64,000 nt of DNA, from assembly GCA_004298155.1 (NCBI GenBank), contig SCRD01000012.1, forward strand, positions 124,001-188,000. The letters run 5' to 3'. This DNA is from Acidobacteriota bacterium (GTDB taxonomy: Bacteria > Acidobacteriota > Terriglobia > UBA7540). Below, piece after piece: positions 1-64,000 of this stretch. How positions within the stretch are numbered: position 1 is the first letter of the stretch; each line of letters starts with the position of its first letter. The notes under the pieces were generated by a model that saw nothing but the letters and a program-made list of their open reading frames with translations, did not search any database and was not told the DNA's origin. Made by a program: the position numbers and the translations under genes.

Positions 1-293
1 TTCGAAGCAAAACGAAACGGTCGGCGAAGCTCTGCTATAATCCTCTCGATACGATAGCTCCCCAGGAGCGAAGGTGTTCCCCCCCCCATATAAATAGAGC
101 CAACGGGTGTCTCGAATATATTCGACCCCATCCCAGCCGTCTGATAAATTTTCGGGAGGCTTTCAATTTCCCGGGCCAGAGCCCGGCAATAGTTGTCGTA
201 CACATTCGAGCGCGCTACCCGCGAACTGAAATTACAGAAACTGCACTTTGAGGCACAGAAAGGAATTTGGATGTAAAGACCAAGCGTTTCCAT
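1..293 (-). CDS. hemW: HemW-like radical SAM protein (N-terminal part, cut by window edge)
   Basis: Only the first 97 codons lie in the window; the reading frame is open to position 1. The translation begins METLGLYIQIPF and contains C-ASK-C-SF-C, the CX3CX2C signature that binds the radical SAM [4Fe-4S] cluster, followed by GGGTPS, both in the places typical of the HemW/HemN-like family. HemW proteins are haem chaperones or trafficking proteins related to oxygen-independent coproporphyrinogen oxidase. The ATG lies 2 bp after the stop of the upstream yjbQ-like gene, so translation is probably coupled; no clear Shine-Dalgarno of its own is seen. A run of eight C at 79-86 encodes the glycines of GGGTPS and does not break the frame. 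HemW versus HemN cannot be settled from this fragment. Confidence 0.85.
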   Translation of the reverse strand, partial: METLGLYIQIPFCASKCSFCNFSSRVARSNVYDNYCRALAREIESLPKIYQTAGMGSNIFETPVGSIYMGGGTPSLLGSYRIERIIAELRRPFRFAS

Positions 294-295
294 GG

Positions 296-781
296 CTAAT
301 CTGAGACAAGCTTGACGTAGAGGTCCCGCCGTCGCGGCCCGTCAAACTCACAAAAGTATATACCCTGCCAACGTCCTAGCAGCAGGCGATGGTTTTCAAT
401 CAAAAGGGTTCTGGTGACGCCAATGAGGGTCGCCTTCAGGTGGGAGTCGCAGTTTCCGTCATCGTGGTGATAATTAGCGCCGGGAGGGGCAAGCGTCTTG
501 AGGAAATCCGTGATGTCCTGGCGAAGCCCAGGGTCGGAGTTCTCGTTGATGAGGATCGCCGCACTCGTGTGCGGAACAAACAAGTGGCACTGCCCGCTCG
601 AAATTCCAGATCTTTCGATCAGTTGCTCGATCTGGCTGGTCACGTCTTTAAATTCCGCGCGCGAGTGCGTCTCAACGTGAAGAGTGTAGCGTTGATTTTT
701 TGGCTTGTCAGGAGTTGGGACCTTAGCTGCCAGTTCAGACACTATTTTCTCCTCTGCGCACTCTGCTAGCCGTTCGAGCAT
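296..781 (-). CDS. yjbQ: YjbQ/UPF0047 family protein
   Basis: A 161-residue protein matching the YjbQ (UPF0047) family, small beta-rich proteins linked to secondary thiamine-phosphate synthase activity, with unclear physiological role. Visible signatures are HLFVPHTSAAILINENSDP near residues 66-85, YHHDDGN near 104-110 and LGRWQGIYFCEFDGPRRR near the C-terminus. The first 30 or so residues extend beyond the usual family start (normally shortly before the YTLHVET strand), and no good ribosome-binding site precedes the ATG, so the true start may be further in. It lies between bshC (96 bp upstream) and hemW (2 bp downstream) on the same strand. Confidence 0.85.
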   Translation of the reverse strand: MLERLAECAEEKIVSELAAKVPTPDKPKNQRYTLHVETHSRAEFKDVTSQIEQLIERSGISSGQCHLFVPHTSAAILINENSDPGLRQDITDFLKTLAPPGANYHHDDGNCDSHLKATLIGVTRTLLIENHRLLLGRWQGIYFCEFDGPRRRDLYVKLVSD

Positions 782-877
782 CAGGAAAATACAAGTTTCA
801 GTATATCAAAGGGATTCGGAGGCATTGCGGATTGATTAATTCAAAAAGCATGGGCCGGAGCAAGGCGTCTATGAACT

Positions 878-2512
878 TTATAAACTCACGATGAAGTGGC
901 CTGAATGATCTGCAGGAATCTGATCAAATAATCGCTCAAGCAGCCCGTAACCGGCCCAACCCAGGAAGTAGGCCCCGGTCACGACACGCTCCTGCAATTC
1001 CTTTTCGGGCGTGATAGCGCGAAGAAGGGCCTGTTCGTGGCGTGCCAGGACGTCTGAACGGCTAAGCGCCGAACGCGTCAGCTTGCCCTTCAGTTTTTCG
1101 ATCTGATATTGAATCTTCTCTTCTGCGTGGCCGAGGGTATCCAGCAATGTCGGGTCGAGAATCTCGATATCTTTTCGCAATCGAGATAAAACATCCGCCA
1201 GGTCCTTCTCCGTCTGCTCAAACCGTTCGGACCAGCCTTGCGAAAATGCTGTGGAAGCAATACGCTGAGTCAGATGGTCCCGGCCGCGCCAGACGTCCTC
1301 AACACCAACCTGATATTTCTCCAGCCAGCGCTCAATGCGCCGGTCAACAAGAGTGAAGCCACACCGAGGAAAGATTGCGGGCATCGGCCGGCCAAAAGCT
1401 GGATAGAGTACATGTGACTGGCCTAGATACGCCAGTTCGGAGGGTCCGGCAACGTAAGCAATAGTTGGCAACAGCGTGTCCTGCACAAGCGGTCGAAGCA
1501 GGACATTGGCAGAGAAATTAAGCGGCCTGTCCAGTATCTCGTTTTCCAGATCCGCAATGGAGGCAGTCTCGCCGTCCCCAATGAAAAACTCTTTCCCGCT
1601 GCCGCCGGCACCGTGTATTGGCAAACGGTTTCCCTCGCGCTCGACAAAGAGGAGGGTGGAATCTTCTGCGATGTGGACCTGGGCGTGGTAGCCTGTGCGG
1701 ACCAATTCCGCGGAACGGTCCCGGAGCAAAGACCGAAATTCTTCCGACTGCTGTAAAGCCTTTTGAAATATTGGGGCGGCGAGCGTGTGGACCGTCTTGT
1801 CCATCGGGTCGAGAAGAATAACGCCCCAGTGGTCGAACAGGCGGGTTAGAAACTGCGCAAATGCTTGTGACCAAGTGGCCCCAGGATAGTATGCGGCGCG
1901 AAGGTCTGCAATCACTTGAGGACGCTCACCGGTATGCGGGAGCAGAGATTCCAGTTGGTCAAGCACCCCACCAATGCTCTCCGTTAATTTCACTCTACCG
2001 ACAGGTGATTGAGGTGCAGGCCTCTGCCCCGGATCGTGTAAATGAACGGCCTCGTAATCGTCGTTAAGTGTGTAGGTCTGCGCCACTTCTTCCAGGTCAT
2101 GGTCTTCGGAGGCCAGCCAGAATACTGGCACTGTTTTGAGTCCTCGTGCATTAAGTGAATGCGACAATCGGATGGCCGTTAAAGCCTTGTACAGGGTGAA
2201 TGCCGGACCTGAAAAAAGCCCGATCTGCTGGCCGGTGACCACCGCCATCGTCTCGGTATCGCTGAGGCGCTGAATGTTCTGTAATGTTTTGTCGCCGGCC
2301 CCGAAACCCCTATTTTGCCTGAGCAAAACGTCAACAAGTGTCTTCCGATTAATATGGAAGTTAAGGAGCTGCTGCTTCAGGCGGTCATAAGTTTCAGCAG
2401 AAAATGGAGAGCCATCATAGTAGCGGGCAATATTCTCGTGCCGCTCCATGTAATCAAGCAGGAGCTTGCTCGATTTTGGAACCTGAGAAAACGGCAGCGA
2501 CAGGCTATCCAT
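878..2512 (-). CDS. bshC: Bacillithiol biosynthesis cysteine-adding enzyme BshC
   Basis: A 544-residue protein, full length for BshC, which adds cysteine to glucosaminyl-malate in the last step of bacillithiol synthesis. The family segment VVTGQQIGLFSGPAFTLYKA (residues about 91-110) and VPVFWLASEDHDLEEV are clear, with the expected C-terminal coiled-coil region around 420-500. BshC is known from Firmicutes, Bacteroidetes, Deinococcus and Acidobacteria, which supports the taxonomic reading. The other synthesis genes (bshA, bshB) are not in the window, but a BstA/YfiT-like putative bacillithiol transferase occurs at 51665. It follows the DapA-like gene by 114 bp on the same strand. Confidence 0.93.
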   Translation of the reverse strand: MDSLSLPFSQVPKSSKLLLDYMERHENIARYYDGSPFSAETYDRLKQQLLNFHINRKTLVDVLLRQNRGFGAGDKTLQNIQRLSDTETMAVVTGQQIGLFSGPAFTLYKALTAIRLSHSLNARGLKTVPVFWLASEDHDLEEVAQTYTLNDDYEAVHLHDPGQRPAPQSPVGRVKLTESIGGVLDQLESLLPHTGERPQVIADLRAAYYPGATWSQAFAQFLTRLFDHWGVILLDPMDKTVHTLAAPIFQKALQQSEEFRSLLRDRSAELVRTGYHAQVHIAEDSTLLFVEREGNRLPIHGAGGSGKEFFIGDGETASIADLENEILDRPLNFSANVLLRPLVQDTLLPTIAYVAGPSELAYLGQSHVLYPAFGRPMPAIFPRCGFTLVDRRIERWLEKYQVGVEDVWRGRDHLTQRIASTAFSQGWSERFEQTEKDLADVLSRLRKDIEILDPTLLDTLGHAEEKIQYQIEKLKGKLTRSALSRSDVLARHEQALLRAITPEKELQERVVTGAYFLGWAGYGLLERLFDQIPADHSGHFIVSL

Positions 2513-2626
2513 AATTATTCCATGCTACGGTGCGACCAAAATTGCAACAACGCCTGGCGAAAACGGACGGCAGCTCTATAATCGATGCTGCAAAAGGGCG
2601 TAACGATTCTAATTCGGGTTGAAAAA

Positions 2627-3553
2627 TCAGGCAGCCCGGGGCCGCCTTGGACGAATGCCAACCCCCCTCAGAGCCGAAGCGACCTTCCGTTCTTCGGCAG
2701 GACTTAATGGCAGCAGAGGGCTACGTGGTTTTCCGCCCCGGTACCCGCAAAAGTCGAGAGCGTATTTAATTCCTGGGATTCCGGCACGAACGTTCACTTC
2801 CTGCACTAGCGACAAGATGCTTTGCTGCAGTTTCCTTGCATTTTCAAGATCGCCCTGGAGATAAAGTCTGTAGATTTGGAGACAAAGGTCCGGAATGTAG
2901 TTGGCCGGACCCAAAACAGCGCCCGCAGCCCCAGCCTGAAAGGCATCCAGCATGATCAACGCCGAGCCCGCCAGAACTCGAAAACCCGCTTTAGATTTCT
3001 TCAGGATCTCGCGCAAGAACTCCATTTTTCCTGAACTTTCCTTTAGCCCAGCAATATTGTCGTGGCGCGAAAGACGGGCAATCGTCTCCGGGTCGATGTT
3101 GATCCCCGTAAACTGTGGGATGGAATAAATCAGGACTGGCCGTCCGACCGAATCGGCCACAGTCGTAAAGTGCGCAGTGAGGGCAGCGGAATCCATGCGG
3201 TTCTTGAAATAGCCCGGCGTCAGCACGAGCAATGCGTCTGCGCCGCGTTTCACGGCCTCCCTGCTCAGTTGGATTGTCTCGCGCGTTGTTTCAACTCCAG
3301 TCCCAACCATCAAAACCTGCGGGGCGGGTATCAATGGCCGGGCCATTTCCACCAACCTCATCCTTTCGCGCTCGGTCAGGTAGGGACCTTCTCCCGTTGA
3401 CCCTGCTATTAGAATGCCGTCAAAACCCTGCTCCACGTACCGTCGCACGTTGGTGCGGAAGCCCGCCTCGTCAATATCTCCGCGCCGATTAAACGGCGTC
3501 ACAACAGGGACAAAAATTCCCTTAATCTGAGCGAGAGCCTCTTTACTTGTCAT
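2627..3553 (-). CDS. Dihydrodipicolinate synthase (DapA) family aldolase
   Basis: A 308-residue class I aldolase of the DapA/NanA family, TIM-barrel, cytoplasmic. Visible active-site elements are GSTGEGPYLT (substrate carboxylate loop), YSIPQFTG (the conserved tyrosine) and AGLKESSG (Schiff-base lysine). Family members make 4-hydroxy-tetrahydrodipicolinate or cleave sialic acid, 2-keto-3-deoxygluconate or 4-hydroxy-2-oxoglutarate; the sequence alone does not decide. The start ATG is 5 bp downstream of the carB stop codon, so it is likely co-transcribed and its initiation may depend on carB translation. The AGGTGG at the carB 3' end can serve as its ribosome-binding site. Confidence 0.85.
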   Translation of the reverse strand: MTSKEALAQIKGIFVPVVTPFNRRGDIDEAGFRTNVRRYVEQGFDGILIAGSTGEGPYLTERERMRLVEMARPLIPAPQVLMVGTGVETTRETIQLSREAVKRGADALLVLTPGYFKNRMDSAALTAHFTTVADSVGRPVLIYSIPQFTGINIDPETIARLSRHDNIAGLKESSGKMEFLREILKKSKAGFRVLAGSALIMLDAFQAGAAGAVLGPANYIPDLCLQIYRLYLQGDLENARKLQQSILSLVQEVNVRAGIPGIKYALDFCGYRGGKPRSPLLPLSPAEERKVASALRGVGIRPRRPRAA

Positions 3554-3558
3554 GGGGA

Positions 3559-6500
3559 TCAGCCACCTGCGTTGAGGGTTTTACTGATGCCGAAGCTCTG
3601 TGCCGCCGTCTGATCCTTCAGATGGAGCTCCTGGAGACAGGCGACTGCAATGCCCTGTTCGCGCTGGGCGCGGATGCCGTTCACAGCGGCCGTCGCCGCG
3701 GAAATAGTGGTAATACAGGTCACTCCGTGCTGGATTGCCGCGCGGCGGATGGCTTTTTCATCGTACCGCGAAGTGCGGCCAAGAGGGGTATTAATGATCA
3801 GGTCAATGGAAGAATTCTTAATATGGTCGACCACATTCGGCCGCCCCTCTTCCACCTTATAGACCTTCTCTACCTTGACTCTAGCCGCACGGATGGCCGC
3901 GGCGGTTCCCCTGGTCGCGATCAGCCTGAAGCCCAGGGCGGCAAGGTCGCGCGCCAGGCTGACGGCGTGGGGCTTGTCGTGGTCATTGACTGAAATAAAG
4001 ACAGTGCCTTTTAGCGGGATCTTTTGGCCGGCGGCAAGCTGGGCTTTGGCGAAGGCCAGGCCGAAGCCGTCTGCGCAGCCCATTACTTCGCCGGTCGATT
4101 TCATCTCCGGCCCCAGCACCGAGTCGACTCCAGGAAACTTCTGGAACGGAAACACGGGAGACTTTACATAAAAGTAGTGGACAGGAAGTTCAGGTTCGAG
4201 GTTGAACAAATTCAGCTTTTCGCCTACCATCAGCCGCGCTGCAATTTTGGCCAGAGGCACGCCGGTCGCCTTGCTCACATATGGCACTGTCCTCGATGCC
4301 CGGGGGTTCACTTCCAACACGTGAACCTTTCCGTTCTGGATGGCGTACTGCGTGTTCATCAGTCCGATAACCCTCAGTTCGCGAGCCAGCTTGGTCGTAT
4401 AGTCAATGAGCGTACGGCGGGTTTCTTCCGGAATGTTCACGGAGGGCAACACGCAGGAACTGTCACCCGAATGGATGCCGGCCTCCTCAATGTGTTCCAT
4501 AATGCCCGCGATCACCACGTCGGTTCCATCCGATAGAGCGTCAACGTCAACCTCGGTGGCGTTCTCGAGGAAACGGTCTATCAGGATCGGGAACGCACCC
4601 TCAAGTTCCTCCGCGCGGCCCACATAATTCGCCAGCACCTTATGGTCGTAGGCTATCACCATGGCGCGCCCACCCAGCACGTACGATGGCCGAACGAGAA
4701 CTGGATAGCCAATCCGCTTGGCAACCTCGAGCGCCTCTTTCACACTCATGGCGGTTCCGTTTTCAGGCTGTGGGATCTCCATGTCTCTGAGCAGTTTTCC
4801 AAAATATTTGCGATCTTCAGCCAGATTGATGGATTCCGGCGAGGTGCCAATAATCGGAACGCCTGCCGCCTTGAGATGGCGCGATAGGTTCAGGGGCGTT
4901 TGGCCGCCAAACTGGACAATGACACCGACCGGGTGTTCTGCTTCGACAATCGACATGACGTCTTCAAAGGTCAGCGGCTCAAAATAGAGCCGGTCTGAAG
5001 TGTCGTAATCGGTCGAGACGGTTTCGGGGTTACAGTTCACCATGATCGTCTCGTAGCCCTGTTCCTTCAGCGCGTAAGACGCGTGAACGCAACAGTAGTC
5101 GAACTCGATTCCCTGCCCAATGCGGTTGGGGCCACTGCCAAGAATCATGATCTTCTTGCGGTCGGTTGGCTCCGATTCATCCTCGTCTTCGTAGGTTGAA
5201 TAGAGATATGGCGTAAAGGATTCAAACTCTGCTGAACAGGTGTCAACACGCTTGAAGACGGGTCGGATACTCTCCTGGAGCCGTTTTTGACGAACCTCAG
5301 GTCCGCTTACTCCCCACAATTCGCCTAAGTGAATATCTGAGAAGCCCAGCCGTTTTGCTTCGCGCAGCACACTTGCAGGCACACTCTTCATGTCAAACCG
5401 CTTGAGCTCATTTTGCATCACCACCATCTGGCGGACCTGGTCAAGGAACCAGGGATCGATCTGGGTAATTTCGGCAAGCGTCTCGACGCTCTCGCCTGCG
5501 TTAAAGGCATATAGCAGGTCCCACACACGCTCGGGATTCGGGATGGAAACTCGACGGAGGATATCGTCGCGGTCGGACGGTGGCTTGGGAGGTTTGCGGC
5601 CCGTTTCAAGCGACCGAATACCCTTCATGAAGGCTTCTTTGAAAGTCCGCCCGATCGCCATGACTTCCCCAACGGACTTCATCTGCGTGCCCAACCTGGG
5701 GTCGGATTCCGGGAACTTTTCCTGCGCCCACTTGGGGATTTTCACTACGACGTAATCGAGCGTGGGCTCGAAGCAGCAAGGGGTTTTCTTGGTAATGTCA
5801 TTAGGAAGTTCGTCCAGCCGGTAACCCATGGCGAGGCGTGCCGCAATTTTGGCAATGGGAAATCCCGTGGCCTTTGAGGCCAACGCCGAGCTGCGCGAAA
5901 CGCGGGGGTTCATTTCAATCACCACCATGCGTCCTGTTCCGGGCTCAACCGCAAATTGAATATTGGAGCCTCCGGTCTCGACACCTACAGTGCGGATTAC
6001 CTTAAACGCGGCGTCGCGCATAATCTGGTATTCCTTGTCGGTGAGGGTCTGCGCAGGCGCCACGGTGATGGAATCACCCGTATGGACTCCCATGGGATCA
6101 AAATTCTCAATGCTGCAGATCACGACAGCGTTGTCCGCGTGGTCGCGCATGACTTCCAGCTCGAATTCTTTCCAGCCCAGAACGGATTCTTCCACCAGCA
6201 CTTCGTGGACTGGGCTCAGGTCAAGCCCAAATCGGATGCGTTCGGCCAGCTCTTCGCGGTTATATGCGATGCCGGAGCCCGTCCCACCCAGGGTAAATGA
6301 CGGCCGAAGAATCAGTGGGAAACCTATTTGATCAGAAACCTTCAGCGCCGCTTCTACCGTGTTGACCAGCACGCTCCGTGGGACGTCAAGGCCGATCTTC
6401 TTCATTGCGTCCTTAAACCAGAGCCGGTCTTCAGCGATCTTTATGGCCTTAGGCGAAGCGCCCATCAGCCGGACGCCGTAGCGGTCAAGAATGCCTTTTT

Positions 6501-6810
6501 CCGCCAGTTCGATAGCAAGGTTCAACGCGGTCTGGCCGCCCACCGTGGGCAGGATGGCATCGGGACGCTCACGGGCAATGATGGCTTCCAGATACTCAGT
6601 TGTCAGGGGTTCGACGTAGGTGCGGTCGGCAAATTCCGGATCGGTCATGATCGTGGCTGGATTGGAGTTGACCAGCACGACCTCATAGCCGTCGGCCTTG
6701 AGAGCTTTGCAAGCCTGCGTGCCAGAATAGTCGAACTCACAGGCCTGGCCGATTACAATCGGCCCGGAACCAATTATGAGAACCTTGTGGATGTCAGTAC
6801 GTTTGGGCAT
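3559..6810 (-). CDS. carB: Carbamoyl-phosphate synthase, large subunit
   Basis: A 1083-residue protein, normal length for CarB. It has the duplicated ATP-grasp architecture: an N-terminal half beginning with [20 protein letters not shown], a second half opening with [20 protein letters not shown] near residue 555, and an MGS-like allosteric domain in the last 140 residues. It makes carbamoyl phosphate from bicarbonate, ammonia from CarA, and two ATP, for pyrimidine and arginine synthesis. It lies 71 bp downstream of carA and directly upstream of the DapA-like gene. No anomaly is seen. Confidence 0.98.
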
Positions 6811-6881
6811 TGCATCACTTCTAACTTGTCAATTGCAAATCAACATGCGTTATAGGTCGTCGCCGGGCTCCGCTGTCCGTT

Positions 6882-8015
6882 CTATCCTTTCAACTCTCTA
6901 AATTCTTCCATCAATTTCACAAACTGGTCGAACAGGTACGCCGAATCATGCGGGCCGGGCGATGCTTCCGGATGATACTGCACTGTAAAAAGCGGCAATG
7001 AGCGGTGGCGAAGCCCTTCGAGAGTATTATCATTCAAATTGCGGTGCGTTAGTATTACGTCGCTGTCATTTAGCGAATCGGGGTCCACAGCAAACCCGTG
7101 ATTGTGCGCCGTGATCTCTACTTTATTGGTCTCAAGGTTGATCACCGGATGGTTACCACCGTGGTGCCCGAACTTCAGCTTATATGTCCTGCCGCCAAGC
7201 GCCAGCCCTATCAACTGATGTCCAAGGCAAATTCCAAAGATCGGGACACGTCCCATCAGATCACGGATGTTCCGCACCCCATAATCAACGGGTTCGGGGT
7301 CGCCTGGCCCATTGGAGAGAAAGACGCCGTCGGGTCTCAACGCCAACACCTCCGTGGCAGAAGTAGTCGCCGGGATAACCGTGACCTTGCATCCGGAATC
7401 CACCAGCCGACGAAGAATGTTGTGCTTGATGCCAAAATCGTAAGCCACCACGTGCCGCGGGAATTTGCCTTCCTTTGCCGCTTCTTCCTGATAAATATCA
7501 ATCGAAGGCTCGCTCCAGCCGTAGCGCGCAGAAGTCGTCACCCGGCTGGCGAGGTCCAGGCCGACCATGGTAGGCGATTCTTTCACCTTGCGGAGGAGAC
7601 TCTGCTCGTCAAAATCGACAGTGGACAACACGGCGCGCATGCTTCCATGAGTGCGGAGGTGGCGCACCAGGGCGCGTGTGTCAATGTCGGAAATAACTGG
7701 GATTCCAAAATCCGCAAGAAACTCTGAAGCTGATTCAACCGACCGCCAATTGCTGGCAAGTTGAGCAAGCTCACGAACCACAAGCCCTTCCGCAAAAGGA
7801 GAAGACGCTTCTGAATCCAGCGGATTAGTCCCGTAATTGCCGATATGCGGATACGTGAGGCAGACAATCTGGCCGGCGTAGGAGGGATCGGTCAGGATTT
7901 CCTGATAACCCGAAAGGGAGGTATTAAAAACTAATTCCCCAAAACGTTCGCCTGGGGCGCCATATCCGCGCCCACGAAAAATTTTCCCGTCCTCTAAAGC
8001 GAGAATCGCCTGCAT
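6882..8015 (-). CDS. carA: Carbamoyl-phosphate synthase, small (glutaminase) subunit
   Basis: A 377-residue protein with the CarA N-terminal domain ([20 protein letters not shown]) and a C-terminal class I glutamine amidotransferase domain. The catalytic cysteine is in [17 protein letters not shown] (about residue 260) and the His/Glu pair in [13 protein letters not shown]. It hydrolyses glutamine and channels ammonia to CarB. The ATG is preceded by GGAGAACGA, a usable ribosome-binding site. It lies 159 bp downstream of lepB and may have its own promoter in that gap, which I could not identify with confidence. Confidence 0.98.
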
Positions 8016-8174
8016 TCGTTCTCCGTCCGGAGACTGCTGGATCCCTGTTGCGCGCTTCTATTCAACTGGCTCATGTCACCCGGATGATATATTTCAAGAG
8101 TCCCCAATGGCAATTCCATGTGATGAATCCAAGTCCGTGAAAACATTTTCAACTTGCCCACACGGTTCGCCAGC

Positions 8175-8756
8175 CTAATGCAACAAGCCCGCGTCACTGA
8201 GAGGCCAATAGGCAAAGACTGCCTTCCCGTAGATGAATTTCCGTGCAACCCCTCCCCACTTGCGGCTGTCGTTTGATACATCCCGATGATCACCCAGCAC
8301 GTAATAGTGGTTCTGAGCCACATGGACGGAACGGCACGTCTCGTAGTCCATATAGGCCGGCAGGATATAAGGCTCGCTCACTCGCTTGCCATTAACAAAA
8401 ACCTGGCCGTCTCTGATGCTCACCCAGTCCCCTGGCAGCCCGACAACCCGCTTAATAAAGGATTCAGCAGGATCCAGCGGGTAGTGGAACACGATAATGT
8501 CGCCACGTCGGATGGATTCAACATGGTAGGCAAACTTGTTGACAATAATCCGCTCATGGTTCTTCAGCAGCGGAAGCATGCTGTTCCCTTCAACCTGTAC
8601 CGGCTGGTAAAAAAGCAAAAGGACAGTCACGGCCAGCAACGAGGAAAGGACCATATCTCGCAGCCAGTAGCGCCTCCCAAAAAATGCTCGCAGTCTGCCC
8701 GCACGAACAACAGGCACACTGGGAATGCAACTGTCTCGAATATGCGCTTCCTGCAT
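8175..8756 (-). CDS. lepB: Signal peptidase I
   Basis: A 193-residue type I signal peptidase, which cleaves signal peptides of secreted proteins at the outer face of the inner membrane. A single N-terminal transmembrane segment (about residues 35-52) is followed by the catalytic serine in EGNSMLPLL and the catalytic lysine in FIKRVVGLPGD; the later LGDHRDVSNDSRKWG box is also conserved. Length is typical of short, single-anchor family members. A TATAAT-like -10 lies 16 bp upstream of the start. The divergent glycosyltransferase gene begins about 105 bp away. Confidence 0.95.
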   Translation of the reverse strand: MQEAHIRDSCIPSVPVVRAGRLRAFFGRRYWLRDMVLSSLLAVTVLLLFYQPVQVEGNSMLPLLKNHERIIVNKFAYHVESIRRGDIIVFHYPLDPAESFIKRVVGLPGDWVSIRDGQVFVNGKRVSEPYILPAYMDYETCRSVHVAQNHYYVLGDHRDVSNDSRKWGGVARKFIYGKAVFAYWPLSDAGLLH

Positions 8757-8771
8757 CGCTTAGTAACCTAG

Positions 8772-8777
8772 ATTATA
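8772..8777 (-). promoter_or_regulatory. Candidate -10 box for lepB
   Basis: On the minus strand this reads TATAAT, 15-20 bases before the lepB ATG. No convincing -35 hexamer is seen at the usual spacing, so it is supported only by the -10 match and its position. Confidence 0.35.
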
Positions 8778-8860
8778 TACCATAAAGCTCGGGACAGATT
8801 CCATACACTGACAAACACAGGGTCTGTCACCTGAGTGAATGATGGTAGAATACCGCTCTC

Positions 8861-9592
8861 ATGCACGCAATTCAGATGCGTCACACCTATGCTCTCATTA
8901 TCCCCGCCCGGAATGAATCAGAATCCATTCGCAGTGTTTTGGAGCGTGTCCCGCATGGACTAATTTTCCAGGTTATCGTGGTGGATAACGGAAGCGTGGA
9001 CCGAACGGCTGAGGTTGCTGCCGCTGCTGGAGCGGAAGTCGTCAGTGAATCCGCACGCGGATACGGCAGGGCTTGCATGAGCGGCTTACTCCAGGTTCAC
9101 CCCTCTGTTACTGCCATTGCTTTTATGGACGCAGACTTTTCGGACAACCCCGAAGATCTGGCGCGGATGGTTATCTGCTTTAATGAAAACCAATGGGACC
9201 TGGTGGTGGGTTCACGAGTCCTTGGCAGTCCGGAGCTGGGATCACTTACGGCACTGCAGCGTTTTGGAAATTGGCTTTCGACACAGCTCATCGCCATTGT
9301 CTGGCACGTGCAGTTCACCGACCTCGGTCCCCTGCGCATCATTCGCCGCGATTCCCTGGCACGACTGAACATGCGTGACATTACCTTCGGCTGGACCGTG
9401 GAGATGCAGGCACGTGCAGCGCAACTTGGGCTCAGGGTGTGCGAACTTCCCGTCAGTTACAGGCGGCGTTTGCACGGCCAGTCGAAAGTTTCCGGGACCA
9501 TTTGCGGAAGCCTTCGCGCCGGAATAAGAATCCTTTGGACAATTCTGTGGTGCTGTCTTTTTCCGCTGGAGGCCTCGTCGCCGAAGGGGTAA
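8861..9592 (+). CDS. Family 2 glycosyltransferase (dolichol-phosphate mannosyltransferase-like)
   Basis: A 243-residue GT-A fold glycosyltransferase. It opens with ALIIPARNESESIRSVLERV, continues with VIVVDNGSVDRT (nucleotide binding) and has FMDADFSDNPEDL, the DxD-type metal and sugar-nucleotide motif. It resembles DPM1/DPG synthase-like enzymes that transfer a sugar to polyprenyl phosphate, without the C-terminal membrane domain of some relatives. A second in-frame ATG at 8876 (MRHTYALIIPARN) is an equally good start; neither has a strong Shine-Dalgarno, and a TAGAAT -10-like box at 8846-8851 would give a very short leader. Confidence 0.85.
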   Translation: MHAIQMRHTYALIIPARNESESIRSVLERVPHGLIFQVIVVDNGSVDRTAEVAAAAGAEVVSESARGYGRACMSGLLQVHPSVTAIAFMDADFSDNPEDLARMVICFNENQWDLVVGSRVLGSPELGSLTALQRFGNWLSTQLIAIVWHVQFTDLGPLRIIRRDSLARLNMRDITFGWTVEMQARAAQLGLRVCELPVSYRRRLHGQSKVSGTICGSLRAGIRILWTILWCCLFPLEASSPKG

Positions 9593-9740
9593 AGGAATCG
9601 GAATGTCCCGAACAAAAGCAGCGGCCAGCCGCAGGCTTCATTGGTAGGTAATCTTTCTTGGGTTGCTTTTTCGGCGTCTGTACTGTTACAAATTTTGGCG
9701 GATCTTCTCTTCCCGGAGTGAAAGCACCGGAACTATTAAA

Positions 9741-10466
9741 ATGAACAGACTATCCATGCTCCAAACTCTTGCGCTGACGGGAATAGTCTGCACGGGCATC
9801 ACTCTTCCTGTTTTCAGCCAGAATACCTCCACCAGCAGCCTATCGAGCTCGAAAGCGTCTCCGCAGTCTTCTCCCGACATGGCAGAACCCTACTGGACCC
9901 GTCACGGCAGGTTCACATTTGGCGTGCAATTCGGGCTTGGACTTGAAAATAATATCCCCCACAACATTTCACACATTAATTTTATTTTTGCCGCACCACA
10001 GATCGGGATCATTGCCTGGGATTCCCCGCACTCACGCCTTCCAGTGAAACGCTTTGAGGTGATCAGCCAACAGATGCTGGGTGGGTCTGTACATCCTGGG
10101 GGAAGCCTGGTCGGAACGTCCCTAGTGATGCGCTTTGGGTTCAAACCGATGGGCCGGGTAGTGCCCTACCTCGATGCGGGGTCCGGTCCTGTGCACACCA
10201 CCATCGATGATAATGCTCCCGAAATCACAGGTCACACGCAGTTTCTCTCGCAAGGCGGCGTGGGGCTTCAGTACTTTGTAAGCGCGCAACGAGCCCTGGT
10301 TTTTGAATACCATTACTTCCACATGTCAAACGCCGGACTCCAGCAGCCGAACCACGGCTTTAACGGCAGCATGTTCACCGTTGGTTTCCGCTGGCTACGT
10401 CGGCCATCCCACAGTACCGTGGGAACGCAGCACCCCAGCCGATTCCTTCTTCCGCACTTATGGTAG
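9741..10466 (+). CDS. PagL-like lipid A 3-O-deacylase (acyloxyacyl hydrolase)
   Basis: A 241-residue exported outer-membrane beta-barrel protein. An N-terminal signal peptide (MNRLSMLQTLALTG to about residue 26) is followed by a low-complexity Ser-rich stretch and a barrel domain. The C-terminal FEYHYFHMSNAGLQQPNHGFN segment matches the PagL active site, with the H-x-S-N arrangement supplying the catalytic His and Ser. PagL enzymes remove the 3-O acyl chain of lipid A and so remodel the outer leaflet. I chose the ATG at 9741 because it starts a clean signal peptide; the frame is open 26 codons further upstream. It is downstream of the glycosyltransferase and convergent with dnaJ. Confidence 0.8.
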   Translation: MNRLSMLQTLALTGIVCTGITLPVFSQNTSTSSLSSSKASPQSSPDMAEPYWTRHGRFTFGVQFGLGLENNIPHNISHINFIFAAPQIGIIAWDSPHSRLPVKRFEVISQQMLGGSVHPGGSLVGTSLVMRFGFKPMGRVVPYLDAGSGPVHTTIDDNAPEITGHTQFLSQGGVGLQYFVSAQRALVFEYHYFHMSNAGLQQPNHGFNGSMFTVGFRWLRRPSHSTVGTQHPSRFLLPHLW

Positions 10467-10587
10467 TTTTCATGATTTAGACGTAAAACGGCGGCAGGCT
10501 TGCTGAAGCTGGCACAACAGAGGCTTTAACACCGCGTCGAAGATATGTTCGCATTTCTGCGGTAGACTTTCATAAGATCTTAGGGGG

Positions 10588-11790
10588 TTAACCGAAGACG
10601 TCTTTGACTTTTTCGGAGGATCCGCGTTCCACAGGTTTGTTATCGACTTCGATGGAGGGAGCCAGCGATTCGAATGCCCGGCGTTGCTCCCGCGACAGCC
10701 TGTGAGGAATCACGACGTCAACCAGAACGTAGAGATTGCCATGCCCGCGCCCATTCAAAACGGGCATGCCATAGCCGCGCAGTCGAAACACAGCCCCCGG
10801 CTGGGTCCCTTCAGGAATCTTCATCTTCTGCGGTCCCCGTAACGTAGGAACTTTGATGTCTGTTCCCAAGGCTGCCTGGGTTATGGATAGAGGAATCTTG
10901 ACGTAAAGATCTTCGCCCCGGCGCTCAAAATAGGGATGAGGACGCACATTTAGGACCACATAAAGATCTCCCGGTGGGCCTCCGTGGCGCCCTGCCTCCC
11001 CTTCGCCCGAAATGCGCAGCCGGGTGCCGTCATCCACGCCCGCCGGAACCTTAATCCCGAGAACCTTTTCACGCCTTACGCGCCCTTCACCCTGGCAGTC
11101 GGGGCAGGGGTCGCGATTCACCTGGCCTGTGCCACTGCACTGCGGGCAGGTCCTCGAAACAGTAAAAAATCCCTGCGAAAAGCGCACTTGGCCGCGCCCG
11201 CCGCAAGCAGGACAGGCGGACATCTGAGAACCATTTCGTGACCCGGAGCCATGGCAGCTTGCGCAACTATCACTGCGGGGAATTTTAATCTTGGTGTCGA
11301 GTCCAGAAGCGGCCTCTTCGAAAGATATCTCCATTTCATAACGAAGATCAGCCCCGCGCTCAGCGCGAACACGGCGTCTTCTGCCCTGGCCAAAAAGATC
11401 TTCCAGGTCGAAGAAAGATCCGAACAAATCCTCGAAGCCGGAGAAGATCGTTGACGAGAAATCGGGTGCTCCCGCCCCGGTGCCGCCCACGCCGGCAAAC
11501 CCGAAACGGTCATACGCAGCGCGCTTGTCTGGATCAGCAAGCACGCTATAGGCTTCCGTGATCTCTTTGAAGCGCTCCTCAGACTCTTCTTTGTTGTCCG
11601 GATTGCGGTCAGGGTGGTGTTGAAGCGCCAGACGGCGGTAAGCGCTTTTGATTTCCTGGTCCGTAGCTCCGTTGCTAACTCCCAAGACTTCGTAATATTC
11701 CCGCTTCTGGTTCACGCAACCTGCCTCGTCAAGTTTTGGTCCATTCTTTGCAGCGCTCTCAACAAGCGTGACCGTCCGGCCCTTTCTCAT
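10588..11790 (-). CDS. dnaJ: Chaperone DnaJ
   Basis: Co-chaperone of DnaK. The J domain (YYEVLGVSNGATDQEIKSAY, with HPD in LQHHPDRNPD) is followed by a Gly/Phe region, four zinc-binding CxxCxGxG-type repeats (CASCHGSG, CPACGGRG, CPQCSGTG, CPDCQGEG) and the C-terminal substrate-binding domain. From the ATG at 11790 the protein has 400 residues with about 30 residues before the J domain. A GTG at 11715 preceded by GAGGCAGG would give a more usual 375 residues; the start is therefore uncertain. It follows grpE by 9 bp and ends the hrcA-grpE-dnaJ operon. No dnaK is present here. Confidence 0.96.
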   Translation of the reverse strand: MRKGRTVTLVESAAKNGPKLDEAGCVNQKREYYEVLGVSNGATDQEIKSAYRRLALQHHPDRNPDNKEESEERFKEITEAYSVLADPDKRAAYDRFGFAGVGGTGAGAPDFSSTIFSGFEDLFGSFFDLEDLFGQGRRRRVRAERGADLRYEMEISFEEAASGLDTKIKIPRSDSCASCHGSGSRNGSQMSACPACGGRGQVRFSQGFFTVSRTCPQCSGTGQVNRDPCPDCQGEGRVRREKVLGIKVPAGVDDGTRLRISGEGEAGRHGGPPGDLYVVLNVRPHPYFERRGEDLYVKIPLSITQAALGTDIKVPTLRGPQKMKIPEGTQPGAVFRLRGYGMPVLNGRGHGNLYVLVDVVIPHRLSREQRRAFESLAPSIEVDNKPVERGSSEKVKDVFG

Positions 11791-11799
11791 GGTCCGGTG

Positions 11800-12414
11800 T
11801 CATCTACTGGTTACATCCGGCGGCTCATCCTCTTTCGGAGAAGCCGTTTTCGCGCCCGGCGTAACTGCAACCCTCACAATCGCAGGCCGCAGCAGCCGCT
11901 CTTTTAGCTTGTAACCTCGCTGGAGTTCTTCCACCACCGCCTGGTCATTGAACTCGTCCGTCTCAATACTCTCAACGGCCTGATGGACATGCGGATCAAA
12001 CGTCCTCCCTTCGCTCTCGACCGGCGCAAGGCCGGCCCTCTTTAACACCTCCAACAGTTCTCGGTGGATCAATTCCATCCCTGAGTAAAATTTGTCGGGG
12101 ACGTTCTCCTCGCGGTGCTTCAAACCTCTTTCGAGAGCATCCAGCGTGGGAAGCAATGCCCGGATCAGCCCCATGGTAGCGTGCTGAAGAAAATCTTCCT
12201 TTTCACGCTCGACGCGCTTGCGCACGTTTTCCAGTTCGGCTTGCTTCCGGACGAGACGGTCAAATAGTTCCTTCTTTTCGGCCAGAAGCTGGCGGTAAGC
12301 CGCTGGTAGATCGGCAGGAAGGGCGGCACCATCAGAGTCCGGCTTTGCAGAGCTGTTCACCTTCGAGCCCGCCTGTGATTCGAATTCTTCTGTAAGGTCC
12401 TTCTCGTTTTTCAT
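11800..12414 (-). CDS. grpE: Nucleotide exchange factor GrpE
   Basis: A 204-residue GrpE: an acidic, disordered N-terminus, a long coiled coil (about residues 40-105), then the compact C-terminal domain with GMELIHRELLEVLKRAGLAPVE and HQAVESIETDEFND. It promotes ADP release from DnaK. The gene lies 95 bp downstream of hrcA and 9 bp upstream of dnaJ. A C-terminal tail rich in Pro and Glu follows the conserved domain. Confidence 0.96.
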   Translation of the reverse strand: MKNEKDLTEEFESQAGSKVNSSAKPDSDGAALPADLPAAYRQLLAEKKELFDRLVRKQAELENVRKRVEREKEDFLQHATMGLIRALLPTLDALERGLKHREENVPDKFYSGMELIHRELLEVLKRAGLAPVESEGRTFDPHVHQAVESIETDEFNDQAVVEELQRGYKLKERLLRPAIVRVAVTPGAKTASPKEDEPPDVTSR

Positions 12415-12509
12415 AACTTTGCTATTTTATCCTGTCTCAAATTACAGTAAAAGAGATGACCCGAATAATCTTGCTCGCTAATTGTTTTGGAGGACGTAAC
12501 GGACAACTG

Positions 12510-13559
12510 TCAATTGACACTCAATAACCGATTACAGAGGTGGGCGACATATTCAACCGTCGTCACAGCGCGGTCGTATTCCATCCGCGTCGGACCAACC
12601 ACTCCCAGAGCCCCCACAATCCTTGATCCATACCTCAAAGGCGCAATCACCAGGGCACAATGCCGCATCTCATCGGCTGGATTTTCTGTCCCAATCACTA
12701 CCTGCACGCCCGGGCTTGAAGAATGCAGGAGCGAACCCAATATCTCAATCAACTTAGCCTTTTCTTCGAAGGCTAGCAACAATTGACGGATCTTGTGCAC
12801 ATCTTCAAATTCGGGCTGCTCAAGAATCCGTGCCGTCCCTTCAACAAACAGAGGTGCGAGTTCGTCGTGTCCGAGTGCACCCTCCATCATGAGGCGCGCG
12901 ACGCTTTGCAAAAGATGGTCAAAAAGCTCGCGCGCTTCCTCAATTTTCTTAAAAAGTTTCAGTCGGATCGTTCTCAGGGACCATCCCCGAAACTCGGCAT
13001 TCAGATAGGCTGCACTGCGATCAAGCTCTTCCTGGCTGATATCATCAGCCAGTCGCAGCACTTTGTTTTCAATCAGGTCCGGCTTTGAAACGATCACCAC
13101 CAAGATCCGGTGGTCAGGAAGCTTGATGAACTTTATGTGCTCCAGCAATTTCTCCTCGAGCGCCGGCCCCAGCGCCAGGCCCACGTTACTCGAAACCTCT
13201 GAAAGCACATGCGAAGCCCTGGCCATTAGTTGCTCGTTAGGTACCTCGTCGCCGCCCAGGTTCTTTTCAATAAACTTCGCCAGGGCGGGAGTAAGTTGAG
13301 CCATCTGCATCAGCCGGTCAACATAATATCGATAAGCCATGTCCGTGGGCACTCTGCCGGCCGAGGTGTGCGGCTGTTCCAGAAAACCTTCGCTTTCAAG
13401 GTGCGCCATGACGCTGCGGATCGTGGCAGAGCTCAGCGATTGGCCGGTTTCGCTCGCTACCGTTCTTGACCCTACAGGCAGGCCTTTTGCGATGTAATGT
13501 CGCACGATAGCCGACAATACTTCACGGTGTCTTTTATCGAGGTTTGGCTCTGATCGCAT
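12510..13559 (-). CDS. hrcA: Heat-shock repressor HrcA
   Basis: A 349-residue HrcA: an N-terminal winged helix (RHREVLSAIVRHYIAKGLPVGSRTV, with SSATIRSVMAHLE as the recognition region), then the GAF-like and C-terminal dimerisation domains. HrcA normally represses chaperone operons by binding the CIRCE inverted repeat with help from GroEL. Here it heads hrcA-grpE-dnaJ and a good promoter lies 50-80 bp upstream, but I see no CIRCE sequence in the upstream region, so its targets (perhaps groESL) are probably elsewhere. No obvious Shine-Dalgarno precedes the ATG. Confidence 0.96.
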   Translation of the reverse strand: MRSEPNLDKRHREVLSAIVRHYIAKGLPVGSRTVASETGQSLSSATIRSVMAHLESEGFLEQPHTSAGRVPTDMAYRYYVDRLMQMAQLTPALAKFIEKNLGGDEVPNEQLMARASHVLSEVSSNVGLALGPALEEKLLEHIKFIKLPDHRILVVIVSKPDLIENKVLRLADDISQEELDRSAAYLNAEFRGWSLRTIRLKLFKKIEEARELFDHLLQSVARLMMEGALGHDELAPLFVEGTARILEQPEFEDVHKIRQLLLAFEEKAKLIEILGSLLHSSSPGVQVVIGTENPADEMRHCALVIAPLRYGSRIVGALGVVGPTRMEYDRAVTTVEYVAHLCNRLLSVN

Positions 13560-13611
13560 GGCTAGTTTGAGGAGCGTAAAAACGCGTCCAAATTCCTGCG
13601 TAATCTACCTT

Positions 13612-13640
13612 ATACTAGACGGCAGGCTACATTGTGTCAA
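13612..13640 (-). promoter_or_regulatory. Sigma-70-like promoter of hrcA-grpE-dnaJ
   Basis: On the minus strand there is a consensus -35 TTGACA (13635-13640), a 17-bp spacer and a -10 TAGTAT (13612-13617, 4 of 6 matches to TATAAT). The expected transcript start is about 45 bases before the hrcA ATG. No CIRCE repeat overlaps it. Confidence 0.6.
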
Positions 13641-13776
13641 TAAGATGCAGCGCCAACCGAGAACTTGTCTTGATTAGACAGCAACCTGATTTCGAAACAC
13701 CAGGCTTCGCTCCAAACCAGTCTAATTCTCACGGAGGTTTGGGGCGGGCGAGTGCCAGTCGCCCCAGTGAGGAGCT

Positions 13777-15267
13777 ATGAGCAACCGGAAAACTTATAAG
13801 AATTTCATTGGCGGCAGGTGGGTCGAGTCGGCCAGCCGTGAAACTTTCGAAAACATTAATCCCGCTGACGCCGATGACCACATTGGTTCTTTCCAGCGTT
13901 CAAGGGCAGAAGACATCGCAGCGGCCGTTGCAGTTGCGAGAGAAGCCTTCCCCGCCTGGAGACGGACACCGCCTCCCAAGCGCGCGGAAATTCTGTTCCG
14001 CGCCGGCCATTTGCTCGCCGAGCGGAAAGAAAGCATGGCGCGAGACATGACGCGCGAGATGGGAAAACCGCTGGAAGAAACTCGCGGTGACGTTCAGGAA
14101 GCCATTGATATGACTTTCTATATGGCCGGTGAAGGTCGGCGGCTGATTGGGCAGACCACTACGTCGGAGCTTCCCAGCAAATTCTGCATGTCGGTCCGAA
14201 GCCCCATTGGTGTTTGTGGCCTGATTACACCGTGGAACTTTCCAATGGCGATCCCCGCCTGGAAAATGATGCCGGCATTAATCTGCGGGAATACGTTGGT
14301 AATTAAACCTGCTGAGGACACTTCCCTTTCGGCTTTCAATCTTGTAAAAGCGCTCGAAGAAGCCGGCTTGCCGCCCGGTGTAGCTAACTGCCTGAGCGGA
14401 TTCGGCCCAGAAGCAGGCGCACCACTTGCCCAGCATGCGGATGTCCCAGTCATTTCCTTCACCGGCTCCACTGAGGCCGGCCGCGAAGTGGCGCACGCAG
14501 GGGCTGAGCAGTTCAAGCATGTCTGCCTGGAAATGGGCGGGAAGAACGCCATTATCGTGATGGAAGACGCCAACCTTGACCTGGCAATCGATGGCGCCAT
14601 CTGGGGAGGTTTCGGAACTACCGGGCAGCGCTGCACAGCTTCAAGCCGCATCATCGTCCATAGGGATATTTATAGCCAGTTCGAGCAGAGGTTTGCCGAG
14701 CGTACCGGGAAATTAAAGGTAGGCAACGGGATTTACCCCGAGACCCAAGTCGGACCTTTGATCAACGAGGCTCAGCTTAAGACCGTCGAGCGCTATGTCG
14801 AAATTGGAAGGCAGGAGGGCGCCCGATTGCTATGCGGAGGAAAACGGCTTACGGGCGGAGAGCACGACCGCGGTTGGTTCTTTGCCCCCACCATCTTTTC
14901 CGACTGCACGACCGCGATGCGGATCGCGCAGGAGGAGATCTTCGGGCCCGTTGTTTCCATAATCCCCTGCTCTAGCCTCGAACATGCAATTGAGATAGGA
15001 AACGGTGTGGTATATGGTTTGTCATCATCAATTTACACAAGAAATATAAACAATGCATTTAAAGCCATGCAGGAAATGCAGACGGGGATTTTCTACGTGA
15101 ACGCGCCAACCATCGGAGCGGAAACCCATCTACCCTTCGGAGGAACCAAACATACCGGGAACGGCCATAGAGAAGCCGCTGGCGCTGCGCTTGATTTCTA
15201 TTCGGAGTGGAAATCGATCTACATAGATTACAGCGATAAGCTGCAACGAGCTCAGATCGATACCTGA
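13777..15267 (+). CDS. NAD(P)-dependent aldehyde dehydrogenase
   Basis: A 496-residue ALDH superfamily enzyme that oxidises an aldehyde to the acid. Catalytic elements are in order: PWNFP (Asn, oxyanion), NTLVIKPAE (cofactor Lys/Glu), [19 protein letters not shown] (general base Glu) and GQRCTASSR (nucleophilic Cys, about residue 286). The N-terminal [21 protein letters not shown] resembles succinic-semialdehyde and 2,5-dioxovalerate (alpha-ketoglutaric semialdehyde) dehydrogenases; the substrate is not determined. GAGGAGCT precedes the ATG. A GGGCGA...TCGCCC hairpin sits in the leader at 13746-13764. The gene is monocistronic, divergent from hrcA. Confidence 0.92.
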
Positions 15268-15376
15268 AACTACAGGGCGCAACGAATATATATCGGCGTT
15301 TGGTGCACACCAGCTCCCGCTGGCGAAGGACCGGCGGCCTTACATCGCCGCTATGCCAGGTTGCCGTTGTCAGGCC

Positions 15377-16069
15377 TTATTTCCCGCCAGCCTCGCGAAC
15401 GTTTCGGGATATGACATCGATGAGACCTTGTGCTTCCGCAGGGGCTTTTACATGCCCGTCAAGGATGGAAACAGGCTCGATGTTGGCCCCGTACAACGCA
15501 ATATCTGCGCTCCTGTCCGGCTTTACGACTGCACCGTCCAGACTGACGCCGGCAAAAACTCCCCGGCTTCGCGAATAGGTTAGAATTTCCGCGCGCATCT
15601 CAGCATCAGTGGCGGCTGCAGCGCGCCGGCCAACAGGCCCCGCTGCGGCGCTGGCATCAGCGCCCACAGTGAACTTATCGCTCAACAAGTGATCCATACC
15701 GGCTCGATTCCTGAAGATCATGATGATGTCAGTGGATGACCCGCCGATCTGAAATCCGAAACTACCGCCGCTCACCAATAGGAACGCCGGAGCGCTCCAG
15801 GATTCGCCGTCAAGACACGAAACCAACCCCCTTCCGTAACTGGCGCCGAAAATGAAAGCGGCGCGTTTTTCTCCTGGTATGATCGCGATGCACTTGGCAG
15901 ATCCCAGCAACTCCTGCGGGATGCCCTTGTCCGGCGCGTTCATAATGTCTTCAAAGGCAAACCGGGAGCTGCGGATGCGGTTAATATCCTGCTGGCGGCT
16001 CGATGCGCCGAAGGCCGGAAAAGTAGTGCCGGCTAAAAGCAGGGCAATTGTCAGGATGCAAATCCTCAT
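15377..16069 (-). CDS. SYLF-domain lipid-binding protein, exported
   Basis: A 230-residue protein with a signal peptide (MRICILTIALLLAGTTFPAFG) and a SYLF (Ysc84-type) lipid-binding domain covering nearly the whole mature part: AKCIAIIPGEKRAAFIFGASYGRG, SAPAFLLVSGGSFGFQIGG, DIIMIFRNRAGMDHLL and the C-terminal YSRSRGVFAGVSLDGA. SYLF domains bind phosphoinositides in eukaryotes; bacterial exported versions are common and little characterised. It is at the end of a minus-strand envelope group, 242 bp after the peptidoglycan-binding gene. Confidence 0.88.
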   Translation of the reverse strand: MRICILTIALLLAGTTFPAFGASSRQQDINRIRSSRFAFEDIMNAPDKGIPQELLGSAKCIAIIPGEKRAAFIFGASYGRGLVSCLDGESWSAPAFLLVSGGSFGFQIGGSSTDIIMIFRNRAGMDHLLSDKFTVGADASAAAGPVGRRAAAATDAEMRAEILTYSRSRGVFAGVSLDGAVVKPDRSADIALYGANIEPVSILDGHVKAPAEAQGLIDVISRNVREAGGK

Positions 16070-16311
16070 GTGAAATCCTCCCTTTTAGGCTCTCATCATG
16101 TGCACATTGCGTATGGCGTACAAATTGCGGAGTGCATACGCAAACTTCTATGAGCGCGAAAGCGTGAAATATTCCCCTTTGAAGCCTGGACTTGTCTTTG
16201 AACCAGGTATTCGGCACAGGCCCGCACTCTGCGCAGATAAGTTAATGCTTTCCCGCGACTTTGCCGTTCCACGTTTCTTTTAGATGCAAATTTTAGCTTG
16301 GTGGAGGCCGG

Positions 16312-16779
16312 TTACTTTACCGCCGGCGAAGCGGAAGCCTCGCTGGTTTCCGTGTCGCGGTTCTGGCTTCCATATCCAGCCTCGGGTCCCAAAGGTCCGA
16401 GCCCCGGCGGGAGTGGATGTGGTCCCAGACCGAGCAACAAAAGGGGTTTTGCTTCTGGAAGACCGGTTGGAGCGAATCCATTCTGCTTCTGGAATTCACG
16501 CATGGCATCGCGGGTTGCCCCATCCCAACGGCCGTTGGGCTCGTCATGATAGAAGCCGGCTCTGGCCAAAGCCTTTTGAATTTCCTGGACCCTGTCAGGC
16601 TGAATGCTAACGTGCCTGTATCGGCGTGCTGCCGTGGATCGGCGGTTTCGCCGATGCACGGCATGTGTTTTCTTCTTCTGCTTTGCAGCCAACGGCACTC
16701 CAGCGATAAACAGCACTGCGAGGAAAACGGGCAGCGCCCATCGGATTCGTTGGCGGTGCGTGAAACAAGGTCTGGTCAT
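16312..16779 (-). CDS. Peptidoglycan-binding domain protein
   Basis: A 155-residue protein with an N-terminal hydrophobic segment (ALPVFLAVLFIAGVPLA, residues about 15-31), a very basic linker (KQKKKTHAVHRRNRRSTAARR) and one PG_binding_1 module, VQEIQKALARAGFYHDEPNGRWDGATRDAMREFQKQNGF, ending in a Pro/Gly-rich tail. It is probably periplasmic or membrane-anchored and binds cell wall. The start is 6 bp after the htrA stop, so the two are co-transcribed and probably translationally coupled, suggesting a shared envelope role. Confidence 0.8.
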   Translation of the reverse strand: MTRPCFTHRQRIRWALPVFLAVLFIAGVPLAAKQKKKTHAVHRRNRRSTAARRYRHVSIQPDRVQEIQKALARAGFYHDEPNGRWDGATRDAMREFQKQNGFAPTGLPEAKPLLLLGLGPHPLPPGLGPLGPEAGYGSQNRDTETSEASASPAVK

Positions 16780-16785
16780 TTCAAC

Positions 16786-18357
16786 TCAATGCAAAGTATC
16801 GGCCAAGAACATGGTGGTAAATGAGCTCCCGGAATGCCGCGCAACAAGCAGCAGGACATCCTGGTCTGACCTCAGAGCGCTCTGGATGCGAACAAAATCC
16901 TCCAGAGATGACACCGGCTGATGATTGATGCTGAGGAGTATATCTCCGGCCTGCACGCTGATTTCAGCAGCAAAGCCTTCTGGAACAACTCTGGTCACCA
17001 GAATGCCCTGTGGTCTCGCAAGATGGAGCGCCTTCGTCAACTGGGAGGCCTGGTCCGGTGTAAGGTTGCGGACGCTTGCGCCAAGAACGCCTCCGGCTTC
17101 TTCCGGCGAGTTCCGGTTATCGTTATGGGGCAGGACTGTTTGCTGCTGGGCGAGAATCCTGTTGCGGTCTGCAACCTCCACCGATGTCGTCATTCGCTTT
17201 CCATCGCGCAGTAAATCCATCTTGACCCTGCCCCCGATCTTGCTCCTGGATACGATCTCGACAAGATCATCCCCTGAACTAACGGGCAACCCGTTAATGG
17301 ACAGGATCACGTCCCCCATTTTCAAGCCTGCATTTTCGGCCGGGCTGCCAGGCTCCACGTTGTTCACAACAACCCCGTGCTCCGCCCCGAAGCTCCGCAG
17401 GAGCGCAGGATTACTTTGGTCGAGAAATGTTACACCGATGGCGCCCCGTTGGATTTTCCCCGAAGTAATGAGCGAGTTATAAATCGCACGGGCCGTATCC
17501 GATGGAATCGCAAAACCAACCCCATCATTTGATCCCCGGCTGGTAGCGATAGCCGTGTTGATTCCAATCACCTGGCCGGCCATGTTGACCAGAGGGCCTC
17601 CGCTGTTGCCGGGGTTGATGGCGGCATCCGTCTGAATGTAGCGTTTGAACTGTTCTTCCCGGCCCAGGCCAATTTCGCGCCCCTTGGCGCTGATAATACC
17701 CGCCGTGACAGTCGATTCAAGCCCAAAGGGGCTGCCGATGGCCAGCACCCAGTCGCCAACCTTCACTGAAGATGAGGCCCCAAACTGTGCAGCCGGGAGG
17801 TTCCTGCCAGCATCGATCTTAATGACAGCGAGATCTGTCCATTTGTCTGCGCCCACAATCGTGGCCCGATACTTAGTGCCGTCACCGGCATGTAGGTAGA
17901 CCTCTATGCGGTCCACCTCCCTGTCCGGGTCTCGCTGCATGACTACGTGATAGTTGGTCAGCACGTAGCCGCGAGGGTCGAGGATTACGCCCGAGCCCAG
18001 GTTACGCCGCTGGTAATTTTCTGGAGCGTCACCGGGCCCGCCGAAACGGAAAAAACGGTTAAAGAAATCGTCCAGCGAATCATCACCGCCGCGCGAGCCA
18101 AAGCCACGCCCGGAAATCCGCACAGTGGACTCCGTGTTGATGTTGACGACGGCAGGTTCCACCTGTTCTGCAATCCGCGAAAAACTGTTTGAAAGTTCCA
18201 CAGGCGAAGGCACCGCCAGGGGCTGGGGTTCACCCGCGGAACTTGCCGGATGTGCTGCACGGGCGCCGTGGGAAACGAAGGCGCCAATCGCGATCCCAAC
18301 ACCAAGGGTTACAACTATCGTCAGCACAGTCAATTGCTGACGCAAACCGTTCTGCAT
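16786..18357 (-). CDS. Do/HtrA-family periplasmic serine protease
   Basis: A 523-residue DegP/HtrA-type protease and chaperone. An N-terminal membrane anchor or signal (LTVLTIVVTLGVGIAIGAFV) is followed by a trypsin-like domain with the triad His in LTNYHVV, Asp in WTDLAVIK and Ser in INPGNSGGPLVN, then two PDZ domains (GVVVNNVEPGSPAENAGLKMGD and GILVTRVVPEGFAAEISVQAGD). It degrades misfolded envelope proteins. A DDSLDDFFNRFF stretch near residues 94-105 resembles the DegP LA-loop region. It forms an operon with the peptidoglycan-binding gene 6 bp downstream. A TATAAT box lies about 60 bp upstream. Confidence 0.95.
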   Translation of the reverse strand: MQNGLRQQLTVLTIVVTLGVGIAIGAFVSHGARAAHPASSAGEPQPLAVPSPVELSNSFSRIAEQVEPAVVNINTESTVRISGRGFGSRGGDDSLDDFFNRFFRFGGPGDAPENYQRRNLGSGVILDPRGYVLTNYHVVMQRDPDREVDRIEVYLHAGDGTKYRATIVGADKWTDLAVIKIDAGRNLPAAQFGASSSVKVGDWVLAIGSPFGLESTVTAGIISAKGREIGLGREEQFKRYIQTDAAINPGNSGGPLVNMAGQVIGINTAIATSRGSNDGVGFAIPSDTARAIYNSLITSGKIQRGAIGVTFLDQSNPALLRSFGAEHGVVVNNVEPGSPAENAGLKMGDVILSINGLPVSSGDDLVEIVSRSKIGGRVKMDLLRDGKRMTTSVEVADRNRILAQQQTVLPHNDNRNSPEEAGGVLGASVRNLTPDQASQLTKALHLARPQGILVTRVVPEGFAAEISVQAGDILLSINHQPVSSLEDFVRIQSALRSDQDVLLLVARHSGSSFTTMFLADTLH

Positions 18358-18413
18358 TTTATTCCTCGCGCCCGAACATCGCGGCCGACGGAGGTAACTC
18401 GGAGCCAGCGGAA

Positions 18414-18419
18414 ATTATA
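18414..18419 (-). promoter_or_regulatory. Candidate -10 box for htrA
   Basis: Minus-strand TATAAT, 57-62 bases before the htrA ATG. The -35 region at normal spacing is poor, which would fit an activator or alternative sigma factor, but that is only inference. Confidence 0.35.
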
Positions 18420-18498
18420 CACCGGTTTGCAAGGGGATGATGCTCGGCCTGCATGCCAGAGGCAACTTCAACGCTTGCCGGAGAGGGGCAACAAATGG

Positions 18499-18562
18499 AA
18501 ATGCCCTGGCCATGTTTGCTAGCAACCAGCCGTGTCGGTTGGCCCAGCATGGCAGGGCATTT
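18499..18562. repeat. Long inverted repeat (hairpin) between the exported protein gene and htrA
   Basis: AAATGCCCTGGCCATG (18499-18514) pairs with CATGGCAGGGCATTT (18548-18562): 15 pairs with a single bulged base, around a 33-base loop that itself contains a GCTAGC palindrome and AACC/GGTT arms. It is about 80 bp past the stop of the gene at 18645 in the direction of transcription. There is no T-run after the stem, so it is not a textbook intrinsic terminator. Confidence 0.6.
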
Positions 18563-18644
18563 CGCTCGAATGACGGATCGAGCCGCCTAAGGGTAAGCGC
18601 CGGCATGCAGCTTCCATGCAGCGGCAAGTAGGAGGCTCAAACGA

Positions 18645-19205
18645 TCACGATTGGCGTGATGTCTTAATGTCCTCTTTAGCCTGTTGCTTGCCCTTTTTGA
18701 CTTCAGACTTAACATCCTGGCGACTCAGGTTTGGGTTCAACGTTTGGAGGGCCTTGCCGAGGCTGTCTCCACTCGTCATTTTGCTCTTAAGCTGGTCAAA
18801 AGGAATATTCAAATTGTGCGAGACGTGAACTGCCGCCACAAACTCGCCGAGGTTTTTGAAGCCGGATGCGGCGTCCTGCAGTTTGGTGCCCGCCGGCAGC
18901 AGGCCCTGCAGTTTGTCTGACAGCTTTGTATTTTGGGCGAGCAACTCAGTCGGCGTTTTTTCAGAGCCCATAGTCGAACCGTTGTTTCCGCCGTTTCGCC
19001 CACGGTCCATACCCGGATTGTCCATGCCAGGTTGCCGGCCCGTCGGCCCGTTGTCCATGGGCCCTCGGCCCATGCCCGATCCTCCGGATTGGCCCATTCC
19101 ACCGCCCCCGGCCGTTCCGCCACCACGGCCCTGCGCCATAAGTGGCAATCCGCTAAGGCAAAACAGTGCAGCCAAAGCCGTGCTGAACAAAATTGCTCTT
19201 TTCAT
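18645..19205 (-). CDS. Small exported protein of unknown function
   Basis: A 186-residue protein with a clear signal peptide (MKRAILFSTALAALFCLSGLPLMAQ), a Gly/Met/Asn-rich low-complexity segment (residues about 26-78, with repeated PGMDN/GMGRGPMDN units) and a compact helical C-terminal domain (TELLAQNTKLSDKLQGLLPAG ... NLGEFVAAVHVSHNLNIPF ... GKALQTLNPN). The frame is open 46 codons upstream to 19343, but the ATG at 19205 has a strong AGGAGGG site and starts the signal peptide, so I use it. I know no function; related acidobacterial proteins with this C-terminal domain exist to my recollection. Confidence 0.75.
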   Translation of the reverse strand: MKRAILFSTALAALFCLSGLPLMAQGRGGGTAGGGGMGQSGGSGMGRGPMDNGPTGRQPGMDNPGMDRGRNGGNNGSTMGSEKTPTELLAQNTKLSDKLQGLLPAGTKLQDAASGFKNLGEFVAAVHVSHNLNIPFDQLKSKMTSGDSLGKALQTLNPNLSRQDVKSEVKKGKQQAKEDIKTSRQS

Positions 19206-19478
19206 AAATTCTGCCCTCCTCAAGGCTCGATCCATCCGTTTAGCCGCGCGATTCCCGCTCTCCTTGTATAGCGCTTCCCATCCACAGATGCAAACACTCA
19301 GAAGGCTGTTGCCTTGTTTGCTCTGGGTTTTGTCACTGGGCATGAAATCGAGATGGTATTCTATGACTTAAGTTGCTCCGGCACCTGGCACTCTATTCCA
19401 TTTGAGGAACCCAGCACGATAGGTTGGGCAATCTGGCATCCATCCTCTTGATCTTTATAAATCATTGATAAATCTGGG

Positions 19479-19500
19479 AAATGTGATGATATTCACATTT
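19479..19500. promoter_or_regulatory. CRP/FNR-family operator-like palindrome
   Basis: A 22-bp sequence with 8-bp perfect arms AAATGTGA and TCACATTT around TGATAT. The core TGTGA-N6-TCACA and flanks match the E. coli CRP consensus almost completely. It sits about 270 bp upstream of the exported protein gene (minus) and 350 bp upstream of argS (plus), so the regulated promoter is unclear. No Crp/Fnr-type regulator gene is in the window. Confidence 0.5.
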
Positions 19501-19806
19501 CAGGCTCTGCGTAAATTCTTCTTCGATGAGCATTTGTCACCAACGGGAGTGTAATATTTTCGTCCCGCTCGTAGAGTTCCGGGATTGCCCCATGTTGAGA
19601 TGACACTTTTGAGCATTACTTTAGTAGGCCAAAGCCCATTAGGCAAAAGACCGCGCCCCAGCAGCCCACAACACCAGAGGTCCAATCCATAATATGCCGT
19701 GCCATTTTTGGCTTTCTGCCTGCATATTGATCAAAGCTCCTGACTACGGCCGACGTTGGTTCTGGGCGAAGGATGGGCGTCGGTCGACGGCTCTCTGTGG
19801 CGCATT

Positions 19807-19815
19807 TGCTATAAT
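19807..19815 (+). promoter_or_regulatory. Extended -10 promoter of argS
   Basis: TGC-TATAAT, a perfect -10 with the extended TGn element, located 33-41 bases before the argS ATG. The -35 region is weak, as is common for extended -10 promoters. The predicted transcript start is near 19822. Confidence 0.6.
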
Positions 19816-19847
19816 CTCTGGTTTATACACCGGGCACGCGTTTCGCC

Positions 19848-21893
19848 ATGATGAAGCGGGCCAATGAAATCAGCTCAATAATCCCGCCAGCGAGGAAGAC
19901 GGCCTTGTATCTGGAAATTCAGGACAGAATTCGGCAGAAGTATCTGGAAACGGTCAGGGGAATCTTTAATCTGGAAGCCGGGGACCCGGTGTTTGATTTT
20001 CCGCCGCGGCCCGAACTGGGCGATCTTTCGATTGCCGCCTGCTTCGAGCTGGCAAAAAAACTGCGGCAACCTCCGCGCAGGATTGCCGAGCAACTGGCCG
20101 GACAATTAGTCCCGATTGAGGGAGTGGAACGCGTCAGTGTTGCCGGAGCTGGCTACCTGAATTTTCATCTCGACCGGGCGGAGCTTGCATCCGCAATGTT
20201 CCAGTTGCGCAGCTTCCCCGCCCCTCCGGAGCCAGCCCATCCCGGCAAAGTGCTCGTCGAACACACGAGTATCAATCCTAACAAGGCGGCGCATATCGGC
20301 CACCTGCGCAATGCCGTGCTGGGCGATGCATTCGTGCGCGTACTTCGCTTCCGCGGGCATAACGTTGAAACCCAGAACTACATTGACAATACCGGAGTGC
20401 AGGTGGCGGACGTTGTAGTGGGGTTTCTCCATCTTGAGCGCAAGAGCGTTGACGACGTCAGGAAGCTGATCGAGGACAAAAGCGTCCGCTTTGATTTCTA
20501 CTGCTGGGACCTTTATGCGCGAGTTTCCAGTTTCTACGCAGAAAGCAGCGACAAGGACCTCCGCGCCCAAACCCTGAAGACGATCGAAGAAGGCGAAGGC
20601 GAGGCAGCCGAGATGGCCCGCCTGATATCAGCCGCCATCGTCAAACTGCATCTTGAAACCATGCAGCGCGTCAATGTCCGCTACGACTTGCTGGTGGAGG
20701 AAAGCGAGATTCTGCGCCTCGATTTCTGGAAGAGCGCCTTCGAGCGTATGAAGCAGATTGGCGCCATTCGACTTGAGAATGCTGGGAAGAATGCGGGCTG
20801 CTGGGTGATGGACTTGGGCGGGGCAGAGTCCGAAAAGTCTGAGGAAAGCGAATCCTCCGAAGATGTCAAGATCATTGTGCGTTCGAACGGGACCGTAACC
20901 TATGTTGGCAAAGACATTGCCTACCACATGTGGAAGTTTGGGCTGCTGGGAAAAGATTTTTCATACGCACAGTTCTACCGATATGCGGACGGCAAGACGG
21001 TCTGGCACACCGGCAAAGAGTCAGAAAAAGGTGCGCCGGCATTCGGTCACGCATCGGAAGCCTATGCCGTAATTGATACCCGCCAGGCGTACTTGCAGAA
21101 TATAGTTGCAGCAGCCTTCCGCGCGCTGGGATTTTATGACCAGGCGGAACATCTGCACCACTTTGCTTATGAAGTTGTCGGCCTTTCACCGGCATGCGCG
21201 AAGGAAATGGGCTATGAACTTCGCCCAGAGGATCTGGAGCGAAGTTACGTTGAGGTTTCAGGCCGCAAGGGCCTTGGGCTGAAAGCCGATGATCTGATCG
21301 ATATGCTTGTGGAGAAAGCGTCTGAGGAAGTCCGCCGCCGCGAAATGACGTGCGATCCCGGTGAGCAGGCTGCTTATAGCCGCATGATTGCCGTCAGCGC
21401 GCTGCGCTACTTCCTGCTGAAATTCTCCTGCCATGTCATCATCACATTTGACTTTAAAGAGGCGCTGGCCTTTGAAGGTGAAACCGGACCTTATTTGCAG
21501 TACACCATTGTGCGGGCGCGCAACATCTTCCGCAAATATGCAGACGATCATCACGGCTTCACGCCCCAATCGCTGGCGGAAAAGATGTCGGCTCCCGAAT
21601 TAACCAGGCACTTTGGGGGTGATGACGGAACAGTGTTTTGGGAAATGGCCGTTCTCGCCGCGCAGCTTGAGATGGTGGCAGACCAGTCGATTACTTCCAC
21701 CGAACCAGCCGTGGTTGCGAAATACGCCTTCAGACTGGCGCAGGCTTTCAACAACTTCTATCACCGTTTCCACATTCTTCGCGAGGCTGACGCCGCGCGG
21801 CAGACATTCCTGCTTTTGCTTGTCCTGTTGGTTGAACGGACCCTCACCCTGACACTTGATCTGATGGGCATCGAAGTGCCAGAGCGCATGTAG
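19848..21893 (+). CDS. argS: Arginyl-tRNA synthetase
   Basis: A 681-residue class I aminoacyl-tRNA synthetase. It has the N-terminal Add-1 domain, the HIGH motif in NPNKAAHIGHLRNAVLGD (about residues 145-162) and a KMSKS-equivalent region near VSGRKGLGLKADDL, then the DALR anticodon-binding domain (SALRYFLL ... YHRFHILRE). It is longer than the usual 550-600 residues; the extra length appears to lie in the catalytic domain, including an acidic stretch ESEKSEESESSEDV near residue 328. It charges tRNA-Arg. Monocistronic as seen. Confidence 0.96.
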   Translation: MMKRANEISSIIPPARKTALYLEIQDRIRQKYLETVRGIFNLEAGDPVFDFPPRPELGDLSIAACFELAKKLRQPPRRIAEQLAGQLVPIEGVERVSVAGAGYLNFHLDRAELASAMFQLRSFPAPPEPAHPGKVLVEHTSINPNKAAHIGHLRNAVLGDAFVRVLRFRGHNVETQNYIDNTGVQVADVVVGFLHLERKSVDDVRKLIEDKSVRFDFYCWDLYARVSSFYAESSDKDLRAQTLKTIEEGEGEAAEMARLISAAIVKLHLETMQRVNVRYDLLVEESEILRLDFWKSAFERMKQIGAIRLENAGKNAGCWVMDLGGAESEKSEESESSEDVKIIVRSNGTVTYVGKDIAYHMWKFGLLGKDFSYAQFYRYADGKTVWHTGKESEKGAPAFGHASEAYAVIDTRQAYLQNIVAAAFRALGFYDQAEHLHHFAYEVVGLSPACAKEMGYELRPEDLERSYVEVSGRKGLGLKADDLIDMLVEKASEEVRRREMTCDPGEQAAYSRMIAVSALRYFLLKFSCHVIITFDFKEALAFEGETGPYLQYTIVRARNIFRKYADDHHGFTPQSLAEKMSAPELTRHFGGDDGTVFWEMAVLAAQLEMVADQSITSTEPAVVAKYAFRLAQAFNNFYHRFHILREADAARQTFLLLLVLLVERTLTLTLDLMGIEVPERM

Positions 21894-21950
21894 AATCAAG
21901 GGGTTTGGCGGCTATTGGATTGGCTCCGCTGATCGTCTCCGTCTGCTTGT

Positions 21951-22550
21951 TCAGTCGGCAAAAATAGAATAATGGTAGGGAAGCAATTTTTCGCCCTGAA
22001 TCACGAACCCCATTTGCTGCAGCCGGCGGCGCCCTTCGGCAGGTGAATAGAGATGCGCCGCTGGCGGCCCTGCCGGGCGTTCGACGTCTGGATTCCAGTC
22101 AATAAAGAGCGCGGCACCGCCAGGCTTCAGCAGCGATTTCAGGTTTCGCAGCGCTTCATCTCCCAATTCGTGGAGGACGTTCAATGCCAGCACGCGGTCG
22201 ATCTTTCCCTTGCACGAGGCTATATCTTCCGGAAGCGCGGGCTTAAGATTGTCAAGCTTTCTGGCGGCGAGCTTGGCCCGCAGCAGGTCCAGCATTTCCG
22301 CCTGTTCATCGAATGCGATCACTTCCACGTCCGGACGCAGACTGGCCAGCTCGATCGCGTACGTCCCAGTGCCGGTCCCAAAGTCGAGCAACTTGCCTTG
22401 CGCCGGGACATCCAGCAGCTTCGCCACTTCCTGCGATGGCAGATATTCAAACCGCGCAGGATCATCCAGGCGCGCTGCGCGTTCAGGATTGAAGCGTTCG
22501 GGCTGGCGCGCGCCGTGGCGCTCGTCCTGCTTGTGTGAATGCGGGCTCAT
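21951..22550 (-). CDS. Class I SAM-dependent methyltransferase
   Basis: A 199-residue Rossmann-fold methyltransferase. Motif I is LLDFGTGTGTYAIEL (about residues 51-65), followed by VEVIAFDEQAEMLDLLRAK (acidic ribose-binding residue) and VLALNVLHEL. The substrate is unknown; the fold resembles Methyltransf_25/UbiE-like proteins. The frame is open upstream past 22700, overlapping the TrkA-like gene, but the ATG at 22550 has AAGGAGAAACG before it and an N-terminus rich in His and Arg, so it is the preferred start. It lies 83 bp downstream of the TrkA-like gene on the same strand. Confidence 0.82.
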   Translation of the reverse strand: MSPHSHKQDERHGARQPERFNPERAARLDDPARFEYLPSQEVAKLLDVPAQGKLLDFGTGTGTYAIELASLRPDVEVIAFDEQAEMLDLLRAKLAARKLDNLKPALPEDIASCKGKIDRVLALNVLHELGDEALRNLKSLLKPGGAALFIDWNPDVERPAGPPAAHLYSPAEGRRRLQQMGFVIQGEKLLPYHYSIFAD

Positions 22551-22633
22551 TCGTTTCTCCTTATTCCGGCCCCCGTTCGGGCGCCGGACAAAGCAACGCG
22601 CCGTCGCCGTCCCCCAGCCGCATGAGCGAGGGA

Positions 22634-23788
22634 TCAACTCCTCAGCAGGATCTGGCGAACTGCATCTTCCTGGGCATGGGGAACGTATCCCACCAGCGTA
22701 TCGCCGGATTGAAGCACGATTGAATCTGTCGGCGTCAGGGCTTCCCCTCCCCGAACGATGGCAATGATTTTGCACCCGGCCGGCAGGCTGATCCCCTTGA
22801 TCTTCTTCCCGGCCAGTTTTGCAGGGCCCGTGAGGCGAAATTCCAGTATGCCCGCCGAACTCGAGACGAGGTTGCCCACCGAAATAACCGGAGACTTCGG
22901 CGCCAGGTTCCTGATGGCGTTGAAAAGACCGGCCGTGGCACTGACGGTTGCATCCACGCCCAGCCGCTTCATCAGCAGTTCATTCTTCGGGTTCTTCACT
23001 CGTGCAATGGTTTTAGGAACGCCAAACCGGTACTTCGCCACCTGGCAGGAGATCAGGTTGTCATCATCATGGTTGGTGACGGAGCACAGGATATCGGCCC
23101 GGGCCGCCCCGGCATGCTCCAGCACCTCCGCCGATGACCCTTCACCCAACACCACAGGGCAATCGACCTGCTGGGAAATCAGATTGTAGGTGGCGCGATT
23201 CCTTTCAATGATCGTCACTTCGTGTCCGTTCTTCAGCAGCGATCGGGAAAGGTAGTAGCCCACCAGACCTCCGCCCACAACCAGTACGTAGAATGATCCG
23301 TCATGCGCTTCCAGCGGACGCGGCGCGACGCGGGGATTTGTGACCGGCACCGGCCGCAGCGCCCTTGCCGGGACTGAAGATTTCACCGCGGCGCCTGTAA
23401 GTCCCGCCCTCAGCAGGTCGGCTCCGGCCGCAGTAATCGCCAGGGTTTCAATGCCGGCCTCGTGAAAATACGATTCGCGATCAGGGTCGTAAACAATGGC
23501 CACCACGCGCGGCACGTTAAAGATCACTCGAGCAATCTGGGCCAGCATCAGGTTGGTATTTTCATCGCGAGTCAGCGCCAGCAGAATGTCCGCACTTTCG
23601 GCGCCCGCGTCGCGCAGCAGGTCTTCATCAATCGCGTTCCCATAAAGGAACCGGACGCCCTCGGGCGGCTTGCCGCGCTCGAGCGCCGAACGCTCCTTAT
23701 CCACCACCACAACCTGATTCGCGGTGGTGTCTACTTTTTTGATGAACTGCGAACCAACCCGCCCGTAACCAATCACAATGATCTTCAT
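22634..23788 (-). CDS. TrkA-like potassium channel/transport regulator
   Basis: A 384-residue protein with two NAD-binding RCK_N domains (MKIIVIGYGRVGSQFIKKV at the start and FYVLVVGGGLVGYYLSRSL near residue 165) and one RCK_C domain at the C-terminus (about residues 300-380). TrkA of E. coli has the order N-C-N-C and about 458 residues; here the first RCK_C domain appears missing. Such proteins bind NAD(H) or nucleotides and gate Trk/Ktr potassium uptake. No TrkH/KtrB membrane partner is in the window. Confidence 0.88.
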   Translation of the reverse strand: MKIIVIGYGRVGSQFIKKVDTTANQVVVVDKERSALERGKPPEGVRFLYGNAIDEDLLRDAGAESADILLALTRDENTNLMLAQIARVIFNVPRVVAIVYDPDRESYFHEAGIETLAITAAGADLLRAGLTGAAVKSSVPARALRPVPVTNPRVAPRPLEAHDGSFYVLVVGGGLVGYYLSRSLLKNGHEVTIIERNRATYNLISQQVDCPVVLGEGSSAEVLEHAGAARADILCSVTNHDDDNLISCQVAKYRFGVPKTIARVKNPKNELLMKRLGVDATVSATAGLFNAIRNLAPKSPVISVGNLVSSSAGILEFRLTGPAKLAGKKIKGISLPAGCKIIAIVRGGEALTPTDSIVLQSGDTLVGYVPHAQEDAVRQILLRS

Positions 23789-24233
23789 GATGCCTTATCT
23801 GCTCCGCCACGGATTTCAAAAGAGAGAATATGCTTTCAGCAAATTCGGACCGAGAAGGAGTTATATTACTTTACTCCACCATGCGCCGAGTGCTTATTTT
23901 CGCCCGAGTTGGCAGGCTGATGAAGGGAGCGGCGGGGCAATGAGGAATATGAAGTATGAGAAAGGCGGTTACGATCAGTAAGCGGTGAGCAACGAGCGGC
24001 ACGGCAAGCTCACCGCTGGAGATTTCAGATTCAACATCTCAGATTTCAGAGCGAAGGAACCGTTCGCGGGACTGCAAGCACTACAACGCGAACATCCGAG
24101 CAACCCGGAGTGCGTGGCAATGGCGCCTTTCGCCCGTCCGGGGTTGGATGGAGACTGGTGACACGTTTTAACATGGCTTGCGCTACGGGCAAACGACTGA
24201 CGCCCTCTTCAAGGGCTTAAGGGGTTATCTGAT
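23789..24233. other. 445-bp intergenic region
   Basis: No gene is supported. The middle contains short direct repeats of a TCAGATTT type (24025-24050) and the end a small GCCCT-CTTCA-AGGGC hairpin (24201-24215) shortly before the DMT transporter start. Confidence 0.5.
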
Positions 24234-25103
24234 TTGAGTAAGCGCGCAAAAGCGGAACTGCTCCTGGTGGCCGCCACCTTTTTCTGGGGCGCAACCTTTG
24301 TGATCGTTAAAGGCGCCCTGTCTGATGCCTCGCCGCTAATGTTTATCGCACTACGGTTCCTTCTGGCGGGGTTGCTGATGTGGGGGGTGATGGCGCGGGG
24401 ACGAATCGAGCGCCAGGCCGTCCTCCCCAGCCTGCTGCTGGGAATGCTGCTCTTTGCCGGCTTCGCCTTTCAAACCTGGGGATTGCTTTACACGACGCCT
24501 TCCAAGAGCGCCTTCGTCACAGGATTCAGCGTCATCCTGGTGCCTGTGATTTCAATTTTTTCCGGATACCGTCTGAGCCGGGGGAACACGGCGGCAGCGG
24601 CCCTGGGCCTGGCAGGGCTCTACTTTCTTGTTCTGCCCTCCGGGATTGGCCTGGTGAACCGCGGCGATCTGATGACCCTGTTCGCGGCGATTTCATTCGC
24701 TTTTCATATCGTGCTGCTCGGCACCTGGTCGCGCCGCATTTCATTCATGCAGCTTGCGCCGGGCCAGATTATCGTGGTCGGGACAATCGCCATCCTGGCA
24801 GCGCCGTTCGCGCCCGCTTCAGCGCTGCATTGGACCGGCCGCCTGGTTTTCGCTGTTGTCGTAACAGCTATCTTCGCCACAGCTTTTGCCTTCAGCGCCC
24901 AGGTGTGGGCACAGCAATACACTCCGCCGGCCCACACGGCACTGATCTTTACGCTGGAACCCGTTTTCGCCCTGTTGACTTCTCTGATTGTTACCGGTGA
25001 GCATTTTGGCGGAAAGGAGTTTGTTGGTTTCGCCCTCATCCTGGCAGGCATGATTGTTGCCGAGCGCTGGGGTGGAACCACGCCCGCACCAGTGGAAGGC
25101 TAG
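24234..25103 (+). CDS. DMT-superfamily (EamA) transporter
   Basis: A 289-residue inner-membrane protein with about ten transmembrane helices in two EamA repeats: LLVAATFFWGATFVIVKGAL in the first and TALIFTLEPVFALLTSLIV in the second. Family members export amino acids and other metabolites; the substrate is unknown. The start used is a TTG at 24234 giving MSKRAKAELLLVAATFFWG; no in-frame ATG precedes the first helix. Stands alone between repeat-bearing intergenic regions. Confidence 0.85.
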   Translation: MSKRAKAELLLVAATFFWGATFVIVKGALSDASPLMFIALRFLLAGLLMWGVMARGRIERQAVLPSLLLGMLLFAGFAFQTWGLLYTTPSKSAFVTGFSVILVPVISIFSGYRLSRGNTAAAALGLAGLYFLVLPSGIGLVNRGDLMTLFAAISFAFHIVLLGTWSRRISFMQLAPGQIIVVGTIAILAAPFAPASALHWTGRLVFAVVVTAIFATAFAFSAQVWAQQYTPPAHTALIFTLEPVFALLTSLIVTGEHFGGKEFVGFALILAGMIVAERWGGTTPAPVEG

Positions 25104-25152
25104 GGCGTCACTGGGTGGTGTGTATATCGCCCTTCATACGATACGAAGCGAA

Positions 25153-25255
25153 TAGCGAGGACCTCCGGAGTTGAGGTCCGCGGCTTTTCTTCACCGCCAT
25201 ACACGAATTTACAGGACCGCAGATCCCGCAAGGCGGGACGGACTGCGCCACGCGC
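25153..25255. repeat. Dispersed intergenic repeat R1, copy 1
   Basis: About 100 bp shared with 29733-29832. It contains the hairpin GGACCTC-N7-GAGGTCC (25159-25179), the identical stretch TTGAGGTCCGCGGC, a CCCGC-AAG-GCGGG hairpin and an ACTGCGC-ACGCGC end. It lies between the DMT transporter and the TIM-barrel gene. Confidence 0.6.
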
Positions 25256-25306
25256 CCATCTCGATGCTTGAATCATGGGAAATCACGTCGGGATGTCTGC
25301 CAACTG

Positions 25307-25315
25307 TGCTATAGT
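25307..25315 (+). promoter_or_regulatory. Extended -10 promoter candidate for the TIM-barrel gene
   Basis: TGC-TATAGT, an extended -10 element, 53-61 bases before the ATG at 25368. The -35 region is weak. It resembles the argS extended -10 (TGC-TATAAT). Confidence 0.45.
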
Positions 25316-25367
25316 TTGGCCGCTATTCAGCACTTTTCCATAAATTTTCCGAGAAAGGACATCCTCC

Positions 25368-26603
25368 ATGGACGACAAGGTGGGAACCAGAAAAATGACA
25401 CTCGGCAGACGCAACTTCCTGAAAGCTGCAGGCATGGGCCTGGTTGCGGCAGGAGCCGTGCTGACACCGCAGGAGGCGGCGAAGGCCGAGGCGGAAGCTG
25501 AAAAGTTGAACCTGGAGCGAATTGCTGCAAATTCCTACGGGGTGCGTAACCTCTTTAAGACGCGCCCTTATACCGGGCCCAGGCGCAGCAGGCGACGTGA
25601 GGCGGAGCCCGCGGAGGTGATGAACGATCCGAATGCGGCCGGGCCGTTGGCGGTGGCCAAGGCGGCGGAGGCAGCACGGGCGAAACTCCCCACCCCGGCA
25701 GAGCAGAAGACGAAGTACGGCGAGATCACTCTGCTGGATTTTCCGCAGTTTGCCAAGAATATGTTCCCCGGCGTGACGCATATGGATTTGTTTTCGGGGT
25801 TCTTTGGCGACGTGGATGACAGCAGTATGTACTTTGCGGAGGGATCGGCTGATCAGGGATTTGATCCGTTGAGCCCTTCGGGAAGAAAGTGGCTGGACAA
25901 GCTGGCGAACATTTGCGTCAAAACCGGCATGAAGGTGCAACACATCTCAAATAACGCGCCGACAAATCTGGCGGAGTACGGTTCACCCGAAAAAGACGCG
26001 CTTCGCAAGGCCGGCGTGGCAATGGGAAAGCGATGGATCGAGGGACTCGCCGTGCTGGAAGTGAAATCAATGCGAATGAACTCGCCGCGGGCGCTCGGGC
26101 CGAGCATCCGTCCGAATGCGGTGCCTCGCGGGCCCGGCGACGGATATCCGCGCAACATTGACATCGTGCCGATGCTTGCGGCGGCGATTGAGTCCTACAA
26201 GGAGATGGCGGATTACGGCGGCAACTACGGAATCCGCGTCACGCTGGAGAACCATTGGGGGCTGGCGGCGGACCCGATCAACATCCGGACCATCGTCGAC
26301 GAAGTGAACCATCCGTATTGCGAAGCGTCGCCCGATTTTGCCAACTGGGAAGAGCATTATATGTTGTTCAACGGGCTCAAGGCACTGGCGCCCTATTCTC
26401 ATACGAACGTGCACGCGAAATATTGGGACCGCTGGGGCGACAAGAATGACCTGCAGCGTTCCGTGAGGATTATGCTGGCGAACGGATTCAAAGGAACATT
26501 TGCGCTCGAGTACGAGACCGGACCTTGGGACCAGGTCGAGGGATGCAAGTACGAGTTTAAAGAGATCATGGCTGCGCTATCGACGCCTGTTCCGGTGGTT
26601 TGA
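25368..26603 (+). CDS. Tat-exported sugar phosphate isomerase/epimerase-like TIM-barrel protein
   Basis: A 411-residue protein with an N-terminal twin-arginine signal (LGRRNFLKAAGMGLVAAGAVL, residues 12-32) and a xylose isomerase-like TIM-barrel (AP_endonuc_2) domain. Likely metal-binding positions are the Glu in RVTLENHWG, the His in SHTNVHAKYWD and the Glu in FALEYETG. Such proteins in Acidobacteria and Planctomycetes are annotated as sugar phosphate isomerases or epimerases; the true substrate is unknown. The export signal implies a folded, metal-loaded periplasmic enzyme. GAAAGGA precedes the ATG. A 12-bp hairpin follows the stop. Confidence 0.83.
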   Translation: MDDKVGTRKMTLGRRNFLKAAGMGLVAAGAVLTPQEAAKAEAEAEKLNLERIAANSYGVRNLFKTRPYTGPRRSRRREAEPAEVMNDPNAAGPLAVAKAAEAARAKLPTPAEQKTKYGEITLLDFPQFAKNMFPGVTHMDLFSGFFGDVDDSSMYFAEGSADQGFDPLSPSGRKWLDKLANICVKTGMKVQHISNNAPTNLAEYGSPEKDALRKAGVAMGKRWIEGLAVLEVKSMRMNSPRALGPSIRPNAVPRGPGDGYPRNIDIVPMLAAAIESYKEMADYGGNYGIRVTLENHWGLAADPINIRTIVDEVNHPYCEASPDFANWEEHYMLFNGLKALAPYSHTNVHAKYWDRWGDKNDLQRSVRIMLANGFKGTFALEYETGPWDQVEGCKYEFKEIMAALSTPVPVV

Positions 26604-26618
26604 GACTGGCGCGAGTCG

Positions 26619-26649
26619 CGCATACGTTCCGAAGTTTGGAATGTATGCG
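26619..26649 (+). terminator. Hairpin after the TIM-barrel gene, possible terminator
   Basis: CGCATACGTTCC (26619-26630) pairs with GGAATGTATGCG (26638-26649) over 12 positions including one G-U wobble, with a 7-base loop. It begins 16 bp past the stop codon. No T-run follows, so termination is inferred from position and stem strength only. Confidence 0.45.
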
Positions 26650-27029
26650 TGGCTGCCGCAGCGGCGAACCACATTGCGATCAGTCCAGAACGACGGGCGT
26701 GAACTTCAATAAGGGCCTCTCGCTTCGCGAGACCGCAGATGCTAAAAGGCGAGCATCTGCGCCAGCCGCGGCCCGATTCTATGGGGATCTCTACTACGGA
26801 AAGATTAGGTGGGTTTTTGAGGCCATACAGGATTACAGGAGGCCTGACCACGTAGTTTCCGATTTGGAAACCATATGGGAGCTTTACCCGTATACTACGC
26901 AACCCGTCCCCGCACGCCTATTTGGGGCTCTGTCCGACCAATGAATCGCGGATGACCACGTTCCGCAGTTTGGAGTGAGTACAGCATTTTGCTGATGCAA
27001 AACGGCGGAACAGAAGACCGAGCGTGGCG

Positions 27030-27226
27030 CAGAGGCATTTTCTGTCTCTGCGTTCAGCGAAGCTGTGTAGGCGAAAAAGAATGATGAATTCTAAATTATG
27101 AAAGGAAAAGGCAGTGGCAATTCATGAATGACGAGTGCTCCCGATGGACAGCTTACCATGAAACCAAGCAGAAACGTCCCGCTGCGCGGGATCGCAGACT
27201 CGGCAAAGCGCGAATCTGCGCCTGCC
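27030..27226 (+). repeat. Direct repeat R2, copy A (upstream of DUF4396 gene)
   Basis: About 200 bp similar in order and orientation to 28186-28421. Exact blocks include CTCTGCGTTCAGCGAAGCTG (27046-27065) and CGCGGGATCGCAGACTCG (27185-27202); the latter is part of a TCCCGC-TGC-GCGGGA hairpin. Between the blocks similarity is partial (AATTCT-AATTATGAA, CATGAATGAC). Confidence 0.7.
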
Positions 27227-27310
27227 CCGAGAACGACACTCCAAGGCGTGCGTCCTCGCCACCCGGAAAGCGCTTGAATCCCCTGGGCCAATCAGAACAC
27301 AATACCAACT

Positions 27311-28147
27311 ATGGTGGACGGCATTCTCTTTTTGTGGTTTATTCTCGCGGCCCTTTCTGTGGTGTTTGTTTCCGTAGACGTTCGTCACACACCCGAGTCG
27401 CCGGTGCTCAAATGGGCTTTTGTTCTCATCTCGGCCTACGCCGGTCCGTTCGGCGCATTCTTCTACGTTCTTGGGTGCCGCGAACCGCTACCAGGCCTGC
27501 ACGCCCGTTTTGTGGCAACGCGATGGCGCCAAGTCCTCGGTTCGACCATGCACTGCGTAGCCGGTGACGGTGCAGGTATTCTTGCAGGCGCCGCCATCGG
27601 CAGTTCCCTGCACCTGCAAGCGTCTGTTCATGTCGCTCTCGAATACGTTCTCGGATTCGGTTTCGGATGGACTATTTTTCAGGCATTGTTTATGCGCGAC
27701 ATGGCCGGCGGCTCGTTTACCCGGTCGCTCCGCTCCACCTTCATCCCCGAATTCCTTTCCATGAATGTGCTGATGGCTGGTATGTTGCCGACGATGATGT
27801 TCCTCATGGTCGCCATTCCGGGGAGTGACACACCTGGACACCTTACCTTCTGGTTCATAATGTCCATTGCGCTTCTGGTTGGCGCAGTTGTCGCCTACCC
27901 AATGAACTGGTGGCTCGTCGCCCACCATCTCAAGCATGGGATGATGACTATACGCAGACCCGAGGCCGCCGAAGAATCTGTCGCTCCGAAAAAAGCGGAA
28001 GAAATGCCGAAAATGGATCATCGCGAGACGGCCCTTACCCACGCGAGCCCACCATCGACGACCGCCGTCGTGAAAATGGCCTTCTTCAGTGTTTTACTGT
28101 TCGTGCTCGGTATCATTATCGCCGTGATCTCTGGTACCTGGCATTGA
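27311..28147 (+). CDS. DUF4396-family membrane protein
   Basis: A 278-residue integral membrane protein with about seven hydrophobic helices. Signature segments are STMHCVAGDGAGILAGAAIG (about residues 78-97), EFLSMNVLMAGMLPTMM and YPMNWWLVAHHLKHGM, which match DUF4396. A charged loop rich in Lys and Glu (residues about 218-245) precedes a last helix. Function is unknown; His and Met residues in the helices would allow metal binding, but this is inference. The gene is placed between two direct copies of repeat R2. A TTGAAT-N18-CACAAT promoter-like pair (27274-27303) would give a very short leader. Confidence 0.78.
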   Translation: MVDGILFLWFILAALSVVFVSVDVRHTPESPVLKWAFVLISAYAGPFGAFFYVLGCREPLPGLHARFVATRWRQVLGSTMHCVAGDGAGILAGAAIGSSLHLQASVHVALEYVLGFGFGWTIFQALFMRDMAGGSFTRSLRSTFIPEFLSMNVLMAGMLPTMMFLMVAIPGSDTPGHLTFWFIMSIALLVGAVVAYPMNWWLVAHHLKHGMMTIRRPEAAEESVAPKKAEEMPKMDHRETALTHASPPSTTAVVKMAFFSVLLFVLGIIIAVISGTWH

Positions 28148-28847
28148 CACTGCTGGGTGGCGCATCATACGTCCCGCGACTGGCTCAGAGGTGCTTTCTT
28201 CCTCTGCGTTCAGCGAAGCTGAGCGGGCACAAAGAGAATTGTTAATTCTGAATTATGAAGGACAAGATTTGAAGGATGAAGTGTGAAGGATGAAGGATGA
28301 AAGAAGCAACGGCGAGCCATGAATGACAAGCGCCACTGACGGACCGGCTGCCATCAGCCCAGACAAAATCCTCCCGCTTCGCGGGATCGCAGACTCGACA
28401 AAGTGCCAATCTGAGCCAGCCGGCAACCACACCTGAGCCGCTATCATCTGCTTTTTTTGAAACTTCGGGCAAGTATAAGGCATCTTTATCGGCTTCATGC
28501 CGGATGCTGATCGCAGCTGGGTACGTGAACGGATCAGACGTTGTTTTCGAAATTTCCCCAAAACAGCCTATAGCGGATTTTTGCGGGCAATGTTTACATG
28601 CCGGGTCGAAATTTATACACAGGTGGAATTCGCCGCTGCCGATGTATTCCTGTGGTTCCTTCGGCTTGCGCGTGGACGGCGAATTGGCGTGGTCCTTGCA
28701 ATTTTTTGAGGTGTTGCGGGAACGGTGCAGAGAGGAGCTTGGGCGATGACCCTAGAGGGGGTGACTACAAGGAGAGGGAGGCAGGAAAAGTTGAGGCTGT
28801 ACGGACGATCCGCTCCCGCCGGGCAACCGGCCTTTGAAAGGCACCGC
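28148..28847. other. 700-bp intergenic region with repeat R2 copy B
   Basis: The first half is repeat R2 copy B. The second half holds two overlapping short ORFs in different frames (28497-28709, 28504-28749) with no recognisable domain and unusual composition; they may be remnants of a lost gene but I do not annotate them as coding. Confidence 0.5.
28186..28421 (+). repeat. Direct repeat R2, copy B (downstream of DUF4396 gene)
   Basis: Same orientation and block order as 27030-27226. Exact blocks at 28202-28221 and 28380-28397. This copy carries an insertion with three GAAGGATGA units (28271-28279, 28285-28293, 28292-28300), which explains its greater length, and a CCCGC-TTC-GCGGG hairpin. 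Confidence 0.7.
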
Positions 28848-29066
28848 ATGAGTAGCTTACCAAAATGGCAGGAGCTTTATGAAGCTGCGGTTCTCGAAAC
28901 CGACCGCAGCAAGCTGAAATCGCGCATCGAGGATGCGCAGAGCGCCATCGACGCCCGCCTTCGGGAACTCGAAACCGGCGCAACCAATTACGCCGATCAG
29001 CGCGAGGAACTCCGCAATGCGGAGGAGCGGCTGCAAACCTTGCGCGAAAGATTGCTTTCAGGCTAA
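28848..29066 (+). CDS. Small coiled-coil protein, acidobacterial type
   Basis: A 72-residue, highly charged, helical protein beginning MSSLPKWQELYEAAVLETD and continuing with heptad-like Leu/Ala spacing to LRERLLSG. I recall short WQELYxAAxxETD proteins as common single genes in Acidobacteriota; no function is known. The frame is open upstream to 28725, but the conserved part starts at this ATG. The last 9 bp overlap the 3' end of the convergent response-regulator gene. Confidence 0.7.
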   Translation: MSSLPKWQELYEAAVLETDRSKLKSRIEDAQSAIDARLRELETGATNYADQREELRNAEERLQTLRERLLSG

Positions 29067-29525
29067 TCCAGAGCGGGATTCCAGCATGCGAACAAGGCAG
29101 GCGATGAGCCCCTCCAGATCCTCTTTGCCTACCACAGCGTCCACGCCGGCCCGGTAAGCCTGCTGCTCGAGGTGAGGCGTGCGATGGAGCGTGAACATAA
29201 CCAAGCTGACGGAAGGGAATGCCCGTCTCAGCTCGCGTGCGGCTTCCATTCCATTCATCACCGGCATTGAAAGATCGAGGGTGATCAGGTCGGGCTTGAG
29301 TTGAAGTGACTTGTCGATCGCCTCCCGCCCGTTTTCAGCCTCTCCGCAGACTTCCCATCCCTTTTCCTCGTCCAAAAACTTTCGGAGTGCTTTTCGTATC
29401 GGGGCTTGGTCATCGACAATGAGAATGCGCGCGCGCTTGCGGCCCGGCAAGCCAGACACGCGCAGATAACAGCAAGGCGTGTCCTCCATCGAACCGGCAA
29501 GGGAGTATCTCTTCTTCTTTCCCAC
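29058..29525 (-). CDS. Single-domain response regulator
   Basis: A 155-residue protein consisting of about 30 N-terminal residues and one receiver domain with no output domain. The acidic pocket is in ILIVDDQ, the phospho-accepting Asp in LITLDLSMP, the switch Thr in LVMFTLHR and the conserved Lys in VVGKEDL. It resembles NarL-type receivers whose DNA-binding domain is absent. No kinase is adjacent. A GTG at 29525 with GAGG upstream is used; an ATG at 29489 is an alternative. Overlaps the convergent 72-residue gene by 9 bp. Confidence 0.85.
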   Translation of the reverse strand: MGKKKRYSLAGSMEDTPCCYLRVSGLPGRKRARILIVDDQAPIRKALRKFLDEEKGWEVCGEAENGREAIDKSLQLKPDLITLDLSMPVMNGMEAARELRRAFPSVSLVMFTLHRTPHLEQQAYRAGVDAVVGKEDLEGLIACLVRMLESRSGLA

Positions 29526-29623
29526 GGCGCGCCTCAGAGCAAGATCAGAGCAAGAAATGGATCGTTTTTGGAGTGTCGGCTGTACGGACGAATACTCGGC
29601 AATGAACAGGCCTTCAACAATCT

Positions 29624-29651
29624 ATTGTGACACCCTGACTTGTTTTGTCAA
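29624..29651 (-). promoter_or_regulatory. Promoter of the response-regulator gene
   Basis: Minus-strand TTGACA (29646-29651), 16-bp spacer, CACAAT (29624-29629; 4 of 6 to TATAAT). It points at the GTG start at 29525 with a leader of about 90 bases. Confidence 0.5.
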
Positions 29652-29732
29652 CCCGCGCGGTACCATTGACACATCAGCAATTTCGCTTCATCCATTCCAA
29701 AGTTATTGCTGCCGCACGTAAATTAAAGAGAG

Positions 29733-29832
29733 TAGTGGGGATCTCCGGGGTTGAGGTCCGCGGCATTTTGTGATCGCCGCAGTCGAGTCAAAAAAACCAC
29801 AGACCGCAAGGGCGGCGAACTGCGCTACGCGC
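29733..29832. repeat. Dispersed intergenic repeat R1, copy 2
   Basis: Related to 25153-25255: shares TTGAGGTCCGCGGC, the downstream CCGCAAG-GGCGG palindrome and the ACTGCGCTACGCGC end. The first hairpin (GGATCTC/GAGGTCC) keeps pairing through a G-U wobble where copy 1 has a G-C pair. Confidence 0.6.
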
Positions 29833-29853
29833 GGCGAGCGGCGGGAATATTCG

Positions 29854-30273
29854 CTATTCACTGAGCATTTCGAGGGTCAAGCCGTCTGGCTCGCCGGCGT
29901 AATACTTCTCCAGCGCATCGGCAAAGACGTTGCTGCCGGATGAGACGTGGGCGAAGAGAGTCATCGAGGACCGGAATTTCAGGGTGTCGGGGTAGCCGAA
30001 AATTTCGTCAGCGGAAACTCCCTTCACGCCGTTCACAAGTGATGTACACTCTGCCAGCCTGGGCCCGAGAATCGAATGCGCCAGGTAAGCCCTGGCTTCG
30101 TCCGCTGAAGAGATTCCGAACTTATTAGCCATGAGACTATGCCCCAGACCTTTGAGTTGGGGGAAGATGAACCATATCCAGTGCCCTTGTTTGCAGCCTT
30201 GGCGCAGCTCACGGCAGACCTGTGCATATACGGGGTCCTGCGCCTCGACGAACCGTTCCAAATCAAACTTCAT
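29854..30273 (-). CDS. DUF1810 family protein
   Basis: A 139-residue protein of the DUF1810 family: FDLERFVEAQDPVYAQVCRELRQG, HWIWFIFPQLKGLGHS, SSADEARAYLAHSILGPRL and the C-terminal DTLKFRSSMTLFAHV are characteristic. The protein is soluble and its function unknown. The start at 30273 (MKFDLERF) fits the family N-terminus; the frame is open to 30372. It stands alone between repeat R1 and the phospholipase-like gene. Confidence 0.85.
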   Translation of the reverse strand: MKFDLERFVEAQDPVYAQVCRELRQGCKQGHWIWFIFPQLKGLGHSLMANKFGISSADEARAYLAHSILGPRLAECTSLVNGVKGVSADEIFGYPDTLKFRSSMTLFAHVSSGSNVFADALEKYYAGEPDGLTLEMLSE

Positions 30274-30441
30274 ATCAGCCACCAACAGCGGTTCCCCCAT
30301 AGGGCGCGATTGTGATCGAACCTTCCATTCTGATGCGCGAAGAGTGAACTGACGGCGGGAACGGGTGGCCACCTCCGAATGTCCGATGCTGCGTCAAGCC
30401 AGTTTTCATGGACAGAAGCGGCGACAGAGGCCGAGCAAGCC

Positions 30442-31734
30442 CTACGGCTGCGTTACAACAGCCTGCGATTGCATCTTTTTCAGTTGATCAACTTCGGCCA
30501 TGACCCGCTTCCATTCTTTCTTCTTTCGCTTAATCGAGTAAGGGGCATCGGGGTGTCCAAAGAATTCCAGCAATTCGCCGCGCACTTCGGGCGAGGCGCC
30601 GGTGAAATTCTTTTGCGCAAGCCGATCGAGCAACTTTGCTTGCGTCTCATCATTGAGCTTGTATTTCCCCGGCCCCGTTACATCGCCGGTGTCAAAGTTG
30701 TCATTGGGCAAGTCGAGGCGGCCTGTCCCAACCTGCTTGAGCAGCTGCCGGTAGCGTTGCAGGGTCGCATTGAAGCTGGATTCAAACATCTGCTCCGTCT
30801 CTGGCGTCGGCGTCTTGAGTTGAAGCACTTTCAAAGCGCCAAACTTCGGCAGTATCCGAATGATAAAGGCAATAAATCGTTCCTTGAACCCAGGCTCTCG
30901 ATACGTTCTTCCCCAGCGTTTCCGGTAACTGGCGTGAGACAGATTGTAGAGAAACCTCCTTTTAGTGATGCCGGGCTCGTCCTGCTTGATCTCATTTTTC
31001 TTCAAAAGCCATGCAATCCGCGTTGCTTCCGGCAGCACGTGACTGACATCATGCCGGTAAGAGCCGAGCGCTTCGTTTTCATTGGAGAGCACGGTCTTCA
31101 AATTGAGGCCGTAGGTTTCCTGAAAAGCCTTTTCGAGCAGCGGAGCTGAAACTCCAAAGCCGATGAAGTCGTGGTAGCTGTCCGGCGCATAGCGTCCGCG
31201 CGCAATCTCCAGAACATCGAATCCAAATTCGGTTTTCAAGTGCTCCAGCTTGCCCTCCTCATACGTGACCGAGTCGCCGTATTTCCTTTCCAGCTTGGGA
31301 TACAGGGCGGGAACCGCGCGATTCACCCCAATGCTGTGGCCATCATTATCAGCGGCATAGTGTGCCAGCGCTCCGAGTGCAAACGCATAGCCGTCGAGGT
31401 CCGTGGAATCCCGAATGAGCGCCAAAATAAAATCTCCGCTGCGAACGTAGTGAGTCAGGTCGCTGAAGAAAAAACTGCCATGCGGGTAATAGCCCATGTC
31501 CTGGATGATGGCGCCTCCGTAAGCGTAGCCGTGGGCCTCTTTGAGTTCTGCCATGGTGGCTCCCGGAAAGCGCTTCAAAAGCAAGGGGCGAATACTCGTA
31601 TCCCAGGCGCTATCTATGATGGCCTCGTGTGAAAGGACGGCGTAGGCTGCGAGACTACCGGGCAAGCCCAGCAATAAAGAAAATGCGATGGCCCCTAATG
31701 AAAACCCAGCGAACCTTCCCCGCATGCGCCTCAT
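30442..31734 (-). CDS. Zinc-dependent phospholipase C-like exported protein
   Basis: A 430-residue protein with a signal peptide (FAGFSLGAIAFSLLLGLPGSLAAYA) and an N-terminal domain of the zinc-dependent phospholipase C/S1-P1 nuclease type: SHEAIIDSAW at the mature N-terminus, QDMGYYPHG, DLTHYVRSGDF and ALGALAHYAADNDGH supply the His and Asp residues expected for a three-zinc site. The C-terminal 150 residues are basic and of unknown role. Whether it cleaves phospholipids is not known. The start at 31734 follows a GAGGTGG; a second ATG is at 31725. Confidence 0.78.
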   Translation of the reverse strand: MRRMRGRFAGFSLGAIAFSLLLGLPGSLAAYAVLSHEAIIDSAWDTSIRPLLLKRFPGATMAELKEAHGYAYGGAIIQDMGYYPHGSFFFSDLTHYVRSGDFILALIRDSTDLDGYAFALGALAHYAADNDGHSIGVNRAVPALYPKLERKYGDSVTYEEGKLEHLKTEFGFDVLEIARGRYAPDSYHDFIGFGVSAPLLEKAFQETYGLNLKTVLSNENEALGSYRHDVSHVLPEATRIAWLLKKNEIKQDEPGITKRRFLYNLSHASYRKRWGRTYREPGFKERFIAFIIRILPKFGALKVLQLKTPTPETEQMFESSFNATLQRYRQLLKQVGTGRLDLPNDNFDTGDVTGPGKYKLNDETQAKLLDRLAQKNFTGASPEVRGELLEFFGHPDAPYSIKRKKKEWKRVMAEVDQLKKMQSQAVVTQP

Positions 31735-31965
31735 TGCGACCACCTCGCCGGAATTGTACTGCGTTCTACCTCGACTGTGCACAGCGGACCGCGCGGCATG
31801 TCCATGGAGGAGGTAGCGCAGTCAACGGTAAAATTCTGATGCTCAACTTTGCGTGGCGGAGCGAAAAAATAAAAGCCGCTCGCTTCGCGCGCCCACAGAC
31901 GCTACAAGGAGGCCCTCTGCGCGGCCGATGCCCTACATCACTTCTGCCTCTCAAGCTGGAAACAC

Positions 31966-32439
31966 TCAGCCAGCGCGGCGCCGGTAGTCCTGGATAGCCT
32001 TTTCTGTTTCGCGCTTGATGGTGCGGCTTCTCTCGGTCTCGCGCCGGTCGTATACCTTTTTCCCTTTGGCAAGGGCGAGCTCGCATTTGATCCTGTTCCC
32101 TTTCAGGTAGAGGCGGGTGGGAACCAGGGTCAGGCCCTTTTCCTGGGTGCGGGAAGTCAGTTTATGGATCTCCTGCCGGTGCAGCAACAGGCGCCGCTCG
32201 CGAAGGGGATCGTGGTTCAGGTAGCTCCCGGAGCTGTAAGTGCTGATGTGGCAATTCACCAGCCAGACCTGTCCGCCCTTCACTGCCGCGTAGCTGTCTT
32301 TCAGGTTCACTTTCCCTTCGCGGATGGACTTGACCTCCGTGCCTTGCAATTCCATTCCAGCTTCAAATTTTTCAAGGAAATGATAGTAATGGGCAGCCTG
32401 CCGGTTGAGGGCAAAATTCTTCATTCGAGCTTCATCCAT
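31966..32439 (-). CDS. smpB: SsrA-binding protein SmpB
   Basis: A 157-residue SmpB, which delivers tmRNA to stalled ribosomes. Diagnostic stretches are NFALNRQAAHYYHFLEKFEA, GMELQGTEVKSIREGKVNLK, SGSYLNHDP, and the basic C-terminal tail KGKKVYDRRETERSRTIKRE. The ATG at 32439 has AAGGTGG about eight bases upstream; the frame is open to 32559. I looked for the tmRNA gene in the adjacent non-coding stretches and did not find one. Confidence 0.96.
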   Translation of the reverse strand: MDEARMKNFALNRQAAHYYHFLEKFEAGMELQGTEVKSIREGKVNLKDSYAAVKGGQVWLVNCHISTYSSGSYLNHDPLRERRLLLHRQEIHKLTSRTQEKGLTLVPTRLYLKGNRIKCELALAKGKKVYDRRETERSRTIKRETEKAIQDYRRRAG

Positions 32440-32792
32440 CCTGCTGCCCACCTTGCTGCTCCCTCGGCGTATTCGGCTAGAAATCACCATGTTAACACAG
32501 ACTTTCCGCCGACTTCCGCGGAGCGGCTGCATCGAAAGGCCGGGATGGAGAAACCTCACTTGTGCCGTAATCGTCCTTAGATCGTGGTATAACGTAGCTG
32601 TGAGCGGGGCCGGGGTAGCTGCAATTTGTCACCAGGTTGTAAAAGCTTCGCTATGATAGAATGAAATCGTTGCTATTGCTGTGGTGCGTCGGGTAGATTC
32701 AATATCTGGGGTACAACTCCGGGCTTGGCAGTCACATCCTATCCTACGAGATCCGCCAGCGGCCAAGAGTAGGGCCCGGGCAAAGGTAATTG
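32440..32792. other. 350-bp divergent region between smpB and the TonB-domain gene
   Basis: No gene seen. AT-rich segment near 32635-32665 contains TATGAT and TAGAAT boxes in the plus direction that could serve the TonB-domain gene, but -35 spacing is poor. Confidence 0.4.
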
Positions 32793-34088
32793 ATGCCAAT
32801 TATTGATACCCAAGTTGGTCCTGCCAGGAGCCATTCAAACAACGGGTCCAGCAACTCGACGCGCGAGGACTTTACTTTCACCATACCGGAATCCCCCGGC
32901 CTTCTTTCATCTCTCCGTGAAAACCTTCGCGAATGGCGCCGGACATCGAGATTGAGGGTTCCCGCCGGGTACGCCCGTGACGAGGCGGTCCTTCCCGTCA
33001 CGGAAATGCGGCCATGGTACCGCGACTTTGGGAAGCAGATCGGGTCGCTATTCGAAAAACCGACTGACCCGATCGGAATTTTTAACCGCAGGCAGGAAAA
33101 GAAGCGCGCGGCGTGCGGACTCGCGGTTGCCATAGCGGGTGGAGGCTTTGCATACTGGCTCACCGGTCAGAATTTTCTCGCCGACCCGAAGATGATCGCT
33201 CTGGGGGCGATTGGCGGGTATGTTGTGGGAGAAACCCTCGGAATCTTCGCGTTCAAGAAGCGCGAATATCCGCCCGACATCTGGCAGGATTACCAGCTCC
33301 AGCGGGCTTCATGGGTGAACTCCGTCCTGGTCCATGCAGTGGTAATCCTGGCCCTGATTTTGCCGTATTACATCTCCCAGATGCTTCACCCAATGAAAAG
33401 CAACGTCCAGGTAACAGATATTTCGCCTCTCCTGCTCCAGATGCCGCCCTCTGCCAACAAGGCAGGCGGTGGTGGCGGTGGCGGCGCCCGCACTCCAACG
33501 CCCCCTTCAAAGGGTAAGGCGCCTTTATTCTCGAAGACACAGATGGCCCCGCCGGAAGTTACCATTCCCAAGGTCCAGCCGATCCTGCCCGTGAAACCTA
33601 CTATCATTGGGCCACCTGAAATGAAGCTTCCCGACATGGCGCAGAACGCTCAATTTGGTGACCCGCTCCAGGGCGTCCCCGGACCGCCTTCGACCGGGCC
33701 GGGCTTCGGTGGAGGAATCGGTACGGGCCAGGGGACAGGGGTCGGATCGGGTCAAGGCGGAGGTTTCGGCCCCGGCCAGGGTGGAGGTGCGGGCGGCGGA
33801 CTCTTTAGCGTGGGCGGCAACGTCAGCGCCCCAATCCCCATCTACAAGCCTGAACCTCCTTATTCCGAGCAGGCGCGCAAAGCCAAGTACCAGGGCACAG
33901 TGGTCCTTTGGATCGTGGTGGATGCGGCAGGTAATGTGACCGATGCGCAGGTGGTCAAACCTCTCGGCATGGGTCTCGACCAGAACGCCGTTACCACCGT
34001 CAAGACGTGGAAATTCAAGCCGGCCATGCGCAACGGGGGCCCCGTGCCGGTCAAAGTTATGGTGGAAGTCAGCTTCCGACTGTTTTGA
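32793..34088 (+). CDS. TonB C-terminal-domain protein with extended N-terminal membrane part
   Basis: A 431-residue protein. The N-terminal 90 residues are soluble and charged, then come two hydrophobic segments (AACGLAVAIAGGGFAYWLTG and MIALGAIGGYVVGETLGIFAF) and the usual TonB-type anchor (WVNSVLVHAVVILALILPYYI, about residues 171-191). A Pro-rich spacer and a striking Gly-rich linker (about residues 287-330) lead to a TonB C-terminal domain (PEPPYSEQARKAKYQGTVVLWIVVDAAG ... WKFKPAMRNGGPVPV). TonB transfers proton-motive energy to outer-membrane receptors; the added membrane segments are atypical. AAAGG precedes the ATG. No ExbB/ExbD adjacent. Confidence 0.85.
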   Translation: MPIIDTQVGPARSHSNNGSSNSTREDFTFTIPESPGLLSSLRENLREWRRTSRLRVPAGYARDEAVLPVTEMRPWYRDFGKQIGSLFEKPTDPIGIFNRRQEKKRAACGLAVAIAGGGFAYWLTGQNFLADPKMIALGAIGGYVVGETLGIFAFKKREYPPDIWQDYQLQRASWVNSVLVHAVVILALILPYYISQMLHPMKSNVQVTDISPLLLQMPPSANKAGGGGGGGARTPTPPSKGKAPLFSKTQMAPPEVTIPKVQPILPVKPTIIGPPEMKLPDMAQNAQFGDPLQGVPGPPSTGPGFGGGIGTGQGTGVGSGQGGGFGPGQGGGAGGGLFSVGGNVSAPIPIYKPEPPYSEQARKAKYQGTVVLWIVVDAAGNVTDAQVVKPLGMGLDQNAVTTVKTWKFKPAMRNGGPVPVKVMVEVSFRLF

Positions 34089-34330
34089 CGAGTTTTTTCC
34101 CGCTGCATTTCTCTTCCTGACAATTCCGATTACGGGAGGATCCCCTGCGCCGTACCGCGTACCCTGCCTCGATGAAGCTCATCATGACTCGCACCAGCGT
34201 TTGAAATGACTTCTAAAAATTTAGAGACAAGGCTGTAATAGGTGGCTGCGGTAGTCTACCGGCATTCTTGCAGCCTCTGGGTCCGGCACGCCCGCCTGTT
34301 TGGGTGGGACAACAAAATCGGAGTGTACAA

Positions 34331-35638
34331 ATGCGACGCTTATCTCTTCGTCTATCGCTGGCGGCGGTTTCAGTTTTCGGATTTGCGCTCCCGACCGTTT
34401 GTCAGACCCCTGCTTCGAGTGCGGACCAACCCTCGGAGGAAGCCGAGATTCTGGTACTGAAAAGAAAAGTGGTCGAGCAGGACCAGCGGATCAATCAACT
34501 TGAGCAACAGGTCCAGGCCCTGCTGGGCCAGCAGAAAGCGCCCACAAATCCGGCCGGCAGTGAAAGCTCCAGGCCGGCGGAAAGCGCCGGCAGGGCGCGT
34601 TCGCCTGTCGTGGTGAGTTCTACCGTTGAAAGCGCGGCGGCCGTGCAGAAACCACAACCGCAGCCGGAGAAAACCTTCCGCACGCTACTGTCCCCCATCC
34701 ACTTCGGCGGCAATGTTTATCTCTACCAATACGTGCCGCTCGGCATTTCCGGCGCGCATCCCAAGTTTGAGTTGTATGCATTTTCAGCGCTGGTGGACGG
34801 GCAGAAAGGGCCGTGGGGGTTCCACGCTGATTACCGCTTTCGTACCACAAAGCTCCGCAGCTTCTTCCCCGGCAACACCTGGCTGCAGCAGGGTTACGTC
34901 CGATACCGGACGTCCTACGGGGAGTTCAAGGCAGGCAGCTTCTACCGGCGCGTCGGCATCGAGTGGGATGATTCCTTCTTTGGCAACATTCAATATTTTG
35001 ACGGTTTCAAGCTCGATCCGGAGTTTGGCGTGGGGTTTGAAGGTTCACACGAACTTGCGGGCCGCCTGAATGCGGAATATTCAATGCAGTACTTCTCTGC
35101 CAACGCGCCCGTCAACGGGTCGCTACCGGGCCGCGACTTTGTGTCCGAACCAGGGGCGCGAGCCAAAAACGACGTGACCATGAGGTTCGCGCCAGTCTGG
35201 CACTTCAGCAAGTCGACGTCACTGAACGTGGGAGGATCGTTTGCCCACGGCACGATCGAGCGCGACACGGGGCCCCACAACCAGCGCCGGCAGGCCGCAG
35301 CCGATGCAACCTTGCAGCTTGGCTCGCTGCTCGCCTATGGCGAAGTTCTGCGCCAGACGGTCAGCGGCCAAGTCATTTTGCCGCCGCAGGATGCCACCTA
35401 TACTCTTGAGGGCATCCGCTGGGCGCGCGGGCGCTACCAGCCACGGCTGAATTACAGCCAGGCGAATTATCATGGCCTCAACGGCAGGCGGGAATATATC
35501 CTGCAGCCCGGCATCAATATCCGGCTGGCTGACAATCTGACGTTCATCTATGAATTTGACTTCTGGCGCGAACTTTCGGTGATGAAGCCGACGACTGTTG
35601 ACCGAAGCTTGAACCTGGTTCTTCTGTACCATTTTTGA
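34331..35638 (+). CDS. Outer-membrane beta-barrel porin with N-terminal coiled coil
   Basis: A 435-residue exported protein: signal peptide (MRRLSLRLSLAAVSVFGFALPTVC), a coiled coil with heptads (EAEILVLKRKVVEQDQRINQ, residues about 38-70), a Ser/Pro-rich linker, then a barrel with alternating aromatic strands ending in LNLVLLYHF, whose terminal Phe is the usual outer-membrane assembly signal. The architecture recalls phosphate-selective and DcaP-like porins. It is 101 bp upstream of the MFS gene, in the same direction, with paired hairpins between them, so it may work with the transporter, but they need not share a transcript. Confidence 0.8.
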   Translation: MRRLSLRLSLAAVSVFGFALPTVCQTPASSADQPSEEAEILVLKRKVVEQDQRINQLEQQVQALLGQQKAPTNPAGSESSRPAESAGRARSPVVVSSTVESAAAVQKPQPQPEKTFRTLLSPIHFGGNVYLYQYVPLGISGAHPKFELYAFSALVDGQKGPWGFHADYRFRTTKLRSFFPGNTWLQQGYVRYRTSYGEFKAGSFYRRVGIEWDDSFFGNIQYFDGFKLDPEFGVGFEGSHELAGRLNAEYSMQYFSANAPVNGSLPGRDFVSEPGARAKNDVTMRFAPVWHFSKSTSLNVGGSFAHGTIERDTGPHNQRRQAAADATLQLGSLLAYGEVLRQTVSGQVILPPQDATYTLEGIRWARGRYQPRLNYSQANYHGLNGRREYILQPGINIRLADNLTFIYEFDFWRELSVMKPTTVDRSLNLVLLYHF

Positions 35639-35664
35639 GAGGGTTGAGGGCATAGCGGGTAGCA

Positions 35665-35702
35665 GCGAGTTTATCTCGCCACACGGCGGCATAAAGCCGC
35701 CG
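35665..35702. repeat. Paired REP-like hairpins between porin and MFS genes
   Basis: Two adjacent hairpins: GCGAG-TTTAT-CTCGC (35665-35679) and CGGCGGC-ATAAA-GCCGCCG (35684-35702). The second is a 7-bp perfect GC stem. They could act as a terminator for the porin gene or be members of an intergenic palindrome family. Confidence 0.55.
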
Positions 35703-35739
35703 CCACAAACCATTGTGATTGCACCAATTTTTTAGAGGC

Positions 35740-37146
35740 ATGGCAATTCGACCTGAACAACAAGACAAAACCCCAGCCGGCATCGGCGAGCGCCTGGACC
35801 GTCTGCCGTGGACCGGTTTCCATTCGCGCGTGACGCTGGCGCTCGGCATCGGCTGGCTGCTCGACGCGTTTGAAGTCAACGTCATCGGCAACGTGCTCGG
35901 CATTCTGAAGAAGCTCTGGCATGTCACCGACGTCCAGGCTTCGGCGCTGGTCACCGTGTGGTTAGTCGGCATCATGATTGGCGCACTGCTGTTCGGATAT
36001 CTCGCCGACCGGTTCGGCCGCCGCAAGCTGTTTATCCTGACCCTGCTGCTTTACTCAGGCTTCACTGTGGTCTCGGCACTGTCGCCGGGCTACTACTTCT
36101 TCATGGTATTCCGCTTCCTGACGGCTATCGGAGTGGGTGCGGAATACTCCGCTATCAATGCCGCCATCGGAGAGATTATTCCGGCGCGGTTTCGCGGCCG
36201 CGCCAACGCGACGGTGATGAACTTCTGGCCCGTGGGATCCATCCTCGCGGCGCTGCTCAGCCTTTACTTCATCAACCTGCTGCCGCCATCGGTTGGCTGG
36301 AGGTTTGCGTTCGGTCTTGGGGCCATCGTCGCCTTGTTCACCATCTGGGCGCGAAGAACCCTGCCGGAATCGCCCCGCTGGCTGCTCGGGCGGGGCCGCC
36401 GCCAGGAAGCGTTGCAAGTGATGCAGCAAATCGAGTCCGGCACGGGCCATTTTGATTTCACTGATTCACAGGCGCGGCGAGCAGACACAATCTCGGCGGG
36501 GTTTTTCAGCCAGGTTTGGCTTCTGGTGCGCGAACATCCGGGGCGGCTGGCGTTGGGTTCGCTTCTCGATTTTTCGGAGGCCGCAGGTTATTACGGCATC
36601 TTCGCCTTCCTGCCGCTGGTTGTATTGCCGCATGTTAACATTTCAGATGAAAGGGTTCCGTGGTTCTTCCTGATCGGCAATCTGGGAGCGGTTGCGGGTG
36701 GCGCGCTGGCTGCCGTGGCCCTGGACAAGGCCGGACGCAAGTGGACGGTGACGCTCTTCTATCTGCTGGCCGCGGTTTCCATGCTGGTGATGGGCGCGGC
36801 AACGCTCCACCGGAGCGCAGAAGGAGTGCTGGCCGCGTTCGTGGTGGTAAATTTCTGCGCGACCGGAAGCTGGGTGTCCGCCTATCCGACCTTTTCTGAA
36901 ATCTTCCCGACCCGATTGCGCTCAACAGGCATCGGATTTTCCGTGGCGTTCGGCAGGATCGGCGCAGCCATCTCGCCTCTGGTCCTGGTGGTGCTTGCCG
37001 AGCGTGCGTCTGTCATGGACGCTTTTGCGGTGCTTGGCGGGTTTTATGTGCTGGGCGTTGTGGGCATGATACCGTGGATCCTCTGGGGGCCTGAGGGGCG
37101 CGGCAAGGCGCTTGAAATTCTGGGAGGAGAAAGCATCGAGGCATGA
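35740..37146 (+). CDS. MFS transporter (sugar porter-like)
   Basis: A 468-residue inner-membrane protein with twelve predicted helices. The loop 2-3 MFS signature GYLADRFGRRKLF (about residues 82-94) and its second-half counterpart AVALDKAGRKWTV are clear; ALGIGWLLDAFEVNVIGNVL in helix 1 resembles the sugar/aromatic-acid porters. The substrate is unknown. The start at 35740 (MAIRPEQQ) is chosen over a TTG at 35719. Its TGA stop overlaps the radical SAM start by 4 bp (ATGA), so the two are translationally coupled. Confidence 0.88.
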   Translation: MAIRPEQQDKTPAGIGERLDRLPWTGFHSRVTLALGIGWLLDAFEVNVIGNVLGILKKLWHVTDVQASALVTVWLVGIMIGALLFGYLADRFGRRKLFILTLLLYSGFTVVSALSPGYYFFMVFRFLTAIGVGAEYSAINAAIGEIIPARFRGRANATVMNFWPVGSILAALLSLYFINLLPPSVGWRFAFGLGAIVALFTIWARRTLPESPRWLLGRGRRQEALQVMQQIESGTGHFDFTDSQARRADTISAGFFSQVWLLVREHPGRLALGSLLDFSEAAGYYGIFAFLPLVVLPHVNISDERVPWFFLIGNLGAVAGGALAAVALDKAGRKWTVTLFYLLAAVSMLVMGAATLHRSAEGVLAAFVVVNFCATGSWVSAYPTFSEIFPTRLRSTGIGFSVAFGRIGAAISPLVLVVLAERASVMDAFAVLGGFYVLGVVGMIPWILWGPEGRGKALEILGGESIEA

Positions 37147-38063
37147 ATTTTCCTGAAGTCGCACTCACCCACCTCGACAACCTCTGGCTCCAGGTGAGCG
37201 GAACTCTTTGCAACATCGCCTGCGCGCATTGCTTTAACAACAGCGGCCCCAATGTGAGAAATTTTGGTTTCCTCAGCATGGAAAGAGTGCGCACGGAGAT
37301 TGAAAGCGCGGCCCGCGCGGGCGTGAAGGAAATATTCTTTACCGGCGGCGAGCCGTTTCTGCATCCAGCCCTGCCGGAGATGCTTGCCTTCTCGCTGAAA
37401 CGCGCGCCCACAACCGTCCTGACAAATGGCATGCTCATTAACGACCGCATCGCCGGCCGACTGGCAGCGATCGAACAATCGGCGAAGTATTCGCTTGAAA
37501 TTCGCGTCAGCCTGGATGGTTACACGGAAGAGATGAATGACGCCATCCGCGGGCAAGGCGTCTTTCGCAGCGCGCTGGCTGCCGTTCAGCGCCTCAGTCA
37601 GCGCGGACTGCTGCCGCTGGTCACCATCGTCCGCAACTGGGGCGATGATGCAGAGCTTGACGCGCTGGCTGCTTTTTCCGCGATGCTGCGCGAGGCGGGA
37701 TATGCCCGGCCGCGAATCAAAGTCCTCCCTGCCCTGCCGCTGGGCCGCGAGCTTGAGCGCCGCCCCGGCATCAATACGCAAGCATTATTGAGCGAAGATC
37801 TACTTGAAGGGTTCGACCGCGATCTGCTGATGTGTTCCAATTCACGGGTCATCACGGACCGCGGTGTCTGGGTGTGCCCGCTACTGGTGGAAAAGCCAGA
37901 CGCGCGACTGGGAGAAAGTCTTGCCGACGCCCGCCCAGGTTTTACGCTGCGCCACAACGCCTGCGTCACCTGCTACCACTACGGCACCATCTGCGGCAAC
38001 GTCAGCGCGCTGATCGAGGGCCCCGCGGTCCAGGCGGACTCGGGCGCGGGCAAACTCTCATGA
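37143..38063 (+). CDS. Radical SAM enzyme with C-terminal cysteine cluster motif
   Basis: A 306-residue protein. The radical SAM [4Fe-4S] motif is C-NIA-C-AH-C in GTLCNIACAHCFNNSG (residues about 21-36), followed by the SAM-binding FTGGEPFLHP and a barrel with TVLTNGMLI and EIRVSLDGY. Near the C-terminus five more cysteines (MCSNSR, VWVCPL, ACVTC, TICGN) form a SPASM/twitch-like auxiliary cluster region. Such enzymes modify peptides or small molecules. It overlaps the MFS gene by 4 bp upstream and the metallophosphoesterase by 4 bp downstream. The substrate is unknown. Confidence 0.85.
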   Translation: MNFPEVALTHLDNLWLQVSGTLCNIACAHCFNNSGPNVRNFGFLSMERVRTEIESAARAGVKEIFFTGGEPFLHPALPEMLAFSLKRAPTTVLTNGMLINDRIAGRLAAIEQSAKYSLEIRVSLDGYTEEMNDAIRGQGVFRSALAAVQRLSQRGLLPLVTIVRNWGDDAELDALAAFSAMLREAGYARPRIKVLPALPLGRELERRPGINTQALLSEDLLEGFDRDLLMCSNSRVITDRGVWVCPLLVEKPDARLGESLADARPGFTLRHNACVTCYHYGTICGNVSALIEGPAVQADSGAGKLS

Positions 38064-38842
38064 AACGACTTGCCCTGTTCGGCGGCATCTACAACAACCA
38101 TCTGGCGCTTGCAGCGGCGATTGAGGACGCGCGCCGCCGCAACGCGGATGACTTCTACTGCCTCGGCGACCTGGGCGCATTTGGACCCTATCCCGACCGG
38201 GTCTATCCCATCTTGCGCGAGCACAGCGTCCAGTGCATTCAGGGCAATTACGACAATTCGCTTGCCGGCGGGCTGGCCGACTGCCAGTGCGGTTACACCG
38301 ATCCGCGCGACAATCACTTTGCGCGCGTCAGCTACAACTACACGTTCAAAAACACCTCGGCAGACAACAAAGCATGGCTGCGCACCTTGCCGGAAACTCT
38401 CAGCCTTGAAGTTGATGGCCGCCGTGTTCTCTTGTGCCACGGTTCCCCGCGCCGGATGAATGAATTCCTCTGGGAATCCACCAGCCCCGATTCTTTTCTC
38501 GAACATCTACTCGACCAGTCGAATGCTGACGTTATCTGCGTGACGCATACGGGCATCAAATGGCATCGCGAGCTTCCCGCGAAGCGCCACTTCATCAACG
38601 TGGGAGTGCTGGGCCGGCCGGAAAACGACGGCGCTACGAATGTCTGGTACACGCTGCTGGCCATCAATGACGGCGAAGTGAAGGTGGAATTCGTCCCCGT
38701 CGATTACGATTTTGAAAAGCTAGCCGGCGAAATGCGGACGGAAAACCTGCCCGCGGAGTTCATAGAAACCATTCTCAGCGGCTGGTGGACCACCTGCCTT
38801 GAAGTCCTTCCCCACAAGGAGCGCGCCCGCGGGCGATTCTGA
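38060..38842 (+). CDS. Metallophosphoesterase-like protein with altered metal motif
   Basis: A 260-residue calcineurin-like phosphoesterase fold. GDLGAFGPYP (motif II), GNYDN (motif III), LLCHGSP (motif IV) and VTHTGIKWHR (motif V) are visible. Motif I, normally D-x-H in a DIHGN context, reads FGGIYNNH, so the first Asp and His ligands are missing. A CQCGYTDPRDNHF segment near residue 77 adds two cysteines. I recall a group of close relatives with the same FGGIY start, so the change is probably a family trait rather than decay. ATGA overlap with the radical SAM gene makes it the third member of the coupled unit. Confidence 0.82.
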   Translation: MKRLALFGGIYNNHLALAAAIEDARRRNADDFYCLGDLGAFGPYPDRVYPILREHSVQCIQGNYDNSLAGGLADCQCGYTDPRDNHFARVSYNYTFKNTSADNKAWLRTLPETLSLEVDGRRVLLCHGSPRRMNEFLWESTSPDSFLEHLLDQSNADVICVTHTGIKWHRELPAKRHFINVGVLGRPENDGATNVWYTLLAINDGEVKVEFVPVDYDFEKLAGEMRTENLPAEFIETILSGWWTTCLEVLPHKERARGRF

Positions 38843-39274
38843 CGCGCGGCCTCTCCCCTTACCGCCTGGCCTAGCCTCGGCGCGAGGCTATGATTCGCTT
38901 GACGGCGGTTATCCAGCGTGAGGTAATTGCTGTCGTAAGAGAGACGAGCGGACCGATGCTCGCACGGGAGACAGGCCATGCCTTTCACCTGGTTGCATGC
39001 ACAAGTTCGGTTCATTCGCTCTTACGACGCCTTTTACGCCGCAAGGGCCCGGGCACTTCGGCCATTGGCCCGATTTCCCACGCAACAACCTGAATACGAT
39101 GAAGCCGGACAACCTTCCCGCGGCAAAGCGAAATCATATTTAAGGGCGAGGTTTGAACAACTCGTCGTCCGTGTTCCACCCTGACCTTGTACGCGCCAAA
39201 AAGGTCAGGAAGTTCCGGGTCCCGGCCTGGCCGGCGCCCGAAAACGTCGGGATTTATTGAAGGAGGTTACTTCC
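38843..39274. other. 430-bp intergenic region with hairpins
   Basis: No gene recognised. TAGCCTCG-GCG-CGAGGCTA (38872-38890) is an 8-bp perfect hairpin 30 bp after the metallophosphoesterase gene and may terminate that unit. The end forms a structured leader (39181-39251) for the next gene. Confidence 0.5.
39181..39251 (+). promoter_or_regulatory. Structured leader upstream of the 122-residue membrane protein
   Basis: CTGACCTT (39181-39188) pairs with AAGGTCAG (39201-39208); a GC-rich middle with CCGG/GGCC palindromes follows; CCCGA-AAACG-TCGGG (39237-39251) is a third hairpin. The last stem ends 24 bases before an AAGGAGGT ribosome-binding site and ATG. No known riboswitch class is recognised. 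Confidence 0.35.
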
Positions 39275-39643
39275 ATGATTGGAATGGGATTTGAAGCGTT
39301 TCTTACTCTTTTTATCATCAGCTTTATCGCGGCAATCGTGATCCATAACGGTATTCATTATCACGTTCTCAGTGGGGTTGATGGATTCTTTGCCAAGTGG
39401 ATCTTCGGCTGGCTTGGAGCATGGATTGCCACGCCGGTTTTGGGTCACTGGTTCAGCGGATTTGCCATCAGTGGCCAGTACATCATCCCAGCATTCCTCG
39501 GAGCATTCTCAACTGCATTCATGATCACCGCTGTCTGTAAAATGATGGCAAGAACCAGAACAGCCGGTGCCGAATCTCCTGAAAGGGTGACCGCGCCCGG
39601 CGTTGCCACGTCAGAAGTTGTTCACGGAACCAGAGCAGCTTGA
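39275..39643 (+). CDS. Small integral membrane protein
   Basis: A 122-residue protein with three hydrophobic segments: FEAFLTLFIISFIAAIVIH (near the N-terminus), GWLGAWIATPVLG and IIPAFLGAFSTAFMITAVC, then a soluble tail of about 35 residues. The Gly/Trp-rich middle is reminiscent of GlsB/YeaQ-type small membrane proteins, but I cannot assign it. The ATG is preceded by a near-perfect AAGGAGGT eight bases upstream, implying strong translation. A cruciform structure follows the gene. Confidence 0.65.
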   Translation: MIGMGFEAFLTLFIISFIAAIVIHNGIHYHVLSGVDGFFAKWIFGWLGAWIATPVLGHWFSGFAISGQYIIPAFLGAFSTAFMITAVCKMMARTRTAGAESPERVTAPGVATSEVVHGTRAA

Positions 39644-39662
39644 TCCGCTCCGTTTCACGAAT

Positions 39663-39709
39663 GGGCCGGCGGAACCTACGGCCGGAATCAATCCGGCCAC
39701 CGCCGGCCC
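39663..39709. repeat. Nested inverted repeat downstream of the small membrane protein gene
   Basis: Outer arms GGGCCGGCGG (39663-39672) and CCGCCGGCCC (39700-39709) are 10-bp perfect; inside them GGCCGGA (39680-39686) pairs with TCCGGCC (39692-39698) around a 5-base loop. It starts 20 bp after a stop codon and may terminate transcription, though no T-run follows. Confidence 0.6.
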
Positions 39710-39867
39710 TGCACTCCACCCGCCGCATAACCAATCCCCCTCTTTCCAGGCTTCGAGGCACGACGAGATGGCCCTCCCAACCTCTACGGTCTGCGGCCAA
39801 TGTGTTAGTATCGAAATCTATATCTCAACCAGTTCCCACATCGCATACGCAAAGCGGAAAGGACATT

Positions 39868-40950
39868 GTGCTCAAGATCGGAATTGTCGGCCTCAACATG
39901 GTGGGCAAAACCACGCTGTTCAAGATCCTCACCCGTGCTCGCGGTGACAAGCTGGCAGGTGGCAAGCCTGAAGCCCACCTGGGCGTTGTGAAAGTGCCCG
40001 ACGCGCGCCTCGACTGCCTGGCGGGAATGTTCAATCCGAAAAAGCTCGTCCATGCCAGCATCGAGTACGTGGATACGCCTGCCAGCGTCATTCAATTGGC
40101 GCGCACGGGAACGCAATCCGCCGCCTTGAAGGAAATGGACGCGCTCGTACACGTGGTGCGCGTCTTTGAGGACCCTGCCATTCCTGCTGAAGGCGGTAAC
40201 GTCGACGCCAGGCGCGACATCGAATCCGTCGAGCTTGAGCTGGTGCTTTCCGATCTGGCCATCATTGAAAAACGCCTCGAGAGGCTCGACAAAGACATCA
40301 AGAAACAGAAGAACCCTGCGCTTGAGAAAGAACATCAGGCCTTGCTGCGGGCCAAACTGGCGCTCGAGGCGCAGACCCCTTTGCGTGAAATGGATTTTGT
40401 GGCCGATGACGAGCGCGCTTTGCGCGGGTTTACTTTTCTCTCCATCAAACCGATGCTCTACGTGCTGAATCTGGGAGAAAAAGACGCGCCCCGGGCCAAC
40501 GCTGCGGAAGAGTTTGCGCACCAGGCCGGACTGAAGCAGCGCCCGCGCACGGCCGTTACAGCCGTCTGCGGTAAAATTGAAGAGGAGCTTTCCGAGTTGG
40601 GTGACGAAGACTCCGGGGAATTCCTGGCCAGCTACGGTTTAAAGGAATCAGCCATTTCGAGGCTGATCCGCTCCAGCTACCAGTTGCTGGGCCTGATTTC
40701 ATTCTTCACCGTGGGCGAGGATGAGTGCCGCGCCTGGACCATTCGCGAGGGTATGACAGCGCTCGATGCCGCAGGCGCAATCCATTCTGACATCCAGCAT
40801 GGCTTCATCCGCGCCGAGGTGATTCCCTATCAGGACCTGATGGATGCCGGCGGCTTTGCCGAGGCCCGCACCCGCGGCACGCTGAGACTCGAAGGCAAGG
40901 AGTATCTGGTCCACGACGGAGAGATTGTGCACTTCCGGCATTCGGGCTGA
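39868..40950 (+). CDS. YchF/Obg-like P-loop NTPase with TGS domain
   Basis: A 360-residue TRAFAC-class NTPase related to YchF. The P-loop is GLNMVGKTTLF (YchF proteins have the NxxGKS/T form and often prefer ATP), switch and Walker B regions include YVDTPAS; a coiled-coil insert (LERLDKDIKKQKNPALEKEH) and a C-terminal TGS domain (ISFFTVGEDECRAWTIREGM ... GEIVHF) are typical. The DTPAS sequence replaces the usual DxxGL. Roles proposed for the family are ribosome-associated. A GTG at 39868 with AAAGGA five bases upstream is used; the frame stays open to 39640. The ZIP and IscU-like genes follow closely. Confidence 0.88.
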   Translation: MLKIGIVGLNMVGKTTLFKILTRARGDKLAGGKPEAHLGVVKVPDARLDCLAGMFNPKKLVHASIEYVDTPASVIQLARTGTQSAALKEMDALVHVVRVFEDPAIPAEGGNVDARRDIESVELELVLSDLAIIEKRLERLDKDIKKQKNPALEKEHQALLRAKLALEAQTPLREMDFVADDERALRGFTFLSIKPMLYVLNLGEKDAPRANAAEEFAHQAGLKQRPRTAVTAVCGKIEEELSELGDEDSGEFLASYGLKESAISRLIRSSYQLLGLISFFTVGEDECRAWTIREGMTALDAAGAIHSDIQHGFIRAEVIPYQDLMDAGGFAEARTRGTLRLEGKEYLVHDGEIVHFRHSG

Positions 40951-40979
40951 GGGCCACTCCGGAACTTCAACCAACTACC

Positions 40980-41708
40980 ATGTTATTCGCCATTGAGATC
41001 AGCCTGGTGCTCGCGGTGGCTGCAGGAGTTGCCAATCTATTTGGCGCCTCCATCGTTTCGGCGAGGGCCTGGAGCCGGCCGTTCCTTGCATACTTTCTTG
41101 CGCTGGGTTCCGGCTTTATGCTTGCCACCGCCATGACGGAGATGATCCCGGAAAGCCTGCGCCTGGCACCGGTTGAAGGGTCAGTGCTTATCCTGGCCGG
41201 TTACCTGATTGTTCACATCTTTGAGCATGTGTGGCCCGCTCATTTCCACTTTGGCGAAGAAACCCACAAAGAGGAATTTGCCCGCAGCCGCGTGGCCTAC
41301 ACGGCGCTGGGCGGCCTGCTGGTCCACACTTTTTTCGACGGCGTGGCCATTGTCTCTGGCTTTATGGTCTCAACCTGGCTCGGCACGGTCATTTTCGGCG
41401 CCACCATTCTGCACAACGTCCCCGAAGGTTTTACGATCTCCTCGGTGATGGTGACGGCGGGCAAGGGCCGCGGCTCAGGCATGAAAGCAGCGGGCGCACT
41501 CGGCATCTCAAGAATTTTGGGAGTTCTCACCATGGGACTGGCACACCGGTGGGTGGCTCTTGGGCTGGCGCTTTCCGCCGGGGCGACGCTTTACGTGGCG
41601 GCTTCCGACCTGATTCCCGAAGTAAATAAGAAGCCGGGCATCAGGATTGCACTCACGGTCGGTGCCGGCGTCGCCCTGGTTGTGGTGCTGAAGACACTCT
41701 TTATGTAG
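40980..41708 (+). CDS. ZIP-family metal transporter
   Basis: A 242-residue inner-membrane protein with eight predicted helices. The binuclear metal-site motifs of ZIP proteins are present: LLVHTFFDGVAI in helix 4 and ILHNVPEGFTISS in helix 5. It probably moves Zn2+, Fe2+ or related ions into the cytoplasm. The first residues start directly in a helix. It lies 29 bp after the YchF-like gene and 7 bp before the IscU-like gene, so co-transcription is likely. Confidence 0.9.
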   Translation: MLFAIEISLVLAVAAGVANLFGASIVSARAWSRPFLAYFLALGSGFMLATAMTEMIPESLRLAPVEGSVLILAGYLIVHIFEHVWPAHFHFGEETHKEEFARSRVAYTALGGLLVHTFFDGVAIVSGFMVSTWLGTVIFGATILHNVPEGFTISSVMVTAGKGRGSGMKAAGALGISRILGVLTMGLAHRWVALGLALSAGATLYVAASDLIPEVNKKPGIRIALTVGAGVALVVVLKTLFM

Positions 41709-41715
41709 GGGCGAG

Positions 41716-42075
41716 ATGTATTCCAACGAGGTCCTGGACCACTTCCACAACCCGCGCAATGTGGGCGAGATTGGTGCGCCAAGCGCTGCGGTGGCGGCCA
41801 GCAACCCCGTCTGCGGCGACGCCATGAAGCTGTGGATTCTGGTCCGCGATGAGAAAGTGTTCGAGGCAAAATTCAAAGTCCAGGGATGCGTTCCGGCCGT
41901 CGCCTGCGGATCATGGCTGACGGAGGCTATCAAAGGAAAAACCATCCCTGAGCTTGCAGCCATCAGCCCCGAACAGGTCGAGCAGCAACTCGGCGGCCTG
42001 CCCGCAGCCTCCCACCACGCCAGCATGCTGGCCGTTGCAGCCCTGCGTGAAGCGCTGGAGAAGCTAAGCCCTTGA
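41716..42075 (+). CDS. IscU/NifU-N-like iron-sulphur scaffold protein, one ligand cysteine changed
   Basis: A 119-residue protein that aligns along its length with IscU: MYSNEVLDHFHNPRNVGEIG, NPVCGDAMKL (first Cys and the Asp), KVQGCVPAVACGS (second Cys). The third ligand, normally in HCSxLA, is Ala here (SHHASMLAVAALREAL), while an extra Cys follows the second ligand by five residues. It may hold a cluster differently or be a carrier or zinc protein. A GGGGCGAG site precedes the ATG, 7 bp after the ZIP gene. No cysteine desulphurase is nearby. Confidence 0.85.
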   Translation: MYSNEVLDHFHNPRNVGEIGAPSAAVAASNPVCGDAMKLWILVRDEKVFEAKFKVQGCVPAVACGSWLTEAIKGKTIPELAAISPEQVEQQLGGLPAASHHASMLAVAALREALEKLSP

Positions 42076-42370
42076 GATATGGCAAACCGAGTAGTTAGGA
42101 ATGCTGCAAGTCAGTATTTGCTGCAGGCTTGGTCCAGGCCCTAATTAACCGGGCGCGGCAGATGGCCAGGGTCAGGCTTGGTCGGATTGGAGCTTGTATT
42201 TATATTTTCAATAACTTACAGCTTTGTGTCTGAACATACCAATTCCTCAAAAATATCGCGATGACAAAAAATTGACCTCAGATTGGGACCTGACCTCCCG
42301 CCAGCTCTTCTTTCAGCTTGCAGGAGAGGTTATAATTGCGGGAACGGGGACGCTAGAAAGAATAGAATAC

Positions 42371-42601
42371 ATGCGCGCCTTGTCGAGCGCCTTATTGATC
42401 GCTGCCGGCTTGACCGGTATCGGTTATATTCTCGAAACCGTCCTGCCGAGTTCATCTGTCTTCACAATCGAATGGCAAACCCAGCAATATCTGATTCCCT
42501 ACAACGTCGCTGCGTTTTGGGGCTGTGTAGCAGTGGGCGCAATCGCAGGCTTTATCCAGGCGATCCGGATGATGCTTCGGGATATGGAGCGTTTGCGCTA
42601 G
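42371..42601 (+). CDS. Putative small membrane protein
   Basis: A 76-residue ORF with two hydrophobic helices (LSSALLIAAGLTGIGYILETV and VAAFWGCVAVGAIAGFIQAI) and a short basic C-terminus. No family recognised. The frame is open to 42224, but the extension has no ribosome-binding site; none is strong at this ATG either. The helices and their charge distribution make it more likely than not to be real. The preceding stretch 42076-42370 shows nothing else. Confidence 0.45.
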   Translation: MRALSSALLIAAGLTGIGYILETVLPSSSVFTIEWQTQQYLIPYNVAAFWGCVAVGAIAGFIQAIRMMLRDMERLR

Positions 42602-42733
42602 GCGGTTCGCAATCGGAAACTGGAACGATTGATTAATGGGCCGATCAAGAGGCGGGAGGCTCCAACGCCCGGGAAAGTTTTGGACCAAAGCACCTCGTGC
42701 GCCCGGCCCCTTCTAACCGCCAAGCCAATACTG

Positions 42734-43360
42734 CTATTCTGCCAGCCAGCGGTAGCTTTCGGGGTCGTCGACGTCGAGCAGGATGCCAGGGTCAGTGACT
42801 TCGACAAATTCCGTCCGGTCGTGGTAGTGGTGAATCAAGGTGTCGGCGCCCTGGCCGGGACCGAGCGACAGGATCTGGCTGAACAATTCCCTGCCCAGCA
42901 AGACCGGATGGCCGTGCTTGCCTCGCAGCTGTGGAACGATAACCGGGCTTCCGGAAGATGTGAAGTATTGGATTAACTTCTGGATTGTATCCACCGAAAT
43001 CGACGGATGATCTACGAGACACAGGAGGGTGCTTTCCGCCCTGCTTTCGCTCAGCCTGCGCAAACCTGCCTGGAGGGATGAGGTCTGACCCAGGCGGTAA
43101 TCCCGATTGACGACGACCTCAACCGAAGTGAGGTCAATGCTCTGCTGGATCAGGTCGGCGTGGTGGCCTAAAACCACAACAACGCGCTGGACGCCCGCAT
43201 CGCGTAGCTGGCAGATAATATTTTCCAGAAAAGTCCGCCCGCGATACATCAGCAGGGCCTTGTCCGTGCCCATGCGGGAAGATTCGCCTGCGGCGAGAAT
43301 TACACCAGCGGTGGCTTGCAGCGAGGGCACATCCCTGTGGGGCGCCAGTGGACGGCTCAT
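42734..43360 (-). CDS. mocA: MocA-type molybdenum cofactor nucleotidyltransferase
   Basis: A 208-residue protein of the MobA/MocA nucleotidyltransferase fold. GVILAAGESSRMGTDKALLMY (residues about 17-37) is the nucleotide-binding loop, followed by VVVVLGHHADLIQ, LGQTSSLQAGLRRL, LLCLVDHPSIS and HGHPVLLGRELF. It probably attaches CMP to molybdopterin to make the MCD cofactor of xanthine dehydrogenase-type enzymes. The start overlaps the end of the XdhC gene by 4 bp (ATGA). No molybdoenzyme genes lie in the window. Confidence 0.88.
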   Translation of the reverse strand: MSRPLAPHRDVPSLQATAGVILAAGESSRMGTDKALLMYRGRTFLENIICQLRDAGVQRVVVVLGHHADLIQQSIDLTSVEVVVNRDYRLGQTSSLQAGLRRLSESRAESTLLCLVDHPSISVDTIQKLIQYFTSSGSPVIVPQLRGKHGHPVLLGRELFSQILSLGPGQGADTLIHHYHDRTEFVEVTDPGILLDVDDPESYRWLAE

Positions 43361-44181
43361 GAAGTTTGGTGCACTCTGGGTTTCCAGGTGAGCGAGGCGG
43401 CAGAGGGAGACACACTTCGGCGCACGGCAATCATTTCCGCCACGATGGAGACGGCAATCTCTTCCGGCGTAAGCGCGCCGATATCGAGGCCCACGGGCGA
43501 GTGGACCCGCTCAAGCTGGTCGCTGGATACGCCGTCTGCAGAGAGAAGCTTGAAGAATTCGGCCAGCTTCCGCTTGCTGCCTACCATGCCGACGTAACGG
43601 GCCTGCGTGCTGGCCGCCCAGCGCAGGCAGTCAAGATCAGCCTTGTGCCCTCGAGTGGCGATCACGATGTAGGAGAGGCCATTGGGCGAGATCTGCGGGA
43701 AAATTTCTTCCCATGGCCCTGCGTGCGTCGCGACAGCAGAGGGAAACCGCTCCTTGTTGGCGAAGGCCTCGCGGTCGTCGCAGACGACGATGTCAAATCC
43801 CGCAAGGCCGGCCACTTTCGACACGTTGAGTGAAACGTGCCCCCCGCCGAACAGATAGAGCGTGGGCGTCGCCATGATCGGCTCAACAAAAATGTCGAGC
43901 GAGCCGCCGCAGACCAGGCCCGTGTCATATTCCGGATTGGCGTTCAGATTAAAATGCAATCGGCGCGGCTTCTCTTCCCGCATCACGTCTTGCGCAACGG
44001 ACCAGACATCCGCCTCAACGCAGCCGCCGCCGACCGTGCCCACAATTGAGCCGTCATCGCGAACCAGAATCTTGGAACATTCGTAGCTGGGAATCGAGCC
44101 TTGAACCTGAATGATCGTAGCAAGCGCGCCCTTGCGGCCTTCTTTCCGCAGCCTGACGATTTCGTTGAAGACATCGCTCAT
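43357..44181 (-). CDS. XdhC/CoxI family maturation factor
   Basis: A 274-residue protein with the XdhC/CoxI N-terminal domain (KGALATIIQVQGSIPSYECSKILV, GTVGGGCVEADVW) and a C-terminal Rossmann domain (LYLFGGGHVSLNVSKVAGLA, VVCDDREAFANKERF, RYVGMVGSKRKLAEFF). XdhC proteins bind and sulphurate molybdenum cofactor before insertion into xanthine dehydrogenase or CO dehydrogenase. Coupled by an ATGA overlap to the mocA-like gene downstream. Divergent from the dehydrogenase at 44418. Confidence 0.9.
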   Translation of the reverse strand: MSDVFNEIVRLRKEGRKGALATIIQVQGSIPSYECSKILVRDDGSIVGTVGGGCVEADVWSVAQDVMREEKPRRLHFNLNANPEYDTGLVCGGSLDIFVEPIMATPTLYLFGGGHVSLNVSKVAGLAGFDIVVCDDREAFANKERFPSAVATHAGPWEEIFPQISPNGLSYIVIATRGHKADLDCLRWAASTQARYVGMVGSKRKLAEFFKLLSADGVSSDQLERVHSPVGLDIGALTPEEIAVSIVAEMIAVRRSVSPSAASLTWKPRVHQTS

Positions 44182-44417
44182 AAAATTATTTTCAGGTTAA
44201 ACTGGTGCGCTGGCATTGTCAATTACAGGCCTTCGCCAAACGGGATCAGATTGCCGTAGCGCGGATCTTCAGGTTGATGAACCGGAGCCTTGCCGGTCTG
44301 AAGCCGGGCGCTACAAAACAAAGTGATTCACGACCCATCTGCCCGGATGTGGCGCCTTCTGCCGTACCCACGATGCGGCGATGCGGGGCTGATGGGGGCA
44401 CTACGAGAGGGCTCTTT

Positions 44418-45446
44418 ATGAAAGCAATTCGGTTTCATGAGCACGGTGGGGTCGGCGTTCTGAAATACGAGGATGGGCCGGAACCCGATATTCAACCAAC
44501 GGAAGTGCTGGTCAAAGTAAAAGCCTGCGCGCTGAACCACCTCGATCTGTGGGTGCGCAATGGCGTGCGCGCCTGGAAGCTGCCCATGCCGCACATTGTG
44601 GGCAGTGATATCTCGGGCGAGGTTGCGCAGGTCGGCGCTCTGGTAACGAACGCAAAAGCGGGCGACCGCATTCTGCTGGCGCCCGGGATCAGTTGCGGGC
44701 AGTGCGAGGCGTGCTTGAAAGGCCTCGATAGCGCCTGCCGCAGCTACACGATTTTCGGCGTGATGGTGGATGGCGGCTATGCCGAATACGTGAAATCGCC
44801 CGCGGTGAATGTGGTTCCGATTCCTGGTGATTTAAATTTTGACGAGGCTGCTTCGGTGCCGCTGGTTTTCCTGACGGCGTGGCACATGCTTTTCACCCGG
44901 GCCGGGCTCGCGCCGGGCGAGGAAGTGCTGGTAGTGGGCGCCGGTTCCGGCGTAGGGATCGCCGCCATCCAGGTGGCGAAGCTTGCGGGATGCCGCGTGA
45001 TCGCTACAGCGGGCAGTGATGCAAAGCTTGCCAAAGCCCGTGAGCTTGGCGCCGACGAAGGCATTAACCATGGGCGGCAATCCATCGCCGAACAAGTGTC
45101 TCGCCTGACCCACAAGCGCGGCGTGGACGTGATTGTGGAGCACGTGGGCCAGGCCGTGTGGGAAGATTGTTTCAATTCACTCGCGACCTACGGGCGCCTG
45201 GTAACCTGCGGAGCAACATCCGGCGGCGAAATCAGGCTGAATGTGCAGGCGTTGTTCGGGCGGCAACGGAGCGTCCTGGGCTCGTACATGGGCGGCAAAG
45301 GTGAATTGATGGACGTTCTGAAGCTGATTGGCCAGCGGAAGCTGCGGCCGGTCATCGATTCCGTTTTCCCGCTGGCGGAAGCTCGTGAAGCGCAGAAGAA
45401 AATGGAGAGCCGGGATTTCTTTGGGAAAATCCTGCTGCGGCCGTGA
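44418..45446 (+). CDS. Zinc-type alcohol dehydrogenase/quinone oxidoreductase family protein
   Basis: A 342-residue medium-chain dehydrogenase. The structural zinc site is intact (SCGQCEACLKGLDSAC, residues about 96-111), and the Rossmann motif VLVVGAGSGVGIAAIQVAKLAG is clear. The catalytic-zinc ligands are altered: the usual CHTD position reads NHLD and the GHE position reads GSD, as in quinone-oxidoreductase-type members without catalytic zinc. The substrate is unknown. GAGAGGG precedes the ATG at 44418; the frame is open further upstream without support. Its last 95 bp overlap the convergent small membrane gene. Confidence 0.88.
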   Translation: MKAIRFHEHGGVGVLKYEDGPEPDIQPTEVLVKVKACALNHLDLWVRNGVRAWKLPMPHIVGSDISGEVAQVGALVTNAKAGDRILLAPGISCGQCEACLKGLDSACRSYTIFGVMVDGGYAEYVKSPAVNVVPIPGDLNFDEAASVPLVFLTAWHMLFTRAGLAPGEEVLVVGAGSGVGIAAIQVAKLAGCRVIATAGSDAKLAKARELGADEGINHGRQSIAEQVSRLTHKRGVDVIVEHVGQAVWEDCFNSLATYGRLVTCGATSGGEIRLNVQALFGRQRSVLGSYMGGKGELMDVLKLIGQRKLRPVIDSVFPLAEAREAQKKMESRDFFGKILLRP

Positions 45447-45768
45447 GCTGCGAACGCGGCCGAGCCTTCGCTCGGGCCTCCCAGTTACCGGTCACCTGCT
45501 CCCATACGCGCAGTGCGACGAATAACAGTGCGATTAGTAGAGCGAGGACGGCAAGGAGTATCGTCAACTTGTAAAGCTGACTTTGTGCGTAAAGCCGTTT
45601 GTACTCGGTTGGAAACCGGCTCGACCACCTGGGAGCTAACGTATGCGGAATCTTATCCCCTAGCGGCAGCTTACGATTCACTTTAAAGATCATTCGATGG
45701 TAGAGGCCGAACGCGGGGAGAAGCGCAGCTATGCAGCTTACAAGCAGAATTGTTTCGTATTTACCCAT
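45352..45768 (-). CDS. Putative small membrane protein
   Basis: A 138-residue ORF with an N-terminal helix (ILLVSCIAALLPAFGLY) and a second helix (LTILLAVLALLIALLFVALRVW, about residues 68-89); the basic loop between them carries KYETILL and RFPTEYKRLYAQ stretches. No family recognised. It starts 15 bp after the CopD-like gene, with CAGGAG just before the ATG, which supports a two-gene operon. The last third overlaps the dehydrogenase in antisense and is probably non-conserved. Confidence 0.5.
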   Translation of the reverse strand: MGKYETILLVSCIAALLPAFGLYHRMIFKVNRKLPLGDKIPHTLAPRWSSRFPTEYKRLYAQSQLYKLTILLAVLALLIALLFVALRVWEQVTGNWEARAKARPRSQLTAAAGFSQRNPGSPFSSALHELPPAGKRNR

Positions 45769-45783
45769 CGCTCCTGACCCATG

Positions 45784-46203
45784 CTATCCCCGTCGAAGGT
45801 GAGCCGAGATCAGAATCACAATCATGGCCAGGCTGAAGGCAGCGTATAGCCATTGCTTCCGGCGCTGCCGGAAGTAGTCAAATATGTCGAGCGGGATGGT
45901 AAGGCATAACACGATGAGGAAAACCACGAATGCCAGAACAATTTTGATGGTCAGTAACTCCCAATAGGGCCCCCACGGTACCAGCCACACCAGTTTCACG
46001 TTGTAGAGTCCCGACGCCAGCAGCAGAAAAATCACCGACCAGGACACCCAGCTGAACCTTACCAGAACAGCTTTCAGCAGGCCGACACGCTGCCCCTCGC
46101 CCAGGACGCCGGTGGAAGGGAGAAGAACGAACAGCATAAACGCCATTCCTCCCACGCCGATGACAGCCGCGCCAAGGTGTACCCATTGTGCGAATGTGGC
46201 CAT
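45784..46203 (-). CDS. CopD/DUF2269-like integral membrane protein
   Basis: A 139-residue protein with four transmembrane helices: WVHLGAAVIGVGGMAFMLFVLLP, VSWSVIFLLLASGLYNVKLVW, LTIKIVLAFVVFLIVLCLTIP and the C-terminal YAAFSLAMIVILISAHL. The His in the first helix, the SGLYN box and KIVLAF resemble the CopD/DUF2269 group of heme- or copper-related membrane proteins; the assignment is by pattern only. It is followed after 15 bp by another small membrane protein. Confidence 0.6.
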   Translation of the reverse strand: MATFAQWVHLGAAVIGVGGMAFMLFVLLPSTGVLGEGQRVGLLKAVLVRFSWVSWSVIFLLLASGLYNVKLVWLVPWGPYWELLTIKIVLAFVVFLIVLCLTIPLDIFDYFRQRRKQWLYAAFSLAMIVILISAHLRRG

Positions 46204-46378
46204 TCATCTTTCCGTTTTAAAACAATTGTGTTTCCGTTTCCTGCCCCAGGAACCGTTGGCCTCGTGCTGTGCGTCAGGACCGCAATGGACCGAGTGCGTC
46301 AAAAGGGGTGCCAGGATGCGGCGGAGTCCGTGACGCCACGGGCCGTACCGCCGCTTGCAGGCGCAACAAATGCCAGTC

Positions 46379-46669
46379 CTATGGGTGGGTTTCTGCCAGC
46401 TTGTCAATCTGTTGCGCGAGATCAAAGTCTTTCTGGGTAATGCCGCCTTCGCTGTGCGTGGAAAGCGCGATGCCCACCACGTTGTAATTGATGGTGATGT
46501 CCGGGTGGTGCTGGGCTTTTTCCGCCGCCTCGGCAATCTTGTTCACCAGGCCGATGGCGGGCAGGAACGACTTGAGCGTATACCTTTTTTGAATGGACTT
46601 CCCCACCTGGGACCATCCTCGCATGTCTTTCAGTTTTTGCTGGATTTCATTCTTGTTGAGTGCCGCCAT
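46379..46669 (-). CDS. 4a-hydroxytetrahydrobiopterin dehydratase
   Basis: A 96-residue pterin-4a-carbinolamine dehydratase (PCD/PhhB/DCoH). The active-site region KAQHHPDITINYNVVGIALSTHSEGGIT matches the family pattern [EK]xHHP...Y.V....TH...G.T, with the two catalytic His and the later His. It recycles pterin cofactor after aromatic amino-acid hydroxylation, or serves Moco-linked roles in bacteria. GGGAGGCGC precedes the ATG at 46669. No hydroxylase is nearby. Confidence 0.92.
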   Translation of the reverse strand: MAALNKNEIQQKLKDMRGWSQVGKSIQKRYTLKSFLPAIGLVNKIAEAAEKAQHHPDITINYNVVGIALSTHSEGGITQKDFDLAQQIDKLAETHP

Positions 46670-46773
46670 TGCGCCTCCCTCGCCTTCCCGCCTTCGGAGT
46701 TGAGTATAAAAAGACGAGGGAAACAAGTCAACGGAAGATAGCTGGAGGTACTGATTCGGTTAGATTTGTGATT

Positions 46774-46824
46774 CGGGCGTCCTCGCCCGTGCTGGGGCCA
46801 AATAACACGGCCAGGATGGCCGTG
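46774..46824. repeat. Two adjacent REP-like palindromes
   Basis: CGGGCG-TCCT-CGCCCG (46774-46789) and CACGGCC-AGGAT-GGCCGTG (46806-46824) in the divergent region between the pterin dehydratase and the MBL hydrolase. The ATGGCCGTGCCA core recurs at 57885-57897. Confidence 0.55.
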
Positions 46825-46912
46825 CCACAAAATATGGACCAATCTGGGCCGACGTCTAGCCGGTGGATGCCTGGCGCAGACCCTCTGTTAACGAAGGAGC
46901 AATCCGGTTAGA

Positions 46913-47560
46913 ATGGGACTAACCATGCTTCATGAAATACTTCCCGTTGGCATGCTGCAGTGCAACTGCTCGGTGGTGGCGGATGACGCGACCAATGAAG
47001 CGATCGTCATCGATCCGGGCGATGAGATCGAGCGCGTGCAGCGGATCCTCGCCAAGCACGACCTCAAGGTGCGCTATATCATCGCCACGCATGCGCACAT
47101 TGATCACGTCGGCGGACTCAAGAAACTGCATGAGACCACGGGCGCTCCCGTGCTGATGCACGAAGCCGACCTACCGCTCTATCAGAACCTGGCCGCGCAA
47201 GCCGCCTGGCTGGGCGTGGATACGCCTGGCATGGTCGGGGTCGACCAGTTTCTGAAGGAAGGCGACAGCGTGCGCTGGGGCACGCTGTCCGTCGAAGTTC
47301 TCCACACGCCGGGCCACTCGCCGGGCAGCCTTTCGCTCCATCTTCCAGGCGACGACGCGCGTATCTTTGCCGGTGACACGTTGTTTCAGGGCAGCATCGG
47401 GCGTGCAGACCTGTGGGGCGGCTCTCATCAGCAACTGCTCCGCTCCATCCATGAAAAACTGCTTCGCTTCCCCGACGAAACTCCCGTCTTCCCGGGCCAC
47501 GGTCTCAGCACCACCATCGGCCGCGAACGCGAGTCGAATCCATTTCTGCAGGACTTGTAG
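46913..47560 (+). CDS. MBL-fold metallohydrolase (glyoxalase II-like)
   Basis: A 215-residue metallo-beta-lactamase-fold protein. The metal-binding motif THAHIDHVGG (HxHxDH, about residues 63-72), HTPGHSPGSLSLH, FAGDTLFQGSIGRADL and the final FPGHG are complete. It belongs to the small hydroxyacylglutathione hydrolase-like group; with bacillithiol rather than glutathione expected in this organism, the thioester substrate is open. A second in-frame ATG at 46925 is possible. Divergent from the pterin dehydratase gene. Confidence 0.88.
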   Translation: MGLTMLHEILPVGMLQCNCSVVADDATNEAIVIDPGDEIERVQRILAKHDLKVRYIIATHAHIDHVGGLKKLHETTGAPVLMHEADLPLYQNLAAQAAWLGVDTPGMVGVDQFLKEGDSVRWGTLSVEVLHTPGHSPGSLSLHLPGDDARIFAGDTLFQGSIGRADLWGGSHQQLLRSIHEKLLRFPDETPVFPGHGLSTTIGRERESNPFLQDL

Positions 47561-47753
47561 CCCAACCATCCTCGTCATTTCGTCGCAGCGCCATCCTTCA
47601 GATCGGCAAATTGAAGAGCCGGCTCCAAAACCAAAATGAGTTATGACCAGGGCCTCAGCGGATAAATGCAGAGTGAAGATTCATGCAATCCTCCTTTGCA
47701 TCAGACCTGCAGGGCAGGTATGATTTTCTCGCGGAGAGGGGAGCGCGCAGGCC

Positions 47754-50501
47754 ATGCCAAAATCATCCAGAAAACCCAGGAATGGAAAAGGTCGGCGTAA
47801 GTTTCTGAAGACCATGACGTTGGGCGTAGGCACGCTGGCCCTGCCGGCCAATTCCGCGGCCGCCACAGGCGCCGGAGCGCCGCCACCGCGTCTGCCCGGG
47901 CAGGCCGAAGGCCAGGCCATTCGCTACCCGCGCGTCTACCGCGGCCGGCAGCGGGAGATGATCGGGTTTCCCCTGGGCGGCGTTGCAGCAGGGTGCCTCA
48001 AGCTCGGGGGCCGCGGGCAACTGGAGGAATGGTGGATCTTCAACCGGCCGGACAAAGGCCGCTCTCCGGACTACGCTTTCCCGGCCATTCGAGTGGAAAC
48101 AGCCGGCAGGAAGCCCATCGCCAAAGTCCTTGAAGCCCGCATTATGCCTCCCTATTCACGCGGCCCCAGCGATCTTGGTTCGGAAAACGTGCCCGGCCTG
48201 CCGCGGCTTGAAACCTGCACCTTTACGGGCGAATATCCTCTGGCGCGCATCGACTTCGAAGATGCGGAATTGCCCGCGCGCGTATTGCTTGAAGCGTTTA
48301 CACCGGTGTTCCCACTGGACGCTGATGAATCCGGCCTGCCGCTGGCGGTGCTGCGCTATCGTGTTACCAATCCGGACGCAACTGCCGCAAAGGTCTCCAT
48401 TGCCTGGTCGATTGAAAATCCTGTTGGCCAGGAACGCGATGCCAGCGGCCAGGCAAATTCCGGTCACGGAAGGCAGAACGATTATCGTGAGGGCCCCGGC
48501 GTAAAAGGCCTGCTGATGGCGAACCCTTTTCTCGGCGGCTCCGACCCGCAAGCCGGAACCTTTGCACTTTCGGTGCTAGACGCGGATTCGGGAAATCTTA
48601 GCTATCTTCGCGGATGGCCCAGCTCGCGCTGGTGGGATAGCCCGCTGTTTTTCTGGGACGACTTTACAGACGACGGCCGCCTTGGGCCCCCGTCGGGAAC
48701 TCCAGGTCCCGTGGGCGCACTCTGCCTTGAAAAAGCCATTCCCGCCCGTGCGAGTGCGGAATATACTTTCCTGCTCACGTGGCATTTTCCCAATCGCACG
48801 CCCAAGCGGTGCGGCTGGTCAGCACCCAAGGGCCACGAAAACGATCTAATCGGAAATTACTACTGCACTCGTTTCAAGGACGCCTGGGCGGTGGCGGAAT
48901 ACACCGCCCGGAATCTGCCCAGCCTTGAAGAACGCATGCACAAATTTCTTGAGGCGGTCAGGAACACCACTCTGCCCGGCGCTGTAAAGGACGCTGCGAT
49001 GGCCAATCTGTCCACTCTGGCAACGCCCACCGCATTTCGGACAAGCGACGGCGCGTTCCACGGATTCGAAGGTTGCGTTGACAACTCGGGATGCTGCTTC
49101 GGGAGCTGCACGCACGTCTATGCTTACGAGCCTGCTACGGCACACATCTTCCCCGCCCTGTCCCGCTCATTGCGCGAACAGCAATTTGGCTATTCCACTG
49201 ATGCACAGGGGCTCATGGACTTTCGGGAACTGCTGCCGTTCGGAATTGAGCATTTCGGCACCGCGGCCGCCGACGGCCAGATGGCCTGCGTGGTGAAGGC
49301 CTTTCTTGACTGGCGGCTTTCCGGCGATACGGATTGGCTGCGCCGCCAGTGGCCGGGGGTGAAGCGGGCGCTCGAATTCGCCTGGATTAAAGGAGGCTGG
49401 GATTCCAACCGTGATGGCGTGATGGAAGGCGTCCAGCACAACACCTACGACATCGAGTTTATCGGCCCTAATCCTTTTTGCGGAATGTGGTACCTGGCCG
49501 CGTTGCGCGCCGGTGAAGAGATGGCCCGCGCCATGGGCGATGCTTCCACCGCGGCGGAATACCAGCGCATCTTTCGCCAGGGCAGCGAGTGGGTAGACGC
49601 CAATCTCTTTAATGGCGAATTCTACGCCCAGAAGGTCGCGTCCATTGCCAAAGACGATATCGCCAAAGGATTGCAGGCGGGCATGGGGACCGTGGACACC
49701 GAACATCCAACTTACCAGGTGGGCGCCGGCTGCCTGAGCGACCAGTTGATGGGCCAGTACTTTGCACTGATCGCAGGGCTGGGCTTGCTGGTGAATCGGG
49801 AAAATGTCCAGAAAGCCTTGCGTTCGATCTGGAAATATAACTACAAGCAGAACCTGGATGATCACGCCAGCGTGCAACGGGCCTATGCGCTGAACAACGA
49901 GGCAGGGCTGGTTATCTGCGAATACCCGCACGGGGAGCGGCCGCGGGTTCCGTTCCCCTATTTTGCCGAGGTTTGGAGCGGCTCGGAATATGCTGCAGCC
50001 GGTTTGATGATCAGCATGGGCATGGTTGCCGAGGGTGTGCAGATTGTAGAGAACACGCGGCGGCGTTTTGACGGAGAAAAACGTAATCCCTGGAACGAGG
50101 CGGAGTGCGGTTACCATTACGCCCGGCCCATGTCAAGCTGGGCGCCCCTGTTGGCTCTAAGCGGTTTCCGTTATGACGGCATTGAAAAGGCGGTTGTGGC
50201 CCGGCCGCTGGTAGAGCACGAGAATTTTTCATCATTCTGGTCAACTGGAACGGCATGGGGCAGCTTTTCGCAGCGCACGCAGAGTGGGAAGACCCGACTC
50301 GATCTTTCCGTTGCTGAAGGCAACCTGGCATGCCGCAAACTCACCATGCGTGCCCAAAAGGCGGCCACCAGTGCGTTAACGGTCAAAATCCGCAACAAAC
50401 CCCTCGCTTACAAGGTTCGGCAGGAGAGCGGCGAAGTTACGTTTGTCTTTACACCGGACGTTACTCTGAGCGCTGGCGACCAGTTGGTCCTGACAGTGTG
50501 A
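47754..50501 (+). CDS. Tat-exported GH116 family glycoside hydrolase
   Basis: A 915-residue protein with a twin-arginine signal (GRRKFLKTMTLGVGTLALPA, residues 13-32). The N-terminal domain opens with MIGFPLGGVAAGCLKLGGRG and EEWWIFNRPDKG, typical of GH116 (GBA2-like beta-glucosidase/glucosylceramidase) proteins; the (alpha/alpha)6 catalytic domain spans about residues 380-800, with HNTYDIEFIGPNPFCGMWYL near the expected acid/base Asp. It should hydrolyse beta-linked glycosides in the periplasm or outside. Substrate range is unknown. Stands alone after the MBL gene. Confidence 0.85.
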   Translation: MPKSSRKPRNGKGRRKFLKTMTLGVGTLALPANSAAATGAGAPPPRLPGQAEGQAIRYPRVYRGRQREMIGFPLGGVAAGCLKLGGRGQLEEWWIFNRPDKGRSPDYAFPAIRVETAGRKPIAKVLEARIMPPYSRGPSDLGSENVPGLPRLETCTFTGEYPLARIDFEDAELPARVLLEAFTPVFPLDADESGLPLAVLRYRVTNPDATAAKVSIAWSIENPVGQERDASGQANSGHGRQNDYREGPGVKGLLMANPFLGGSDPQAGTFALSVLDADSGNLSYLRGWPSSRWWDSPLFFWDDFTDDGRLGPPSGTPGPVGALCLEKAIPARASAEYTFLLTWHFPNRTPKRCGWSAPKGHENDLIGNYYCTRFKDAWAVAEYTARNLPSLEERMHKFLEAVRNTTLPGAVKDAAMANLSTLATPTAFRTSDGAFHGFEGCVDNSGCCFGSCTHVYAYEPATAHIFPALSRSLREQQFGYSTDAQGLMDFRELLPFGIEHFGTAAADGQMACVVKAFLDWRLSGDTDWLRRQWPGVKRALEFAWIKGGWDSNRDGVMEGVQHNTYDIEFIGPNPFCGMWYLAALRAGEEMARAMGDASTAAEYQRIFRQGSEWVDANLFNGEFYAQKVASIAKDDIAKGLQAGMGTVDTEHPTYQVGAGCLSDQLMGQYFALIAGLGLLVNRENVQKALRSIWKYNYKQNLDDHASVQRAYALNNEAGLVICEYPHGERPRVPFPYFAEVWSGSEYAAAGLMISMGMVAEGVQIVENTRRRFDGEKRNPWNEAECGYHYARPMSSWAPLLALSGFRYDGIEKAVVARPLVEHENFSSFWSTGTAWGSFSQRTQSGKTRLDLSVAEGNLACRKLTMRAQKAATSALTVKIRNKPLAYKVRQESGEVTFVFTPDVTLSAGDQLVLTV

Positions 50502-50752
50502 GGCCGAAAAAAAGGCTCCAAGCCGCCCCTAAAAGCTCACTGCTGATTGCCAATTTACGCTATTCGGCCAATAATGAGGTATGCGGGGTTCTGTTGGCCC
50601 GGTCTCATCGGCAATTAAAACAGGAACAGCGTTTCCCGCGATCCGCCGGACGCGCTCGGGAGAACAAGGAGTGCGCCGACACAGAGAATATCGGGCGGAC
50701 CTTTGTGCCGCCATCAGTTTGGAATTGCAGCTTTTTTTCCTGAGGAGGAGCC

Positions 50753-51640
50753 ATGTGGGAGTATGACCAGCAGATGAAACTCAAAATCGGCCTGGCCGAG
50801 ATGCTGAAGGGCGGCGTGATCATGGACGTCACGAACGCCGAGCAGGCCCGGATTGCCGAAGACGCCGGCGCCTGCTCAGTGATGGCGCTGGAGCGCGTCC
50901 CGGCGGACATCCGCAAAGAGGGCGGCGTGGCGCGGATGGCGTCGATCAAGATCATTAAGGAGATTATGAAAGCGGTCACCATTCCTGTGATGGCCAAGGC
51001 GCGGATCGGCCATTTTGCCGAGGCGCAGGTGCTGGAATCAGTGGGCGTCGATTACATCGATGAGAGCGAAGTGCTCACGCCCGCCGACGAAGAACACCAC
51101 ATCCACAAATGGCCTTACAAAGCTCCGTTTGTCTGCGGCGCCCGAAATTTGGGCGAGGCGCTCAGGAGGATTGGCGAAGGCGCGGCAATGGTCCGCACCA
51201 AAGGAGAAGCAGGTTCCGGCAACATCGTGGAAGCTGTTCGCCACATGCGCGCCATTACCAGTGAGATTCGCCTGCTGACGACGTTGCGCGAAGAAGAATT
51301 GATGTCGAAAGCCAAAGAACTGGGCGCGCCGCTCGACCTGGTGAAATGGGTGGCGCAAAATGGCAAGTTGCCGGTGCCGAACTTCTCCGCGGGCGGCGTT
51401 GCCACTCCCGCCGATGCCTCGCTGGTGATGCAGCTGGGCGCCGAGGCTGTATTTGTGGGCTCGGGCATCTTCAAGTCGGCTGATCCGGCCAACCGTGCCA
51501 AGGCTATTGTTCGCGCCACTACCCACTACAATGAACCGGCCATCCTGGCCGAGTGTTCAGAAGAGCTGGGCGAAGCCATGCGCGGCCTCGACATCGCCAA
51601 GATTGACCCGAAAGAGATGCTGCAAACCAGAGGGTGGTAA
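50753..51640 (+). CDS. pdxS: Pyridoxal 5'-phosphate synthase lyase subunit PdxS
   Basis: A 295-residue PdxS/SNZ protein, highly conserved. Key residues are the Asp in GGVIMDV, the Schiff-base Lys in VMAKARIGH and the second Lys in [30 protein letters not shown] and [16 protein letters not shown] are also invariant segments. It forms a dodecamer that condenses ribose 5-phosphate, glyceraldehyde 3-phosphate and ammonia (from PdxT) into PLP. The GAGGAGCC site precedes the ATG. Its partner pdxT is 2.2 kb downstream on the same strand, three genes later. Confidence 0.97.
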
Positions 51641-51664
51641 GTGATCCTGGAATCTGAAAGGCGA

Positions 51665-52201
51665 ATGCATCTCCCCATGAGCGAGCTTCAATATCCTATC
51701 GGCAAGTTCCAGTTTCCCGCGAACATCTCCGACGCGGACCGGCAGAAAAGTATCCAACAGATTGAAGAGGCTCCCGCGAGCCTGTGGTCTGCCGTAACGG
51801 GGCTTTCGGAACAACAGCTCGACACCCCTTACCGCGAAGGCGGCTGGACTGTGCGCCAGGTGGTGCACCATGTGGCAGACAGCCACATGAACGCTTTTGT
51901 CCGCTTCAAGCTGGCAATGACCGAAGACCAGCCCACGATCAAGACGTATCAGCAGGAGCGCTGGGCGGAACTTCCTGACGCGAAGACGGTGCCGGTTGTG
52001 GTATCGCTGAACCTCCTTGATTCCGTGCATAAGCGTTTTGCCACTCTGCTCAGATCCATGAGCGCCGCCGACTTTGCGCGCATGATGAATCACCCGGAAC
52101 AAGGCGTCGTCAACCTTGACCGCTACCTGAATCTTTATGCGTGGCACGGACGTCACCACGTAGCACACATCACCTCCCTGCGTAACCGAATGGGATGGTG
52201 A
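51665..52201 (+). CDS. bstA: DinB/YfiT-like protein, putative bacillithiol transferase
   Basis: A 178-residue four-helix DinB-fold protein closest in pattern to YfiT/BstA, the S-transferase that conjugates bacillithiol to electrophiles. Metal ligands are the His in VRQVVHHVADSHMN and the WHGRHHVAHI pair near the C-terminus; LQYPIGKFQFP at the start is typical of YfiT. Starts are possible at 51641 (GTG, adjacent to the pdxS stop), 51665 and 51677; AAAGGCGA favours 51665. Present with bshC in the same window, which supports bacillithiol use. Functional assignment to bacillithiol is by family inference. Confidence 0.83.
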   Translation: MHLPMSELQYPIGKFQFPANISDADRQKSIQQIEEAPASLWSAVTGLSEQQLDTPYREGGWTVRQVVHHVADSHMNAFVRFKLAMTEDQPTIKTYQQERWAELPDAKTVPVVVSLNLLDSVHKRFATLLRSMSAADFARMMNHPEQGVVNLDRYLNLYAWHGRHHVAHITSLRNRMGW

Positions 52202-52350
52202 CACGGGCCAGGGTGAGTGGCGGACAGCCGTATGATTTCGTCTCCGGCTGCTTGTTCAGTCGCAAAGTTTGCGTAAATGCCTGAGGCGGCTACCGCATGG
52301 GTTTTATGCAGAGTCAGTGGTCCTGAATTCATCATACAAAAGGAGGAAGC

Positions 52351-52779
52351 ATGCCAGTTCGCAAGGCTGAAGCACAATGGAACGGAACACTTCTTGAGGG
52401 AAACGGCCATATGAAAACGGCCACGGGTTCCTATGACGGCCCGTTCAGTTTCAAGTCGCGCATGGAGAACGGCGAAGGCACAAACCCCGAGGAACTGATT
52501 GCGGCCGCGCATGCGGGATGCTTCTCGATGGCCTTCTCGGCGACGGTCGGCAAGGCCGGATTCATGCCCAAGAGCGTTCACACAACCGCCTCCGTGCACT
52601 TTGACAAAGTGGAATCAGGTTTTGCCATCACCAGTATCGACCTTGAAACCGAAGCACGAATTGCCGGGATAGATGAAGCCAAATTTCAGGAGCTGGCGGA
52701 AGCCGCCAGGAAGGGCTGCCCGGTTTCCATGGCGCTGGCAGGCACCACGATTAACCTGAAAGCAAGGCTCCTCAAGTAG
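52351..52779 (+). CDS. OsmC/Ohr family peroxiredoxin
   Basis: A 142-residue OsmC protein. The two redox cysteines are in [13 protein letters not shown] (about residue 56) and [11 protein letters not shown] (about residue 124); [14 protein letters not shown] is the family signature. It reduces organic hydroperoxides with thiols, commonly lipoyl or low-molecular-weight thiols. A strong AAAGGAGGAAGC precedes the ATG. Located between the bacillithiol-transferase-like and proline dehydrogenase genes. Confidence 0.93.
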
Positions 52780-52872
52780 CAGGTCGATCTTGCCGCGGCT
52801 ACCCGCTGGCCGCGCGAAGGAGTATCCTGAGGCGTTGTTGGCAGCAACGTTTCATCCTGAGAGTCTGAGCTC

Positions 52873-53805
52873 ATGCCAGGGATGATGCGAGGGGCTCTGC
52901 TGTGGGCTTCTCGGAACAACTGGTTGCGCGAACGTGCAACGCGGTACAAGTTTGTCCGCGGCGGCGTGACGCGGTTCATGCCGGGTGAAGAACTTCGAGA
53001 TGCGCTGGCCGCCGCGCGCGCTCTGGAAAATCAGGGCCTCGGCACGGTACTGACGCATCTGGGCGAAAACGTCTCGACCGCCGCAGAGGCTGAAGCGGTG
53101 ACCCGGCATTACCTTGAAGCTATCGCGCAAGCTCGCGCCGCCAGCCTCGGCTCTGAACTTTCAGTGAAGCTGACGCACCTGGGGCTCGACCTCAGCCACG
53201 AACTCTGCCAGGCTAATGTTCAGAAGTTGATTCAGGCAGCAGGAGGCGTCTCCATCGTCTGGATTGACATGGAATCAAGCGCGAATGTGGATGCGACCCT
53301 CGATGTCTACCGAAATCTTCGCCGCGCATATTCGAACGTCGGCGTCTGCCTGCAGTCTTATCTCTACCGGACAGCCGATGACCTGGCTTCGCTGCTGCCA
53401 ATGGGCCCTGCAATCCGGCTGGTGAAAGGGGCCTACCTCGAACCGGCCAAAGTGGCCTTCCCTCGAAAAGAGGAAGTGGACGAAAATTATTTCACCCTGG
53501 CTGCCCGACTCTTGAATAAGCAAGCTTGCAGCGCCGGCGTTCGCACCGTAATCGCCACGCACGATCTCAACCTGATCCATCGTGTGGAAGCGCTGGCGCA
53601 CGATGAAGGCCTGACCGCGGCGGATTTTCAGTTTGTGATGTTATACGGCATTCAGCGGGCGGAGCAGCTCCGACTGGCGCGGGACGGATGGCGGTCCGGA
53701 GTTCTCATCTCGTATGGGGCGTTCTGGTTTCCTTGGTACATGCGGCGGTTGGCTGAGCGGCCCGCGAACGTCGGCTTTGTCATCAGAAATCTGCTGAGAG
53801 AGTAG
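52873..53805 (+). CDS. Proline dehydrogenase
   Basis: A 310-residue monofunctional PRODH of the short bacterial type, a FAD-dependent TIM-barrel that oxidises proline to pyrroline-5-carboxylate. Signature stretches are TVLTHLGENVS, VWIDMESSANVDATLDVY, VCLQSYLYRT, IRLVKGAYLEP, VIATHDLNL and the C-terminal LISYGAFWFPWYMRRLAERP. No P5C dehydrogenase is adjacent; the aldehyde dehydrogenase at 13777 does not look like that family. It lies 93 bp after osmC and 37 bp before pdxT. Confidence 0.9.
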   Translation: MPGMMRGALLWASRNNWLRERATRYKFVRGGVTRFMPGEELRDALAAARALENQGLGTVLTHLGENVSTAAEAEAVTRHYLEAIAQARAASLGSELSVKLTHLGLDLSHELCQANVQKLIQAAGGVSIVWIDMESSANVDATLDVYRNLRRAYSNVGVCLQSYLYRTADDLASLLPMGPAIRLVKGAYLEPAKVAFPRKEEVDENYFTLAARLLNKQACSAGVRTVIATHDLNLIHRVEALAHDEGLTAADFQFVMLYGIQRAEQLRLARDGWRSGVLISYGAFWFPWYMRRLAERPANVGFVIRNLLRE

Positions 53806-53842
53806 GGCCCCCTCTTCGGGCCGGGAGGCCGAGGCCAATACT

Positions 53843-54433
53843 ATGGGAAGCAAGGAATGGAAAACAATTGGCATTCTTGCCGTCCAGGGCGATTTTGCCA
53901 TGCACGCCAAAATGCTGGACCGGATCGGCGCAACCTGGAAACTGGTGAAGCACGCGGAAGACTTTGCTAACATCGATGCTCTTATCCTGCCTGGCGGCGA
54001 GACGACCACCATGCTGAAGTTTCTGGCCGAGCGAAAAATTGACGATGCCATCCAGCGTTTTGCAAAAGAGAACAAACCGATTTTCGGGACCTGTGCCGGA
54101 GCGATCCTGATGGCGAAAGAGGTAACGAGCCCTGAACAGGAGCGGCTGGGGCTGATCGACATTTCCATTGAGCGTAACGCCTACGGACGCCAGGTGGACA
54201 GTTCCATCCAGCAGGGCGAGTGCCCTGAAATCTCAGACCACCCAGTCGAGATGGTTTTTATCCGCGCCCCCATCATCCGTCGAGTCGGCCAGGGCGTTAA
54301 AGTCTTGGGCCGCGCAGGAGATTTGCCCGTGCTGGTGGAGCAAGACAATCTGCTGGCGGCCACTTTCCATCCGGAGTTAACGGCCGACGAAACCATCCAC
54401 TGCTTTTTCCTCAAAAAGATTATCCAGAGCTGA
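53843..54433 (+). CDS. pdxT: Pyridoxal 5'-phosphate synthase glutaminase subunit PdxT
   Basis: A 196-residue class I glutamine amidotransferase of the PdxT/SNO family. IGILAVQGDFAMHAKML at the start, LILPGGETTTMLKFL, the catalytic Cys in FGTCAGAILMA, the RNAYGRQVDSS segment and the His/Glu pair in AATFHPELT are all present. It supplies ammonia to PdxS. It is separated from pdxS by three genes instead of being adjacent. GGGAGG lies about 17 bases before the ATG. Confidence 0.96.
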   Translation: MGSKEWKTIGILAVQGDFAMHAKMLDRIGATWKLVKHAEDFANIDALILPGGETTTMLKFLAERKIDDAIQRFAKENKPIFGTCAGAILMAKEVTSPEQERLGLIDISIERNAYGRQVDSSIQQGECPEISDHPVEMVFIRAPIIRRVGQGVKVLGRAGDLPVLVEQDNLLAATFHPELTADETIHCFFLKKIIQS

Positions 54434-54501
54434 AGATCCGGGTGGAAGCTGCCCACTTCAAGAGACAATTGTGATACGATTTGGGCCTTCTGGAGACAAC
54501 C

Positions 54502-56397
54502 ATGCGACCTATCTATACCTGCTGCCAGGCACTGCTGCTGGCAATGCTTTTGGCCTGCGCCATCCTCGTAACGAGCGATCCTGCGCTGCGCGGCCAGTCG
54601 GGTATGGACGGGCCGAAATCTTATGCGGTTCTCAAGAACGTGATGATTTCCATGCGTGATGGGGTCCGGCTCGCCACCGACATCTATTTCCCCACCAGGA
54701 ATGCTGCGCGGATCGAAGGAAAGCTGCCAGCCATCCTTGAGCGGACGCCTTACGATAAAGACCATTCCGCGAGTCTCGCTGCATTTTATGCATGCCACGG
54801 TTACGTGTACGTTTCCCAGGATACGCGCGGACGGTATCATTCCGAAGGTGTCTGGCACATGATGACTGACGATTTGAACGACGGATACGACACTGCCGGG
54901 TGGCTTGTGGCGCAGCCCTGGAGCGACGGAAAGTTCGCTATGATCGGGACCTCATACGTAGGTGGTACGCAGCACGCCATGGCGGAAACCGATCCACCGG
55001 GCCTTGCCGCAACCATCCCTGCCGACGCCGTGGCTAACGCCGGCTATTTTGGAATCCGGAACGGCGGCGCCTTGGAGCTGCGGTTCGTGAACTGGATATT
55101 CTTCACCGCGCCCCTGGGCAGCCGGGAAGCGCGTGACGCGGGGACCCGTGCCGTGCTGGAAGAAGCGCATCAGCACGTTCGCGAATACCTCATGGACCTT
55201 CCCATTCGCAGAGGCACAACTCCCTTCAAGCTGGCACCAGAATACGAAGACTGGCTGATATTTGAGCTGAGCCATGGGCCGGAGGATTCCCTCTGGAAGC
55301 AGCCCGGCCTTGACGTAGTGGACAATATGGTGCGGTACAAAGATATTCCCACGTATCTGATTGGCGGGTGGTTTGATTCGTGGGACCTGCAGACCACCAT
55401 GACCCACATGGCTCTCTCCAAGGCAAAAAAAGGCCCGATTAAAATGATTATGGGGCCGTGGATCCACGGCATGCATGAACACCGCTCGAACGGACAGGTA
55501 GACTTTGGGCCAATCGCTGCTATCGACCAGGAAGCTTTTAGCCTGCGCTGGTACGATCATTGGCTTAAAGGAATTGACAATGGCGTTGAGACCGATGCGC
55601 CGGTGAAGATTTTTGTCATGGGCGGTGGCAGTGAAGCGAAGCTGCCCGACGGTACCCACGAACACGGCGGATACTGGCGCGACGAGCACGAGTGGCCGCT
55701 CGCAAGGACACGATGGACCTCCTTTTATCTCCATCGAGACGGCGGGCTATCCAGTGAGCAACCTTCCGAGTCCGACGCCAAAATCACGTATAAATTCGAT
55801 CCTGCAAATCCGGTGCCGACCATCGGCGGCAATATCTCGTCGGGCGACGGCATCATGTTGCAAGGTGCATGGGACCAGAGATGCTCTAACGTGGTCTGGA
55901 ACTGCAAAGATGCGCTTCCACTTTCCACCCGGCAAGACGTGGTGGCCTTTATGACGCCGCCGCTGACAAACGACATGGAAGTCACCGGCCCCATCGACGT
56001 CAAGCTCTGGGCATCGTCAGCCGCGGTGGACACGGACTTCACTGCCAAGCTGATCGATGTGCACCCGCCGAACAATGATTTCCCCGCCGGTATCGATATG
56101 AATCTGGAAGACGGCATCATCCGGACGCGATACCGCAATTCGCTTCAGAAGCCAGAGCTAATGAAGCCAGGGCAGATTTATGAATTCACCATACATCTTT
56201 ATCCCACCTCAAACGTCTTCAAGGCCGGCCATCGCATCCGGCTAGATATTTCAAGCAGCAATTTTCCACGATTCGACATAAATCCGAACACCGGCGCGGC
56301 TCTTGGCGACGAACGGGGCGCGGTGGCAACTATGAATACCATCTATATGGATAACGATCACCCTTCGCGCGTGGTCTTGCCCGTGATACCCAGATGA
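54502..56397 (+). CDS. CocE/NonD family alpha/beta-hydrolase, exported
   Basis: A 631-residue protein of the X-Pro dipeptidyl-peptidase S15/CocE group. A signal peptide (MRPIYTCCQALLLAMLLACAILV) leads into the catalytic domain with MRDGVRLATDIYFP, VYVSQDTRGRYHSEG and the nucleophile Ser in FAMIGTSYVGGTQ (about residue 152); the later MGPWIHGMHEHRS supplies the His. The C-terminal jelly-roll (VTGPIDVKLWASSAAVDTDFTAK) is typical. Substrates are acyl esters or X-Pro peptides; not decided. GGAGA precedes the ATG. Confidence 0.9.
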   Translation: MRPIYTCCQALLLAMLLACAILVTSDPALRGQSGMDGPKSYAVLKNVMISMRDGVRLATDIYFPTRNAARIEGKLPAILERTPYDKDHSASLAAFYACHGYVYVSQDTRGRYHSEGVWHMMTDDLNDGYDTAGWLVAQPWSDGKFAMIGTSYVGGTQHAMAETDPPGLAATIPADAVANAGYFGIRNGGALELRFVNWIFFTAPLGSREARDAGTRAVLEEAHQHVREYLMDLPIRRGTTPFKLAPEYEDWLIFELSHGPEDSLWKQPGLDVVDNMVRYKDIPTYLIGGWFDSWDLQTTMTHMALSKAKKGPIKMIMGPWIHGMHEHRSNGQVDFGPIAAIDQEAFSLRWYDHWLKGIDNGVETDAPVKIFVMGGGSEAKLPDGTHEHGGYWRDEHEWPLARTRWTSFYLHRDGGLSSEQPSESDAKITYKFDPANPVPTIGGNISSGDGIMLQGAWDQRCSNVVWNCKDALPLSTRQDVVAFMTPPLTNDMEVTGPIDVKLWASSAAVDTDFTAKLIDVHPPNNDFPAGIDMNLEDGIIRTRYRNSLQKPELMKPGQIYEFTIHLYPTSNVFKAGHRIRLDISSSNFPRFDINPNTGAALGDERGAVATMNTIYMDNDHPSRVVLPVIPR

Positions 56398-56500
56398 GCC
56401 GTCTGCAAACGCTGGCGACGGCGGCGTATAAGCGACCCAACTCTCCTGCTGAGCGTGCGCTTCATTTGCGCAGGAGATTGGCAAAGACCGCGAGTCCCGA

Positions 56501-57364
56501 ATGACCCACGCTGACCATACTCTGGCGTGCCGCATCGAAGCCGGTGAGGCTGCGGGCGCGCAAGCCTGGGCGGAGGGTTATCAGCGGCTGTTCCCAGGTG
56601 ACGGCGTCACGTGGCTGGAAGTCGCGGGCGGATGCGCTGTCTTTGCAGGCCCCGCTTCGCCTGTTACGCAGGTCCAGGGAGCGGGAATGCACGGTCCAGT
56701 GGGTAGTGAGGAGCTCGACAGAATCGAAGACTTTTTCTTCTCGCGCAATAGCCGTGTGCAGGTGGTCGTCTGTCCACTGTCACACCCATCGTTGCTTGAA
56801 GAATTGGCGAAGCGCGGATACACCGTGGCCGAAATGGAGAACGTACTGGCGCTGCCGCTCGTTGCGAAATCGATCACGCCACTCCCTACCTGTGAAGTCG
56901 ATGTCCGGCCTGTCCAGCCAGGCGAGGCCCGTGAGTGGGCGCAAGCCGTGGCACGCGGATTTACCGAGCAGCCCGAGTTTATCCCTGCAGGCAGTGATTT
57001 GAAATTGGATAAGACTTTCATTCGCTTGCTTATGGCGGGAGAAGCTGCGAAAGGATATTCTAGTTTTGCGGCTTGCCTTGGCGGAAGCGTGATCGGTGGC
57101 GGGAGCCTGTTTATCCACGAAGGCGTGGCGTTGTTGAACGGCGCCAGCACGCTTGCCGCTTTCCGCCGGCGTGGCGCGCATTCGGCCCTCCATTTTGCGC
57201 GACTCACCCACGCATTGGACGCCGGCTGCAACCTGGCGCGTGTTGTAACGCAGCCGGGTTCAATTTCCCAACGCAATGCCGAGCGGTGCGGATTTCGCGT
57301 GGTTTACACCCGTGAGGCGCTGGTGCGGAAGCCGAATGGCAGGGACATGAGGACGGAAACTTGA
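56501..57364 (+). CDS. GNAT family N-acetyltransferase
   Basis: A 287-residue protein with the GNAT acetyl-CoA fold in its second half: VIGGGSLFIHEGVALLNGAS, FRRRGAHSALHFARLTHAL (the R/Q-x-x-G-x-G/A loop) and NAERCGFRVVYTRE. The first half forms a related but less conserved domain, as in double-GNAT proteins. The acceptor is unknown. No strong ribosome-binding site immediately precedes the ATG. Confidence 0.83.
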   Translation: MTHADHTLACRIEAGEAAGAQAWAEGYQRLFPGDGVTWLEVAGGCAVFAGPASPVTQVQGAGMHGPVGSEELDRIEDFFFSRNSRVQVVVCPLSHPSLLEELAKRGYTVAEMENVLALPLVAKSITPLPTCEVDVRPVQPGEAREWAQAVARGFTEQPEFIPAGSDLKLDKTFIRLLMAGEAAKGYSSFAACLGGSVIGGGSLFIHEGVALLNGASTLAAFRRRGAHSALHFARLTHALDAGCNLARVVTQPGSISQRNAERCGFRVVYTREALVRKPNGRDMRTET

Positions 57365-57423
57365 GTTAACAGCATGGTTCCCGCTAATATTCTGATTGGC
57401 CCTATTTTACACTGGAGGAAAGC

Positions 57424-57870
57424 GTGAAAGTAAAAGTAGATCATCACGATGCGGAATTGATGCTGCGGCTTTACGACATGCGCCGCGAAGAAAAGCTGCG
57501 CCGGGCGCGGGAGTGGTTCATTGGACAGTTCCAGCTTAAATCCGCCGACGAATATCAGAAGAAGTACCCGCCAGGCTCCGAGGAAAACACCTTTACCCGC
57601 ATGGTCGTGACCTATTGGGAGATGGTGGGATCGATTGTCAATAGCGGCCTGATTGAACAGGATTTCTTTTTTCAGAATACAGGCGAATTCTTTATTATCT
57701 GGGAAAAGATCAAGCCTCTGGTACCCGGCATTCGTGAAAGTTTTAAGAACCCGCTCCTCTGGAAAAACCTGGAGAAGTTGTCGGAGAACTACGAGGAGTG
57801 GATGAACAAGCGCGCTCCAGGGGCCATTGGCGCCACCAGGGAACGTCTCGCGGCTGCCGAAAAGAAATAA
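57424..57870 (+). CDS. DUF4760-like small protein
   Basis: A 148-residue soluble, helical, charged protein. TRMVVTYWEMVGSIVNSGLIEQDFFFQNTGEFFIIWEKIKP is its most conserved-looking part and resembles DUF4760-type domains; function unknown. It starts with GTG, supported by GGAGGA seven bases upstream. It follows the GNAT gene by 59 bp. Confidence 0.7.
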   Translation: MKVKVDHHDAELMLRLYDMRREEKLRRAREWFIGQFQLKSADEYQKKYPPGSEENTFTRMVVTYWEMVGSIVNSGLIEQDFFFQNTGEFFIIWEKIKPLVPGIRESFKNPLLWKNLEKLSENYEEWMNKRAPGAIGATRERLAAAEKK

Positions 57871-58062
57871 GCCCCAATTCCCTGCTATGGCCGTGCCAGA
57901 ATCAAGCTGCGTTAGAAGACGTTCGCGGCTTGCAGAACAGACCTCCCGGATAGGCTTGCCGATGAGCCAGTGCCTGTCAGCAAGCTTTCGATTCCATATA
58001 GCCTATTGATTCCTCGCTTTTTGCATCTCTCCCGCCTCCACGCTCCGGCAAACGAAGGGAGG

Positions 58063-58068
58063 TATAAT
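58063..58068 (+). promoter_or_regulatory. Candidate -10 box for amrS
   Basis: TATAAT, 48-53 bases before the TTG start of the radical SAM gene at 58116; preceded by an AGGGAGG stretch and no good -35. Confidence 0.35.
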
Positions 58069-58115
58069 GTTACTAGAAGAGGATTGCAATAGCTTGGATT
58101 GAAGGCTGGCAGGCA

Positions 58116-59246
58116 TTGAAATCACTAAGTGACATCCTGCAGGGATCCGTTCAAGAAGGTGATCTGTTCGAAAGGATGGACAGCGGGTTCGTGCGGTGTG
58201 TCGCCTGCGGCCATCGCTGCCCCATCCCCGACGGTCACGTGGGCGTCTGCAAAGTGCGCTTCAACCGCGGTGGAAAGCTGTACGTTCCCTGGGGCTATGT
58301 CGGCGGAGTTCAGTGCGATCCCATCGAGAAGAAACCGTTTTTCCACGCCTATCCTGGTGCTTTGGCTTACAGCTTTGGCATGTTAGGATGCGACCTTCAT
58401 TGCGCTTACTGTCAGAATTGGGTAACTTCACAGGCCCTTCGCGATCCTCGGGCCGTTTCCTCACCTGTTCGCGGAACCCCCGAATTGTTGATGCAGGACG
58501 CGATCGTCCAGGGCGCCAAAGTCGTGGTGAGCACTTACAATGAGCCTTTGATCACCAGCGAGTGGGCCGTGGCCATCTTCAAAGAAGCCCGCGCGGCAGG
58601 ATTGAAGACCGGGTATGTTTCAAACGGTAACGGAACCCCGGAGGTGCTGGAATACCTCCGCCCCTGGATTGACCTCTTTAAGATCGACCTGAAGAGTTTC
58701 GATGACCCCCACTACCGGCAGCTCGGCGGGCGACTGCAGCCCATTCTGGATACGATCCGCCGGACGCACGAACTGGGCTTCTGGGTCGAGATCGTTACGC
58801 TGCTGATCAAGGGATTTAACGATTCCGACGACGAGCTCAGGCGGCTGGCAGAATATCTTGTCGGCGTCTCGCCCGACATCCCGTGGCACGTTACCGCATT
58901 TCATAAGGATTACAAGATGACGGATCCCGCCGACACCACGCCGGAAATGCTGCGACGGGCCGTGGCCATTGGTCGCGCCGCCGGGCTGCACTATGTGTAT
59001 GCGGGCAATATGCCGGGCCGGGTGGGCGACCTTGAGAATACGCATTGCCCACGCTGCGGGACGATGCTTATCGAGCGCTATGGCTACCGCATTTCAGAGT
59101 ATCTGATTACCCCTGAGGGCCGCTGCCCGTCGTGCAAAACATCCATCCCAGGCCGGTGGGCTGATCGGTTTGAAGGCCAGCTTTCCAGTTCGCCTTATTT
59201 GCCCTCCCTCCGCCAAGCCAGCACGCGACTAACCGCACGCAATTGA
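58116..59246 (+). CDS. amrS: AmmeMemoRadiSam system radical SAM enzyme
   Basis: A 376-residue protein of the AmrS family (PflA-like radical SAM). An N-terminal cysteine set (VRCVACGHRCPIPDGHVGVC) precedes the radical SAM motif C-DLH-C-AY-C in GMLGCDLHCAYCQNW (about residues 91-105). The C-terminal CPRCG...CPSC pair forms a zinc-ribbon-like element. The enzyme occurs with Memo and AMMECR1 domains in a conserved but biochemically unresolved system; those partners are not in this window. It starts with TTG at 58116; no in-frame ATG fits as well. Confidence 0.9.
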   Translation: MKSLSDILQGSVQEGDLFERMDSGFVRCVACGHRCPIPDGHVGVCKVRFNRGGKLYVPWGYVGGVQCDPIEKKPFFHAYPGALAYSFGMLGCDLHCAYCQNWVTSQALRDPRAVSSPVRGTPELLMQDAIVQGAKVVVSTYNEPLITSEWAVAIFKEARAAGLKTGYVSNGNGTPEVLEYLRPWIDLFKIDLKSFDDPHYRQLGGRLQPILDTIRRTHELGFWVEIVTLLIKGFNDSDDELRRLAEYLVGVSPDIPWHVTAFHKDYKMTDPADTTPEMLRRAVAIGRAAGLHYVYAGNMPGRVGDLENTHCPRCGTMLIERYGYRISEYLITPEGRCPSCKTSIPGRWADRFEGQLSSSPYLPSLRQASTRLTARN

Positions 59247-59277
59247 TCTCCCGCATGCTCCGGAACGATCCAGCGGG

Positions 59278-59964
59278 CTAATGAACGTGAAACAGGAAGT
59301 ATCCGGGGCCGACCCGCATGCCATGAATGAACCACGGAGGTGAGAGCGCCCCAATCGCTAATCCGGCTACAGCCTGCACAAACGCCAGCGGCCAGATGTT
59401 GCGATGCCGGTAGAAGATTTCCGCAAAGACGATCCCGCCTGCGAAGGTTGCCGCCATCAGAACAGGGTTGGGAATGTGTGCACCGGCAAAGAGAAGTCCG
59501 ACGACAAACGAGCGCAAACGCGGAGTCTGGACCACCCTCATCAACCGCCGGTGAAAATAAGACTGCGTAAGGAATTGCTGAAAAGAGCACCATACGAAAT
59601 ACCCGGCAAACATCAGCAAGGAACGCGGAGACGCAAGCTTTCCTATGCTCTCATGAACCCACAGGCTATAAAAAACTGACGCTGTGATGACGATGGCCAG
59701 AATGGGGAGGCTGGCCCGCGCGCATGCCCGAAAATCCTGCCCCGTCAACCCCATTTCTTCCAGCGTGTCGTGATAGGCCCACTGGCTCAAGAGGACGGCA
59801 GCCAGCATCGCAGCCCAAAAGAACGGGTAGGCAACCTGCCATTGCCAGATGTAGAGCAGAATGGCCGCGTAAACAGCCAGAATTTCGGCGACTGTGATTA
59901 TGGGATTGACAGCGCGAACAGCCCGCGATGGCGGGCCACCAACCTCTGACTCTATTCGTCCCAT
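59278..59964 (-). CDS. CPBP-like membrane protein with altered catalytic motifs
   Basis: A 228-residue protein with about six transmembrane helices. Its layout matches the CPBP (Abi/CAAX protease-like) family, but motif 1, normally EExxxR, reads QQFLTQ in FQQFLTQSYFHRRL, and the last motif lacks the usual His/Asn (LAFVQAVAGLAIG). The FxxxH motif (LLFAGAHIP) remains. It is probably not an active protease and may act in binding or assembly. GGGAGCGG precedes the ATG at 59964. It is third in a minus-strand membrane group. Confidence 0.78.
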   Translation of the reverse strand: MGRIESEVGGPPSRAVRAVNPIITVAEILAVYAAILLYIWQWQVAYPFFWAAMLAAVLLSQWAYHDTLEEMGLTGQDFRACARASLPILAIVITASVFYSLWVHESIGKLASPRSLLMFAGYFVWCSFQQFLTQSYFHRRLMRVVQTPRLRSFVVGLLFAGAHIPNPVLMAATFAGGIVFAEIFYRHRNIWPLAFVQAVAGLAIGALSPPWFIHGMRVGPGYFLFHVH

Positions 59965-60023
59965 TGCCGCTCCCGCTCTTATTCTATGGCACGCTGCAAG
60001 GTTGCAGACATGGTGGGAGGCGG

Positions 60024-60335
60024 TTACCCGCCGGCAAGCAGTTTCCTCACCAACGCCGCCGCATCTTCGCTCGACATCGGCAATGGCGCAAAGAGCTCCT
60101 CCCATTCGACATCAGGAAATCCCATGCGCGTGAGCTTTGCCGGAAGTAAGTACCGAAGGAGTTCCGGATCATCAGAAGGGATAGAAGCGATAGCGCTGAA
60201 GATTGCCCGGTGAAAAATGTTCTTCCAGGAGTAACCACACAGGGACGCAAACAGGCCGGCGCGGTCGGCGCCTCGTGAATTTCCGGCACAAAGCAGGCAC
60301 AGCACAAGTTTTTCGAGATCAAGGTCGGTCCCCAT
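60024..60335 (-). CDS. Small hypothetical protein
   Basis: A 103-residue ORF, mostly helical, with two cysteine pairs (LCLLCAGN) and the conserved-looking RYLLPAKLTRMGFPDVEWEELF. No family known. It fits neatly between the upstream membrane gene (ends 60347) and the CPBP-like gene (starts 59964). Neither the ATG at 60335 nor an upstream GTG at 60419 has a strong ribosome-binding site. Confidence 0.5.
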   Translation of the reverse strand: MGTDLDLEKLVLCLLCAGNSRGADRAGLFASLCGYSWKNIFHRAIFSAIASIPSDDPELLRYLLPAKLTRMGFPDVEWEELFAPLPMSSEDAAALVRKLLAGG

Positions 60336-60346
60336 ACGTCTGTGGG

Positions 60347-61297
60347 TCAGGCGGCTGCCCGCTGGCCAGAGGTATCGGGCGACTTTGCCGGGCCGCGGGT
60401 GCTTGTAAAAAAAGACCACTCACTGGCCCAGGTGGCAACCCGAAACCAGTAGCGACCAAAAATCACCAATTGCTGCCCGATAAAAAGCAGGACGAGCACC
60501 AGCGGGACCCCGGAGGAAACACCGGTATTTTCACCCAGCACTGCATGAATCAAATGCCAGGGTGTAACCAGGCGATAGATCCCGAGCAACGCAACCCCGC
60601 AAAGCGACGGGATCGCGTAAACGACAATGGCCTTGGGCAGGCGGCCGATGGAGAATCCCAGTGCAGCCATGAAAGCCTCGACGAACCCAGAACCCTCGCC
60701 GTAGACGATCCTGATTTGCGCAAAATCAATCACCATATTCACGAACGCAAGCGACAAGAGGATTAGCAAACCAATGCCCAGATGGACAGCAAAGGCCGCG
60801 CGGTCATTCATCCAGAACAACGTCGCCTGGTCCACGTTCCCGCCCAGGCCCGCATTCACAAAACGGAACACCGCCCAGTAACAAATGAGCGCGATGACCA
60901 TCAGCCAGAGCATTCGCCACGCGTATCGGCCGCAGTCGCGGAAGAATGTTCCCAGGCTGAATCGCTCCTGCAATCGCTGGAAGCGGCCGAGCACTCCGCC
61001 GGCCAGGACGGCGTTCACCGGCAACGCAATCAAACCCACGACCATGATGACTTGCGCATATCTGTCGAGAGCCCCCCGGCTGTTGAGAGAAAAATCTGTA
61101 AGCCAGTCCACTGAAAATCCTGTCAGCAATTTTTGGCTCATCAGGCTGTGGGAAGTGAAGTTAAGGATTCCCTGATAAACCGGCAATCCTGCCCCGATGG
61201 CCAGCAAGACGTTGGCTCCAAACAGCACCCACACGGCGGATTGCGACCGCCGCACAAGCCTGAATCCCTGGCGGATGGCCGTGCGTCCGCTCACCAT
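60347..61297 (-). CDS. Hypothetical integral membrane protein
   Basis: A 316-residue protein with six to seven hydrophobic helices (SAVWVLFGANVLLAIGAGLP, VIMVVGLIALPVNAVLAGGVLG, MLWLMVIALICYWAVFRF, GIGLLILLSLAFVNMVIDFA, PLVLVLLFIGQQLVIF among them) and a polar C-terminal tail. VNMVIDFAQIRIVYGEGSG is the most conserved-looking loop. No function known. First gene of the minus-strand run ending with the CPBP-like gene. Confidence 0.7.
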   Translation of the reverse strand: MVSGRTAIRQGFRLVRRSQSAVWVLFGANVLLAIGAGLPVYQGILNFTSHSLMSQKLLTGFSVDWLTDFSLNSRGALDRYAQVIMVVGLIALPVNAVLAGGVLGRFQRLQERFSLGTFFRDCGRYAWRMLWLMVIALICYWAVFRFVNAGLGGNVDQATLFWMNDRAAFAVHLGIGLLILLSLAFVNMVIDFAQIRIVYGEGSGFVEAFMAALGFSIGRLPKAIVVYAIPSLCGVALLGIYRLVTPWHLIHAVLGENTGVSSGVPLVLVLLFIGQQLVIFGRYWFRVATWASEWSFFTSTRGPAKSPDTSGQRAAA

Positions 61298-61370
61298 GTC
61301 AACTCCGTTTCCCAGCCCGGTTTCAAATCACACCTCGCGGCAGTGCATAACTTCATATTTATCCCGATTG

Positions 61371-63563
61371 CTAGCTGAAAAATCCTGCCGCAAAAAACAG
61401 GTTTTCAATCCAGAAAATCCATCGGATATACCATTTAAGGGCAAACACTGAACTCGCTTTCACGGTGCGGCTGTTGTTTGTGTAATTGGCGTCCAACAGG
61501 AGTTTGCGAGATGGGTCGACAACGGCCGACGCCACCTTGTGGGGCCCGTCATAAGTGAATTTTGTCCATCGGTATCTGCCGTCCCATTGTTCATGGACAA
61601 CCCTGCCATCATCAAACCGGACGTCGATGTCCACCGGTGCCGACGCATCGCCCAGACGCCGAATGATGACGGTCGAGTGATATTGCTTCTGTTTGCTTTC
61701 CTCGTACTCTCTGAGAGCCGTCGCCCGGGAATAATAAGCCTTCTTTCCGCCTTCGTCGTAGATGCCGGTGTGGCCGTAGAGAGGCTCATTCCAGATGCTG
61801 GCGACGGCATAATCCGCAAGGTTGGAATTGTAGAAGAATTGCTGGAAGAACCAATCCATGTCCCGGCCTGAAACCTTGTTAACCACGTCGATGAAGTCTC
61901 GCGTGGCCGGGTGACGATAGCGCCACTCCTGCTGGTATGTCCTCATCACACGCGCCATAACAGTCGGCCCGAGGTATTGCTCAAGCGTGTCCAAACTCAG
62001 CCCTGGCCGCATATAGGAATTCACCACATAGCTCAACCGGCTCCGGTACTGCCAACCGTTCCGCGCCATATTGTCGTCGGTAGCGTGCAGAAGGTATAGG
62101 CTGCGACCCGAAGTCTGTTCCGGCAATTTAACGCATGAGAAGTAAGGCCCCAGGGGAATGGATCCAACCCCCGCAAATGGAAATTTTGGCAGAGGGACCT
62201 GCAGCCAGGCGTATGCCTGCAGCGGAATGCCAAGGACGCGCAGGTACGAACACGGATTGCCATAGGCCGCTTCAAGAACTTTGCCGGTCGAGTAGGTGAC
62301 AAAGCCCTCATCAAGCCACGGCTCTTCAAATTCATTATTGCCCACGAGTCCGTACCAGAACTGATGGCCAAATTCATGGACGGTTACGCCTTCCGGTTGG
62401 AGCTCATGTTTTCCCGGCCAGAAGGTGCTGCCCGCGACAAATAAGGTTGGATATTCCATCCCCGAGGTATAGGAATTGCGCGGCGGATCAACAACCGTCA
62501 AAGTGTCATATGGGTAGGCGCCGAACCGCAATCCGTAATACTTCAACCCATTGAAGGCGGCTCGAATGTAGCGGTCTTCGAGATTCCGGTGGTATGGTTG
62601 CAGCAGAAGCGTTACCGACACATTACGTAGCGCGATTTCTGATGCAGGCAACCCCAGAATCCCGCTCCACCTCGTGACTTCGTCGCCCCGGACTTCCTTC
62701 CCCCAGTCGAAGATGCGAGTGATCTTCTTGAAGTCTGGGCTGGCCGTCCAGGCAAAATCGTGGACATCCTGCTGATAGAAATTGTAAGTCGTGGTTCCGC
62801 CAGCGTCTTTCTTTTCGGAGCGCTGGAAACCTGTGGAGCCCACGATGTATTCGGACGGAAGTGTCAGGTCAACGTCGTAGCTTCCATAGTCAGCGTAAAA
62901 CTCAGTGTACCGGTGGAACTGGTGGCAGTTCCACCCGCCGGCCGTTCGGCCGCGATCGCCCGGCCCTTCGTACACGCCGATCTTGGGAAACCACTGGCTA
63001 ACCATGTAAAAATCCCCATCGTAGCCGGTCCGGGCAAAAGCCCGCGGCAGCTTTGAGGTAAAGTCGACGGAGAGTTCGATGGTTCCTTTTGGAGGAATTG
63101 GCTGCGGAAGTTGGATTCGCACCACCGTTCGATCGTCGGCATTGTTGTCATCAGGGTGCGCGTAGGTGATGAGTGGAGTCAGGTCAGCTCCATTGACAAT
63201 TTGAATCTTGTCAATCTGTTCCCAGCCCCATTTATCCTTCCCTGGAATGGTTAGCCAGTCCGTCAGCGAGTCATGTTCCCTGGCCATAGGGTCCCGGCGC
63301 ATGAAAGTGCTATCCAGGTTCTTGAAGGCGTTGAGGTACAAGTGCATATAGACGTCGGGAATGACGTCATCGGTATGGTTCCACCACGTCAGCAGATAGT
63401 GACCCTTGATGGTTCTCGTGCTGGGATACAGCGATGCCGACATTTTGTACTGGACGATGGGATGCTCGATATGCGACTGGTAGGTTTGAGCTAGGGAGAG
63501 AGAGGGAACGGCCGTTAGACAAGCGACCAGGCTTCCCACCAGCACTATGCAAGAATGGCGCAT
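61371..63563 (-). CDS. Exported M1-family metallopeptidase
   Basis: A 730-residue protein with a signal peptide (HSCIVLVGSLVACLTAVPSLSLAQ). The gluzincin motif HEFGHQFWYGLVGNNEFEEP (about residue 360) gives HExxH with the third zinc ligand Glu in WLDEGFV exactly 18 residues after the second His, as in M1 aminopeptidases. The GxMEN exopeptidase motif is replaced by TSGMEYPTL. It probably trims peptides in the periplasm. The start at 63563 begins the signal peptide; the frame extends to 63617 with a weaker TTG start. Confidence 0.9.
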   Translation of the reverse strand: MRHSCIVLVGSLVACLTAVPSLSLAQTYQSHIEHPIVQYKMSASLYPSTRTIKGHYLLTWWNHTDDVIPDVYMHLYLNAFKNLDSTFMRRDPMAREHDSLTDWLTIPGKDKWGWEQIDKIQIVNGADLTPLITYAHPDDNNADDRTVVRIQLPQPIPPKGTIELSVDFTSKLPRAFARTGYDGDFYMVSQWFPKIGVYEGPGDRGRTAGGWNCHQFHRYTEFYADYGSYDVDLTLPSEYIVGSTGFQRSEKKDAGGTTTYNFYQQDVHDFAWTASPDFKKITRIFDWGKEVRGDEVTRWSGILGLPASEIALRNVSVTLLLQPYHRNLEDRYIRAAFNGLKYYGLRFGAYPYDTLTVVDPPRNSYTSGMEYPTLFVAGSTFWPGKHELQPEGVTVHEFGHQFWYGLVGNNEFEEPWLDEGFVTYSTGKVLEAAYGNPCSYLRVLGIPLQAYAWLQVPLPKFPFAGVGSIPLGPYFSCVKLPEQTSGRSLYLLHATDDNMARNGWQYRSRLSYVVNSYMRPGLSLDTLEQYLGPTVMARVMRTYQQEWRYRHPATRDFIDVVNKVSGRDMDWFFQQFFYNSNLADYAVASIWNEPLYGHTGIYDEGGKKAYYSRATALREYEESKQKQYHSTVIIRRLGDASAPVDIDVRFDDGRVVHEQWDGRYRWTKFTYDGPHKVASAVVDPSRKLLLDANYTNNSRTVKASSVFALKWYIRWIFWIENLFFAAGFFS

Positions 63564-63910
63564 CGAACCCGACTCAAAAGCGGCCTGAAAGGTTGGGTGA
63601 ATACAGTTCCTTGCCAATTAGTTCTCAAAACGGGGCCTATTCTATCAAAAGTGGACCAGCATTGGGGAGACTTTCACCCTCTTGCCCGCAGGCCGTTTCG
63701 AAGAAGAGCGTAACCGCATGGTGGTTTCAGGTATCCAATAATCATTTGGCCTCAAGCTGAGATAGCGCAGGCTATGCAGTTTGAAACTCATGCAGGTATA
63801 CTTGAAGTTTTGTGCTCCTTAGTTTGTTTTGCGCACAGCACGATGAGGCTTGGAAACCTGGGCCCGCCAAAGAAACTCGGCGGAGCTCAACCAGAAATCA
63901 GGAAGGATAG
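63564..63910. other. 350-bp divergent intergenic region
   Basis: No gene seen between the M1 peptidase and the partial gene at the right edge. Short T-rich stretches near 63800-63830 might carry a promoter, but no hexamer pair stands out. Confidence 0.4.
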
Positions 63911-64000
63911 GTGCGCGTTTTGCAGACTGATGTCACACGCGACAGTAAATTTTGGCGGACGGCTGCTTTAGCTCTTGTTGGCATCCTCGGATCCATCATC
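63911..64000 (+). CDS. Probable start of a membrane or exported protein (cut by window edge)
   Basis: GTG preceded by AGGAAGGA opens a frame that runs uninterrupted to the window end: MRVLQTDVTRDSKFWRTAAL followed by ALVGILGSII, a basic-then-hydrophobic N-terminus typical of a membrane anchor or signal sequence. Thirty codons are too few to identify the family. Confidence 0.4.
   Translation, partial: MRVLQTDVTRDSKFWRTAALALVGILGSII

Follow-up and report, generated by a model that had tools for sequence, protein, structure and literature searches.

In bacteria, the C-As bonds of natural products are known to be formed by SAM-dependent methyltransferases, and larger groups are known to be attached via two radical SAM enzymes, ArsS in the case of arsenosugars and ArsL in that of arsinothricin (PMC12159101). 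Both work by radical SAM chemistry, ArsS adenosylating arsenic and ArsL transferring a 3-amino-3-carboxypropyl group (PMC12159101, PMC8552651). Here, we analyzed a stretch of 64,000 nucleotides (termed the window) that comes from a genome (G000, contig C12) placed in Acidobacteriota by its named relatives and in which a radical SAM enzyme (rSAM) is encoded next to a metallophosphoesterase-fold protein (MPE). We propose, with a probability of about 0.6, that the rSAM-MPE pair serves as an alternative to ArsS in the synthesis of organoarsenicals. Our search found no publication joining arsenic, a radical SAM enzyme, a phosphoesterase, and arsM, subscription journals and preprints being largely outside its reach, so that a prior description is possible.

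Genes of the cassette and their conservation

The cassette in the window has the following features:

34331..35638 (best start 34331), + strand: putative outer-membrane porin, accessory uptake part (signal-like start, coiled-coil N terminus, C-terminal Phe)
35740..37146, + strand: MFS transporter (Pfam Sugar_tr/MFS_1), accessory transport part
37143..37146, + strand: ATGA stop/start overlap between the MFS and rSAM genes, read in the sequence
37143..38063, + strand: radical SAM enzyme (rSAM), 306 aa (Pfam PF04055, 4.6e-20)
38060..38063, + strand: ATGA stop/start overlap between the rSAM and MPE genes, read in the sequence
38060..38842, + strand: metallophosphoesterase-fold protein (MPE; Pfam Metallophos_2, 1.6e-9)

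The initial annotation had described the MFS transporter, rSAM, and MPE as a functional unit joined by two exact ATGA overlaps, and had set recurrence in distant phyla beforehand as a test. Re-reading of the coordinates in the sequence gave both overlaps as claimed, and the unit proved to be real, with the rSAM-MPE pair found in three phyla and the full set duplicated in the same genome. This second porin-MFS-rSAM-MPE copy is located on contig C24 (paralogue locus L119) and shows 65-77% identity. As the same gene order also recurs across the window's family, the coupling of the four genes is more than chance.

rSAM and MPE are adjacent in practically every testable locus from Acidobacteriota, Calditrichota, and Bacteroidota, and this pair is the conserved core. 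The exceptions are loci where a contig end intervenes (L017, L044, L215, and L221), a locus with a PHO4 gene between rSAM and MPE (L048), and one where the two are convergent neighbors (L125, on the same contig as L040). The pair occurs in 7 of 40 Calditrichota genomes and is rare in Bacteroidota, where we found it in 1/345 sampled genomes. In the rSAM tree, the window's clade groups with the Calditrichota and Bacteroidota proteins (100/98) and is separated from the majority of the remaining Acidobacteriota. The MPE tree has a broadly similar topology, and together this suggests that the pair moved horizontally. Conservation is higher in MPE than in rSAM (mean column identity of 74% versus 62%).

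The transport parts are exchangeable. The MFS protein matches Pfam MFS_1/Sugar_tr with an E value of 1e-41 or better, and its best NCBIfam model is TIGR00895 (209 bits, under the cut-off of 418.55). This transporter had been presented as the third part of the unit, a view that we abandoned: MFS is ruled out as a core component, since other transporters take its place in other lineages. The window's relatives have MFS, Bacteroidota have an SSS symporter, some Calditrichota and locus L202 have a PHO4-type permease, and L200, L205, and L221 encode a binding-protein-dependent importer composed of an ABC permease and a periplasmic SBP_bac_6 protein. PHO4 belongs to the phosphate-permease family and could admit arsenate. 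As for the upstream protein, it had no match in Pfam, NCBIfam, or the PDB. It has a C-terminal Phe and a signal-like start, and it accompanies the cassette within the window's family. Its homologues precede MFS throughout that family and in the own-genome paralogue (59-69% identity), and a 36% homologue is present in the ABC-importer version of the operon (L200). From these features, the protein is plausibly a porin. An SBP-dependent ABC system or a similar importer suits salvage as well as synthesis, a point that counts against the biosynthetic reading.

The radical SAM enzyme and the phosphoesterase-fold protein

rSAM contains the SAM-cluster motif CX3CX2C (C23, C27, and C30) within its Radical_SAM domain, as expected of a member of the superfamily, and five cysteines in a twitch-like C-terminal region (C231, C245, C274, C277, and C284; CX13C ... 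CX2CX6C). All eight cysteines are invariant in 48 to 49 of 49 homologues, the sole missing row being a fragment, and the five-cysteine region noticed in the initial annotation is thus invariant in all complete homologues. The rSAM model (pLDDT 85.5) resembles twitch/SPASM enzymes, its closest solved folds being SkfB (6efn, Z 20.8, 3.6 Å over 242 residues) and then BlsE (7vob, Z 19.4, 3.8 Å over 244 residues).

Pfam families offered no hint of which substrate rSAM uses. The best NCBIfam model, the Rv1681 family (NF049973), reached 103.5 bits over residues 14-174 only, versus a cut-off of 380, and the ArsS model TIGR04167 reached 61.6 bits over residues 10-155 only, versus a cut-off of 300; we rejected both assignments. 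By NCBIfam scores, rSAM is no nearer to ArsS than to the mycofactocin or NirJ2 radical SAM enzymes, and in an hhalign comparison with ArsS only the common radical SAM core and the first two C-terminal cysteines aligned. ArsL was rejected on size and cysteine content (~428 aa and a single Fe-S cluster motif with three conserved cysteines, versus 306 aa with eight invariant ones). With scores under the cut-offs, rSAM lies outside any characterized family; placement in one with an unrelated substrate had been named at the outset as an argument against the unit. We also discarded the presence of selenocysteine, as translation showed that the in-frame TGA codons of homologues are ordinary stops just after CRT/CKNF.

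The MPE model (pLDDT 82.9) has a calcineurin-like fold and matches best SapH (3qfm, Z 25.9, 2.6 Å over 240 residues). The altered motif I reported earlier is a general trait of the protein: SDIHGN has become GG[IVL]Y[SN]N, with G9 and Y11 replacing the Asp and His ligands in 47/47 homologues. Alignment with SapH showed that the last His of GHXH (motif V) is G165, again in 47/47. MPE does not have the complete two-metal site (DXH, GD, GN, H, GHXH) and, like rSAM, does not match a characterized family. The ligands that it keeps, D37, N63, H127, and H163, are invariant. So are three cysteines (C75, C77, and C246), and two others are frequent (C34 in 44/47 and C126 in 33/47). Given this strong constraint and the loss of one half of the two-metal site, MPE has probably altered its chemistry, and the pattern of retained thiols would suit a thiophilic ligand. 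That the small molecule is phosphorylated, as initially suggested, is unsupported: the only basis is the metallophosphoesterase label, given to a protein in which three ligands of one metal are lost.

These residues also bear on an explanation close to the phosphorylated molecule of the initial annotation: the substrate of rSAM would be a nucleotide or phosphosugar, and its phosphate would be cleaved off by MPE, working as a one-metal phosphodiesterase. This idea, which may or may not involve arsenic, overlaps the other explanations. The SapH-like fold and the four invariant ligands agree with it. We consider it improbable, considering that glycine or tyrosine is fixed at three two-metal ligand positions and that conserved cysteines are an unusual addition to such an enzyme.

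Arsenic genes near the pair

No arsenic gene adjoins the cassette in the window itself. In other genomes, ArsM-like genes are located within ~5 kb of the pair at 8 of the 26 loci from more distant Acidobacteriota (L197, L199, L201, L202, L204, L207, L208, and L218) and near the pair in Calditrichota loci L048, L049, and L051, giving 11 loci; we estimate the chance of finding a given single-copy gene in a ~10-kb span of a 5-Mb genome at about 0.2%. The tested Acidobacteriota operon ArsMs scored 324-353 bits with the arsinothricin-type model NF040538 (cut-off 500) and ~205 bits with the generic ArsM model (cut-off 263) and, as both scores are under the cut-offs, represent a subtype without a fitting model. 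Those tested from Calditrichota operons scored ~202 bits as generic ArsM, under the curated cut-off, and the ArsM of L221 is of the generic type. In the window's family, 10 of the 12 rSAM genomes contain an ArsM over the cut-off, a count that covers rSAM genomes only.

Other neighbors point in the same direction. TIGR04283 or TIGR04282 genes over the cut-off lie beside the pair at L046, L052, and the own-genome paralogue L119; we take the "arsenosugar" names of these families to derive from their association with ArsS. Downstream of the pair at L119 come genes for a TVP38-type membrane protein, an FAD oxidoreductase of the PRK06370 subfamily (746 bits, over the cut-off), and the TIGR04283 glycosyltransferase annotated as "arsenosugar biosynthesis" (237 bits versus a cut-off of 182), and a similar GT2-TVP38-FAD oxidoreductase group exists in an ArsS-positive genome (G059, L137). 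A recurrent FAD oxidoreductase, which we term FADc6, was found near the pair in 17/26 distant Acidobacteriota loci and in Calditrichota loci L047, L048, L049, and L051.

Operons with the special ArsM subtype have no porin and no MFS/SSS/ABC importer, PHO4 being possible, and operons with a porin or such an importer have no ArsM of this subtype, an alternation that we read from locus tables and that is confounded with phylogeny. It suggests that two supply modes, on-the-spot methylation or an imported substrate or unlinked ArsM, feed one conserved two-protein step. Directly before the pair, families f29 and f70 encode an AMP-ligase/carrier/acyltransferase protein of 891-896 aa (L209 and L211-L215); the AMP-ligase cluster mixed this protein with unrelated, more distant ligases, and only the adjoining one was kept. 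On this basis, one may speculate that some products are turned into lipids.

It could be argued that the pair modifies another small molecule or a peptide, and that the arsenic neighbors are bystanders in stress or metal islands. Such a view accommodates the window, with its lack of an adjacent arsenic gene, as well as the best rSAM folds, which are peptide maturases and the decarboxylase BlsE, and the acyl-ligase/acyltransferase proteins described above. We nevertheless hold it to be quite unlikely: bystanders hardly account for an ArsM linkage repeated across phyla, nor for the in-place exchange with arsM-arsS and the shared ArsM ancestry reported below.

Exchange with arsM-arsS

Genome G002, from the same genus, contains two blocks syntenic with the window (31968-34089 and 39777-43847, 70-80% nucleotide identity), and between them arsM and arsS are found where the cassette is expected. 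The ArsS protein is a bona fide TIGR04167 member (431 bits versus a cut-off of 300), and directly 3' of arsS lie 127 bp that match the last part of the MPE gene, including its stop codon, at 81% identity. Another genome of the genus (G001) has kept the cassette at the same place. Given this remnant between the syntenic blocks, the ancestor of G002 most likely had MPE there, and arsM-arsS would have taken the place of the porin, MFS, rSAM, and the larger part of MPE.

The two systems also tend to avoid each other across genomes. In the 39 genomes of the window's family, rSAM occurs in 12 and ArsS in 12 (9 over the cut-off and 3 partial) with an overlap of 0, for a hypergeometric p of 0.004 or 0.02, a statistic that ignores phylogeny. 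In the 396 genomes of the phylum, we counted 27 with rSAM, 65 with ArsS, and a single one with both (G367) versus 4.4 expected (p 0.044, likewise ignoring phylogeny), and ArsS was found in 0/11 further rSAM genomes, including those of Calditrichota and Bacteroidota. The p values are modest. Different genomes of the same genus have rSAM or ArsS in two genera (g1 and g81), and eight families (f1, f27, f34, f35, f43, f56, f57, and f70) include both rSAM genomes and ArsS genomes.

The ArsM encoded at the ArsS locus of G002 is 56-65% identical to eight rSAM-linked ArsMs from Acidobacteriota, and in the ArsM tree the ArsS-linked and rSAM-linked proteins interleave in one clade, with the rSAM-linked ArsM of L218 grouping with ArsS-linked ones (98/99). 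Unlinked ArsMs fall outside of this mixed clade, at 32-40% identity. From this interleaving, it appears that ArsMs of one kind supply ArsS in some genomes and the rSAM-MPE pair in others.

The swap with arsM-arsS might also have exchanged a consumer for a producer in an arsenic locus: the porin and importer would admit arsenosugars or methylarsenicals from the environment, and rSAM-MPE would dismantle them. Uptake-type transporters do accompany the pair in the window's family (MFS), Bacteroidota (SSS), and f43/f89 (SBP_bac_6 ABC importer), at loci without an operon-encoded ArsM of the special subtype. We find such salvage or breakdown unlikely, as other operons hold glycosyltransferases and ArsM, with which synthesis begins, right beside the pair, and as exclusion with ArsS suits replacement more than consumption.

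Discussion

The operons with ArsM and glycosyltransferases, the arsM-arsS swap with its MPE remnant, the near-exclusion with ArsS, and the interleaved ArsM tree make a link between the rSAM-MPE pair and arsenic very probable. That the pair replaces ArsS, or fulfills an ArsS-like role, is somewhat less assured but still the better bet. As arsenic genes adjoin the pair elsewhere and arsenosugar genes have replaced it in place in one sister species, the cassette is probably a second bacterial route from methylated arsenic to arsenic compounds of greater complexity. The initial proposal, a modified small molecule that is synthesized or salvaged and transported, agrees with these data once "phosphorylated" is removed, and the evidence points to arsenic, which had not been suspected.

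From the observed coupling, ArsM association, swap, near-exclusion, and residue patterns, we infer the following scheme. An operon-encoded ArsM would supply a trivalent methylarsenical; in the window's lineage, the methylarsenical would come from an unlinked ArsM or be imported via the porin and MFS. rSAM would then add a further carbon group, probably by forming a C-As bond, with SAM or another small molecule as the donor; 5'-deoxyadenosyl transfer in particular is a rather doubtful choice. MPE, which has a one-metal site left and carries conserved thiols, may bind or process the thiophilic product or intermediate, and TIGR04282/TIGR04283 glycosyltransferases and FAD oxidoreductases, encoded in many operons, would complete the molecule. 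The full scenario, in which bacteria independently evolved a second route to complex organoarsenicals, a non-ArsS radical SAM enzyme makes the C-As bond, and a former phosphoesterase that has lost half of its metal site and acquired cysteines binds or processes the arsenical, is more tentative, and we rate it at slightly less than even odds. If true, it would provide a third radical SAM enzyme for C-As bonds, with a constant Cys-rich partner of phosphoesterase fold, and a clear example of a metallophosphoesterase recruited for a role other than two-metal hydrolysis. It would also widen the arsenic cycle and point to new organoarsenical producers, the enzyme being found in Acidobacteriota that mostly do not have ArsS.

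Among known systems, the Rv1681 family (NF049973) is the best NCBIfam match of the rSAM core, but at a score far under the cut-off. SapH/PH1004-type metallophosphoesterases (3qfm, 2gju, 1nnw, and 3rqz) share the fold of MPE over nearly the full length (Z 24.0-25.9), whereas MPE has lost the Asp and His of motif I and the last His of motif V and has gained conserved cysteines. The arsQML cluster for arsinothricin, composed of the permease ArsQ, ArsM, and the radical SAM enzyme ArsL, follows the same logic of a transporter, ArsM, and a radical SAM enzyme (PMC8552651), and the ArsMs of the Acidobacteriota operons are nearest to the arsinothricin-type model NF040538. In contrast, ArsL has 428 aa and three conserved cysteines (PMC8552651) versus 306 aa and eight in rSAM, the arsQML operon has no MPE, and ArsQ is related to GntP gluconate permeases, not to MFS. 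ArsM-ArsS of the Synechocystis type (ArsS, TIGR04167) differs in that the ArsS loci examined have no MPE, save the remnant in G002, and no FADc6, which often accompanies the rSAM-MPE pair. Nevertheless, ArsS is also a small radical SAM enzyme with five C-terminal cysteines, spaced CX14C ... CX2CX7C versus CX13C ... CX2CX6C in rSAM, and the two systems have in common the ArsM subtype, TIGR04282/TIGR04283 proteins, an FAD oxidoreductase, and, in sister species, the same chromosomal slot.

Gene neighborhood of the cassette and related radical SAM proteins

The conserved flank of the porin-MFS-radical SAM-metallophosphoesterase cassette includes two adjoining genes, whose names come from sequence reading only:

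42734-44181, minus strand, MocA-like molybdenum cofactor nucleotidyltransferase and adjoining XdhC/CoxI-type gene

The spacing between the radical SAM and metallophosphoesterase genes is ∼230 to 315 bp in one Acidobacteriota clade (loci L199, L201, L203, L204, L207, and L208). A short ORF starting MANRIPEDAVEKARRAAERQKLTRHRGLATWGEKLVPLERF was found in the reading frame past the radical SAM stop in L188, which represents the same gene as L207, and this ORF possibly encodes a conserved small protein. At L209 and L211 to L215 (families f29 and f70), an AMP-binding/phosphopantetheine/acyltransferase protein of 891 to 896 aa is encoded immediately 5' of the radical SAM gene, hinting at a lipid product. 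Most of loci L025 to L034, which belong mainly to family f8 from the same class as the window, encode large proteins (637 to 887 aa), the N-terminal radical SAM domain of which shares 32 to 34% identity with the radical SAM enzyme of the window.

Radical SAM and accessory genes elsewhere in the genome

Six radical SAM genes are grouped within 12 kb of contig C3 (positions 23803-35164) of the genome that holds the window, and this contig also bears the genome's over-cut-off arsenic methyltransferase ArsM (18915-19730). A third related accessory set, devoid of the cassette, occupies positions 5427-10756 of L147 (contig C8, 88000-106000), with these genes:

346-aa radical SAM-like protein
TVP38 and FAD oxidoreductase
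636-aa fusion of a TIGR04283-type glycosyltransferase and a radical SAM domain
asparagine-synthase-like gene, located after the fusion gene

Of the radical SAM domain that the L147 fusion protein carries in full, just the C-terminal portion persists at positions 4958-5764 of L119 (contig C24, 306000-325990), 3' of the paralogous cassette, probably as a decayed copy.
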